A stretch of 40,803 bases of DNA from positions 1 through 40,803 of the forward strand of contig JAKASX010000024.1 in assembly GCA_021818865.1 (NCBI GenBank), in the 5' to 3' direction. The translations under genes were made by a program, and so were the position numbers. A model generated the notes under the pieces. It did not search any database, was not told the DNA's origin, and was given only the letters and a program-made list of their open reading frames with translations. The stretch comes from Acidobacteriota bacterium (GTDB taxonomy: Bacteria; Acidobacteriota; Terriglobia; Acidiferrales; UBA7541). This document shows positions 1 through 40,803 of the stretch, in pieces (the first letter of the stretch is position 1; each line of letters opens with the position of its first letter).

Positions 1-899
1 GCTTTGGGCACCACGCCCAGTCCGTTGTTCGTCCGGTTGTTGTAGTCGCTCTGAATGTCGTTCGCCCAGCTGTTCGCATTCAGCTTGTCGTTGCGCAGGA
101 ATTCGAAAACGTCGCCGTGAAATTGGTTCGTGCCCGATTTGATCGTGCTGATCACCACTCCGCCGGCGTAGTTCCCGTATTGCGCCGGATCGTTCTGGGT
201 GATCAGGTTGAATTCCTGAATTGCGTCCGGCTGCGGCTGATAGCCGATCTCATTGTTGTTGTCTTCGGTGGCTTCAATCCCGTCGATCAGAAACGAGTTC
301 GCCTGTTCGCGGTTCCCGTTGATGTACGGACGCCCGGAACTCGGCATCAGTTGCTGCTGCCGGATCGTGTCCGGGTTCGGGTTCGTCGTTCCCGGCGCCA
401 GCAGCGTCAATTGCACGTAGTTGCGCGACGCGAGCGGCAGCGCCACGTTCGTCCGGGCGTTGATCAGCGTGCTCACCTGCGTCGTCTGCGTTTGCAGCAT
501 TGGCGCGCCGGCGGTCACCCGCACCGTCTGCGTTACCGCGCCTACCTTCATCGTGAAGTTCAGATTCGCCACTTGGCCGATCGTCAGAGTGAAAGCGGAG
601 TGAACCACGGTTTCGAACCCCGGGGCCGTGCCCTTCACCTCGTAGGTTCCTGGAATCAGTTTCGGGATGTTGTACACGCCGGAGTCGTTCGTCACCACCG
701 TGAACGAAACTCCTTGCGCAACGTTCGTTGCAGTCACCTTCGCTCCCACCACCGCCGCCCCAGAAGGATCGGTCACCACCCCGGTGATGGATCCCGTGGC
801 CAGTTGCGCCAGCGCCACTGGCGCCATCGCCAGCACCGCGGCCAATACCCCCAGCGCCAGGCAAACGGCGCCCCTGCATGGCCCGTGTGTCGTCGTCAC
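1..899 (-). CDS. TonB-dependent receptor, Oar-like, N-terminal part (truncated by window edge)
   Basis: Outer-membrane receptor for TonB-driven uptake; only the first 299 or so residues are in the window and the gene runs off the left edge. I start it at GTG 899 because a perfect AGGAGG lies just upstream on this strand (905-910). The product has a signal peptide (hydrophobic stretch, probable cleavage after ALA at residue 31). A carboxypeptidase-regulatory-like beta-sandwich follows at about 35-115, starting near GSITGVVTDPSGA and containing the GVYNIPKLIPGTYEV strand pattern. The plug domain comes next, with the SRNYVQLTLLAPG and NGNREQANSFLIDGIE segments. This layout is the acidobacterial/Oar-type receptor. 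The ligand is unknown. The gene is divergent from a GntR regulator and its promoter carries one of that region's repeated sites, so sugar-responsive repression is likely (inference). Confidence 0.93.
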   Translation of the reverse strand, partial: MTTTHGPCRGAVCLALGVLAAVLAMAPVALAQLATGSITGVVTDPSGAAVVGAKVTATNVAQGVSFTVVTNDSGVYNIPKLIPGTYEVKGTAPGFETVVHSAFTLTIGQVANLNFTMKVGAVTQTVRVTAGAPMLQTQTTQVSTLINARTNVALPLASRNYVQLTLLAPGTTNPNPDTIRQQQLMPSSGRPYINGNREQANSFLIDGIEATEDNNNEIGYQPQPDAIQEFNLITQNDPAQYGNYAGGVVISTIKSGTNQFHGDVFEFLRNDKLNANSWANDIQSDYNNRTNNGLGVVPK

Positions 900-967
900 G
901 GAAACCTCCTAATGGAAACGAATGAACGGGAGGTGCGGAGTCGCCCCTGCCCCCACGCTGGTCAAGA

Positions 968-996
968 GCTATATAGCACATGAAGACGGATGTCAA
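968..996 (-). promoter_or_regulatory. Probable sigma70-type promoter of the left TonB receptor, with overlapping operator
   Basis: Read on the minus strand, TTGACA (996-991) is followed after 17 bases by TATAGC (973-968). The -10 box is part of the palindrome GCTATATAGC (968-977), one of four related sites in this intergenic region. A repressor bound there would block the promoter directly. The alternative -10 TATATA (975-970) gives a 15-base spacer. Promoter calls are by eye. Confidence 0.55.
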
Positions 997-1066
997 GCAA
1001 AAAAATCGCTTTGTCCCAGCAAATCCCATGGTAATCTCTTGCCGCAGGGATAGAGCGCGTACGAAA

Positions 1067-1111
1067 GCTCTATAGCACATCCGGTGGTAAGCTCTATAGC
1101 TGACCTATAGC
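1067..1111. promoter_or_regulatory. Cluster of three GCTCTATAGC-type sites (candidate GntR operators)
   Basis: GCTCTATAGC occurs at 1067-1076 and again at 1091-1100, followed by the related GACCTATAGC at 1102-1111. Together with GCTATATAGC at 968-977 this gives four copies in about 145 bases between the divergent receptor and GntR genes, and I noticed none elsewhere. They are imperfect palindromes of a size suited to a dimeric winged-helix regulator. The obvious candidate binder is the adjacent GntR/HutC protein, acting on its own gene and on the receptor. That assignment is inference from position. Confidence 0.5.
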
Positions 1112-1207
1112 ACTTTGCAAACGCCGGTTCCCTTGTTTCCCCCGCCGGCGGGCAGGCCCGCGGCGCGAACGGTATACTTTCGCCTGGGCAAGGAACCTGG
1201 AGTGCGC

Positions 1208-1930
1208 ATGAAACTCGTGAAACGCAATGGTCTGCCGGCCTACAAGAAGATCCAGAAGGCGATTCTCGCCAGAATCGAATCGGGGGATCTTCGGCCCGGC
1301 GATATGGTCGAATCCGAACGCGAACTCGCTCGCGTGTACAAAGTCAGTCTGATGACCGCTCGTCATTCCCTCGCCGATCTCGCTCGCGAGGGAGTCCTCC
1401 AGCGCCGCCACGGCTCGGGCACCTTCGTCGCTCCGCCGAAAATCCATTTCAATAAGCTCATGAGTTATACCGAGCAGATGGCCAGCCGCGGCCTCGCCGC
1501 CCGTTCCCGCATCGTCTTTTCCAGTACGGTCAACGACGAGCCTGAAATCGCCGCGCGCCTCTCGCTCCCCGCCGTCAGCCGCCTCATCAAAATCGAGCGC
1601 GTCCGCCAGGCCGACGACGAACCCTTCGCCCTCGAAACCTGTTATCTCTCCGAAGCCGATTTCGGCGGCGTCATCCATACTTCGCTCGACCACGTATCCC
1701 TCTTCACCACGCTCGAGCGCGATTACGGTGTCGAAATCGCCTATGCCGACGAGGAAATCGACGCCACTCCCGCCGATGCCCGCACCGCCGAATTGCTCGC
1801 CGTCCCGCGCGGCGCCCCGCTCCTGCGCATGCGCCAGGTCATCTATTCGACGAAAGGCAGAGCCACCGTCTACGTTCTCGGCCTTTATCGTTCCGGCCGT
1901 CATACCCTGATGATTCGCCGTTTCCGCTGA
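1208..1930 (+). CDS. GntR-family (HutC subfamily) transcriptional regulator
   Basis: A 240-residue regulator, the usual length for HutC-type GntR proteins. The N-terminal winged helix-turn-helix covers about residues 10-75: PAYKKIQKAILARIESGDL, then PGDMVESERELARVYKVS, then the wing GVLQRRHGSGTFV. A UTRA effector-binding domain fills about 93-235 (FALETCYLSEADF, the ATPADARTAELLAVPRGAPLLR-type segment, and a final beta-strand). Members usually bind phosphorylated sugars or related small molecules. ATG 1208 is chosen because the winged helix starts just after it; a TTG start at 1115 would add an unlikely proline-rich leader. It is divergent from the TonB receptor and upstream of a ROK kinase, which suggests control of an amino-sugar or sugar system. 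The true effector cannot be read from the sequence. Confidence 0.93.
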   Translation: MKLVKRNGLPAYKKIQKAILARIESGDLRPGDMVESERELARVYKVSLMTARHSLADLAREGVLQRRHGSGTFVAPPKIHFNKLMSYTEQMASRGLAARSRIVFSSTVNDEPEIAARLSLPAVSRLIKIERVRQADDEPFALETCYLSEADFGGVIHTSLDHVSLFTTLERDYGVEIAYADEEIDATPADARTAELLAVPRGAPLLRMRQVIYSTKGRATVYVLGLYRSGRHTLMIRRFR

Positions 1931-2027
1931 AGCGAGGCCTTCGCGTTCCACGGCGTAATTTTCGCTTGCGCCCTTCCGAATTCCGAATCGCGCGGTTCAT
2001 GGGTGGTATTGCCGCCGCTTTTTCCCT

Positions 2028-2049
2028 ATCATTTGCCCTGGCAAATGAT
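2028..2049. repeat. Perfect 10-bp inverted repeat upstream of the ROK kinase
   Basis: ATCATTTGCC and GGCAAATGAT flank a 2-base centre, 65 bases before the chosen ROK start. It could be an operator for a dimeric regulator or a short terminator-like hairpin after the GntR gene; no T tract follows. It does not resemble the GCTCTATAGC sites. Confidence 0.5.
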
Positions 2050-2113
2050 GGCGATGCTCCCAGACCACAGCACGTCATTCGGCCATTCCGGCATCGCTGA
2101 TACAAGGATTGAA

Positions 2114-3130
2114 GTGAAAGGGAAATCCATCCGATTCGCCGCGTCGAAAACTCTTCTTTCAGGCGTGGATATCGGCGGCACGAAGGTAAGCGCCGGCCTT
2201 GTCGATGCCCGCGGCAAAATCCTGCTGGCTGCGCGCGCGCCCATGGTGGCGCACGAAACGCCTCAAAAAGGTCTCGATTCGGTTTTTGCCGCGCTCGACG
2301 CGATTTTCCGCGATCCCCGCGCCGGCCGAGTTCGCGGCATCGGCGTCAGCGTTCCCGGCTGGGTGGATTCTGCGCGCGGCGTGCTGATTCGCGCCGCCAA
2401 TATTCCTTGCTGGCGCGATTTCCCGCTCGCCCGCCGCATCGAGCGCCGTTACCGTCTCCCCGTTCGCATCGCCAACGACGCCAATCTCGCCGCGCTCGCC
2501 GAAGCCGCCTGGGGCGCCGGCCACGGCTATCGCAATCTTTTCTACGTCACGCTTGGCACCGGCGTTGGCACCGGCATCGTCCTCGACGGCCGCGTCTATT
2601 CCGGTCGCACCGGCGCCGCTTCGGAAGGCGGCCACGTCTCCATTGATTTTCGCGGCCCGCTCTGCGGCTGTGGCAAACGCGGCTGCGTCGAAACCTACGT
2701 CTCCGGCACCGCCATCGCCCGTCGCGCCCGTGCGAAACTCCATTCGCCGGCCGCTCGCCGATCGCTCCTGTTCCGCCTGGCTGGCGGAAAAATCGCTTCC
2801 GTCACCGCCGAAACCGTTGCCCGCGCCGCCGCGCGCCGCGACTGGCTCGCGCTCGGAATCCTCCACGAAGCCGCCGATCGTTTCGCCAACTGGCTCGGCA
2901 ACATGATCGATCTGCTCGAACCGGACGTCATCATCGTCGGCGGGGGCATGGGCAAGCTGATGCTTTCGTTTTCCCCGCGCATCCGCCGCGCGCTCCGCTC
3001 CTGGTCCGCGAGTCCCCGCCATCGCGAAATCCCGATCGTCGCCGCCCGCTATGGTTCGGAATCGGCGCTCGCCGGCGCCGCCGCGCTCGGCCTCGCGGAA
3101 TTCCAATCAGCGACGAAAGGCCACGCATGA
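2114..3130 (+). CDS. ROK-family sugar kinase
   Basis: Predicted cytoplasmic ATP-dependent sugar kinase of the ROK family (glucokinase, fructokinase or N-acetylhexosamine kinase type). The nucleotide motif DIGGTK is at about 19-24. The sugar/catalytic segment RIANDANLAALAEA holds the family's catalytic Asp. A GTGVGTGIVLDG loop and the ROK zinc motif CGCGKRGCVE follow, after the GHVSID histidine segment. The last third has the IIVGGGMG ATP-site loop. GTG 2114 has an AAGGA box five bases upstream and gives 338 residues, normal for the family; starts further upstream add an atypical leader. It lacks the helix-turn-helix of ROK repressors, so I call it an enzyme. The stop overlaps the amidase start (ATGA), which indicates translational coupling. 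Substrate unknown. Confidence 0.9.
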   Translation: MKGKSIRFAASKTLLSGVDIGGTKVSAGLVDARGKILLAARAPMVAHETPQKGLDSVFAALDAIFRDPRAGRVRGIGVSVPGWVDSARGVLIRAANIPCWRDFPLARRIERRYRLPVRIANDANLAALAEAAWGAGHGYRNLFYVTLGTGVGTGIVLDGRVYSGRTGAASEGGHVSIDFRGPLCGCGKRGCVETYVSGTAIARRARAKLHSPAARRSLLFRLAGGKIASVTAETVARAAARRDWLALGILHEAADRFANWLGNMIDLLEPDVIIVGGGMGKLMLSFSPRIRRALRSWSASPRHREIPIVAARYGSESALAGAAALGLAEFQSATKGHA

Positions 3131-4539
3131 CCGATCTCACTTCGCTCTCGGCCACCGAAATGGCTGCCGAAATCCGCCAGCGAAAAATTTCCCCAGTCGC
3201 GCTCGTTGAAGCTCACCTCACCCGCATCGAGCGGCTCAATCCGCTCCTCAACGCCTTCGTCACGGTTGACGCCGAAGGCGCCAGAAAAGCCGCCCAGGCC
3301 GCCGAAGCTGCGCTCGCGCGCGAAAAATCACTTGGCCCGCTCCACGGCGTTCCGCTAACCATCAAGAGCAGTATCGACGTCGCCGGTTATCCCACCGAAA
3401 CGGGTACGCGCATCCGCGCCGGCAATGTTCCCTCCGCGGATGCCCCGCTCGTCCGCCGCCTGCGCGCGGCCGGCGCGATTCTCCTCGGCAATACGAACGC
3501 CCCCGAATTCCTGATGGCCTACGAAACCGACAATCCCCTCTACGGACGCACGAACAATCCCTGGGATCTCTCGCGTACGCCCGGCGGTTCGAGCGGCGGC
3601 GAAGCCGCCGCCATCGCCGCCTGCTGCTCGGCCGGTGGCATCGGCAGCGACGGTGGCGGCTCGATTCGCGTTCCCGCTCATTTCAGCGGCATCTGCGGCC
3701 TGAAACCCACTCCGGGCCGCATTCCCGCCACCGGTCATTTCCCGCCCTCCGCCGGTCCGTTCGCCGCGCTCGGCGTCGTCGGTCCGATGGCGCGCACCGT
3801 CGCCGATCTCCAGCTCTTGTTCAGCGTCGTCGCCGGTCCCGATTCCGGCGACGCCTACGCCGCGCCGGTTCCCGTTCGCTGGCCCTCCGAATCCGAATTG
3901 CAAAATCTGCGTATCGGCTTTTTCGAAGAAGACCGCCGAATTCCCGTCACTCCGGAAACCCGCGCCGCCGTGCGCGCCGCTGCACAGGCGCTCGAATCCC
4001 GCGGTTTCGCCGTCGAGCCGTTTCTTCCCGCTGGGCTCGAACAGGCGCGCCAAATCTGGTGGACGCTTTTCGGCCGCGCCGGAAATCTGCTCCTCGGCCC
4101 ACTCGTCGCCGGCCGCGAAAAGGAACTCGGCCCGATCCTTCTCGAATTTCTCGCCGTCGTCGCCGCCGAGCCTCCGCTCACTCTCGATGCTTTCCTCGCC
4201 GCTCTGCTCGATCGCGACGCCTTGCGCGCCCGTTTCCTCGCGCAAATGGAAAAATTCCCCGTCCTGGTCTGCCCCGTTTGCGCGATTCCCGCTTTTCGTC
4301 ATCGCGAGCGTTCGTGGATCGTCGAAGGCCGCGAAGTCGCTTATCTCGACGCCGTCAGTTACACCCAGTGGTTCAATCTTCTCGGAAATCCCGCCGCCGT
4401 CGTTCCCGTCGGCCGTTCGCCCGAAGGTCTGCCGATCGGCGTTCAGGTCGTCGGCCGTCCGCATGAAGAGGAAATCGTTCTTGCCATCGCCGCCAAAATC
4501 GAGGAATCCTGCGGCCCCGCTCCCCATCCTCCGCTCTGA
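3127..4539 (+). CDS. Amidase (amidase-signature family)
   Basis: A 470-residue amidase-signature hydrolase that cleaves a C-N amide bond. The Ser-cisSer-Lys triad is visible: Lys80 in PLTIKSSIDVAG, Ser155 in the glycine/serine-rich signature GGSSGGEAA, and Ser179 in GSDGGGSIRVP. The spacing matches the family, including GatA. The C-terminal part (SYTQWFNLLGNPAAVVPVG, then GLPIGVQVVGRPHEEE) is that of general amidases. A GatA role is therefore less likely, and no gatB or gatC is nearby. Translation is coupled to the ROK kinase by a 4-bp overlap. Together with the kinase it might process an amidated sugar or amino-sugar derivative, but that is speculation. It has no signal peptide and should be cytoplasmic. 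Confidence 0.9.
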   Translation: MTDLTSLSATEMAAEIRQRKISPVALVEAHLTRIERLNPLLNAFVTVDAEGARKAAQAAEAALAREKSLGPLHGVPLTIKSSIDVAGYPTETGTRIRAGNVPSADAPLVRRLRAAGAILLGNTNAPEFLMAYETDNPLYGRTNNPWDLSRTPGGSSGGEAAAIAACCSAGGIGSDGGGSIRVPAHFSGICGLKPTPGRIPATGHFPPSAGPFAALGVVGPMARTVADLQLLFSVVAGPDSGDAYAAPVPVRWPSESELQNLRIGFFEEDRRIPVTPETRAAVRAAAQALESRGFAVEPFLPAGLEQARQIWWTLFGRAGNLLLGPLVAGREKELGPILLEFLAVVAAEPPLTLDAFLAALLDRDALRARFLAQMEKFPVLVCPVCAIPAFRHRERSWIVEGREVAYLDAVSYTQWFNLLGNPAAVVPVGRSPEGLPIGVQVVGRPHEEEIVLAIAAKIEESCGPAPHPPL

Positions 4540-4573
4540 TTGACCGCGGACGATGAAAGCGAGTCCGTTCGGG

Positions 4574-5797
4574 TCATCTGGGTGGATGTTTGATCGGCGC
4601 TGACGACCGCCCCGAACGGCGGGACCGTGCCCGCGCTTCGTCCAGGCGCGCAAGTTCCGCGAACATTTGCTTTGCTTTTGCCAGATTTCCGCTCTTTCGA
4701 TACGCCGTGGCCAGCAGCATACACGCGGCCCGGTTCTCAGGATCCAGCCGTCGCGCCGCTTCCAAATGCGCGATGGCCCGTTGCGTCTGCCCGGCCATCA
4801 GATAGAGGCGTCCCAAGGTCACTTGCGAATCCGGTTCCCGCGGCCGTTCAACCACCGCTTGACGCGTCACCGTCATCGCTTCGTTGAATTCCGCCCTGCC
4901 TGGAGTCGCGCCGTCACGCACCAATGCGCTTCCCAGCATGGAGAGCAGGACGTAATTCCCCGGACTCTTTTGCAGCCCCTCCCGCGCCGCTTTTATCGTT
5001 CCTCGCATGTCGCCTTCGAGAAACGCCGCCTGCGCCGCCGCCATGTACCCGATCGTCTGTCCCGAGCCCAGCCGCTCGGCTAGATGAAAATCCACCTCCG
5101 CCTTGTCTTCGCTGCCCAGATAGGAATAGAAAACGCCTCGCTCGTAGTGCAACCGCGCCGAATTAGGCAGCGCCCGCAGCCCCAGGCTCGTCACCTTTAC
5201 TCCCAATGCATACTCGCGGTTCGCCGTGCAGGCGTCGGCAACGAAGAGATAAAGGTTTTCATTGCGCGGATTCTCGGAAGCGGCTGCGGAAAGCTCGGCA
5301 AGCGCCTGTTTCGCCTCGCCCGCGCCGATGTAAGCCTGCGCCAGCAGATTCAGTACGTTTACCGCGGATGGCTGCTTGCTTCGCAGCGTTGTCAGAATCG
5401 GAATCGCGTTCCCATATTGCCCCATCGCCACGTAGCAAAGCGACAAATCGAAATCCGCCGCGAATTCTTCCCCCTCCGCTACGCGTCCCCGCGCGGCCGC
5501 CAGATAAGGAATCGCTTCCGCAAACTTTCCCTCATGCGTCATTTGAATTCCCGCCGCCAGATTGGCCTCGGGATCCGGGGAAACGTTTCCGATAGCCTGC
5601 TTTTCCTTCGCGGAACTTTTGCCGCTCGTCGCGCCGTACTGGTTCTGCGGCGCCGCGCGCCCCGCCGCGGATCCCTGCACCGAGTGGACCAGCCCGAATC
5701 CCATCGCGAGGATCAACCCCGCGCGTGAAACAATGCGGCAGAGCGGGCACTTTCGCAGGCTTGCCCTTATCCCCATGGCATTGCTCATTTCCTGCAC
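4574..5797 (-). CDS. Exported or membrane-anchored TPR-repeat protein
   Basis: About 407 residues. An N-terminal hydrophobic segment (SRAGLILAMGFGLVHSVQG) follows a basic stretch and looks like a signal peptide or membrane anchor. The rest is a chain of tetratricopeptide-like helical pairs from about residue 80 to 385; clear units contain GIQMTHEGKFAEAIPYL, LAQAYIGAGEAKQALAEL and LGRLYLMAGQTQRAIAHLEA. TPR arrays act as protein-protein scaffolds; no enzymatic domain is present. The start is uncertain: GTG 5797, ATG 5788 and ATG 5776 are all possible and none has an ideally spaced ribosome site. The gene is convergent with the amidase, with a 34-bp gap and no clear terminator. No specific function can be assigned. 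Confidence 0.85.
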   Translation of the reverse strand: MQEMSNAMGIRASLRKCPLCRIVSRAGLILAMGFGLVHSVQGSAAGRAAPQNQYGATSGKSSAKEKQAIGNVSPDPEANLAAGIQMTHEGKFAEAIPYLAAARGRVAEGEEFAADFDLSLCYVAMGQYGNAIPILTTLRSKQPSAVNVLNLLAQAYIGAGEAKQALAELSAAASENPRNENLYLFVADACTANREYALGVKVTSLGLRALPNSARLHYERGVFYSYLGSEDKAEVDFHLAERLGSGQTIGYMAAAQAAFLEGDMRGTIKAAREGLQKSPGNYVLLSMLGSALVRDGATPGRAEFNEAMTVTRQAVVERPREPDSQVTLGRLYLMAGQTQRAIAHLEAARRLDPENRAACMLLATAYRKSGNLAKAKQMFAELARLDEARARSRRSGRSSAPIKHPPR

Positions 5798-5951
5798 ATT
5801 TCCTTGCCTGCCATGGCCGCACGGGTTGGCAGGATACCTCGCCTATAACACCGGCCCGCGGCCCGGTCAAGCTGTGGCGAGAGGCTCCTGAAACAGGATG
5901 CTAGGCCCGCGCAAAGTACAAAAGCTGGAACAAACCCAGAAAATTTTCTCT

Positions 5952-6023
5952 TGACATCAAAAAGCGGTGGGAGTACAAGTGCGGACCGGAAGTGGAGGGT
6001 TGGCGTCGAGTAAACGTTTACTC
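5952..6023 (+). promoter_or_regulatory. Promoter and LacI-type operator of the arabinose-locus TonB receptor
   Basis: TTGACA (5952-5957), a 17-base spacer and TACAAG (5975-5980) form a good promoter, with transcription expected to start near 5987. At 6008-6023 lies the perfect 16-bp palindrome GAGTAAACGTTTACTC, about 20-35 bases inside the transcript. It has the CG-centred form typical of LacI-family operators and is the best copy of a motif repeated across this locus. The leader up to the ATG at 6207 is about 220 bases. Apart from this, the 5798-6206 interval shows no convincing gene. Confidence 0.75.
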
Positions 6024-6206
6024 TCCGCGCCCGCTTTTCCTTCCCGGCTCGTTGCTGGGGAGGCTCTTCCTGCCGCGTTGGGCGGTTGGATAGACCTGTT
6101 AGGGCGCTGTGTGTTGGGCGAATTGACCCTCGCGCGCGGGGCAGCCGCGTAGGGCCGCGTTTCGAAAATCGAAAAGGGCTTGGGGTTTTCTCCCGGAGGT
6201 GAGGAG

Positions 6207-9200
6207 ATGTCGCGAATTATTTTTCGCGCTTGTCGTTTCAGCGCATTGATCGGTTTCGCCTTTGCGTTTCTAGGTTTGTGTGCCTTGCCCGCCTTGGCAC
6301 AGACGGGCAGCCACGGAGCCGTAACCGTCTTGGTCACGGACCCCAGCGGCGCGATTGTACCCAATACCAATTTGGAACTGGTCGATCTGGCTACAAACCA
6401 GATGCAGAAAGGGGCGACGACCAGCGCCGGCACCTACAGCTTTATCGGTCTGCCCATTGGCACCTACCGGCTGAAGGTCACCAAAGGCGGCTTTGAAAGC
6501 CAGGTATTCGGGAATATTTCGGTGCAGGCGGGCCGCACGACCGACGTCTCCGTCCATCTAAGGGTCGGCACGACCACGCAGCAGGTCGTCGTCAGCGCCG
6601 CCGTCACCCCGCTCCTCCAGACGACCACCAGTTCCATCGCGACCACCATCAATATGAAGCAGATTCAAGATCTGCCGCTCGGCGGCCGCGACATCTCGAG
6701 CCTCGCCTTCCTCACGCCGGGCTACGCCATGTCGCCTGCCAACAACGGCGGCTATGGCACCGACACGTGGAACGGCCTGCCCGTCATCGCGCAAGGCAAC
6801 AACATTAACGGCGTGATCTCCTCCAGCAGCCGCATGAAGTTCGATGGCAACGCGCAGCCGGGTGTTTCGGCGCGGCTTGAAGATATGCAGGAAATGACCG
6901 TGGACACCGGCCAATTGAATGTCAGCGAAGGTTTCGGCCAGGCCGCCATGCAGACCACCTTCGTCACCAAGCACGGAACGAACGCCTATCACGGCCAGGT
7001 GTATGAGGATTTTCGCAATTCCTACCTGAACGCCAATAGCTGGTTCAATGACGCCGTTGGCTTGCCCAAAAATCACCTGATCCTGAACGATTTCGGCGGC
7101 GCCGTCGGTGGCCCGATTCTCAAAAACAAACTGTTTTTCTTTGGCAGCTTCGCCATGTCCAAGCAGCCCGGCGGCTATACCGCGAGCCAGACATTTCTTT
7201 CCCCTCTGGCCCAGCAGGGTATTCTCACGGAATCCAACGGGACGCAGGTGAACCTCTTTTCGCAAGTCGCGCAGCCCAATGGCCTGCCCACGACGATCAA
7301 CTCCCAAATCTCCAGCGCGCTCCAGAAGATCAACACCGCCGTTCAGAGCGGGGTGATCTCGCGCACCAGCGACCCCAACACCGAGCAGGTTAGTTGGCTG
7401 GTGCCTTCTCCCGCGACCACTTACTTTCCTGCGGTCCGCCTCGATTACACGGTTTCTCCCAGCTTGCGGCTCGACGTCAACTGGACGGAAACCAAGTATA
7501 ACCAGCCCGGCGTCGACGCCCCCTCGTTCCCCGGCGCGGCGTTTACTGGCTCTGGCGGCGGCAATAGTTCCAACAATTACACGGCAGGAATCGGCTTGGA
7601 TTGGACTATCTCCCCCACGCTGATCAATCAGTTCCGCGGCGGCTACTACTACAATGCCACCTGGTACGCGCAGGGCGTGCAGCCCACCTATACGACTCTG
7701 CCGAGGATCTTCTTCGGGAGCGGAATGGGAAATTCGGGGCAAACGTTCCCGAACCTCCCTGTCACCACGTACTACCCCATTTTCAACTTTTCCGACAATA
7801 TGACGTGGCAACATGGTGCGCACACCCTCTCCTTTGGTATGTCGTGGTGGCGTGAGCAGGATCACTACTGGAACCCTCCCGACGGAATTCTCAGCTATAG
7901 CCTCGGCCTGGTTAGCGGCGATCCCGCCTTCAACGCGTTCGAAAGCTACTTCGCCAATGTCCCTAGCGCCGACCGCGCGGATGCCGAGAACCTTTACGCA
8001 ACCTTGATCGGGAGAATCTCTTCGGTAAATCCCGGCGGCGGCAGCGGTTTCCCGCTCGACCTCAAGACCGGGCAATTTTACAAGACGGTCGGCGAATACC
8101 CGCTCGACGAACTGATGAAGTCCTGGGGCCTGTTTATCCACGACTCCTGGCGCTACCGGCCATCCCTCACTTTCAATTACGGTCTGCGTTGGGACTTCAC
8201 CGGCGACAATCATGACCTCACCGGCGCCTATCACAGCCCCACCAGCGCTGGAATCTTTGGGCCCTCCGGACCCGGCAATCTCTTCAACCCTGGCGTTTAC
8301 ACGACGGATCAGGCAGGCCTCAATCCGCAATATGTTGCGCGAGTCCACGTCTACCAGCCTTGGAACGTGAGCCCGCAGCCGGAATTTGGCATTGCCTGGA
8401 ATCCGCGGTACAGCTCCGGCCTGCTGGGCAAACTCACCGGACACGGCAACACTGTTATTCGCGCCGGCTACATGCTTCGCCGGTTCACCGAACCGCAGCA
8501 GTATTATTGGGATGCGGCTTCCAACTACGGCTTCGCCTACTACCAATACTTCTCCCTGAGCGCCGCTGCTCCGGAATCCAACGGTCAGCAGGCCACGGGC
8601 ACGTTCGCCCCGGGCAGCCTGACGCTCGGCAATTCTCTCCCTCCCTTCTTCTATAGCTTGCCTCAATACGAAGCGACGGTTCCCGAAGCCAGCCAAACCT
8701 GGTTCGGAAACGGCCTCAGCGGGATTCCCAATAACATCCGGCAGCCTTACGTCCAGCAGTGGAATCTCGGAGTTGAGCGGCAGTTCGGCCACAACAACCT
8801 GATCTCCGTCCGTTACATCGGAAGCCACACCGTTCACGAATGGATTCTCGAGGACCCGAACGAAGTCAACATTTTCCAGCCGACGATGAACATCGGTGGC
8901 GCGCAGGTCCCCGGCTTCTTGAGTGAATTCAAGGCGGCCCAGTCGAATCTGGCGATTAATGCGGCCAACGGTCAGCCGGGCACGTTCGCGGATCTGGGTT
9001 TCACGGGCGAACAGGCTCTGCCGATTTTCAACGCCGCCTTTGCTGGAGAGGCAGCCGACTCGAACGGCGTCCCCGTCGATTACGACAGCGGCCAGTTCAT
9101 CAATTACCTGAACCAGGGAGCCGCGGGTTCCTTTGCGGGCAGTCTGGACACCATCTTTGGAACAGCTCCCTATTTCTGCAATCTGGTCGGCTCCTCGTTT

Positions 9201-10130
9201 TCACCTTGCGTCAACCAAATCGGCTATACGGGATCGGGCGCTGGCTTCCCGATCAATTACTTCCAGGCGAATCCGTACATGTCGGGCAACCAGATTCTCT
9301 ACATGACCGACGCCGGCTTCGGCAATTACAACGGCTTGCAGATTGATTTCCGTCAGAACGAATGGCACGGAATGATGTTTGACGCCAACTACACCTGGAG
9401 CCACGCGCTTGGCATCGAGCCGAACGGGCAATGGCAGGGCTACCCGAACCTGACCACCCTGCGCAATTCGCGCCTGTCCTATGGCCCGAACCCCTACGAC
9501 ATCCGCCAAGTGCTGCACGTCAGCGGCACCTACGATCTGCCCTTTGGCCGCGGTCGGGCATTCCTGAGCAATGCCAACGGCTTCCTGAACCGAGTCGTCG
9601 GTGGCTGGAACGTGGGAACGATTATCACCTACCAGACCGGGTCGCCGTCCCTGCTCGTTGGCGGCTACAACACCTTTAACATCAACGACGGTGGCGTGCT
9701 CCTGAACGGCGTCAGCACCTCCCAGTTGCAAAGCGCGGTTGGTGTGTACACGGTTCCCGGTGGCGCCCCCTACAAGTACGGCATCAATCCGCAGTACTTG
9801 ACCAGCAGCGGATTCGCCAACCCACAGTACTTCGCTCCCAACAGCACGCCCGGCACCTTCGGTCAGCATCCGTGGATCTACGGCCCGCACTTCTTTAACA
9901 CGGACATCGCGTTGACGAAGAGCACCCCGATCCGCGAGAACATCAACTTCGTCTTCCAGGCGGAATTCCTGAATGCCTTCAACCATCCAAACTGGGGCAT
10001 CCAAAACTACGCCGCCTACTACTACATCAACGACAACGTCCAAGGACCGGGTTTCCTCCAGGACAACGTCATCAACGAGAACTCGGGCTTCGGGCGTGAA
10101 ATCGAGCTCCGTGCGAACATTCAATTCTGA
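6207..10130 (+). CDS. TonB-dependent receptor, Oar-like, with carboxypeptidase-regulatory domain
   Basis: A 1307-residue outer-membrane receptor, full length for this class. ATG 6207 is preferred because GGAGG (6195-6199) lies seven bases upstream. Signal peptide 1-31 (cleavage after ALPALA) is followed by a carboxypeptidase-regulatory-like domain at about 35-118 (AVTVLVTDPSGAIVP, then GTYSFIGLPIGTYRLKVT). The plug domain lies at about 125-260 (IQDLPLGGRDISSLAFLTPGY). A long 22-strand-type barrel rich in aromatic and Asn residues comes next. The chain ends in ELRANIQF, with the terminal Phe expected for BAM insertion. The LacI-type operator at 6008-6023 ties it to the downstream L-arabinose genes, so it probably imports arabino-oligosaccharides (inference). 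No SusD-like partner is present, as is usual for acidobacterial receptors of this type. Confidence 0.95.
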   Translation: MSRIIFRACRFSALIGFAFAFLGLCALPALAQTGSHGAVTVLVTDPSGAIVPNTNLELVDLATNQMQKGATTSAGTYSFIGLPIGTYRLKVTKGGFESQVFGNISVQAGRTTDVSVHLRVGTTTQQVVVSAAVTPLLQTTTSSIATTINMKQIQDLPLGGRDISSLAFLTPGYAMSPANNGGYGTDTWNGLPVIAQGNNINGVISSSSRMKFDGNAQPGVSARLEDMQEMTVDTGQLNVSEGFGQAAMQTTFVTKHGTNAYHGQVYEDFRNSYLNANSWFNDAVGLPKNHLILNDFGGAVGGPILKNKLFFFGSFAMSKQPGGYTASQTFLSPLAQQGILTESNGTQVNLFSQVAQPNGLPTTINSQISSALQKINTAVQSGVISRTSDPNTEQVSWLVPSPATTYFPAVRLDYTVSPSLRLDVNWTETKYNQPGVDAPSFPGAAFTGSGGGNSSNNYTAGIGLDWTISPTLINQFRGGYYYNATWYAQGVQPTYTTLPRIFFGSGMGNSGQTFPNLPVTTYYPIFNFSDNMTWQHGAHTLSFGMSWWREQDHYWNPPDGILSYSLGLVSGDPAFNAFESYFANVPSADRADAENLYATLIGRISSVNPGGGSGFPLDLKTGQFYKTVGEYPLDELMKSWGLFIHDSWRYRPSLTFNYGLRWDFTGDNHDLTGAYHSPTSAGIFGPSGPGNLFNPGVYTTDQAGLNPQYVARVHVYQPWNVSPQPEFGIAWNPRYSSGLLGKLTGHGNTVIRAGYMLRRFTEPQQYYWDAASNYGFAYYQYFSLSAAAPESNGQQATGTFAPGSLTLGNSLPPFFYSLPQYEATVPEASQTWFGNGLSGIPNNIRQPYVQQWNLGVERQFGHNNLISVRYIGSHTVHEWILEDPNEVNIFQPTMNIGGAQVPGFLSEFKAAQSNLAINAANGQPGTFADLGFTGEQALPIFNAAFAGEAADSNGVPVDYDSGQFINYLNQGAAGSFAGSLDTIFGTAPYFCNLVGSSFSPCVNQIGYTGSGAGFPINYFQANPYMSGNQILYMTDAGFGNYNGLQIDFRQNEWHGMMFDANYTWSHALGIEPNGQWQGYPNLTTLRNSRLSYGPNPYDIRQVLHVSGTYDLPFGRGRAFLSNANGFLNRVVGGWNVGTIITYQTGSPSLLVGGYNTFNINDGGVLLNGVSTSQLQSAVGVYTVPGGAPYKYGINPQYLTSSGFANPQYFAPNSTPGTFGQHPWIYGPHFFNTDIALTKSTPIRENINFVFQAEFLNAFNHPNWGIQNYAAYYYINDNVQGPGFLQDNVINENSGFGREIELRANIQF

Positions 10131-10154
10131 GCCCGGAATGAGTTAGTTTGCCCG

Positions 10155-10205
10155 GTGATGCATTCACTGGAACCGGTACCCACCGGTCTCCAGTGAATGC
10201 ATCAC
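10155..10205. terminator. Very strong hairpin after the TonB receptor gene
   Basis: The arm GTGATGCATTCACTGGA (10155-10171) is matched exactly by TCCAGTGAATGCATCAC (10189-10205). Inside, ACCGGT (10172-10177) pairs with ACCGGT (10182-10187), leaving one bulged C and a four-base ACCC loop, so the stem is 23 bp in all. It begins 24 bases after the receptor stop and probably ends or protects that transcript. No T tract follows, so it is not a textbook intrinsic terminator. The rest of 10131-10443 holds only a weak promoter candidate. Confidence 0.7.
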
Positions 10206-10361
10206 TCCCCGTTCCGAGCCAGGTTCTCAGGTTTTCCCACGCCCCTGGCCGGCCGCCGGATCAAAGGAGGCACGGTCGCAAGGTGTTCAACTCTCCCAGC
10301 AGCGTTCTTCCCCGCTCTCGCGCCCGTTGCGCCGCCTTCGCCCGAACCCCCGGCCAAACCC

Positions 10362-10391
10362 TTGACTGCGCCTCGCTCCTTCCACTACTTT
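10362..10391 (+). promoter_or_regulatory. Candidate promoter for the symporter operon
   Basis: TTGACT (10362-10367) and TACTTT (10386-10391) are separated by 18 bases, about 55 bases before the symporter start. The match is moderate. No LacI-type operator is visible here, so the transporter may be expressed independently of the operator-bearing promoters. Confidence 0.3.
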
Positions 10392-10443
10392 CCTCTTCCG
10401 CCCTCTCGCTCGGCTTCTCGCGGAGGTCAGGAATGAACCTCGC

Positions 10444-12141
10444 ATGACCGCCCTCGCGGCCTTCGCCGCCGCTCCCGCTCGCCTGGCCCATCTCTCTCCG
10501 ATCGATCTCGTTATTGTCGCCTTCTATTTCATTCTGGTTTTGGGCATAGGTTTCTATCTGAAGGGCCGCACGAAAACCGGCGAGGATTTCTTCATGGCCG
10601 GGCGCGAAATGTCCGCCTGGATCGCCGGTCTTAGCTTCATGTCCGCCAATCTCGGCGCGCTCGAGCTGATGGGCTGGTCCGCCGCTGCCTACGAATACGG
10701 CATTCTCGCCGCGCACGCCTATTGGATCGCCGCCGTTCCCGCGATGCTGTTCCTCGGCATCGTGATGATGCCGTTCTACTACATCTCCAAAACCCACTCC
10801 GTTCCCGGCTATCTCAAACTCCGTTTCAACGAGCCCACTCGCGCCCTCTCCGCCGTCTCTTTCGCCTTCATGACCGTTCTGATGAGCGGCATCAACATGT
10901 ACGCGATGGCCCTCCTGCTCAACATCGTGCTCGGCTGGCACATGAGCTTCAGCATCTGGATTTCCGCGCTCACCGTCGCCATCTACGTCGCTCTCGGCGG
11001 CTTGCGCTCCGCCATTTTCAACGAAGTCCTCCAGTTCGTTCTCATCTGGGCCGGCTCGCTCCTGATTCCGATTCTCGGCCTGGTCGAAGCCGGCGGCTGG
11101 GAACAGCTCAAGGCCCAGATCATTCACAACACCTCCGTCCAGTACGTTCACCTCTGGCGCTATCTCGGCTCGTTCCACAATCCGATGGGCGTCAACTGGG
11201 TTGGCGTCGTCCTCGGCCAGGGTTTCGTCATCTCCTTCGCCTACTGGACCACCGACTTCCTCGAAGTCCAGCGCGTCTTGGCCGCGAAAGATCTCCGCTC
11301 GGCCAAAATGGCTCCGATCATCGCCGCTGGCTTCAAGATGTTCGTTCCCTTCATCGTCATTCTTCCCGGCCTTTTGGGCCTGGTCGTCTTTCCGCATCTC
11401 ACCGGCGCCAGCCTCGCCTCCGGCGGCGCAAAAAGCTACAACGCCGTTCTTCCGCTCATGCTCGTTCGCTATTGCAGTCCGGGCCTGCTCGGCTTGGGCG
11501 TCACCGCGCTGATTGCCGGCTTCATGTCCGGCATGGCGGGCAACGTCAGCGCCTTCGCCACCGTCTGGACCTACGATATTTACCGCGCGCTGATTCGCCG
11601 CGAAGCTTCCGACGCGCACTACGTCCGCATGGGCCGCTGGTGCACGATTCTCGGTGTTCTCATCAGCATCGGCACGGCCTATTTCGTGATGCAATTCCTC
11701 AGCATCATGGACTACGTCCAGGCCCTCTTCAGTATCTTCATCGCGCCGCTTTTCGGCACCGTCATTCTCGGCATGCTCTGGAAACGCACCACCGGCAAGG
11801 GAGCGTTCTGGGGCTTGCTGCTCGGCACCGTCTCGGCCGCCGGCATGTTCGCCTGGGAGCGCCAGGATCCCTCCGCCGTGCGCTACCTCGCGCTCTCGAT
11901 CCACGCGAAACCCCTCGCCGCCGATATCTATCGCGCGCTCTGGTCCTGGCTCATCTGCGTCCTGGTGACGGTCATCGTCAGCTATTTCACCAAGCCCAAG
12001 CCCGAAGCCGAACTCGCCGGCCTCGTCTACGGCGCAACCGAAATCCCGCGCGAAGAAAACGTCCCGCTGCTCCAGAAACCGATGTTCTGGGCGATTGTCG
12101 TGGGCGTGGTTTTCATAGCCATTAACATCATCTTCTGGTGA
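10444..12141 (+). CDS. Sodium:solute symporter (SSS family), probable L-arabinose importer
   Basis: A 565-residue inner-membrane symporter with about 14 hydrophobic helices, typical SSS/SGLT length. Family marks include the first-helix region IDLVIVAFYFILVLGIGFYL, the following GRTKTGEDFFMAGRE loop (an N-terminal hallmark of the family) and the helix-rich core with ALGGLRSAIFNEVLQF. It imports a solute with sodium. The sugar assignment comes from its place between an operator-controlled TonB receptor and the L-arabinose catabolic genes. GGAGG (10422-10426) is 17 bases from this ATG but only six from an ATG at 10433 that opens a four-codon reading frame ending across the symporter start (ATGA). 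Its own stop overlaps the next gene (GTGA). Confidence 0.92.
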   Translation: MTALAAFAAAPARLAHLSPIDLVIVAFYFILVLGIGFYLKGRTKTGEDFFMAGREMSAWIAGLSFMSANLGALELMGWSAAAYEYGILAAHAYWIAAVPAMLFLGIVMMPFYYISKTHSVPGYLKLRFNEPTRALSAVSFAFMTVLMSGINMYAMALLLNIVLGWHMSFSIWISALTVAIYVALGGLRSAIFNEVLQFVLIWAGSLLIPILGLVEAGGWEQLKAQIIHNTSVQYVHLWRYLGSFHNPMGVNWVGVVLGQGFVISFAYWTTDFLEVQRVLAAKDLRSAKMAPIIAAGFKMFVPFIVILPGLLGLVVFPHLTGASLASGGAKSYNAVLPLMLVRYCSPGLLGLGVTALIAGFMSGMAGNVSAFATVWTYDIYRALIRREASDAHYVRMGRWCTILGVLISIGTAYFVMQFLSIMDYVQALFSIFIAPLFGTVILGMLWKRTTGKGAFWGLLLGTVSAAGMFAWERQDPSAVRYLALSIHAKPLAADIYRALWSWLICVLVTVIVSYFTKPKPEAELAGLVYGATEIPREENVPLLQKPMFWAIVVGVVFIAINIIFW

Positions 12142-12374
12142 CGACGATGGAACGCGACGGCTCGATCTCGATCTGGTTTTTCATCGGCATCTGCCTGTTG
12201 GTGGATGGCGTGCTGATTTTCGCCGCCGGCCTCTACCAGCTCTCCCATCCGCCCGTCCATCCGGTCGTTCTCGCCTCGCTCCATGCCAACGTCTGGTGGG
12301 GTGCTGTGCTCGCCGTTTCCGGCGTTCTCTGCATGTGGCAGGTCGCCCCCTGGCGCCACGGGTCGAAAAAGTGA
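12138..12374 (+). CDS. Small two-helix membrane protein, possible symporter accessory subunit
   Basis: A 78-residue protein (75 if the internal ATG 12147 is used) with two hydrophobic helices: ISIWFFIGICLLVDGVLIFA at about 10-30, and a second around VVLASLHANVWWGAVLAVSG. A Pro/His-rich link separates them and the tail WRHGSKK is basic. The start GTG overlaps the symporter stop by four bases, indicating tight coupling. Several SSS transporters are known to have small membrane partners (DUF485 with ActP, YhdT with PanF), so a partner role is plausible. I do not recognise the sequence as one of those families. Alternatively it is an unrelated small membrane protein. Confidence 0.8.
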   Translation: MTTMERDGSISIWFFIGICLLVDGVLIFAAGLYQLSHPPVHPVVLASLHANVWWGAVLAVSGVLCMWQVAPWRHGSKK

Positions 12375-12410
12375 CCGAAGAAAACGCCCTCGTCTCCACG
12401 CCCGCGGCGA

Positions 12411-12474
12411 TTGACAACTCCCGGCCGACTCAGCACAATCTCACGCAGCGGCCCCTTCCGGAAAACGTTTCATC
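12411..12474 (+). promoter_or_regulatory. Internal promoter and operator in front of the LacI-type regulator
   Basis: TTGACA (12411-12416), a 17-base spacer and CACAAT (12434-12439) predict a start near 12446. The AAACGTTT core at 12463-12470 follows, within GAAAACGTTTCA. This resembles the 6008 operator in its centre but has weaker flanks. The arrangement suggests the regulator represses its own internal promoter, downstream of the small membrane protein gene. Confidence 0.55.
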
Positions 12475-12529
12475 TCCGCAAGCCGCTGGGAAGCGTCCCG
12501 CGGCCGGCCGCTCGGTGGGAGACGGCCCC

Positions 12530-13582
12530 TTGAACATTCACGAAGTCGCCCGTCAGGCCAAGGTTTCGATCGCGACGGTCTCGCGCACGATCAATGGCGT
12601 GCCCAGCGTCACGCCCGAGCTTTCCCGCCGCGTCTGGAAAGCCATCGAGGAGATGGGCTACTACCCGAATACCCAGGCCCGCGCCCTCGTTTCCGGCCGC
12701 AGCCGCATCTTCGGCTTGATCGTTTCGGAAATCACCAATCCCTTTTTTCCCGAAATCATTCAGGGATTCGAGGACGTCGCCGTCCAGCACAATTACGAAA
12801 TCCTCGTCACCTCCACCATCCACGACCCGGCTCGCATGGCCCTCGCCGTCCGCCGCATGATCGAGCGCCGCGTCGAGGGCGTCGCCATCGTCACGTTCGG
12901 CATGGAAGAGCCGTTGCTCGACGACCTCAAATTGCGCAAGGTCCCGCTCGCCTTCATCGACGTCGGCCCGCCCCTCCCGCTCGTCAGCAACATTCGCATC
13001 GATTATCTCAACGGAATTCGCCAGGCCGTTCAGCATCTGGCCGCTTTGCGCCACACGCGCATCGCCTTCATTTCCGGCCCGCTCAGTCTGAAATCCGCCA
13101 TGGCTCGCCGCCGCGCGTTCACCGACGCCATTCGCGAAATCGGCCTCGCGCCCAATCCGCGCTATATGATCGAGGGCGATCACACGCTCGAGGGCGGCAT
13201 GGCCGCGCTCCGCGAAATCGCTCGCCTGCGCCAGCGCCCCACCGCCGTCCTCTGCTCCAACGATATGACGGCCATCGGCGTCCTCCGCCAAAGCTACGAG
13301 GAGGGCATCCAAATCCCGCGCGATCTCTCGGTCATCGGCTTCGACGATATTCGCCTGGCCCAGTTCGTCATCCCTCCGCTCAGCACCGTCAAAATGTCGC
13401 AGACGGAAATCGCCCAGCTGGCCTTCAACGCCCTGCTGGCCGATGTCGAGCGGAAAACGCCTTCGCCCAACGGTTCCGAATACGTTCTGCGCACCAGCCT
13501 TGTCCTGCGCGATTCCACCGCGCTCGTCGCCGGTGGCGCGCGTCGCCCGCGGTCCCGCACGGCGGGCGATTCCCAGCCGTAG
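12530..13582 (+). CDS. LacI-family transcriptional regulator, probable arabinose-locus repressor
   Basis: A 350-residue LacI-family protein when started at TTG 12530, which has GGGAG eight bases upstream (12517-12521). The helix-turn-helix then begins almost at residue 1: NIHEVARQAKVSIATVSRT, followed by the hinge PNTQARALVSGRSRIFGL. From about 60 onward there is a periplasmic-binding-protein fold: GLIVSEITNPFFPEIIQGFE, the RRVEGVAIV strand, RIAFISGPLS, and DLSVIGFDDIRLAQFVIPPLSTV near the C-terminus. This is the usual family length. A GTG at 12371 overlapping the previous stop would add 53 residues and is the alternative. The CG-centred palindromes upstream of most genes here fit a LacI-type binding site. 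The inducer is presumably L-arabinose or a derivative (inference). Confidence 0.93.
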   Translation: MNIHEVARQAKVSIATVSRTINGVPSVTPELSRRVWKAIEEMGYYPNTQARALVSGRSRIFGLIVSEITNPFFPEIIQGFEDVAVQHNYEILVTSTIHDPARMALAVRRMIERRVEGVAIVTFGMEEPLLDDLKLRKVPLAFIDVGPPLPLVSNIRIDYLNGIRQAVQHLAALRHTRIAFISGPLSLKSAMARRRAFTDAIREIGLAPNPRYMIEGDHTLEGGMAALREIARLRQRPTAVLCSNDMTAIGVLRQSYEEGIQIPRDLSVIGFDDIRLAQFVIPPLSTVKMSQTEIAQLAFNALLADVERKTPSPNGSEYVLRTSLVLRDSTALVAGGARRPRSRTAGDSQP

Positions 13583-13609
13583 CGGCGCCCGAATACCCGT
13601 GGAGGGACG

Positions 13610-13663
13610 TTGACAACCGGCCATGCGTTGAGTAGCGTGGGGCGTTCGAGAAAACGTTTGCTC
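13610..13663 (+). promoter_or_regulatory. Promoter and operator of the araD-isomerase-araB operon
   Basis: TTGACA (13610-13615), a 17-base spacer and TAGCGT (13633-13638) predict a start near 13645. The operator GAGAAAACGTTTGCTC (13648-13663) sits immediately downstream and matches the 6008 palindrome at 14 of 16 positions. Binding there would block initiation or early elongation. Confidence 0.7.
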
Positions 13664-13698
13664 GCTCGGAAAATCAAGGCGATCGGCTCTTTCGGCTC

Positions 13699-14409
13699 AT
13701 GAAACTGCAACGACTTCGCGAAGAGGTTCTCGAAGCCAATCTCGAGTTGGTTCGCCGCGGCCTCGTCCTCTACACCTTCGGCAACGCCAGCGGCATCGAC
13801 CGCGACGAAGACCTCGTCGTCATCAAGCCCAGCGGCGTCTCCTACGAATCTCTCAAGCCTTCGGGTCTCGTCGTCACCGATCTTTCCGGCCAGATCGTCG
13901 AGGGCGAATACCGGCCGTCTTCCGATCTGCCAACGCATCTGGTTCTCTATCGCCAATTCGCGAACATTTGCGGCGTCGTTCACACTCATTCCGAATTTGC
14001 CACCGCTTGGGCCCAGGCCGGCCGTTCGCTCCCATGTTTCGGCACCACCCACGCCGATTATTTCCATGGCCCCGTTCCTGTCACCGCGCATCTCACCGAG
14101 TCCGAAATCGGCTCGGGTTACGAGGAGCAGACCGGAATCGCCATCTGCCGCGCCTTCGAGTCTCTCGATCCCGGCGAAATGCCCGCCGTTCTCGTCCGCG
14201 GCCACGGCCCGTTCTGCTGGGGCAAGGATCCCGCGTCCGCCGCGCATCACGCCGTGATTCTCGAAGCGGTGGCGCGCATGGCCTATTTCACCTTGGCGCT
14301 CAGTCCCGATGCCGCGCCGATTCCTTCCGCGCTCCATGAAAAGCATTTTTCCCGCAAGCATGGAACCGGCGCCTATTACGGCCAGGCCGAGCGAAAAGGA
14401 CAGGGGTGA
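13699..14409 (+). CDS. araD: L-ribulose-5-phosphate 4-epimerase (class II aldolase fold)
   Basis: Converts L-ribulose 5-phosphate to D-xylulose 5-phosphate, the last specific step of bacterial L-arabinose breakdown; cytoplasmic. The 236 residues match AraD throughout. The start LREEVLEANLELVRRGLVLYT and the GNASGID phosphate-site loop are present. The metal site shows His95 and His97 in VVHTHSEFA and His169 in RGHGPF. Asp/ser segment SSDLPTHL, GTTHADYF and the C-terminal HFSRKHGTGAYYGQ are also typical. Length and histidine positions agree closely with the E. coli enzyme. It is the first gene after the operator at 13648 and is followed by the isomerase and kinase. Fuculose aldolases share the fold but lack this C-terminus. 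Confidence 0.93.
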   Translation: MKLQRLREEVLEANLELVRRGLVLYTFGNASGIDRDEDLVVIKPSGVSYESLKPSGLVVTDLSGQIVEGEYRPSSDLPTHLVLYRQFANICGVVHTHSEFATAWAQAGRSLPCFGTTHADYFHGPVPVTAHLTESEIGSGYEEQTGIAICRAFESLDPGEMPAVLVRGHGPFCWGKDPASAAHHAVILEAVARMAYFTLALSPDAAPIPSALHEKHFSRKHGTGAYYGQAERKGQG

Positions 14410-14423
14410 GTCTTTTCTGTAAA

Positions 14424-14448
14424 CGCCGGCCGCGGCTCGCAGCCGGCG
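14424..14448. other. Small hairpin between araD and the isomerase gene
   Basis: CGCCGGC (14424-14430) pairs with GCCGGCG (14442-14448) across an 11-base loop, starting 15 bases after the araD stop. It may affect relative mRNA stability or give partial termination within the operon. No T tract follows. Confidence 0.35.
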
Positions 14449-14533
14449 GAAATGAGGGAAGAGGTTTCCGGCGTTCCCGGTCCCGGCGTCAGTCGGCAGC
14501 GGGCGGAGCGCCGCCCTCGTGTGCGAGGTGACG

Positions 14534-15958
14534 ATGACGACGCAAAAGAACAAGAAAATGACGTTTGGCCTGCTCGTGGGAAATCGTGGCTTTTTCCCCG
14601 GCCATCTGGCCGAATCCGGCCGCAAGGAAATGCTCGAGGCTCTCGCTCGTGCCGGCCACCAGGCCGTCGTGCTCGATCCATCCGAAAGCCGCTACGGCGC
14701 CGTCGAATCCTACCAGGAAGCCAGGCGCTGCGCCGATCTGTTCCGTTCCCGCGCTGACGAAATTGACGGCGTCATCGTCACCCTCCCCAATTTCGGCGAC
14801 GAACGCGCCGTCGCCGATACCCTCCGCATGGCCCGTCTCGATGTTCCCGTCCTCATTCAGGCCACGCCCGATACGCCCTCGAAACTCTCGATTGCCCATC
14901 GCCGCGATAGCTTCTGCGGCAAAATGTCCGTCTGCAACAATCTCTCGCAATACGGCATTCCGTTCTCACTCACCTCCAATCACACCGTCGCTCCCGATTC
15001 CGACGCGTTCCAGAAAGATCTCGCCTGGTTTGCCGCCGTCTGCCGCGTGACGAACGGTCTGCGCCGCCTCCGCATCGGCAGCATCGGCGCGCGTCCTGCC
15101 GCGTTCCAAACGGTTCGCTACAGCGAAAAACTCCTCGAAGCCTCCGGCATCTCCGTCGAAACCCTCGATCTTTCTGAAATCCTCGCTCGCATTGACCGCC
15201 GCAAGGACGATGACGAAGCCGTCGTCAGAAAGCTCTCGGCGATCGAGCGCTACGTTCCCACCGCCGGCGTCCCCCAAGCCGCCCTCCTCAAAATGGCCAA
15301 GCTCGGCGTCGTCGTCGACGAATGGATGTGCCATTCCGATCTCACCATCAGCGCCGTTCAGTGCTGGACCGCCATCGAGGAGCAGCTCGGCGTGGTTCCG
15401 TGCACGGTCATGAGCATGATGAGCGACGGCCTGCATTCGAGCGCCTGCGAAGTGGATATCTGCGGCGCGCTCAGCATGCACGCCCTCCGCCTCGCCTCGG
15501 AAACGCCCAGCGCCCTGCTCGATTGGAACAATAACTACGGCGACCACCCCGATAAAGCCGTCTGCTTCCATTGCAGCAATCTGCCTAAGCATTTCCTCCG
15601 CAACGTCAAAATGGATTATCAGGCGATCATCGCCGGCACCGTCGGCAAGGAAAATACCTATGGCACGTGCGTCGGCCTCGTGAAATCCGGCCCGATGACC
15701 TTCGCCCGCTTCTCCACCGACGATCGCTCCGGCCGCATTCGCGGCTATCTCGGTGGTGGCGCGTTCACCGATGATCCGCTCGAAACCTTCGGCGGGGCCG
15801 GCGTCGTCGAGATCCCGCGTTTGCAGTACCTGCTCCATTACATTTGCGAAAATGGCTTCGAGCACCACGTCGCCGCCAATCTTTCCTCCGTCTCCGGCGC
15901 CGTCCACGAAGCCGCCACGCGCTATCTCGGCTGGCAAGTCTACCGGCACGAAGCGTAG
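14534..15958 (+). CDS. L-fucose/L-arabinose isomerase-family protein (COG2407 type), probable L-arabinose isomerase
   Basis: A 474-residue sugar isomerase predicted to turn L-arabinose into L-ribulose. ATG 14534 has GAGG (14525-14528) five bases upstream. The fold follows the FucI/AraA-like superfamily: an N-terminal Rossmann-like domain (KMTFGLLVGNRGFFPGHLAE), a middle domain, and a C-terminal barrel-like part. Candidate metal-site residues are the acids in VQCWTAIEEQLG and ACEVDICGALS, plus the histidine in AVCFHCSNLP. It does not look like classical E. coli-type AraA and is closer to the COG2407 group. The function rests mainly on being flanked by araD and araB in an operator-controlled operon, since no araA is seen. 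A different aldose substrate cannot be excluded. Confidence 0.82.
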   Translation: MTTQKNKKMTFGLLVGNRGFFPGHLAESGRKEMLEALARAGHQAVVLDPSESRYGAVESYQEARRCADLFRSRADEIDGVIVTLPNFGDERAVADTLRMARLDVPVLIQATPDTPSKLSIAHRRDSFCGKMSVCNNLSQYGIPFSLTSNHTVAPDSDAFQKDLAWFAAVCRVTNGLRRLRIGSIGARPAAFQTVRYSEKLLEASGISVETLDLSEILARIDRRKDDDEAVVRKLSAIERYVPTAGVPQAALLKMAKLGVVVDEWMCHSDLTISAVQCWTAIEEQLGVVPCTVMSMMSDGLHSSACEVDICGALSMHALRLASETPSALLDWNNNYGDHPDKAVCFHCSNLPKHFLRNVKMDYQAIIAGTVGKENTYGTCVGLVKSGPMTFARFSTDDRSGRIRGYLGGGAFTDDPLETFGGAGVVEIPRLQYLLHYICENGFEHHVAANLSSVSGAVHEAATRYLGWQVYRHEA

Positions 15959-15975
15959 CGCCCGAGGTCCCGGTC

Positions 15976-17541
15976 ATGGCCATCGTTGCAGGCGTCGATT
16001 TCGGCACGTTGAGCGTTCGCGTCTCGCTCGTCGATAGCGAGCGCGGAATCCTCGCTTCCGGTGTCGAGGAAATCCCCCTCCATCGCCGCCGCGACGATCC
16101 CGAATTCGCCACCCAGTCCCACGACGACCACATGCGCTCGCTCGCCGCCGCCACGCGCGCAGCCCTCCGCCAGGCCGGCGTCTCGGGCGATGAAGTCGCG
16201 TCGATCGCCCTCGATACCACCGGCTCGTCCGTCATTCCCGTCGCCGCTGGCATGGTCCCGCTCGACGACTACTACCTCTGGTGCGATCATCGCGCCAAAG
16301 CCGAAGCCGCCGAAATCACCGCGCTCGCCCACCAGGAGCATCTCGAAGCCATCGAGTGGTGCGGCGGCGTCTATTCCACCGAATGGGGTTTCTCGAAACT
16401 CCTCCACTGGCTGCGCCACAATCCCGAAAAACGCGCCCATTTCTCGAGCGCCTTCGAGCACTGCGATATGGTCGCCGCCACGCTTTCCGGCATCACCGAT
16501 CCCGCGAAAGTCGTTCGCAGCGTCTGCGCCATGGGCCACAAATGGCTTTGGCATCCCGATCTCGGCGGTTTGCCTCCGGAAAGTTTCCTCGTGAAAGTGG
16601 ATCCGCTGCTCGCCGGCGTGCGCTCGAAGCTCGATAGCTCGTTCGCCACGTCCGACAAAATCGAGGGCCATTTGTCCCCCGCCTGGGCCGAGCGTCTCGG
16701 CCTTCGCGCCGGCATTCCGATTCCCGTTGGCGCCTTCGACGCCCATTGGGACGCCATCGGCGCTGGAGTCCGCGAAAACGACATCGTCAACGTCATCGGC
16801 ACGTCCACCTGCATGATCGGCATCACCCGCGAAACGCGCCTCGTCCCCGGCGTCTGCGGCGTGGTGAAGGGAAGCGTTCATCCCGCGTACACCGGCATCG
16901 AAGCCGGCCTTTCCGCCACTGGCGATATTTTCGACGCCATCGCCCGCCGTGCCGGCACGTCCGTCTCTGAATTGAGCAAGGATCTCGAATCCTATCGTCC
17001 CGGCTCGACAGGCCTTCTTCGCCTCACCTGGGATAATGGCGATCGCACCGTTCTCGTGAACGCCAGCCTCCGCGGCGTCACGCTCGGCTGGAATCTTCAG
17101 CACACCGCCAAGGACGAGCTCTTCGCCGCTATCGAAGGCACCGCCTTCCACACCCGCGCCATTCTCGAGCGCATGGCCGAGCACGGCACTCGCATCGAGC
17201 GCGTGATCCACGCCGGCGGCATTCCCCAAACGAATCCCGTCCTGAATCAGGTTTACGCCAACGTCCTCGGCCGTCCCGTCCTCGTTCCAAAAGGTAAAAT
17301 CACCAGCCTCGGCTCGGCCATCTTCGCGTTCCTCGCGGCCGGCGTTTTCCCCACAATCGAATCCGCGCAAGAGCGGTTGTGCCCTCCCTATGCCATCTAC
17401 CAGCCGCAGCCAGAAGCGCAACGCGTCTACGATCAGCTCTATCCGCTCTACAAGCGCCTCTATTTCGATCTCGGCCGGCCAAATGCAGGCAGCGCCTTCG
17501 GCGACGTTTTGCCCACCCTACTCCGCCTCGCGACCGTATAG
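15976..17541 (+). CDS. araB: L-ribulokinase (FGGY carbohydrate kinase)
   Basis: Phosphorylates L-ribulose to L-ribulose 5-phosphate with ATP; cytoplasmic. The 521 residues show the FGGY fold: phosphate-1 loop VDFGTLSVRVSLVD near the start, IALDTTGSSVIPV, the sugar site GAFDAHWDAIGAG with its catalytic Asp, GTSTCMIGI, and the adenosine-site segment IHAGGIPQTNPVLNQ. TTGSS and the GGIPQ motif are characteristic of ribulokinases as opposed to xylulokinases. The start ATG 15976 has GAGG nine or so bases upstream and lies 17 bases after the isomerase stop. The gene ends the araD-isomerase-araB operon, which gives the complete route to D-xylulose 5-phosphate. Confidence 0.92.
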   Translation: MAIVAGVDFGTLSVRVSLVDSERGILASGVEEIPLHRRRDDPEFATQSHDDHMRSLAAATRAALRQAGVSGDEVASIALDTTGSSVIPVAAGMVPLDDYYLWCDHRAKAEAAEITALAHQEHLEAIEWCGGVYSTEWGFSKLLHWLRHNPEKRAHFSSAFEHCDMVAATLSGITDPAKVVRSVCAMGHKWLWHPDLGGLPPESFLVKVDPLLAGVRSKLDSSFATSDKIEGHLSPAWAERLGLRAGIPIPVGAFDAHWDAIGAGVRENDIVNVIGTSTCMIGITRETRLVPGVCGVVKGSVHPAYTGIEAGLSATGDIFDAIARRAGTSVSELSKDLESYRPGSTGLLRLTWDNGDRTVLVNASLRGVTLGWNLQHTAKDELFAAIEGTAFHTRAILERMAEHGTRIERVIHAGGIPQTNPVLNQVYANVLGRPVLVPKGKITSLGSAIFAFLAAGVFPTIESAQERLCPPYAIYQPQPEAQRVYDQLYPLYKRLYFDLGRPNAGSAFGDVLPTLLRLATV

Positions 17542-17560
17542 CTCGCCTCAGACTTTCGGC

Positions 17561-17630
17561 GTCATCCCGAGCAGAGTCTTTAGCGACGACCGAAGGGAGT
17601 CCCGACGGCTTGCAATCGGGAAGAATCTGC
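17561..17630. repeat. Intergenic repeat-like sequence, copy 1 (GTCATCCCGAGC ... AAGAATCT)
   Basis: This intergenic piece starts GTCATCCCGAGC and ends GAAGAATCTGC. It resembles the segment at 20065-20105 (GTCATTCTGAGC ... GAAGAATCTC). It also holds a 6-bp hairpin, TCCCGA (17600-17605) with TCGGGA (17616-17621). It could double as the 3' end of the araB transcript. Similar GTCAT-CTGAGC-type intergenic sequences are, to my knowledge, common in acidobacterial and some other genomes. Confidence 0.4.
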
Positions 17631-17673
17631 TGTTTCCGTGACACCCCACTGCACCACGTCCTACGCAATACGA

Positions 17674-18555
17674 TCAGGCCGAAACCGAATGCGCCCCGCG
17701 CGTCGCACCCCGTAGAAACTCCAATATCGTCGCCGTCTGCCCCGTAATCGCATGTCGCGCTTCCGGAAGATATCGAATGCTGACGTTGCGCACGTTGTGT
17801 TCCAACCGGTCCTTGACATGCGGCGAATCGATGAACACGTCTTTGCCCGCCAGGATCGCCATCACCGGCATCGCAAGCCTCTGAAGCGCCTCGTCGCTGA
17901 ATACCGGAAATTTCTCCGTTCGCGCTTTCATATTTCGAAAGATAAGCCCAATGAATTCCGCCACAGCTCGCTCGGCCGGCGATGGATTCACCGGTTTCGG
18001 TCCGGAAATCATCTCCGTCATCTTCCGCCGTCCCCAAGGCCCCAAAGCCAGCAGGGGAAGCGCCCAAAGAAGCACGTTTTTGGACGCCACGCCTCCAGGC
18101 GCCATCACCACCAGGCTCGTCACTTGTTCCGATCGCCGCATCGCGAAATCGAACGCCAGCCATCCGCCCAGAGAAATGCCCACAAACGACGCTCTCTCGA
18201 TCCCCAACCCGCGCATCACATCTTCCAGCCAAAGCGCGTGCGCGTCTGACGCAAAGAATGGCCGCGACGCCGCACTGAATCCCGCATCTCCAATGATATC
18301 CACCGCATACACGCGAAAGTTTTTCGCCCAGCTCGCGACGTCTCCCATCCACATCACGGAATTGAACGCGGTTCCATGCAGCGGCACCACTGCAGGCGCT
18401 TTTTCAGGGCCACTCGCGATGACAAACGTTTCTCCTTCGCGTGTCGGCACTCGCAGCTGTTGATTCGGCACAGGCCAATAGCTCAGGAACTTCAGGTAGC
18501 GTTCCTTCACCGCGCGTTCGCCTTCCCGCGTTTTGTAGATTCCAGCCATTTTCAC
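17674..18555 (-). CDS. Alpha/beta-fold hydrolase
   Basis: A 293-residue alpha/beta hydrolase. The oxyanion segment VVPLHGTAFNS, the nucleophile elbow GISLGGW (Ser), the acid region ILAGKDVFIDS and the catalytic His in LPEARHAI are all in the expected order. A helical cap lies between about residues 170 and 215. There is no clear signal peptide, so it is probably cytoplasmic. Substrate cannot be inferred. GTG 18555 overlaps the upstream stop (GTGA on this strand); ATG 18549 is the alternative. It therefore forms a two-gene unit with the small DNA-binding protein encoded just before it, which may regulate it. It lies inside the arabinose block but has no intergenic operator of its own. Confidence 0.88.
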   Translation of the reverse strand: MKMAGIYKTREGERAVKERYLKFLSYWPVPNQQLRVPTREGETFVIASGPEKAPAVVPLHGTAFNSVMWMGDVASWAKNFRVYAVDIIGDAGFSAASRPFFASDAHALWLEDVMRGLGIERASFVGISLGGWLAFDFAMRRSEQVTSLVVMAPGGVASKNVLLWALPLLALGPWGRRKMTEMISGPKPVNPSPAERAVAEFIGLIFRNMKARTEKFPVFSDEALQRLAMPVMAILAGKDVFIDSPHVKDRLEHNVRNVSIRYLPEARHAITGQTATILEFLRGATRGAHSVSA

Positions 18556-18989
18556 GACTCCAAAACCGCGCCAATCAACTGAAAGAATTTGGCATTCGAT
18601 TCCATCAGCCCCACCACGATGATCTTCATGTGCGCGCGTTCCTCGTTGTAAAGCGTCTCGACGCGCGAGGCCAGTTCGCCCCCTATACGCGAATTCGCAG
18701 CTCCAACGAGCAAACTTGTCATCCGATTCGCCGTGTCAGGGCTGATGGCGTCAATCTCCACGATGCTCGAAACTTCCACGTGCCGATTCCGCCGCACCGG
18801 CGGGTCGCGAAACGCCGCCGCAGGCCGACCTGTGAACGCAGCCAAATCCTCGCCCGCGATCCGGTATTGCTTCCCGATCCGCACAGCCTTCAGTCGCCCC
18901 TCGCGCACGTAATTTCGCACCGTCCGCACATGCAAACCCAGGCGCTCAGCAACCTGTCCGACTGAATACAATTCCTCGGAAACGGTCAT
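18552..18989 (-). CDS. MerR/excisionase-type helix-turn-helix DNA-binding protein (BldC-like)
   Basis: A 145-residue protein. Residues about 5-55 form a winged helix of the HTH_17/BldC kind: ELYSVGQVAERLGLHVRTVR, then NYVREGRLKAVRIGKQYRI and an EDLAAFTG cap. The C-terminal 85 residues have no family I recognise; they contain a SIVEIDAISPDTANRMTSLL segment and a helix-rich end (YNEERAHMKIIVVGLMESN), possibly a ligand or heme/metal sensor. ATG 18989 is chosen since GGGGAAGG lies six bases upstream and the HTH follows directly. The stop overlaps the hydrolase start. Just upstream is a ten-base-phased AT-rich repeat array (19028-19088), a plausible binding site for a BldC-like protein. Confidence 0.85.
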   Translation of the reverse strand: MTVSEELYSVGQVAERLGLHVRTVRNYVREGRLKAVRIGKQYRIAGEDLAAFTGRPAAAFRDPPVRRNRHVEVSSIVEIDAISPDTANRMTSLLVGAANSRIGGELASRVETLYNEERAHMKIIVVGLMESNAKFFQLIGAVLES

Positions 18990-19027
18990 AATGGGCCTTC
19001 CCCCTACGTGGAATGAAACAACCATAA

Positions 19028-19088
19028 ATACTGTATAATACCTAAATATAATCCATCAATAGGGATATATAGGGAATTATAGAGATAG
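19028..19088. promoter_or_regulatory. Ten-base-phased AT-rich repeats between the HTH gene and the HAD gene
   Basis: ATA triplets start at 19028, 19038, 19048, 19059, 19069 and 19079, about one per helical turn. The last three form tandem ten-mers ATAGGGATAT, ATAGGGAATT and ATAGAGATAG. The stretch is strikingly AT-rich in a GC-rich window. On the minus strand TTGATG and TATACA, 16 bases apart, could be the promoter of the HTH-hydrolase pair. BldC-type proteins are known to bind direct repeats cooperatively, so autoregulation through this array is a reasonable inference. Confidence 0.5.
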
Positions 19089-19210
19089 TAAAGGAATCAC
19101 AGCCAGCGAGAAATGCTCCTTGGTAATTGCCGCGAAATCTCGTCAGAGTTCATTTGCGCGCAATCGATTTCTACGGCACTGTTGAAAGGGAGCAAAAACC
19201 AGGAGCGAAT

Positions 19211-19918
19211 GTGTCCGAAGAGAACGTGACCCGCGTCGTTTCGCGCGCCATCCTGTTCGATATGGATGGTGTTCTGATTGATTCCACGCCTGCTGTCGCC
19301 CGCGTCTGGCGCGCCTGGGCGATCGCCCGCGGTTTCGATGCCGAGGAAGTCGTTCGCCGCGCCCACGGCCGCCCGAGCCTTTCCACCGTCCGCGACTACC
19401 TTCCCGACGCCGATCATCTGGCCGAAAATCGCGAAATCGAGCGGCGCGAAATGGAAGATCTCGAGGGTGTTGCGCCCTGGCCCGGCGCGCTCGAATTGCT
19501 TCACGCGCTCCCCGAAGGCCGCTGGGGTATCGTCACGTCCTGCACGCGCCCGCTCGCCGAGGTGCGCCTGCGCTTCGCCGGTCTTCCGCGTCCCGCCTGT
19601 TTCGTTTCCTCAAACGACATCATCCACGGCAAGCCCGCGCCCGATCCCTACCAAAAGGGAGCTGAACTTCTCGGTTTTTCCCCGAGCGATTGCATTGTGG
19701 TGGAAGACGTTCCCGCCGGCGTCGCTTCAGGCAAAGCCGCCGGCGCCCGCGTAGCCGCTCTCTGCACCACCATGGCCGAGCAGGAATTGCGTGCCGCACA
19801 GCCCGATTGGCTGCTCGATGATTGCGCCGCGATTTCGCTCGCGCGTCCCGCGCTCGAAAACGGCTACCTCGCGTTCCATCTCCGCGAACGCGTACCCGTC
19901 GCCGCCGTCCGCGACTGA
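19211..19918 (+). CDS. HAD-superfamily sugar-phosphatase or phosphoglucomutase-like hydrolase
   Basis: A 235-residue HAD subfamily IA protein, cytoplasmic. Motif I is ILFDMDGVLIDS with the nucleophile Asp17 and the acid/base Asp19. Motif II Thr/Ser is in WGIVTSCTRPLAE, motif III Lys in IIHGKPAPDPY, and motif IV acids in CIVVEDVPAGVASG. The helical cap follows motif I (about residues 25-85). This is the beta-phosphoglucomutase/sugar-phosphatase group; the GKPAPDPY segment is shared by both activities. GTG 19211 has AGGAG five bases upstream (19201-19205); an earlier in-frame start at 19127 would add an unsupported leader. In this setting it may remove phosphate from accumulated pentose phosphates, but no operator precedes it. 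Confidence 0.9.
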   Translation: MSEENVTRVVSRAILFDMDGVLIDSTPAVARVWRAWAIARGFDAEEVVRRAHGRPSLSTVRDYLPDADHLAENREIERREMEDLEGVAPWPGALELLHALPEGRWGIVTSCTRPLAEVRLRFAGLPRPACFVSSNDIIHGKPAPDPYQKGAELLGFSPSDCIVVEDVPAGVASGKAAGARVAALCTTMAEQELRAAQPDWLLDDCAAISLARPALENGYLAFHLRERVPVAAVRD

Positions 19919-20064
19919 TTCCCAGACACCACTACGCTCGCAGCCGCTCCCACCGGGCCAGACAGCGTCTTCACCAAGCGCCCTTACAATCCTGCGCCTC
20001 ACAAGGCCAAGCTTAATAGGCCGCGCAATAACCATCACGTTCAGTAAGCCCGCAAACGAGCCGG

Positions 20065-20105
20065 GTCATTCTGAGCGCATCTGACCAAGATACGCGAAGA
20101 ATCTC
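20065..20105. repeat. Intergenic repeat-like sequence, copy 2 (GTCATTCTGAGC ... GAAGAATCTC)
   Basis: A shorter relative of the element at 17561-17630, lying in the 296-base gap between the convergent HAD and GH51 genes. The shared ends are GTCATYCYGAGC and GAAGAATCT; the middles differ. I see no gene in the rest of this gap. Confidence 0.4.
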
Positions 20106-20214
20106 GGCCTACACTCCGGCGTAAACGATACCCAACCGGGCTCGGCGTGCGCCTGAGGAAGACCCCCGAAAAACGACGCGCGGAATTCGTCATGAAAGAT
20201 GCGAGCGAGGCCTC

Positions 20215-21813
20215 TTACGCCTTTTCGAGCACCAACACGCGCAGCGAATGCGCCGGGCACGAATGCCGGAATTTCCTCGCAGCGCCCGAAAACGTGCTCT
20301 GTCTCACGCCCACGTTATGCGGCGAGGCAAACGTGTTCGTCGCGTCCAAACTCGGTCCGTTCACCTCGTAAGAAACGCCGCTTTCCCGCGGCTGGAATCC
20401 CGCGATCTCGATTTCCACCGGAATTTCCGCCGTCGGATGCCGATTCACCAGCGCCAGCGTCAGTTTGCTGTTCGCGGCATCCGTCGTTGCCGAAATGTCC
20501 ATGTACGGCGTTTCCGGCATCCCCGGAAACGACTCTGATCGCGTGTACGCGTCGAGCGCCACGTCGCCAGAATGCTTCGCGTAAAGCTGGAACGGAAAAT
20601 AAGTCGTCTGCAAAACGAGTCCGTCTTTGTTGGTCATCATCGGCGCGATCACGTTCACCAGTTGCGCCTCGTTCGCCATTCCTATCGACCGGCACATCCG
20701 GTGGAAAATGTTCAGGGCCGATGCCGTCCACAGCGCGTCTCGCAGATTGTAGATTTCCTCGAGTTCGTGACGGTCGCCCCGCTTGTACCACGACCGGAAC
20801 CAGATGTTCCATTCATCCGCGGCGATCAGCACCGGCTCCTTTTTCCTCACGTTCGTCATCACCGCGGTCACCAGGCCCTCGAGCGCCTCGAGTTGCCGCT
20901 GGAAAAAGTACGCATCCTGCATCTCTTTCGCCGTGTCCAGGCTTCCGCCGTAATGATGCAGCGAGACGTAATCCGCCACGCGCCCCAGGCGCTCCAGCAC
21001 CGTCACGTCCCACTTCACGCTCGTATCGCAGACCGCCACCAGCTTGATCGTCGGATCCACGCCGCGCATCAATTCCGCGAAATTCTCCGCATTCGCCGCG
21101 TAATCCTTCGCGTCCATGTGCCCGATCTGCCAGCTGCCATAAACCTCGTTTCCCAAACCCCAATATTTCACGCCGTAGGGCGCGGCATGCCCGTTTTTCC
21201 GCCGTTCGTTCGCCCATTTTGTGTCGGTCGTTGCGTTGCAGTATTCCACCCAATCCGCCGCGTCTTGCATCGTTCCCGTTCCCATGTTCACCGTCAGGTA
21301 GGGCTCCACGTTCAGCTTCTCGCAATAGCGCAAAAATTCGTCGGTGCCGAACTGATTCGGTTCCACTTCCTGCCACGCCGTGTCCCACAGCCGCGGCCGC
21401 TCATTTTTCGGCCCGATCCCGTTTTTCCAGATGTAGCCCGAGGCGAAATTCCCGCCCGGCCATCTCAGCACCGTCACGCCCAGTTCCCGCACCGCTTGCA
21501 TCACGTCTTTGCGGTAACCCTCGGCATCGGAAAGCGGCGACCCCGGATCGTAAACGCCGCCGTAAACGCATCGTCCCAGCTGCTCGATGAAGCTCCCGTA
21601 AATCTTCTTGTCGATCGTGCCGATTCTGCGGTCGAAATCGAGCCTCACCAGTGCCCCGCCCGCTCCCTGCGCCGCCGCTTGCCGTTCCGCTTCTTCACCC
21701 GGCGTTTGGGTCCATCCGCTTACCGGCTCGAGCAAGGGAATCGCCGCCGCTCCAAGCGCCGCCATCACCCCGTGTTTCAAAAAGTCCCGTCTTGCGCGAT
21801 TCTCAATGGTCAT
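20215..21813 (-). CDS. Alpha-L-arabinofuranosidase, GH51, Tat-exported
   Basis: A 532-residue retaining glycosidase releasing terminal alpha-L-arabinofuranose from arabinan or arabinoxylan fragments. A twin-arginine signal (ARRDFLKHG followed by a mild hydrophobic stretch) opens the protein, so it acts in the periplasm or beyond. The catalytic barrel carries IYGSFIEQLGRCVYGG, VTVLRWPGGNFASGY, the acid/base Glu223 in WGLGNEVYGS and the nucleophile Glu334 in ADEWNIWF. The C-terminal beta-sandwich ends the chain (STFSGAARKFRHSCPAHS). ATG 21813 has AGGA about seven bases upstream. A LacI-type operator lies inside its promoter at 21883-21898. GH51 enzymes are commonly intracellular, so Tat export is notable but consistent with the GH127 gene nearby. 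Confidence 0.94.
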   Translation of the reverse strand: MTIENRARRDFLKHGVMAALGAAAIPLLEPVSGWTQTPGEEAERQAAAQGAGGALVRLDFDRRIGTIDKKIYGSFIEQLGRCVYGGVYDPGSPLSDAEGYRKDVMQAVRELGVTVLRWPGGNFASGYIWKNGIGPKNERPRLWDTAWQEVEPNQFGTDEFLRYCEKLNVEPYLTVNMGTGTMQDAADWVEYCNATTDTKWANERRKNGHAAPYGVKYWGLGNEVYGSWQIGHMDAKDYAANAENFAELMRGVDPTIKLVAVCDTSVKWDVTVLERLGRVADYVSLHHYGGSLDTAKEMQDAYFFQRQLEALEGLVTAVMTNVRKKEPVLIAADEWNIWFRSWYKRGDRHELEEIYNLRDALWTASALNIFHRMCRSIGMANEAQLVNVIAPMMTNKDGLVLQTTYFPFQLYAKHSGDVALDAYTRSESFPGMPETPYMDISATTDAANSKLTLALVNRHPTAEIPVEIEIAGFQPRESGVSYEVNGPSLDATNTFASPHNVGVRQSTFSGAARKFRHSCPAHSLRVLVLEKA

Positions 21814-21874
21814 CGGTTTCCTCTCTCATTTGGCTCGGCCGCTCTTGCCGCACGATTTTCCCCAATCGCACCCC

Positions 21875-21903
21875 TATGTATGCTAAAAACGTTTACTCGT
21901 CAA
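21875..21903 (-). promoter_or_regulatory. GH51 promoter with LacI-type operator in the spacer
   Basis: On the minus strand TTGACG (21903-21898) and TACATA (21880-21875) are 17 bases apart. The operator CTAAAAACGTTTACTC (plus-strand reading, 21883-21898) fills the spacer, so repressor and polymerase could not bind together. Its right half matches the 6008 palindrome exactly. Confidence 0.65.
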
Positions 21904-22007
21904 CCGGGGATTTGGCGTCCGCGCCGGCTCCGAGCGCCGCACGCCACCGGCGATTTCGCCGCCTCAGCCAAGCGCGGAAACCCGCCTGACCGGTCGGCGG
22001 CAAAAGA

Positions 22008-22023
22008 GCGTAAACGTTTACAC
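22008..22023 (+). promoter_or_regulatory. LacI-type operator before the 1101-residue exported protein gene
   Basis: GCGTAAACGTTTACAC has a perfect TAAACGTTTA core (22011-22020), ending 16 bases before the start codon at 22040. The site is divergent from the GH51 operator, 115 bases away, so one regulator may control both genes. No convincing -35/-10 pair was found for this gene. Confidence 0.65.
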
Positions 22024-22039
22024 GAAAGGAACCTCAACC

Positions 22040-25000
22040 ATGTTCCGCATACCCTCCCGCCCGGCCACCCCGTCCGTCGCGGCCCTCCCGACCGAGTCTT
22101 TCGTGTCGCCGCGCTCGTTGCCAGCTCTTTGTCTGGTTTTTGTCGTGGCTCTGTTCGTCTTGATTCCGTTGCACGTCGCTCGCGCACAATCTCCGGCCTC
22201 TCGTCTGTCCAGCTCCCAATTCCATCTCTCCTATTCCCGCGCCGGCCTCACCGCCATTCGCCACGTTCGCGACGTCTACGACACGAACTACATCGCGCGC
22301 GGCTCTGCACTCGGACGCTTGATCGTTCGCTATCGCGCGCTGGGCGCAAAGCAATGGCGCGAAGCCGGAGCGGCCGAAATCACCCCGAACCCGACTGGCG
22401 GTTCCTCTTCCGTTTCCTACACGATCGGCGTCGGCCTTCCCACGATCGCCCGCTCCAGCCGTCCGTCGGCTTCCGTGCGATCCTTCGCCGTTTTCGCGCT
22501 CGGCGATGGTCTCGTTCCGCCCAATTCGCGCGCCTTCCGCGTTCCGCATTACGAATGGTTCGGCCGCAGAGGCACGCGCGAATGGGTTCAATATGATTTC
22601 CCCAAATCCGAGCGCGTATTTTCGAGCGAAGTCTATTGGTTCGTCGAAAACAGCGCCAGCCAGCCCTGCGCTCTCCCGAAAAGTTGGCAGGTGCTCTATC
22701 GCAGTGGAAATCGCTGGCTTCCTGTCGCCGCGACCACCCCTTATCCTATCCAGGCGAACCAGTTCGATCGCGTCGCTTTCAGCCCTGTCACCACCTCCGC
22801 TCTCCGCATCGAAGTTCAACTCGCGCCCAACGCGACGGCCGGCTTGCTCCAATGGCGGGTGAACGATCAAAAAGCCGAAAAAGTCCTGCCTCTGCATCGC
22901 CTGCAAATTCGTGAGACGTTCCGGCTCGAAAAGGGCGCCATGCTCTGGACCATCGCTTTGCGAAATGAATCCAGCAGCGCCATGGAGATCGGCGATCTTG
23001 GCCTGCCGCTGCCCATGAACAACCGCTACGTTGGCAACAAACTCGTCACCTACACTAGGCGCGTGATTCGTCACGCCTTCATCGGCGGCAACGGCTCGTT
23101 TCTTTTCTGGATGCGGACCGACGCCATCGGTCCGTTCCTCGTGATGACTCCGCTCCGTGGCACGTCGCTCGAATATTTCACGCTCGAGCCTTTCCGCGGC
23201 TACGCCGTCTACATCCATTCCGCCGCCAGCGCCGCCGCGCTGCGCGCTCGCGGCGGCAAATGGCAGCTGCCGAATACGCGTCTCGTGCTCCAGCCTCGCG
23301 GCCGCGGGGGCGATTCAGCCGCGTACGGCTTCCGTTTCGACTGGGCGCAAAATTACGCCGCCGTGCGCCAGGTTCTTTACGATCGTGGCCTGTTCGACGT
23401 CAACGTCGTTCCCGGCATGACCGTTCCCACCGATCTCTCCGCCACGTTCTCCCTCCGCACGCGCGACCGCATTCGCGCGATCGTTCCTCAATATCCCGCC
23501 AGCACGCGCCTCCGCTATCTCGGCGAGCGCGGCCGGAACGTTTTCGTCTACCGCGTCCATTTCTCGCGGCTCGGCGAAAATACGCTCACCGTCCAATACG
23601 GCCGCGGCCGCTATCTGCCGCTCCAGTTTTTCTCCACGTTGCCCCTCGAATCGCTCATCAAAAAACGCGCCGCCTTCATCGTCTCTCACGAGCAGCACCG
23701 GAATCCCAAGAAGTGGTATTACGGCCTTTTCTCGCAATGGGACATGAAAGATCAGGTGCTTCGCGGTCCCGATAATCTCGGCGGATTGCGCCGCTACATG
23801 GTCGCTTGCGACGACCCGATTCTCGGCAAAGCCGAATTCCTCGCGGAAAAAAACGTCTATTATCCGAATCCCGGCGAAATCGCCGCAATCGAGCTCTACA
23901 TCCGCCACTACGTCTGGGGCGGCCTGCAGGAAACCACGCGCGAAAAATTCCCCTACGCCATCTACGGCATCCCCAACTGGAAAGTGAATCGCACCAGCAG
24001 CAATCCCGGCCCCGCCGGGCGCGAGCACGTCTGGCGCATCTACGATTACCCGCACGTTTTCGGCATGTATTACTACATGTATCGCGTTGCGAAACGCTAC
24101 CCGCGGTTGACGCACTATCTCGACGCCGCCGGCTACCTCCAGCGCGCCTTCGGCACCGCCAAAGCCTTCTTCACCGTCCCGAACGAACTGATTCACTGGT
24201 CCGCCTACGGCACCGGCACGTACGACGAACTCGTGATTCCCCGCATCGTGCGCGCACTTCGTCAAAATGGCCATCCGCGCGAAGCCGCGTGGCTCGAAGG
24301 GCAATGGCAGAAAAAGGTCGAATATTTCGTGAATCGGCACCCCGACCTCTTTCAGTCCGAATTTCCGTTCGATTCCACGGGATTCGAATCCACCGAAGCC
24401 CTCGCCAAATACGCGGTTGACCGCTCCGCCGTTCCGGGCGCCACGCCCGAAAACAAATTCCAGCGCCAGGTCACGCGTTCCGCGGCCGAGCGTTTTCTCC
24501 ATCAGCAGATTCGCTTGAATATCGGCGATCGCGGTTGGCTCGAACCCGATTATTTCGATCTTGGCAGCGATTTCCGCGCCGGAGGTGGCGCAACGTTCAC
24601 GCTCGATTACATGGCGCAGATGGGCGGCTGGGCCATCCTCGACTACGCGCTTCATTTCGCGCGCGATCCCGCGCCGTATTTCCGCCTCGGTTACGCTTCT
24701 TATCTGAGTTCCTGGGCGCTGGTGAACGCGGGCACCAAATCTTCCGATTACGGCTACTGGTATCCCGGAAAAAATAACGATGGCGGCGCGAGCGGCGGAT
24801 TCGAAGCGCGTCCCTGGGGCCGCATCTGGTTCGGCAATTTCCAGACTCCGCGCGGCCCTTGGCCATATTCCGGCGAAATCGATCTGGGATTCACCGGCGC
24901 GCTTCGCACGTCAGCCACCATCGTCGCTCGCGATCCCATTTTCGGCCTCTACGCGTATGGCGGAAAACTGCTGCGCTCGAAATCGCCGATCGAAGTGATT

Positions 25001-25345
25001 CCCCGCGACGGTTTGCGCGTCCGCTTCCACGCCTTTCTCGGTTCGAACCGGTTCACCATGGTGATTTCTCCCGATGGTTTCGCCCGCGGCAGACCCATCT
25101 GCTTCAACCAATCGCTCACGGATATCGCATTCACACTGGAAAATCGTGCTGGCGTTGCGCACGCATCGCATATTCGCGTTGATGGCCTTCCCTCCGGCGT
25201 CTATCAAGTGAACGTTTCAAGCCGTCCCTACCAGCGTTTCGCCGCGGATGCCGAAAAGGGAAACGTGATCGCCGTTCCAATGAACGGCCGCTCGCTTGCG
25301 GTCAGAATCTTTCGCGTTCGCACGGCCAGTGAAAAGTCAAAATAG
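22040..25345 (+). CDS. Large exported protein, DUF5695-like, candidate glycoside hydrolase of the arabinose regulon
   Basis: 1101 residues with AAGGA 10 bases before the ATG. A signal peptide or anchor (LCLVFVVALFVLIPLHVARAQ) ends near residue 50. Around 180-310 is a beta-sandwich resembling a galactose-binding-like module: EWVQYDFPKSERVFSSEVYW, then PCALPKSWQVLYRSGNRWLP. A similar VYWF-PKSW pattern occurs in the C-terminal part of some GH127 proteins. From about 545 to 960 the protein is rich in Trp/Tyr and alternating helices (WYYGLFSQWDMKDQVL, MYYYMYRVAKRYP, LNIGDRGWLEPDYFDLGSDF), suggesting an alpha/alpha barrel of the six-hairpin glycosidase type. A beta-rich tail follows. I recall this as a DUF5695-type protein, not a characterised family. 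An operator 16 bases upstream and GH51/GH127 neighbours suggest action on arabinose-containing glycans. Confidence 0.85.
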   Translation: MFRIPSRPATPSVAALPTESFVSPRSLPALCLVFVVALFVLIPLHVARAQSPASRLSSSQFHLSYSRAGLTAIRHVRDVYDTNYIARGSALGRLIVRYRALGAKQWREAGAAEITPNPTGGSSSVSYTIGVGLPTIARSSRPSASVRSFAVFALGDGLVPPNSRAFRVPHYEWFGRRGTREWVQYDFPKSERVFSSEVYWFVENSASQPCALPKSWQVLYRSGNRWLPVAATTPYPIQANQFDRVAFSPVTTSALRIEVQLAPNATAGLLQWRVNDQKAEKVLPLHRLQIRETFRLEKGAMLWTIALRNESSSAMEIGDLGLPLPMNNRYVGNKLVTYTRRVIRHAFIGGNGSFLFWMRTDAIGPFLVMTPLRGTSLEYFTLEPFRGYAVYIHSAASAAALRARGGKWQLPNTRLVLQPRGRGGDSAAYGFRFDWAQNYAAVRQVLYDRGLFDVNVVPGMTVPTDLSATFSLRTRDRIRAIVPQYPASTRLRYLGERGRNVFVYRVHFSRLGENTLTVQYGRGRYLPLQFFSTLPLESLIKKRAAFIVSHEQHRNPKKWYYGLFSQWDMKDQVLRGPDNLGGLRRYMVACDDPILGKAEFLAEKNVYYPNPGEIAAIELYIRHYVWGGLQETTREKFPYAIYGIPNWKVNRTSSNPGPAGREHVWRIYDYPHVFGMYYYMYRVAKRYPRLTHYLDAAGYLQRAFGTAKAFFTVPNELIHWSAYGTGTYDELVIPRIVRALRQNGHPREAAWLEGQWQKKVEYFVNRHPDLFQSEFPFDSTGFESTEALAKYAVDRSAVPGATPENKFQRQVTRSAAERFLHQQIRLNIGDRGWLEPDYFDLGSDFRAGGGATFTLDYMAQMGGWAILDYALHFARDPAPYFRLGYASYLSSWALVNAGTKSSDYGYWYPGKNNDGGASGGFEARPWGRIWFGNFQTPRGPWPYSGEIDLGFTGALRTSATIVARDPIFGLYAYGGKLLRSKSPIEVIPRDGLRVRFHAFLGSNRFTMVISPDGFARGRPICFNQSLTDIAFTLENRAGVAHASHIRVDGLPSGVYQVNVSSRPYQRFAADAEKGNVIAVPMNGRSLAVRIFRVRTASEKSK

Positions 25346-25395
25346 CGACGGAAGCGAAACTCGGCTTCTTGACCGATCGCCGATCGAGAGATAGG

Positions 25396-26607
25396 GTGAA
25401 ATCTGTCAGGGAAATGGCAGCTTCGGAAAAATCCCCAAACTCGTTTCAACGCCAATGGAAAGTGCTTCTCACGCTGAGTGTCGCCGTTGCTCTCCTGGTG
25501 ATCGCGGCGATCATCGTCGTTTCAATCAGCCATCCTAAGAGCCCGCGTGCCGCTCGAATTTCCGCGCTGAAAACAGCGAATCCCGCGCGCACCAACCCCG
25601 ACGTTGATGTGGGAAGTCGCGCCACCGGCGCGCTGGCGCCCGGCTTCGTGCTCCGCGATCAAAATGGCCGGCTCACCTCACTCGCGCAGTTTCGCGGCAA
25701 GGTCGTTGTGCTGGCAATGGTCGATTCCCGTTGCACCACGATCTGCCCGATGACCACCGAAAGCATGGTGGAAGCGCTCCGCCTGCTCGGTCCGGCCGCC
25801 GCGCAAGTGCAGCTGCTCGGAATCAACGCCAATCCATTGGCCACTCGCGTGGCCGATGTCGCCGCCTACACACGCGCGCACGATATGCAAGGGAAGTGGC
25901 GATTCCTCACCGGTTCGCCCGCGCAACTCCAGCGCGTCTGGCATGGCTACCACGTCTACGTCGCCGCCATTCATAACGACATCGACCACGATCCCGCCAT
26001 TTTCCTGATCGGCCCGCATGGCCGCGAACGCAGGGAGTATCTCACTCAACTCAGTTACGAGGGCGTCGATCAGCAGGCGCAAATCCTGGCGCAAGGCATC
26101 GCGCGATTGCTGCCCGGTCATCCCGCCGTTCGCCACGAAACTTCGCTGCAATATGTGCCGCCGCTCGGGCCAAAAGACGTGGTGCGGTTTCCTGCCGTAG
26201 GATCGCCCGGCCGAGAGGTGACGCTGGGAGGCGATCATCCGCACCTGCTCCTCTTTTTCGCCGAATGGCTCGGGGAAAATTCAAATTTGGCTGCAAAACT
26301 TGCTGCGCTCGATGGCTACGCCTCCATGGCGAAACGCAAGAATTGGCCTACGCCCGTCGTGATCGACGAACTCTCCACCGAGGCTTCGCCGAGGGAAGCG
26401 CGAAAACTGCTCTCCGTGCTGGCGCCAAAGCTCGATGCTCCGATTGTTGAGGATACTCGCGGCCGCCTCGCCGATGGTTACCGCGTGAAAGACTTACCGT
26501 GGTTCGCCCTCAGTTCGCCCTCCGGCCGGATCCTTTGGCATCACGACGGCTGGCTTTCGCCCTCCGCTCTCGAACGCCAGGTGCGCGCCGCACTTGCCGG
26601 AAGCTGA
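25396..26607 (+). CDS. Membrane-anchored SCO1/SenC-like protein with a second thioredoxin-like domain
   Basis: About 403 residues; GTG 25396 and ATG 25414 are both possible starts. One N-terminal membrane helix (LLTLSVAVALLVIAAIIVVS) anchors two thioredoxin-fold domains outside the cytoplasm. Domain 1 (about 80-230) is SCO1-like: Cys113 and Cys117 in DSRCTTICPMT and the copper-site-type His in DIDHDPAIFLIGPHG. SCO1 proteins deliver copper to cytochrome c oxidase or act in thiol redox. Domain 2 (about 260-400) has a thioredoxin-like outline (LLLFFAEWLGENS, then a DLPWFALSSPSGRIL cis-Pro region) but no cysteine pair. It follows the 1101-residue gene by 50 bases and is probably cotranscribed. 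Why a redox or copper protein sits between two glycosidase genes is unclear. Confidence 0.88.
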   Translation: MKSVREMAASEKSPNSFQRQWKVLLTLSVAVALLVIAAIIVVSISHPKSPRAARISALKTANPARTNPDVDVGSRATGALAPGFVLRDQNGRLTSLAQFRGKVVVLAMVDSRCTTICPMTTESMVEALRLLGPAAAQVQLLGINANPLATRVADVAAYTRAHDMQGKWRFLTGSPAQLQRVWHGYHVYVAAIHNDIDHDPAIFLIGPHGRERREYLTQLSYEGVDQQAQILAQGIARLLPGHPAVRHETSLQYVPPLGPKDVVRFPAVGSPGREVTLGGDHPHLLLFFAEWLGENSNLAAKLAALDGYASMAKRKNWPTPVVIDELSTEASPREARKLLSVLAPKLDAPIVEDTRGRLADGYRVKDLPWFALSSPSGRILWHHDGWLSPSALERQVRAALAGS

Positions 26608-26771
26608 GCGCGAACGCCGCAAGCGCGTGGATCTCGCCCGAGCAATTCCGCGGAAACGGGAAAGTCAAGCCGGAAGGGATAAGAATTCCGCTGCCAAAAG
26701 TTGAAGGAGAAACCGGGCCTCCACCGAAAAATTCGCAAAAAAGGGTGCATCCCGCCCAGGCCGGATGGCGG

Positions 26772-26834
26772 TATAATCCCACCTCGGAGTTGAGTTTGGC
26801 GTGGCCGCGGCTGCCGCAATGTAAACGTTTTCTG
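26772..26834 (+). promoter_or_regulatory. GH127 upstream region with TATAAT box and LacI-type operator
   Basis: TATAAT (26772-26777) is a consensus -10 box, though no good -35 lies at normal spacing. The operator ATGTAAACGTTTTCTG (26819-26834) is about 40 bases downstream. The core TAAACGTTT matches the regulon motif. AAGGAG at 26884-26889 is the ribosome site of the gene. Confidence 0.6.
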
Positions 26835-26897
26835 GCGCTTCCCTCGGCCCGCCGCTCGCTCCCCAAAGAGCACCCCATCGCGGAAGGAGCTAATTCC

Positions 26898-28862
26898 ATG
26901 ACGATTTGGAAAGAAGGCGTTTCCCGCAGATCGTTCCTGCTCGGAGCGGCTGCGGCCACAGGTCTCGAACTCCTTCCGAAACCGCTTTTCGCCGGTTCCG
27001 ATCCGCCCTCCGCGCTGCCCGCTCCCCCGCCGCAGCGCCGTCCCGGTTTTCTCCACGGCGTGCCGCCGAAAGTCGAACCGTTTCCTATGAAACAGGTCCG
27101 GCTCGATCCCGGGCCATTTCTGGACGCGATGGAAATCAACCACAAATATCTTTTCACCCTTCCCGACGACCGCCTGTTGCACATGTTCCGCGTCACCGCT
27201 GGCTTGGCATCCACGGCGCAGCCGCTCGGCGGCTGGGAGCGGCCAAACTGTGAACTGCGCGGCCATTTCTCCGGCGGCCATTTCCTTTCCGCCGCGGCGC
27301 ACATGTACGCCAGCACCGGCGACGAAGACCTGAAAAAGAAGGCCGACGATGTGGTGGCGCAACTCGCGCTTTGCCAGAAGGCCCTGAAAAACGGCTATCT
27401 GAGCGCGTTTCCCATCGAGGAGTTCGATCGCCTGCGCAACGGCCAGCCCGTTTGGGCGCCCTTTTACACGATTCACAAAATCATGGCCGGCCATTTCGAC
27501 ATGTACGTCCATACGGGAAACGAGCAGGCGCTCGACACCCTCGAAAAAATGGCCCGATGGGTCGGCAGTTGGGTCGGCCCGCTCAGCGACGACCAGATGG
27601 CGCGCGTGCTCGAAATCGAGCAGGGCGGCATGTTCGAGGTCCTGTGCAATCTGGCCGCGGCGACGGGCAAATGGCAATACCTCGGCATCGCGCATCGTTT
27701 CGACCAGAAACAATTCTTCGATCCGCTCGCCAAGTTTCACGATGAATTGCGCGGCCTCCACACTAATACGAATATCCCGAAGGTCATCGGCGCCGCGCGC
27801 TTCTACGAAATCACCGGCGACCCGCGCTACCGCAATATTTCCTCGTTTTTCTGGGATGAAGTCGCCCTCCGCCGTTCTTACGCCACCGGCGGCACGAGCG
27901 ACGGCGAATACTGGACCACGCCGGTCGCCAACCTTTCCCACACGCTCAACGAATACAACGAGGAATGCTGCACCGGCTACAACATGCTCAAGCTGACCCG
28001 CCATCTCTACGGATGGACCGGCGATCCGCGCTACATGGATCACTACGAGCGCACGCTCTTCAATAGCCGGCTCGGCACGCAAAACGACGAAGGCATGAAA
28101 AGCTATTTCGTTCCGCTCGGCTCGGGATTCTGGAAATATTACAACTCGCGCTGGGATTCGTTCTGGTGCTGCACCGGAACCGGCGCCGAGGAATTTTCGA
28201 AATTCAACAACACCATCTACTATCACGACGATCGCGGCATCTACGTCAATCTCTACATCGCATCCCACGTCGACTGGCCCGAGCGCGGCATCAAATTGCG
28301 TCAGGAAACCCGTTTTCCGGAACAGGAAAGCGCCACATTCGTCATCAGCGCCGAGCATCCCGTTGAGATGGCGCTTCATCTCCGCATCCCGTACTGGGCC
28401 ACGCGCGGCGGCACCGTGAAGCTCAACGGCGAAGCCCTGCCCATTTTCTCGAGCCCGACCAGTTATCTGACGATCGACCGCGTCTGGAAAAACGGCGACC
28501 GCGTCGAACTCGATTTGCCGATGACCCTCCACGCCGAGCCTCTTCTCGGCGATCCGTCCCACGTCGCGGCCATGTACGGCCCGCTGGTTCTTGCCGGCCG
28601 CCTGGGCTCGAACGGCCTGACTCCGGAAATGATGCAGGCCGAATACGACACCGCACCGCGCGGCAGGCCGGCGGAAGTCGCTGCGCTGAACTCCAAAACC
28701 CCCGAAAAACTCGACTGGGTCGAAGCCTCCAACCAGCCACTCACGTTCCATCTGGTTGGTCAAAGCGCGCCAACCGAGTTGATCCCCTTCTATCAAATTT
28801 ACGGCGAAAAATACGCCATCTACTGGAAATTCAATCTCCCGCGGCCATTCCGCCGCGCGTAG
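26898..28862 (+). CDS. Beta-L-arabinofuranosidase, GH127 (DUF1680), Tat-exported
   Basis: 654 residues. ATG 26898 has AAGGAG eight bases upstream. The start carries a twin-arginine signal (SRRSFLLGAAAATG), so the enzyme acts in the periplasm. GH127 cleaves beta-L-arabinofuranosyl linkages, for example in hydroxyproline-linked plant arabinans. The alpha/alpha barrel includes GGHFLSAAAHMYASTGD, VWAPFYTIHKIMAGHFDMYV and the metal-nucleophile sites. These are the Glu/Cys cluster EECCTGYNML (Glu355-Cys358) and the FWCCTGTGAEEF pair (Cys424-Cys425), which correspond to the zinc-bound cysteine site described for HypBA1. A beta-sandwich ends the protein. The operator at 26819 places it in the LacI regulon. 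With GH51 it lets the cell remove both alpha- and beta-linked arabinofuranose. Confidence 0.93.
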   Translation: MTIWKEGVSRRSFLLGAAAATGLELLPKPLFAGSDPPSALPAPPPQRRPGFLHGVPPKVEPFPMKQVRLDPGPFLDAMEINHKYLFTLPDDRLLHMFRVTAGLASTAQPLGGWERPNCELRGHFSGGHFLSAAAHMYASTGDEDLKKKADDVVAQLALCQKALKNGYLSAFPIEEFDRLRNGQPVWAPFYTIHKIMAGHFDMYVHTGNEQALDTLEKMARWVGSWVGPLSDDQMARVLEIEQGGMFEVLCNLAAATGKWQYLGIAHRFDQKQFFDPLAKFHDELRGLHTNTNIPKVIGAARFYEITGDPRYRNISSFFWDEVALRRSYATGGTSDGEYWTTPVANLSHTLNEYNEECCTGYNMLKLTRHLYGWTGDPRYMDHYERTLFNSRLGTQNDEGMKSYFVPLGSGFWKYYNSRWDSFWCCTGTGAEEFSKFNNTIYYHDDRGIYVNLYIASHVDWPERGIKLRQETRFPEQESATFVISAEHPVEMALHLRIPYWATRGGTVKLNGEALPIFSSPTSYLTIDRVWKNGDRVELDLPMTLHAEPLLGDPSHVAAMYGPLVLAGRLGSNGLTPEMMQAEYDTAPRGRPAEVAALNSKTPEKLDWVEASNQPLTFHLVGQSAPTELIPFYQIYGEKYAIYWKFNLPRPFRRA

Positions 28863-28878
28863 CCGGTTCTTTTGCTCA

Positions 28879-28894
28879 CCCGCGCCATCGCGGG
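28879..28894. terminator. Short GC-rich hairpin between convergent GH127 and kinase genes
   Basis: CCCGCG (28879-28884) and CGCGGG (28889-28894) flank a CCAT loop, 16 bases after the GH127 stop. It may serve as a terminator, though no T tract follows. The rest of the 121-base gap shows nothing else. Confidence 0.35.
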
Positions 28895-28983
28895 GGATGC
28901 CGCACCCCGGTCCGATTTCCTTGAGTTGGTATTTGCGTCCCTCCTGCAATCCGTGGCACATCGCCACGCGCCGGCCGCTGACC

Positions 28984-31587
<2,604 letters not shown>

Positions 31588-31678
31588 TAGCGCGCCATTA
31601 TATAACGGTCCGGCCGGCCACTGGCCAGTACGGCCACGGAATTCGCACCCACCAAAGGCGGTCGGAGGGAACCGGAAA

Positions 31679-32785
31679 TTACTGTGGGTTCAGAAAATCC
31701 TGCGTGATGTAGTAGCTGCCGTCCGAAGCCCGCACGATCCCGACGCCAACCTCCGTGTAACCCCGGTTGAGAATGTTCCAGCGGTGATTGTGCTGATTGT
31801 GCGGCTCGTCCATGAATTCGGATTCGGCGTAGGTGACGTTGGGCGCGATAGCGATGTTTTCGCCAACCGCTTGCCACGCGATACCCGCGTCGGTCACGCG
31901 GCCGGCAACCGTTCTGCCCTGCGGGTCGTCATGGCCGAAATAGTGCTCGCGGATCATGTCGAGCGAATGGGCGCGGGCCACGTCTGCCAGTTTCGCATTC
32001 CAGCGCAGCGGCGCAGAACCGTGGTTCCGGCGGTCGCGGTTGATCAGGTCGAACATTTCCTGTTCGAGATAGGCGATTTTGGCCGCGCCATATGTGGAGC
32101 GGGTAGCGGCGCGTCCCGGGGCCGGCTCGTTGCCCGTCACGGACGACCGATAGCTCGGTGATGGGACCGCCGCTGGCGCTGGTGCTTGCGCCTGTGCGGC
32201 GGGCGCTGGCGCCGCAGTCCTTGAAGAAACAGGCGCTGATGGCGCAGCTGTTGATGTACCAGTCGTTGGTGCGACAGCCGACGGCGGAATCACGTGCCAT
32301 TTCGTCACCGGCGCCGCCGGCCTGGTCGCGGCCCTGTAGACTGGTCGGGAAACCTGCGTCGGGCTGGGGTAAGTTGCGGTGTACGCTGTGCCGAAGTGGT
32401 GCCAGCCGCCCTTGGCAGGCTGCGGCCGAGGCCGAGGCTCGGGCTTGCGAGTTTCTCCGAACGTGTGCCATTTGCCGTCCGCTTTTGCCAGCGGCACGGA
32501 CCGGCTCCGGGAACGGGTTGAGGACTGGGTTTTTGTCGAAGTGTCGGAGCCGCTCTGCTGCCCGGCCGTTTGCGATTGGCTCTGCCGCGCGCAGGCTGAA
32601 CTGGCGAAAAACAAAAGACCGGCAAGAGCAAGCGCCGAAACGCCAAGCACGGATTTGCCGATGCGCGCCGTCAGATTCGCCCCACCCTGGATCGCAAGCC
32701 TCAAAGCCGCACCTCTGTAATCCACACGCCTGCCGGCAGCCGTTTGACCCAAGGCAAACAATGTCAGCCTGGGCCGGCTCTTCAC
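31679..32785 (-). CDS. Secreted CAP-domain (SCP/YkwD-like) protein
   Basis: Up to 368 residues from GTG 32785; the start is unsure since the signal segment (VLGVSALALAGLLFFASSACA) lies about 45 residues in and TTG or GTG codons nearer to it could serve. The cysteine after the hydrophobic run suggests a possible lipoprotein. Residues about 75-235 are a low-complexity Pro/Ala/Ser/Thr linker. The C-terminal 130 residues are a CAP domain: FDLINRDRRNHGSAPLRWN, LADVARAHSLDMIREHYFGH, AGIAWQAVGENIA and HRWNILNRGYTEVGVGI, with the His/Glu cavity residues in place. Bacterial CAP proteins are extracellular and of mostly unknown function. A structured 90-base gap separates it from the epimerase gene upstream. 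Confidence 0.88.
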   Translation of the reverse strand: MKSRPRLTLFALGQTAAGRRVDYRGAALRLAIQGGANLTARIGKSVLGVSALALAGLLFFASSACARQSQSQTAGQQSGSDTSTKTQSSTRSRSRSVPLAKADGKWHTFGETRKPEPRPRPQPAKGGWHHFGTAYTATYPSPTQVSRPVYRAATRPAAPVTKWHVIPPSAVAPTTGTSTAAPSAPVSSRTAAPAPAAQAQAPAPAAVPSPSYRSSVTGNEPAPGRAATRSTYGAAKIAYLEQEMFDLINRDRRNHGSAPLRWNAKLADVARAHSLDMIREHYFGHDDPQGRTVAGRVTDAGIAWQAVGENIAIAPNVTYAESEFMDEPHNQHNHRWNILNRGYTEVGVGIVRASDGSYYITQDFLNPQ

Positions 32786-32801
32786 ACTCCTTTAGGACAG
32801 C

Positions 32802-32860
32802 GGAAGAACGCGAAAGGTCGCCCGCAACAGCAAGCGGGGAGTAACTGTTTCGCGTTCTCC
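32802..32860. terminator. Nested inverted repeat between epimerase and CAP-protein genes
   Basis: GAACGCGAAA (32806-32815) pairs with TTTCGCGTTC (32848-32857). GGA and TCC extend the stem past one bulged A, to 13 bp. A second small hairpin, CCCGC (32821-32825) with GCGGG (32834-32838), fits inside. It lies downstream of the epimerase stop in the direction of transcription and may be its terminator, or a leader structure for the CAP gene. Confidence 0.45.
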
Positions 32861-32877
32861 GTTTCGGCGAAAAATCC

Positions 32878-34029
32878 TCAGCGCGTGGAGAAACGAAAGA
32901 CGGTGGTCTGGCTATAGACCTGACCGGGATTGAGCACCGTCGAAGGGAAATTCGGATGGTTGGGCGAATCGGGATAATGCTGGGTTTCGAGCGTGAACCC
33001 GGTGCGGAAGCCGTAGACGTGGCCGTGCTTGCCGACGATTTTGTCGCTCAGATAATTCCCCGTGTAGAACTGAATGCCCGGCTCAGTGGTGTAAACCGTC
33101 AGCACGCGACCGCTCCGCGGATCGTAGGCGCGAGCGGCGAAAACCAGGCCCTTCTTGCCGTTGCGATTCAGCACCCAATTGTCGTCGTACCCGCGCGCAT
33201 ATTCCAGCTGCGTGTTTTTCTCGTTGATTCGTGCGCCGACTTCCGTGGGTTTCAGAAAATCGAACGGAGTCCCTTTCACGCTGACGATCTTGCCGGTGGG
33301 AATCTGCGTGTCGTCGGTGGGCGTGTAGTAGTCCGCGTTGATCGTCATAATGGTGGGCAGAATGCTGCCGCTGCCCTCGCCATCCAGATTGAAATAGGTG
33401 TGGTTGGTGAGGTTGATGATGGTGGGCTTGTCGGTAGTGGCGTGGTATTGAATGCGGAGCGCGTTATTCGCCATCACCGTGTAGATCACCCTCACGTGCA
33501 GCGTTCCCGGATACCCCTGATCGCCATTCGGGCTGACGAGGGTCAATTCCAAAGCGGGATTCGCCCCGGGCAGTTCGCGCGCCGTCCACACCTTCTTGTC
33601 GAATCCGATTTTTCCGCCATGCAGACTGTTCGGTCCGTCGTTGATGGGTAAATGGTACGTGACGCCGTCGAGCGTGAATTTGCCTTTGGCGATGCGATTC
33701 GCATATCGGCCGGCGATGGCGCCGAAATAGGTCGTGTCGTGCTCGTATTGCGCGACCGAGCTGTAGCCCAGCGCCACGTCGCCCAGTTTGCCCTTCCGGT
33801 CTGGGACGCGGATCGAAACGACGCGCGCGCCAAAATTCGTGATGGCGACCTGCATTCCGTTTTTGTTCGTCAGTGTGTACAACTGAATCGCTGTCCCGTT
33901 CGAAAGCTTTCCAAACGAACGCTTCTGAATTCCCGGCTTCGCGGCGGCGCGAAGGCGCGGAGCGGCGACGGTTGCCGTCGCCATCATAACGCTAAGCAAG
34001 GCGATTTCGGTTCGCAGAGGGATGGCCAT
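32878..34029 (-). CDS. Aldose 1-epimerase (galactose mutarotase family), exported
   Basis: 383 residues. Interconverts alpha and beta anomers of free aldoses such as L-arabinose or galactose. A signal peptide (IALLSVMMATATVAAP region) suggests a periplasmic enzyme. The mutarotase fold shows FGARVVSIRVPDRKG, FGAIAGRYANRIAKG, the substrate/catalytic His in PNSLHGGKIGFD and LTNHTYFNLDG, and the catalytic Glu in GFTLETQHYPDSPNH near the C-terminus. ATG 34029 has AGGAC about seven bases upstream. A diverged LacI-type palindrome at 34105-34120 suggests that it belongs to the arabinose regulon although it lies 5 kb beyond GH127. Periplasmic mutarotation would supply the anomer preferred by the symporter (inference). 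Confidence 0.93.
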   Translation of the reverse strand: MAIPLRTEIALLSVMMATATVAAPRLRAAAKPGIQKRSFGKLSNGTAIQLYTLTNKNGMQVAITNFGARVVSIRVPDRKGKLGDVALGYSSVAQYEHDTTYFGAIAGRYANRIAKGKFTLDGVTYHLPINDGPNSLHGGKIGFDKKVWTARELPGANPALELTLVSPNGDQGYPGTLHVRVIYTVMANNALRIQYHATTDKPTIINLTNHTYFNLDGEGSGSILPTIMTINADYYTPTDDTQIPTGKIVSVKGTPFDFLKPTEVGARINEKNTQLEYARGYDDNWVLNRNGKKGLVFAARAYDPRSGRVLTVYTTEPGIQFYTGNYLSDKIVGKHGHVYGFRTGFTLETQHYPDSPNHPNFPSTVLNPGQVYSQTTVFRFSTR

Positions 34030-34104
34030 TGGTTTGTCCTCGGGGCGACGGCCTGCTTTCCGGCCGCATGGACCCCGCCTTTATTTAACACGTTTCGCGC
34101 CTTG

Positions 34105-34120
34105 GAGAAAACGATTTCTC
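34105..34120 (-). promoter_or_regulatory. Diverged LacI-type operator before the aldose 1-epimerase
   Basis: GAGAAAACGATTTCTC is a near-perfect 16-bp inverted repeat centred on CG, differing from a true palindrome at one pair. Its left half, GAGAAAACG, is identical to that of the araD operator (13648-13663). It lies 76 bases upstream of the epimerase start. A TAAATA-like -10 (34086-34081 area on the minus strand) is possible, but no clear -35 was found. Confidence 0.45.
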
Positions 34121-34223
34121 GCGCCTTCGACGCGGTTTTTGTCACTTCGCGCAGGCCACGCGCTGGCCCGGCAACTCCGCTCCCGGCACGCGGGTGCCGG
34201 GAGCGAGGATGCCACATTTCCTT

Positions 34224-36335
34224 TTAGGACGTGGGGTGGCTTTCACGAACCCCTTCAACGTCGGCCTTCGTCCACTTCTTGATCCATTTCAGCTCTTCCC
34301 GGACCTTGATCCGGCCGTGCCACGGGTTGTTGCCCAGGCCATGGTGCTCGCCGGGGAACATCAGCATTTCCGTCGGGACGCCCACCGCGCGCAGCGCGCG
34401 GTCCAGCAGGAAATCCTCGCACGTGGAAACGCGCTGATCGGCGGTACCCATCACGATCTGAGTCGGCGTTTTCACCTTGGCCATTTGCCAGATGGCGGCC
34501 TGCTCGTTGTAGGCCTTTTCGTTCTGCCACGGAAGCCCGCCGAGGTAGTAGGTGTCGTCGTAGTTCAAATCATCGTTGCCCCAGTTGGCCGTGTTCTCGA
34601 TCGCTCCTGCGCCGGTGACCGCGGCCTTGAATTCCGTGGTTTGCGTGATCAGCCAGTCGGTCATGTACCCGCCGTAGCTATAGCCGCCGATCGCCATATG
34701 GTTCGGATCGGCGTAGCCGGCGCGAATCACCGCTTGCACGCCTTCCAAAATGTCTTTGCCGGGCCGCGAAACGATGTGAGGAATGATCCGGCTCATGAAC
34801 GCGTCGCCGTAGCCGCTCGATCCGCGGTAATTCGGCTCGAAAACCAGCCAGCCCTGGCTCGCGGCGAGCGACGCCCACTGATACCAGTCCGCTTCCCAAT
34901 GATTCACGTCGGCGTCTTCCGGACCGCCATGGATCAGCATAAACATCGGTAGGTTTTTCGCGTCGTATTTCCCAGGAGGAAAGATCAGCATTCCTTCGAT
35001 TTTTGCGCCGTCGTCCGCCGTCCACCAGAACGTGTGGCCGCGTGGCAGCGCACGGTCGGCGAGGAAATCGTTGAAATGGGTGATTGCCACGGCATCGTTC
35101 GGATGGCGCCAATCCGCGGCCAAATAGACCTCGCTCGGCGAGGTCAGCGTGGAATAAACGAACGCCAGCCGCGGCGAATTGTGCCCGATGCTCAAATCCT
35201 GGTATTCCCCCGGCTGTGACGGGAGTTCCGTCTGCGCCTGCTCCGCCACCTGATAAACGGGAACCTCCATATGATATTGACCGGCCGAAACCACCTGTCC
35301 GTCCGGCGTCAGCGCGTAGCTGCGGAACGATCCGGTGTAGCCGGCGGCGTAACGCGTCGGCATGCCGCCCGCGAGCCGCTCGTAGAAAATCCTGCCGGAA
35401 AGATCGCCGTACTGTTCCGGGTCTGAACCGGCTTCGAAATAGATCCCCTTGCCGTCGGGCGAGAGCTGCAGATTCCCAGCGATCGTCTTGAGGCGCATCA
35501 ATTGGTGCACCGAATGGCTGGGATCGGCCAGATCCACGGTGAACACCTGATGGCTCTTGTAGCCGTCGTTGCCGGTGATGAAAATCGGCCCCCGGCGGGA
35601 ACAGGAATTGAAAATGAGCGTCTTTCCATCGCGCGTAACGATCATCTGCTGGACGCGCCGCGCCGTCTCGGCCACCAGCGTGCCCTCGCGGCTTTCCTTC
35701 GGCGGCGTCGCCGAAAAATCCGTTTCCGCCGGCAGTTTCACTTCATAGATGTTGTCGGCGCGAAGGTCGCGGCGGTAGCGAATCACGTCGTGCCAGATTT
35801 TTTCGTGTTCCTTCTTTTCCGCTTTCGTCATCGGCACTTTCGCCGCGTAAAAGACGGTCTTCGAATCCGCGCCCCAGGCGTAGCTGTGCACCCCTCCCGC
35901 GCCGGCGTAGGTCAGCAGATCCTCGCCGCCTCCCGAAGCTGAAATCACGTAGACCTGCGGGCCGTGATGCGCCACGCTCGAAGTGAACGCGATCCAGCGG
36001 CCATTCGGCGACCAGTGCGGGTTCGAAGCGTAGCCGGAGGTTTCGAGCGGAACGAGTTTCCGGCTTTCGACGCGGTAAAGCCACAAATCCGTGCGGAAAC
36101 GGTTGTGCGCGTAATCCGGCCGGATGGTTTCAATGACGACGGATTGGCCGTTTGGCGCCATGCGCACCGGACCGAAATCCACGGCGTGGAAAAACGCGTC
36201 GAAGGTGAGCGGGTGCTTCGCCTGGGCCTGCCGCGCGCGCGGCGCGGCCGCGGCGATTCCCGGCCATGCGAGCGCAAAAGCCAGGAGAATGAATGCTGCC
36301 ATCCATCCGGATTTTTTCCCATTGGTCATCTTCAT
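34224..36335 (-). CDS. S9-family serine peptidase (prolyl oligopeptidase type), exported
   Basis: 703 residues from ATG 36335, which has GGAGG six or so bases upstream; an upstream in-frame extension to 36443 is unlikely. Signal peptide: WMAAFILLAFALAWPGIAAAA. The first 400 residues form a propeller with blades such as MAPNGQSVVIETI, WSPNGRWIAFTSS and LSPDGKGIYFEAG. The C-terminal alpha/beta hydrolase domain has the nucleophile Ser553 in GGYSYGGYMTDW, the Asp in VMGTADQRVS and the His in FPGEHHGLG, a complete triad. Family members cleave short peptides, often after Pro or from acylated N-termini, in the periplasm. It lies upstream of the epimerase gene on the same strand with a 194-base gap, so it need not be cotranscribed. 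No link to sugar use is evident. Confidence 0.94.
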   Translation of the reverse strand: MKMTNGKKSGWMAAFILLAFALAWPGIAAAAPRARQAQAKHPLTFDAFFHAVDFGPVRMAPNGQSVVIETIRPDYAHNRFRTDLWLYRVESRKLVPLETSGYASNPHWSPNGRWIAFTSSVAHHGPQVYVISASGGGEDLLTYAGAGGVHSYAWGADSKTVFYAAKVPMTKAEKKEHEKIWHDVIRYRRDLRADNIYEVKLPAETDFSATPPKESREGTLVAETARRVQQMIVTRDGKTLIFNSCSRRGPIFITGNDGYKSHQVFTVDLADPSHSVHQLMRLKTIAGNLQLSPDGKGIYFEAGSDPEQYGDLSGRIFYERLAGGMPTRYAAGYTGSFRSYALTPDGQVVSAGQYHMEVPVYQVAEQAQTELPSQPGEYQDLSIGHNSPRLAFVYSTLTSPSEVYLAADWRHPNDAVAITHFNDFLADRALPRGHTFWWTADDGAKIEGMLIFPPGKYDAKNLPMFMLIHGGPEDADVNHWEADWYQWASLAASQGWLVFEPNYRGSSGYGDAFMSRIIPHIVSRPGKDILEGVQAVIRAGYADPNHMAIGGYSYGGYMTDWLITQTTEFKAAVTGAGAIENTANWGNDDLNYDDTYYLGGLPWQNEKAYNEQAAIWQMAKVKTPTQIVMGTADQRVSTCEDFLLDRALRAVGVPTEMLMFPGEHHGLGNNPWHGRIKVREELKWIKKWTKADVEGVRESHPTS

Positions 36336-36483
36336 GATTTCCTCCTCCCGCGGCCCCAGGCCGCGAGGATGATGTGCGAAAGAAAAGCGGAACGTACAAA
36401 AAAACGAGTGGGAACGCAAGCGCGCGGCAGCCCTCCGAAACACTCAGGGCCGCTGATTTGCCGCTGGCGCCGAGCCCCCGATC

Positions 36484-37470
36484 TCACGAATGGCCAAGAA
36501 TCGGGTGTGGCTCGTAGGGTTCCGAGAGCGCGGCCAGTTCGGAGTCATCCAGGCGCAGCGAGAGCGCGGCAACGGCTTCCTCAAGATGATGCATTTTGCT
36601 GGCGCCAACGATGGGCGCGGTGATGCCGGGCTGATGCAGGATCCAGGAAAGCGCGATCTGCATGTTGGAAACGCCGCGTTTTTCCGCCAATTCGCTCACG
36701 CGCTCCACCACGCGGAAATCCGATTCGCGGTAATAAAGTCCCTTGCCGTAGTCGTCGGTTTTCGCGCGGACCGTCGCGCCGAAATCCCCTTTCGCGCTGC
36801 GATTTCCCGCCAGGAATCCCCGGGCGAGCGGACTCCATGGGATCAGCGCGACGCCCTCTGTGCGGCAGAGCGGGATCATTTCGCGCTCTTCCTCCCGGTA
36901 AACCAGGTTGTAGTGGTTTTGCATCGAAACGAACCGCGCCAGGCCCAGCCGGTCGGACGTGCTCAGCATCTTGACGAATTGCCAGGCGAACATCGAAGAG
37001 GCCCCGATGTAGAGCGCCTTCCCGGCGCGTACGACGGCGTTCAAGGCGTCGAGCGTTTCCTCGATCGGCGTGTGAGGATCGAAGCGGTGAATCTGGTACA
37101 AATCCACGTAATCGGTGCCGAGGCGCTTGAGGCTGGCGTCGATGGCGTGGAAGATGTGCTTGCGCGAGAGGCCGCGGTCGTTCGGATCCTCGCTCATCGC
37201 GTTGAAAACCTTCGTCGCGATCACCACTTTGTCGCGGCCGGGGCCGAAATCCCGCAGCGCCCGGCCCAGAATGCGCTCGCTTTCGCCGAGGGAATACATG
37301 TCGGCGGTGTCGAAGAAATTGATGCCGTGTTCCAGGGCGCGGCGCAAAAACGGCCGGCTTTCTTCCTCTTCGAGGACCCATTCACGCCACTTCTTCGAGC
37401 CGTAGGTCATCACGCCCAGGCATAACCGCGACACCCTCAGCCCAGTAGTTCCCAGATTCACGTACTCCAT
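36484..37470 (-). CDS. Aldo/keto reductase
   Basis: 328 residues; ATG 37470 has GGAGA about eight bases upstream. NADPH-dependent aldehyde/ketone reductase with the (beta/alpha)8 fold, cytoplasmic. The tetrad is visible: Asp in NFFDTADMYS, Tyr in the same MYSLGESE segment, Lys in VIATKVFN and His in LYQIHRFDPHTP. The cofactor side shows IPWSPLARGFLAG and PIVGASKMHHLEEA. The start (YVNLGTTGLRVSRLCLG) is typical of the group that includes YghZ-like reductases. It lies 13 bases after the glycosyltransferase stop on the same strand, so the two are probably cotranscribed. The substrate is unknown; a role in sugar or aldehyde detoxification is possible but unsupported. Confidence 0.93.
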   Translation of the reverse strand: MEYVNLGTTGLRVSRLCLGVMTYGSKKWREWVLEEEESRPFLRRALEHGINFFDTADMYSLGESERILGRALRDFGPGRDKVVIATKVFNAMSEDPNDRGLSRKHIFHAIDASLKRLGTDYVDLYQIHRFDPHTPIEETLDALNAVVRAGKALYIGASSMFAWQFVKMLSTSDRLGLARFVSMQNHYNLVYREEEREMIPLCRTEGVALIPWSPLARGFLAGNRSAKGDFGATVRAKTDDYGKGLYYRESDFRVVERVSELAEKRGVSNMQIALSWILHQPGITAPIVGASKMHHLEEAVAALSLRLDDSELAALSEPYEPHPILGHS

Positions 37471-37483
37471 GGTTGCGTCTCCT

Positions 37484-38815
37484 TCAACTCGATGCTTTCC
37501 CCACTTTCCGCTTCTGTGCGCCACCCATGCCCGGTTGCTGCGCCCGAGGACGGAATATCGCGCCGGCCGTCACCGCGGCAAGCAGCATCACCACCGGATC
37601 GATCGGCAACTGGTAGCGCGGCAGGGCCAGCGTCAAATAGTACGCCCACGGGAAAACAACGGGAAACACCGCGAGCGGAAAGGCGTAGGCGCTGCGCCGC
37701 TTGAAAAGCAAGACGATCCCCGCCGCGGCGCAAATTCCCGCGAGCAGATTGAACATCAGCACGAAACGAAACCACGGCGAGTGGTCGCGCAAAAAATCCC
37801 GCAGCGGATACGGCGTTCCGCCCGACCATATCGCGAGAAATCGCCGCCAGGCGAGATACGCCGTGCGTCCGGGATGGCTCAGCATGTAGCGCGTCGCGAG
37901 CCGGAATTTCCAGCTCATGTACCGAATTTCGCCCATCCGCACGTAATCGGCGCGCTCGGCCGTGTCGTTGATCGGGTGCAGCCGCGCGCGCCAGATGGGT
38001 TTCGCCTGCGGATTGTTTCCCAGCCACAGCTGCAACCCCAGCACCGAGCTGAACGGCACGAAACGGTGGAACACCGCATAGTTGCGAATCGTCCACGGCA
38101 CGCAACACAAAATGGCGACCCCGATCGCCAGCGCGGGCCGGCCAAACGCTGTACGCCACTCCGGCGGTCGCGCTGCGCGCCAACGGCGATACGCCAGCCA
38201 GCCCACCAGCAGCGGCAAGAGCGACGCGAGCACGGGATTCGTCATCAGCGCCAAGCCCCACAGCAGCCCGTAACCGCACCAGTCGCGCTTTCTCGTAGAA
38301 CGTTCGAGCTTGAGCGTCGCCCACAGAATCGTCGCCGCCAGAAGCGCCGAAAGGCACGCTTCCCACATCGTCTCGAACGTCATCAGAATCCCGTTGGGAA
38401 AAATCGCCCACAGCCACGCGGCTCCCGCTCCCAGCCCGGGCCCGCCAATCGCGCCGCCGGCGTAGTAGAGCGGAATGAGCGCCAGCGTGACGAACGCGAT
38501 ATTCGCGAGCGCCGCGACGACGAACGACCGGAACGCATACACGCCAAACATCCGGAAAATTCCCGCCAAAAATAACGGATAGACCGGCGTCATCCACGCC
38601 GTCGGCCCGGTGGCCACGCGGAAGGGCGAACTGAATCCGTGGCCCCGCGCCAGCGATACCGCGATATTGCCGCATTCGAAAAGGAAGGGAAGGATGCCCA
38701 GCGCGTGCCGGGAATTCTGTCTCACATAATCATCGAAAAACAGGAGCCGCAAGATCGCCGCAAAAGCGACGATCGCCCACAACGATGTAGCCAGATTCGC
38801 GATCCGCTTTTTCAT
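37484..38815 (-). CDS. Multi-pass membrane glycosyltransferase (GT39/PMT_2-like)
   Basis: About 443 residues (447 if ATG 38827 is used) with ten or so hydrophobic helices. The layout follows polyprenyl-phosphate-sugar dependent transferases of the ArnT/PMT type. After the first helix (LWAIVAFAAILRLLFFDDY) comes a periplasmic loop, then MTPVYPLFLAGIFRMFG, a segment seen in many members. VPWTIRNYAVFHRFVPF and WLGNNPQ are recurrent in this family. The C-terminal third includes YYLTLALPRYQLPIDPVVML, matching the RY-P end motif. It would transfer a sugar to a lipid, glycan or protein on the periplasmic side; acceptor unknown. AGGAG lies only two bases before ATG 38815, so the start is uncertain. 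No gene is seen in the 219 bases upstream. Confidence 0.85.
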   Translation of the reverse strand: MKKRIANLATSLWAIVAFAAILRLLFFDDYVRQNSRHALGILPFLFECGNIAVSLARGHGFSSPFRVATGPTAWMTPVYPLFLAGIFRMFGVYAFRSFVVAALANIAFVTLALIPLYYAGGAIGGPGLGAGAAWLWAIFPNGILMTFETMWEACLSALLAATILWATLKLERSTRKRDWCGYGLLWGLALMTNPVLASLLPLLVGWLAYRRWRAARPPEWRTAFGRPALAIGVAILCCVPWTIRNYAVFHRFVPFSSVLGLQLWLGNNPQAKPIWRARLHPINDTAERADYVRMGEIRYMSWKFRLATRYMLSHPGRTAYLAWRRFLAIWSGGTPYPLRDFLRDHSPWFRFVLMFNLLAGICAAAGIVLLFKRRSAYAFPLAVFPVVFPWAYYLTLALPRYQLPIDPVVMLLAAVTAGAIFRPRAQQPGMGGAQKRKVGKASS

Positions 38816-39034
38816 CGCTCCTTTCATCCCGCCATTTGGACGCGTTCGCAAGCGCTTTGGGTGCCGGAAGCGCTCATGGAGGCTCCGCGCTGCGGCGGAA
38901 AACTACACGATCGCATTCCCACGTACTGTACGGGCCCAAAACCAAGATGCGGCCAAAGAGATAATGGCAGACGCGCCATTGCCCTTCTGATTCCCTTTGC
39001 CGCCCCCGCGCCCCGCACGATACCCTTTCCCAGG

Positions 39035-39268
39035 ATGAAAAAGCGAGCCATAGGCTTTTGCCACGACGCCGCGCGCACGCTCCGCTCGACGCTCGGTCGG
39101 CTGATTCGAGAGGATTCCGGCCAGGATCTGATCGAATATTCGCTGCTCGTCGTTCTGATCAGTCTCATCGCTACTGCGGCCATTAGCCACCTGGGCGACC
39201 GTCTGGAAGACACCTTCGCATTTATCGCGCGCCTGCTCGGTTACCAGCTTCCACCCGACCCGAATTAG
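39035..39268 (+). CDS. Flp-family type IVb pilin precursor
   Basis: 77 residues. The class mark is the prepilin cleavage region SGQDLIEYSLLVVLISLIA: Gly, then a mature N-terminus with Glu at +5 followed by Tyr, leading into a hydrophobic helix. That is the type IVb (Flp/Tad) prepilin pattern. The leader before it is about 35 residues and basic, and the tail DRLEDTFAFIARLLG is the usual short amphipathic end. ATG 39035 is chosen since the coding potential starts there; the upstream ribosome site (CAGG) is weak. Flp pilins need TadV-type peptidase and Tad machinery, neither of which is in this window, so this is an orphan pilin here. Expected location: inner membrane, then pilus fibre. Confidence 0.85.
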   Translation: MKKRAIGFCHDAARTLRSTLGRLIREDSGQDLIEYSLLVVLISLIATAAISHLGDRLEDTFAFIARLLGYQLPPDPN

Positions 39269-39292
39269 AATGAAGAAGCGGCTGGTCCTGCC

Positions 39293-39493
39293 ATGTTGGC
39301 CCGGCCGGTTCCCGTGGCGAGAAAACAAAAAAAGCGCAAAAAGAAACAGGAATTCGGCCCTGTGACCGAAGCCCATCTTCGCGCTCGCGAAGCAATCGGC
39401 ACGCCCCCTGCCACGCGCGCAGTCGTCTCCCGCAAGCACAAACCTCCCAAACACAAAAAGCGGCTTCTCGAAGAGGAGCTTGGTGAGTTCTAG
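39293..39493 (+). CDS. Small highly basic hypothetical protein
   Basis: 66 residues, about a third Lys or Arg. The N-terminus contains ARKQKKRKKKQEFG, the middle VTEAHLRAREAIGTPPATR, and the end HKPPKHKKRLLEEELGEF, where the charge turns acidic. No membrane helix or known domain. Such small basic proteins may bind RNA, DNA or ribosomes, but I do not recognise a family. It begins 24 bases after the pilin stop on the same strand. GTG 39320 or another downstream codon could be the true start, as ATG 39293 has no clear ribosome site. Confidence 0.5.
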   Translation: MLARPVPVARKQKKRKKKQEFGPVTEAHLRAREAIGTPPATRAVVSRKHKPPKHKKRLLEEELGEF

Positions 39494-39556
39494 CGCGTCA
39501 CTGGTTCCCTGCGCGCCGGGCGGAAACGGTTCCTCCGGAACCTAGGCTTTCGATCC

Positions 39557-40129
39557 TCAACCGGGTTTCGTTTCCGGCACCGCTTCATTCGCCAGAAATA
39601 CCGGAGCGGGCTCGCGTCCCAGCAGTTTTGCAATTTCCTCCGACAGCCGAATCAGCCCCGCTTTGGAAAATCCGGTATTGCGGAAGAGGACCACGCGCTC
39701 GCGGTCCACGAGCAGGATCGTGGGTACGTTCGCGAAATGGTAGCTGCGCGAGGCGGCGTAGGGAGGCGGATCGACTGCAATGGGGAAGGTGACGCCGTAA
39801 TGCCGGGCGAACTGGACGGAGAGTTGTGCATCGTCCTGCGAAATCGCGCGAAAGTTGACGGGCTGATCTCGATAGGCGGAATGGATGCGTTCAAGGAACG
39901 GAAAGGTGAATTGGCACGTGCTGCACGAAACCTTGAAAAAGACGATCACCGTCGGCCCTTTCTTCGCTGCTCCGGTCAGAACGAACCGGCCGCCTTCGAT
40001 TGCCTCGAGCGAAATTTCCGGCGCGGTTTCACCTAGATCGGGCGATTGGGTTTTGTGCCTGTTCCAGAGGTGTTCGAGCATCGCGACGCGCGCCTCCGAG
40101 CGTCTCCTTTCGTGCAATTCTCGCTTCAT
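39557..40129 (-). CDS. TlpA/redoxin-type thioredoxin-fold protein
   Basis: 190 residues. Thioredoxin fold of the redoxin/TlpA kind: entry strand APEISLEAIEGGRFVL, the active site FFKVSCSTCQFTFPFLE with a CSTC pair, RAISQDDAQLSVQFARHYGV, and the cis-Pro loop HFANVPTILLVDRERVV. It probably acts as a thiol-disulfide reductant or peroxide reductase. No signal peptide is evident; the start MKRELHERRRSEARV is charged, so it is likely cytoplasmic. ATG 40129 is the only good start, with a weak upstream ribosome site. It lies 42 bases downstream of the VWA gene on the same strand. The first Cys of a CxxC rather than the TxxC of typical Prx enzymes favours a thiol oxidoreductase. Confidence 0.9.
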   Translation of the reverse strand: MKRELHERRRSEARVAMLEHLWNRHKTQSPDLGETAPEISLEAIEGGRFVLTGAAKKGPTVIVFFKVSCSTCQFTFPFLERIHSAYRDQPVNFRAISQDDAQLSVQFARHYGVTFPIAVDPPPYAASRSYHFANVPTILLVDRERVVLFRNTGFSKAGLIRLSEEIAKLLGREPAPVFLANEAVPETKPG

Positions 40130-40171
40130 TGTACAGGATGAGCGCGCCGGGGCGGCGTTTTCGCCGCGACG

Positions 40172-40803
<632 letters not shown>

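Follow-up and report, generated by a model that had tools for sequence, protein, structure and literature searches.

Gene content of the locus

The DNA stretch analysed herein (the window, 40,803 nucleotides at its full length) is contig C151 of a 3.97-Mb assembly whose nearest named relatives are Acidobacteriota, and its features of interest are collected in Table 1. At its core lies an SGLT-type symporter, which matches the Pfam family SSF (PF00474, 7e-53) and exceeds the cut-off of TIGR00813 (243.7 bits against 184), and to which human SGLT1, vSGLT and SGLT2 are the nearest proteins of solved structure; a structure model of the symporter itself was discarded due to its low confidence (pLDDT 34). 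Directly 3' of the symporter frame, on the same strand, is a small open reading frame (ORF), followed by a LacI-family regulator and three genes of sugar metabolism. The isomerase among them has the fucose-isomerase C-terminal domain as its only domain match and scores far below the cut-off of its closest NCBIfam model (SftI); it presumably stands in place of AraA, and is possibly a non-orthologous L-arabinose isomerase. Since the enzymes (AraD, isomerase and ribulokinase) point there, we infer from the operon content that the operon is of the L-arabinose type and that the symporter complex would import L-arabinose.

Table 1 Features of the symporter locus, in coordinates of the window.
Feature	Position	Strand	Basis
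SGLT-type sodium:solute symporter, 565 aa (P0002), presumed partner	10444-12141	+	SSF PF00474, TIGR00813
Shine-Dalgarno-like motif GGTGA	12137-12141	+	Sequence; 5 nt before ATG 12147
Alternative start of the small gene, GTG 12138 (78 aa)	12138-12374	+	
Small two-helix membrane protein, 75 aa	12147-12374	+	Profile match start, dN/dS, structure model, synteny
Predicted transmembrane helix 1, residues 9-33	12171-12245	+	Alignment, model; conserved IWFF.G and glycine 21
Predicted helix 2, residues 40-66	12264-12344	+	Alignment, model; conserved LH...WWG motif and glycine 59
LacI-family regulator	12371-13582	+	Pfam/NCBIfam matches; possible GTG start
L-ribulose-5-phosphate 4-epimerase AraD	13699-14409	+	NF006047 333.5 bits, cut-off 257
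Isomerase with fucose-isomerase C-terminal domain	14519-15958	+	PF02952 4.6e-30
Ribulokinase AraB	15976-17541	+	NF003154 545 bits, cut-off 428; start estimated from profile match

Upstream of the symporter, a 1316-aa ORF (6180-10130) resembles what we take to be an Oar-type TonB-dependent receptor, and partial homologues of it occur in 8 of 76 loci that carry a match to the small protein (L032-L107, false hits included). Around the same 76 loci, relatives of the window's isomerase were found in 21, of AraD in 13, of AraB in 12 and of the LacI regulator in 10. Ten neighbours taken from seven other loci included GalT, a PfkB-type kinase, sugar-type MFS transporters and a glycoside-hydrolase-like protein, with three unmatched.

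Start site and authenticity of the small gene

The small frame can be opened either at GTG 12138, which overlaps the symporter's stop codon (TGA, 12139-12141) by four nucleotides, or at ATG 12147, five nucleotides past that stop. Judging from the sequence, the ATG is the likelier start, because the profile match to the window protein begins exactly there, because the GGTGA motif, which lies within the TGG TGA of the symporter's final Trp and stop codons, ends five nucleotides before it, and because the starts of relatives agree: the start chosen for them falls between -8 and +37 nt of the symporter's stop codon in 59 of the 64 cases measured, and a Shine-Dalgarno-like motif precedes the small gene in 55 of 70. 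An earlier note on this DNA had described a small two-helix protein encoded at 12138-12374 and translationally coupled to the symporter through a four-base overlap. The open frame, its two hydrophobic stretches and its two modelled helices stand, although its start is doubtful; the overlap is present if GTG 12138 is used, but with the downstream ATG behind GGTGA being likelier, coupling through the overlap is unsupported. At the other end of the gene, the possible GTG start of the LacI regulator (12371) overlaps the small gene's stop codon (12372-12374) by four nucleotides (GTGA), an arrangement also found in L032 and L034.

Given that the ORF is short and comes from an assembly of metagenome type that is split into many contigs, it could be spurious or decaying, but conservation refutes this reading and we give it next to no weight. 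Homologues occur in 82 of 396 Acidobacteriota genomes at E<1e-5, nine positions are near-invariant across 55 small proteins, and the window gene has a dN/dS of 0.13 against its 87%-identical homologue in L032, for which dS is unsaturated. Nine finite dN/dS values among small-gene pairs, several with saturated dS, ranged from 0.04 to 0.27 (L033 was dropped since the script's motif was unmatched, and one pair had an undefined dS). Being conserved and under purifying selection, the ORF is a real gene rather than a chance frame, and the disruption in close relatives that the earlier note had proposed to look for was not seen, the frame there being intact and conserved.

A predicted two-helix hairpin in two subfamilies

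The structure model of the small protein (mean pLDDT 76) consists of the two helices listed in Table 1, with residues counted from the ATG. A Foldseek search of this hairpin against the PDB returned no match at E<=0.001, as expected for two helices. Mean charges show a basic C-terminus and a loop that is acidic on average, and this charge bias suggests that both termini are cytoplasmic and joined by a short periplasmic loop. Two subfamilies were distinguished, one of the SIWFF...LH...WWG type and the other of the LDIR.P.G...N.NLWWG type, which are related to each other by profile comparison (97.8% probability, E 8.5e-13).

The small gene follows one clade of symporters

A search with the single window sequence matched 61 of 396 Acidobacteriota genomes. 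Seven single-sequence matches, judged from their translations only to be false or truncated, were removed before alignment: L072 (AtpB-like), L073 (FabH-like), L074, L076 (channel-like), L106, L107 and the truncated L071. A profile (A1, 58 sequences) whose members were gathered purely by sequence matching found 124 matches at E<1e-5 in the 82 genomes mentioned above, and matched 93 genomes at E<=0.01. The window's own genome holds one copy by simple search, to which the profile adds a distant second. This second copy (L122, G000:C104:20500-27500) belongs to the other subfamily and again lies after a symporter, itself a second and distant one.

For the pairing with symporters, three candidates were scored per genome and all counts cover the symporters so listed. 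A listed symporter was found within 3.5 kb upstream on the same strand for 114 of the 124 matches (56 of 63 at E<1e-20 and 58 of 61 between 1e-20 and 1e-5), and for none of 16 weaker matches (E>1e-5). Six of the ten unpaired matches (G094, G163, G330:C308, G337:C1, G266 and G007) have a symporter or its fragments alongside in the fetched DNA, which leaves G242:C57, G282:C126 (near a contig start), G273:C193 (small frame split) and G351 (truncated). The match in G242:C57 (L121) is a clear homologue with no symporter in its locus, where a ferredoxin-like frame, recognised by eye, lies just upstream on the opposite strand.

Conversely, among the listed symporters, the small gene lies downstream of 114 of the 118 at 47% identity or above, versus none of the 28 at 40% or below; second gene pieces (G388:C18, G345:C48 and G282:C95) and an N-terminal piece (G093:C76) were left out of this count. 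At the four exceptions, symporters of 49-62% identity in G282:C205, G229, G362 and G211:C535 (loci L117, L118, L119 and L120), no small ORF was found directly downstream on reading three frames, and because these are close symporter homologues the small gene cannot be a strict requirement there. The earlier note had proposed to check whether homologues always sit beside this symporter clade; they do so, in both directions, for the great majority, but not for these four symporters nor for the one clear homologue that stands without a symporter. The corresponding figure for the fetched loci, 121 of 126, is biased since loci were fetched mostly because the small gene had been found, and the genome-wide counts are therefore preferred. 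In L128 (2410-3624) a glycosyltransferase-61 gene lies between the symporter and the small gene, and the gap is wider in some other loci as well.

Presence of the gene also follows the symporter tree (56 rows, 39 with and 17 without the gene), which requires 4 trait changes compared with a mean of 14.8 for shuffled labels, and none of 500 shuffled-label trees was as low as 4. In this tree Tsukamurella (L114), whose ORF scores about 12 bits, was labelled by hand as having the gene, and L207, with a 14.6-bit match after its symporter, was counted as absent. Both the identity split and the tree are what would be expected of an accessory protein tied to one SSS clade. Moreover, the small-protein subfamilies follow symporter subclades, the SIWFF type going with the subclade of the window's symporter, and 30 genomes hold both subfamily types.

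Phyla outside Acidobacteriota were sampled through plasmid-collection records only, in which a search with the window protein alone gave no match. Symporters at 40-45% identity in Gemmatirosa, Nonomuraea, Nocardia and Tsukamurella records have a small ORF immediately 3', which matches the profile at E 7e-14 to 8e-7 (small database) in the first three and weakly in Tsukamurella, where a galactokinase gene lies near the symporter. No such gene was found by the 26-28%-identity symporters in Bacteroides, Dinoroseobacter, Catenovulum and Aureibacter records. Going by these matches, the range of the small protein reaches Gemmatimonadota and Actinomycetota, which is wider than could be known from the window by itself.

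Loss of conserved residues beside broken symporters

In four distinct loci with a fragmented or truncated symporter (L060, L061/L062, L093 and L102), the small protein has lost a near-invariant glycine. Of 5 distinct loci with a broken symporter, 4 show the loss of a near-invariant residue, as do 5 of 55 whose symporter is intact (Fisher p=0.0012, kinship of loci ignored); this is a small test in which "broken" was assigned by reading the loci. The fifth broken case is L043, whose small protein is intact and identical to that of L042; it was counted separately, as a broken case without loss.

Comparison with known small partners of SSS transporters

Pfam and NCBIfam gave no usable match for the 58 aligned relatives or for 24 aligned distant members, the best E among the matches listed being ~3e-4 and to unrelated families; these comparisons cover 25 of the 57 Pfam families listed for the relatives, the first 25 listed for the distant members, and all 20 NCBIfam models listed. 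Several small membrane proteins are known beside SSS transporters. YjcH (DUF485, PF04341) is a membrane protein of ~100 aa encoded beside ActP, YhdT (DUF997) is a membrane protein of 80 aa with a gene overlapping that of PanF, and DUF4212 (PF13937) is a two-helix protein of ~80 aa that accompanies SSS transporters. Similar size, two helices and a partner from the same transporter superfamily would make a divergent member of one of these families conceivable, as would a weak match (E 0.016) of one of the 24 distant members to DUF3311, which we take to be another SSS neighbour family. However, no match to any of these models was obtained with the window protein, nor do they appear among the families listed for the 58 relatives, of which 25 of 57 in Pfam and all 20 in NCBIfam were covered. 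The profile comparisons (hhalign) point the same way and stay at noise level, with a probability of 7.0% for DUF485 (E 0.005, near the reversed-profile control, and using three DUF485 sequences only), 4.8% for DUF4212 and 0.4% for YhdT (against a single sequence), in contrast to the 97.8% between the family's own two subfamilies. Gene order differs too, as in E. coli yjcH and yhdT lie upstream of their transporters whereas the small gene lies downstream, and ActP carries acetate. We therefore regard membership in DUF485/YjcH, DUF4212, YhdT/DUF997 or DUF3311 as highly improbable, in agreement with the impression in the earlier note that the protein is not obviously DUF485 or YhdT, albeit with few sequences compared.

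Searched against PDB chains, the family profile found none at E<0.1; the four chains at E<=1 do not carry the name MAP17. Within open-licence papers, nothing was recognised as describing the family. Two further ideas were discarded. A phage holin is suggested by one weak match (PHROG 28727, E 0.001), but the context is a sugar operon and not a phage; and the hairpin does not appear to supply missing C-terminal symporter helices, since gene-less symporters, L136 apart, show no C-terminal extension in the tails inspected.

A candidate accessory subunit and its alternatives

So far as searches can establish, the small protein is associated with the symporter, conserved, and outside the curated families. 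The best reading of these observations, by analogy, is an accessory subunit that would act as MAP17 does on SGLT2, or YjcH and YhdT on ActP and PanF, while being apparently unrelated to them by sequence. We consider it likely that the protein is an integral, beta-type subunit of one SGLT-like sodium/sugar symporter clade, with its binding and its effect on transport deduced from genomic evidence. The hairpin would be made right after the symporter, pack on the symporter's membrane face via its invariant glycine and aromatic residues (IW, LH...WWG), and help the symporter to fold, to remain in the membrane or to function, in much the same way as MAP17 does for SGLT2. It would thereby form a constant second subunit that supports folding, stability or transport. 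The suggestion in the earlier note of a new accessory subunit of sugar symporters gains from the neighbourhood, the intact frame and the mismatch to DUF485 and YhdT, with physical interaction and an effect on transport as its predicted parts.

MAP17 (PDZK1IP1) offers the closest parallel, as an auxiliary subunit of human SGLT2 and SGLT1 and thus a small membrane partner of SGLT-type symporters, the group that holds the closest solved structures to the window's symporter. It differs in that the window protein is bacterial, a two-helix hairpin, and encoded beside its symporter. MAP17 binds TM13 of SGLT2, raises surface expression and uptake, and changes little during SGLT2 transport (PMC10203128). 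By analogy, the role of the small protein is expected to be structural as well.

Taken by itself, adjacency would be compatible with an operon regulator as well, that is, a membrane-bound sensor or regulator that, for example, inhibits the symporter or reports its use instead of forming a structural part of it. Other small membrane proteins are known to act in this way, SgrT on PtsG and MgtS on PitA (PMC10710835), and in the window the very next gene encodes a LacI-type regulator with a possible four-nucleotide overlap. We nonetheless find this explanation unlikely, since the small protein accompanies symporters in operons of differing make-up, whether or not these hold a close LacI homologue (10/76 loci matched the window's LacI), and since more frequent loss and a looser tie to one symporter clade would be expected of a regulator. 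A function of its own in sugar uptake, such as membrane or lipid organisation, with mere co-transcription with the symporter, is less probable still: the homologue in G242:C57 and the four symporters without the gene would suit it, but the split by symporter clade (114/118 versus 0/28), the tracking of symporter subclade by small-protein subfamily and the co-decay with broken symporters argue against it.

Taken more broadly, we lean towards the accessory subunit representing a previously unrecognised family that is nearly universal among a large bacterial clade of SGLT-type sugar symporters, a family spread over at least three phyla, unrelated in sequence to the known SSS partners and independently evolved as a counterpart of MAP17, so that these symporters would normally be two-component systems. 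Drugs are directed at SGLT-type symporters, for which the bacterial homologues are used as structural models. If the reading is true, producing such symporters without the small subunit may yield protein that is unstable or inactive, and a genetically tractable bacterial system would become available for testing why a helper such as MAP17 is needed by some SGLTs, while a family with no usable match in Pfam or NCBIfam would acquire a testable role.

Follow-up and report, generated by a model that had tools for sequence, protein, structure and literature searches.

Which plant sugar chain, and by which reaction, would be attacked by a large protein encoded among arabinose genes in an Acidobacteriota bacterium? 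The question is raised by a contig of 40,803 nt (the window, i.e. the whole stretch of DNA analysed), in which an earlier note, made from the sequence alone, had singled out an unassigned, exported 1101-residue protein as a candidate for a new arabinan-active enzyme. The features on which our answer rests are collected in Table 1.

Table 1. Features of the locus, with coordinates in the window
Feature	Position	Strand	Remarks
Second exact copy of the operator GTAAACGTTTAC	6010–6021		Precedes a 1316-aa TonB-type outer-membrane receptor (6180–10130)
Arabinose uptake and catabolism	10444–17541	+	SSS symporter, LacI, AraD, fucose-isomerase-type (AraA-like) isomerase, AraB
GH51 alpha-L-arabinofuranosidase	20215–21813	-	Divergent neighbour of the DUF5695 gene
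LacI-type operator GTAAACGTTTAC	22010–22021		Perfect 12-bp palindrome; ends 18 nt before the ATG of the DUF5695 gene
DUF5695 subfamily A gene	22040–25345	+	ATG start, 1101 aa, predicted to be exported, purifying selection
Signal peptide, Sec-type	22040–22186	+	Residues 1–49, ARA/QS at 47–51; hydrophobic stretch, read by eye
N-terminal strand region of beta-sandwich	22211–22429	+	Residues ~58–130; alignable throughout subfamily A, with or without the module
F5/8 type C (galactose-binding-like) module, inserted	22487–22879	+	Residues ~150–280
Beta-sandwich domain common to PL27	22892–23644	+	Residues ~285–535; hhalign and hmmsearch alignment
Predicted (alpha/alpha)6-barrel core	23645–24964	+	Residues ~536–975; homology to the 5NO8 barrel
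R666-x-Y668-D669-Y670-P-H672 motif	24035–24055	+	Proposed active-site element; R666 and Y668 correspond to PL27 R447 and Y449
E774-FPF-D778-STGF-E783 motif	24359–24388	+	Proposed catalytic acid(s); E774 corresponds to PL27 E537; PL27 has E at D778
C-terminal beta domain	24965–25324	+	Residues ~976–1095; kept across subfamily A; strands in the low-confidence AlphaFold2 model
SCO1/SenC-like gene	25369–26607		Between the DUF5695 and GH146-like genes
PF07944 beta-L-arabinofuranosidase, GH146-like	26898–28862	+	Assigned by nearest solved structure

The 1101-residue protein and the DUF5695 family

The reading frame proved to be real, with a Shine–Dalgarno-like AAAGGA, and comparison with an 88 %-identical homologue (L004) returned a dN of ~0.07 against a dS of 0.57–0.72, indicating purifying selection. 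The putative signal peptide supports the proposed export. The protein is not unassigned, however: the Pfam profile DUF5695 (PF18951), which the earlier note had suggested searching, matches residues 277–791 well above its gathering cut-off (E value 1e-46, 159.9 bits against 25.2). A search of viral contigs revealed no relatives. The literature searched describes no function or activity for any DUF5695 protein, and mentions the family in a single paper, on fungal velvet regulators.

Maximum-likelihood analysis divided the Acidobacteriota DUF5695 proteins into three well-supported subfamilies: A, the canonical B and a small C. Our protein belongs to subfamily A, whose members are 950–1180 aa long and 40–88 % identical to it, and all 20 of which match the Pfam profile. 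A further DUF5695 protein of the same genome, a canonical one scoring 1290 bits, is encoded on a different contig, and A and B genes are adjacent in several genomes. The 1101-aa protein keeps the family motifs YDYPHV and SExPxDSTGxE; compared with canonical members (subfamily B, ~1290 bits), it lies in a separate clade, carries an extra inserted module and has a longer barrel segment.

This module is present in 12 of the 20 subfamily A members and missing from the other eight, with the core intact either way, and we therefore regard it as an insertion. Its VYWF-PKSW pattern had been said to recall GH127 accessory regions, and the resemblance is genuine: a profile of the module finds GH127-type proteins, mostly at their C-termini (E values 1e-27 to 2e-41), as well as the C-termini of GH43 proteins (~1e-14), and the module of a Spirosoma GH127 protein is 40 % identical to ours. 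The PF00754/PF22633 profiles match nine of the 20 subfamily A members (best E value 4e-7), the window copy alone returning an E value of 0.1.

The alpha/alpha-barrel core suggested earlier also gains support. Homology to the PL27 enzyme of known structure (5NO8) leads us to predict a beta-sandwich followed by an (alpha/alpha)6 barrel. AlphaFold2 models built from an alignment of four sequences were too poor to confirm the barrel (pLDDT 35 for the mature protein, 39 for the barrel alone) on account of the shallow alignment, and a Foldseek search with the low-confidence barrel model gave chance matches only (best E value 0.7); as neither was informative, homology is the sole source of the barrel prediction.

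Operator, neighbours and gene company

The decamer TAAACGTTTA reported upstream of the gene is indeed perfect, at 22011–22020 in the centre of GTAAACGTTTAC, but the spacing to the ATG is 18 nt from the palindrome or 19 nt from the decamer, not 16. The 3.97-Mb genome contains two exact copies of GTAAACGTTTAC, both in the window, and the receptor encoded behind the second probably imports glycans for the arabinose regulon. The operator upstream of the DUF5695 gene is kept in homologous loci (no mismatches in L004, one in L005). Less exact sites precede the GH51 gene (21885–21896, two mismatches) and the GH146-like gene (GTAAACGTTTTC at 26821–26832, one mismatch). Together with the arabinose pathway alongside, in which the LacI regulator gene lies at 12296–13582 and the SSS protein is a sodium symporter, the confinement of the exact operator to this cluster supports membership of the DUF5695 gene in an arabinose regulon. 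An aldose epimerase is also encoded in the window.

The isomerase (14519–15958) is not a classical AraA but a member of the fucose-isomerase C-terminal family, with a weak resemblance to sulfoquinovose isomerase. The canonical DUF5695 gene of the same genome (8847–11834, contig C147) adjoins a GH29 fucosidase and has a one-mismatch operator near its start. Two operator-like sites in that gene were set aside as weak: one at 10480 is mid-gene, one at 11625 lies within what is probably the start of the coding region (ATG 11672), and a reversed-pattern control returned four one-mismatch sites per genome.

Of the two flanking enzymes described earlier, GH51 stands as the divergent neighbour, whereas on the other side the SCO1/SenC-like gene intervenes and the supposed GH127 is better classed as GH146-like, being far closer to the GH146 structure 5OPJ (E value 8e-99) than to the GH127 enzyme 3WKW (1e-11); 8K7X and 8K7Y are further GH146 matches. 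The SCO1/SenC-like gene is also present in L004, and L005 has a 157-aa ORF instead.

We mapped five families in 43 genomes and compared their distances to DUF5695 genes with those expected under a uniform distribution, treating genomes as independent. PF07944 (GH127/146) genes lie within 20 kb of subfamily A genes in at least 15 of 24 genomes (expected 0.81; at least 10 of 14 genera) and of subfamily B genes in at least 18 of 30 (expected 0.75; at least 12 of 18 genera). The proline-racemase/4-hydroxyproline-epimerase family occurs near B in 12 of 30 genomes (expected 0.30) and DUF885 near B in 10 of 30. Hydroxyproline-type genes are found near A in three of 24 genomes, all three with B alongside; the hydroxyproline link thus belongs to subfamily B and for A is indirect. 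Two plasmid-borne B genes of Sphingomonas adjoin GH127, DUF885 and an Ldh-type oxidoreductase; in one cluster a DHDPS-family protein and an amino-acid permease are encoded as well. The Spirosoma GH127 that carries the shared module is encoded near an annotated 4-hydroxyproline epimerase, and GH39, GH43, GH27 and GH31 genes stand next to A or B in other loci. This company points to plant hydroxyproline-rich glycoproteins, arabinogalactan proteins and extensins among them. Near one subfamily A gene, a 686-aa protein without a Pfam match (L077, 17030–19090) adjoins GH51.

The window itself would also fit pectic arabinan, with its alpha-1,5 backbone and branches, as the substrate instead of glycoproteins, the protein then being an alpha- or beta-L-arabinofuranosidase that complements the GH51 and GH146-like enzymes. 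These two enzymes and AraBD occur together with one operator type, the 40,803 nt hold no hydroxyproline-type genes, and oligosaccharides derived from arabinan are substrates of BT0349, the GH146 founder (PMC10850190). Hydroxyproline-type genes and DUF885 go with sister subfamily B, whose genes are often next to those of A, and other loci have arabinogalactan-type neighbours; both points make this alternative unlikely in our view. The broader proposal of a new arabinan-active enzyme is plausible, with arabinosylated hydroxyproline-rich glycoproteins, including arabinogalactan proteins, equally possible as the substrate.

Kinship with PL27 and candidate active-site residues

A profile of the 20 subfamily A proteins returned one significant PDB entry, BACCELL_00875 (5NO8/5NOK; E value 2.6e-7), a PL27 L-rhamnose-alpha-1,4-D-glucuronate lyase that acts on arabinogalactan proteins. 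A profile of 17 subfamily B proteins also hit this enzyme (E value 3e-5), and the single 1101-aa sequence gave nothing significant against the PDB. Aligned by hhalign with PL27 (5NO8 and a Croceibacterium homologue), subfamily A reached probabilities of 98.2 % (local) and 99.3 % (global). The 5NO8 sequence itself scores 29.9 bits on the DUF5695 profile (cut-off 25.2), and the Croceibacterium homologue 8.6, below the cut-off. Several of the best Acidobacteriota matches of 5NO8 are subfamily A genes, and among the assignable matches PL27 is closest to A. The two PL27 sequences make up a clade of their own, whose branch measures 4.06 changes per site, and our protein falls outside it. On this sequence evidence, PL27 is the sole structural anchor and characterised relative, too distant for its substrate to be transferred, and no clear match to a characterised family with another substrate emerged. 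The Croceibacterium homologue, from a sponge-derived bacterium, is plasmid-borne (L093, 11707–13773), 32 % identical to BACCELL_00875 and annotated as hypothetical; its region also carries GH78 and TonB receptors.

Beyond the residues in Table 1, Y857 is conserved and corresponds to PL27 Y613. The R-H-W-D...H-Y-W segment of PL27 is largely kept in B and altered in A, in which D or S replaces the His of the H-Y pair and Y668 and Y857 are conserved. Conserved acids that could form the catalytic pair sought in the predicted barrel are present (E774, D778, E783 and D669). That the protein has no catalytic function and serves the receptor system as a glycan binder or scaffold might be suspected from the optional, predicted sugar-binding module and from the lack of any DUF5695 protein with measured activity in the literature searched; we consider it very unlikely, as the polar residues of the barrel are strictly conserved, both within the set of 20 sequences and between A, B, C and the PL27 enzyme.

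The full-length homology, the conservation of R666, Y668, E774 and Y857 and the closeness of PL27 to subfamily A raise another alternative, namely a functional PL27-like lyase that acts by beta-elimination on the side chains of arabinogalactan proteins, where it would remove a sugar cap from glucuronate and leave behind an unsaturated uronate; arabinogalactan-type neighbours (GH39, GH27 and GH43) would suit it too. The PL27 authors reportedly proposed a tyrosine as the base and GH105 as the remover of the unsaturated uronate. However, GH88/105, the expected partner, was never found closer than 20 kb to either A or B in the 43 genomes, a result that doubles as a negative control, and was lacking from our genome and from each of the ten genomes of the same family that carry A. 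RhaA was likewise lacking from our genome and from 18 of 24 A carriers (in both counts, the genomes are partly incomplete). With the His of the H-Y pair replaced in A and PL27 split off by a branch of ~4 changes per site, we judge such a lyase improbable. The missing GH88/105 and RhaA make a rhamnose- or glucuronate-releasing lyase less likely and lead us to favour hydrolysis over elimination. Against a hydrolase, it counts that a lyase is the sole relative so far characterised; nor do E774 and D778 (Glu at the latter position in PL27) discriminate between the two, as the PL27 lyase has them as well.

Proposed role and comparison with known systems

Our favoured reading, to which we give about an even chance, is that the protein is a secreted enzyme from a hydrolase-like line within the PL27 superfamily, cleaving arabinose-containing side chains of hydroxyproline-rich glycoproteins or arabinan; more generally, it probably removes sugar chains rich in arabinose from the material of plant cell walls. 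Arabinose would relieve repression by the local LacI-type repressor, so that the DUF5695 enzyme, the receptor, GH51 and the GH146-like enzyme are made together. The F5/8 type C module of the secreted enzyme may bind a plant glycan rich in arabinose, and the barrel pocket would then cleave a non-reducing-end side chain containing arabinose from extensin, arabinogalactan protein or arabinan, probably by acid/base hydrolysis with E774 and either D778 or D669 as candidate acids. The arabinose freed would enter the AraA/B/D route. Of this picture, computation establishes the family, the PL27 homology, the module, the operator held in common and the gene neighbourhood, from which we infer the barrel fold, repression that responds to arabinose, the class of substrate, the hydrolytic reaction and the acting residues.

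A wider proposal, which we regard as doubtful, is that DUF5695 is a glycoside hydrolase family not described before, with its origin among the PL27 lyases. In soil bacteria it would take the intermediate step, that of GH121 elsewhere, when Hyp-linked arabino-oligosaccharides are stripped from glycoproteins of the plant cell wall, with A and B splitting the linkages. That DUF5695 fills the GH121 slot of the extensin route in these bacteria is speculative. The PL27 link and the arabinose- and hydroxyproline-type gene sets nevertheless give an orphan family a concrete functional hypothesis, concerning the breakdown of plant hydroxyproline-rich glycoproteins by soil Acidobacteriota and sphingomonads; if DUF5695 does hydrolyse, elimination would have given way to hydrolysis within a single (alpha/alpha)6-barrel superfamily.

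Compared with PL27, DUF5695 A shares detectable full-length homology, a predicted beta-sandwich and (alpha/alpha)6 barrel and the R-x-Y-[DN] and E motifs; it differs in its ~20 % identity in the profile alignment, its position outside the PL27 clade, the loss of the HYW-motif His, the absence of a GH105 partner and a gene company of arabinose rather than rhamnose or glucuronate. With GH127/GH146 it has in common the F5/8 type C module found in many of those enzymes, close gene neighbourhood and, in the window, the operator type. The cores, however, are not detectably related: sequence kinship with GH127, one of the families that the earlier note named for comparison, was rejected (hhalign probability 0.1 %), the 1101-aa protein has no PF07944 match, and its single barrel cysteine (C590) precludes a Cys3-Glu zinc site. 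Neither GH142 nor GH121 chains were returned at E values up to 10 when the A and B profiles were searched against all PDB chains. The GH121 beta-L-arabinobiosidase HypBA2 of the extensin pathway combines an (alpha/alpha)6 barrel with F5/8 type C modules, and GH121 is found mainly in bifidobacteria and Xanthomonas (PMC7263609); the route characterised for extensin starts with GH43, followed by GH121 and then GH127/146 (PMC6085000). Though no sequence similarity to HypBA2 was detected, DUF5695 would hold the same step of this pathway if the extensin reading is right.
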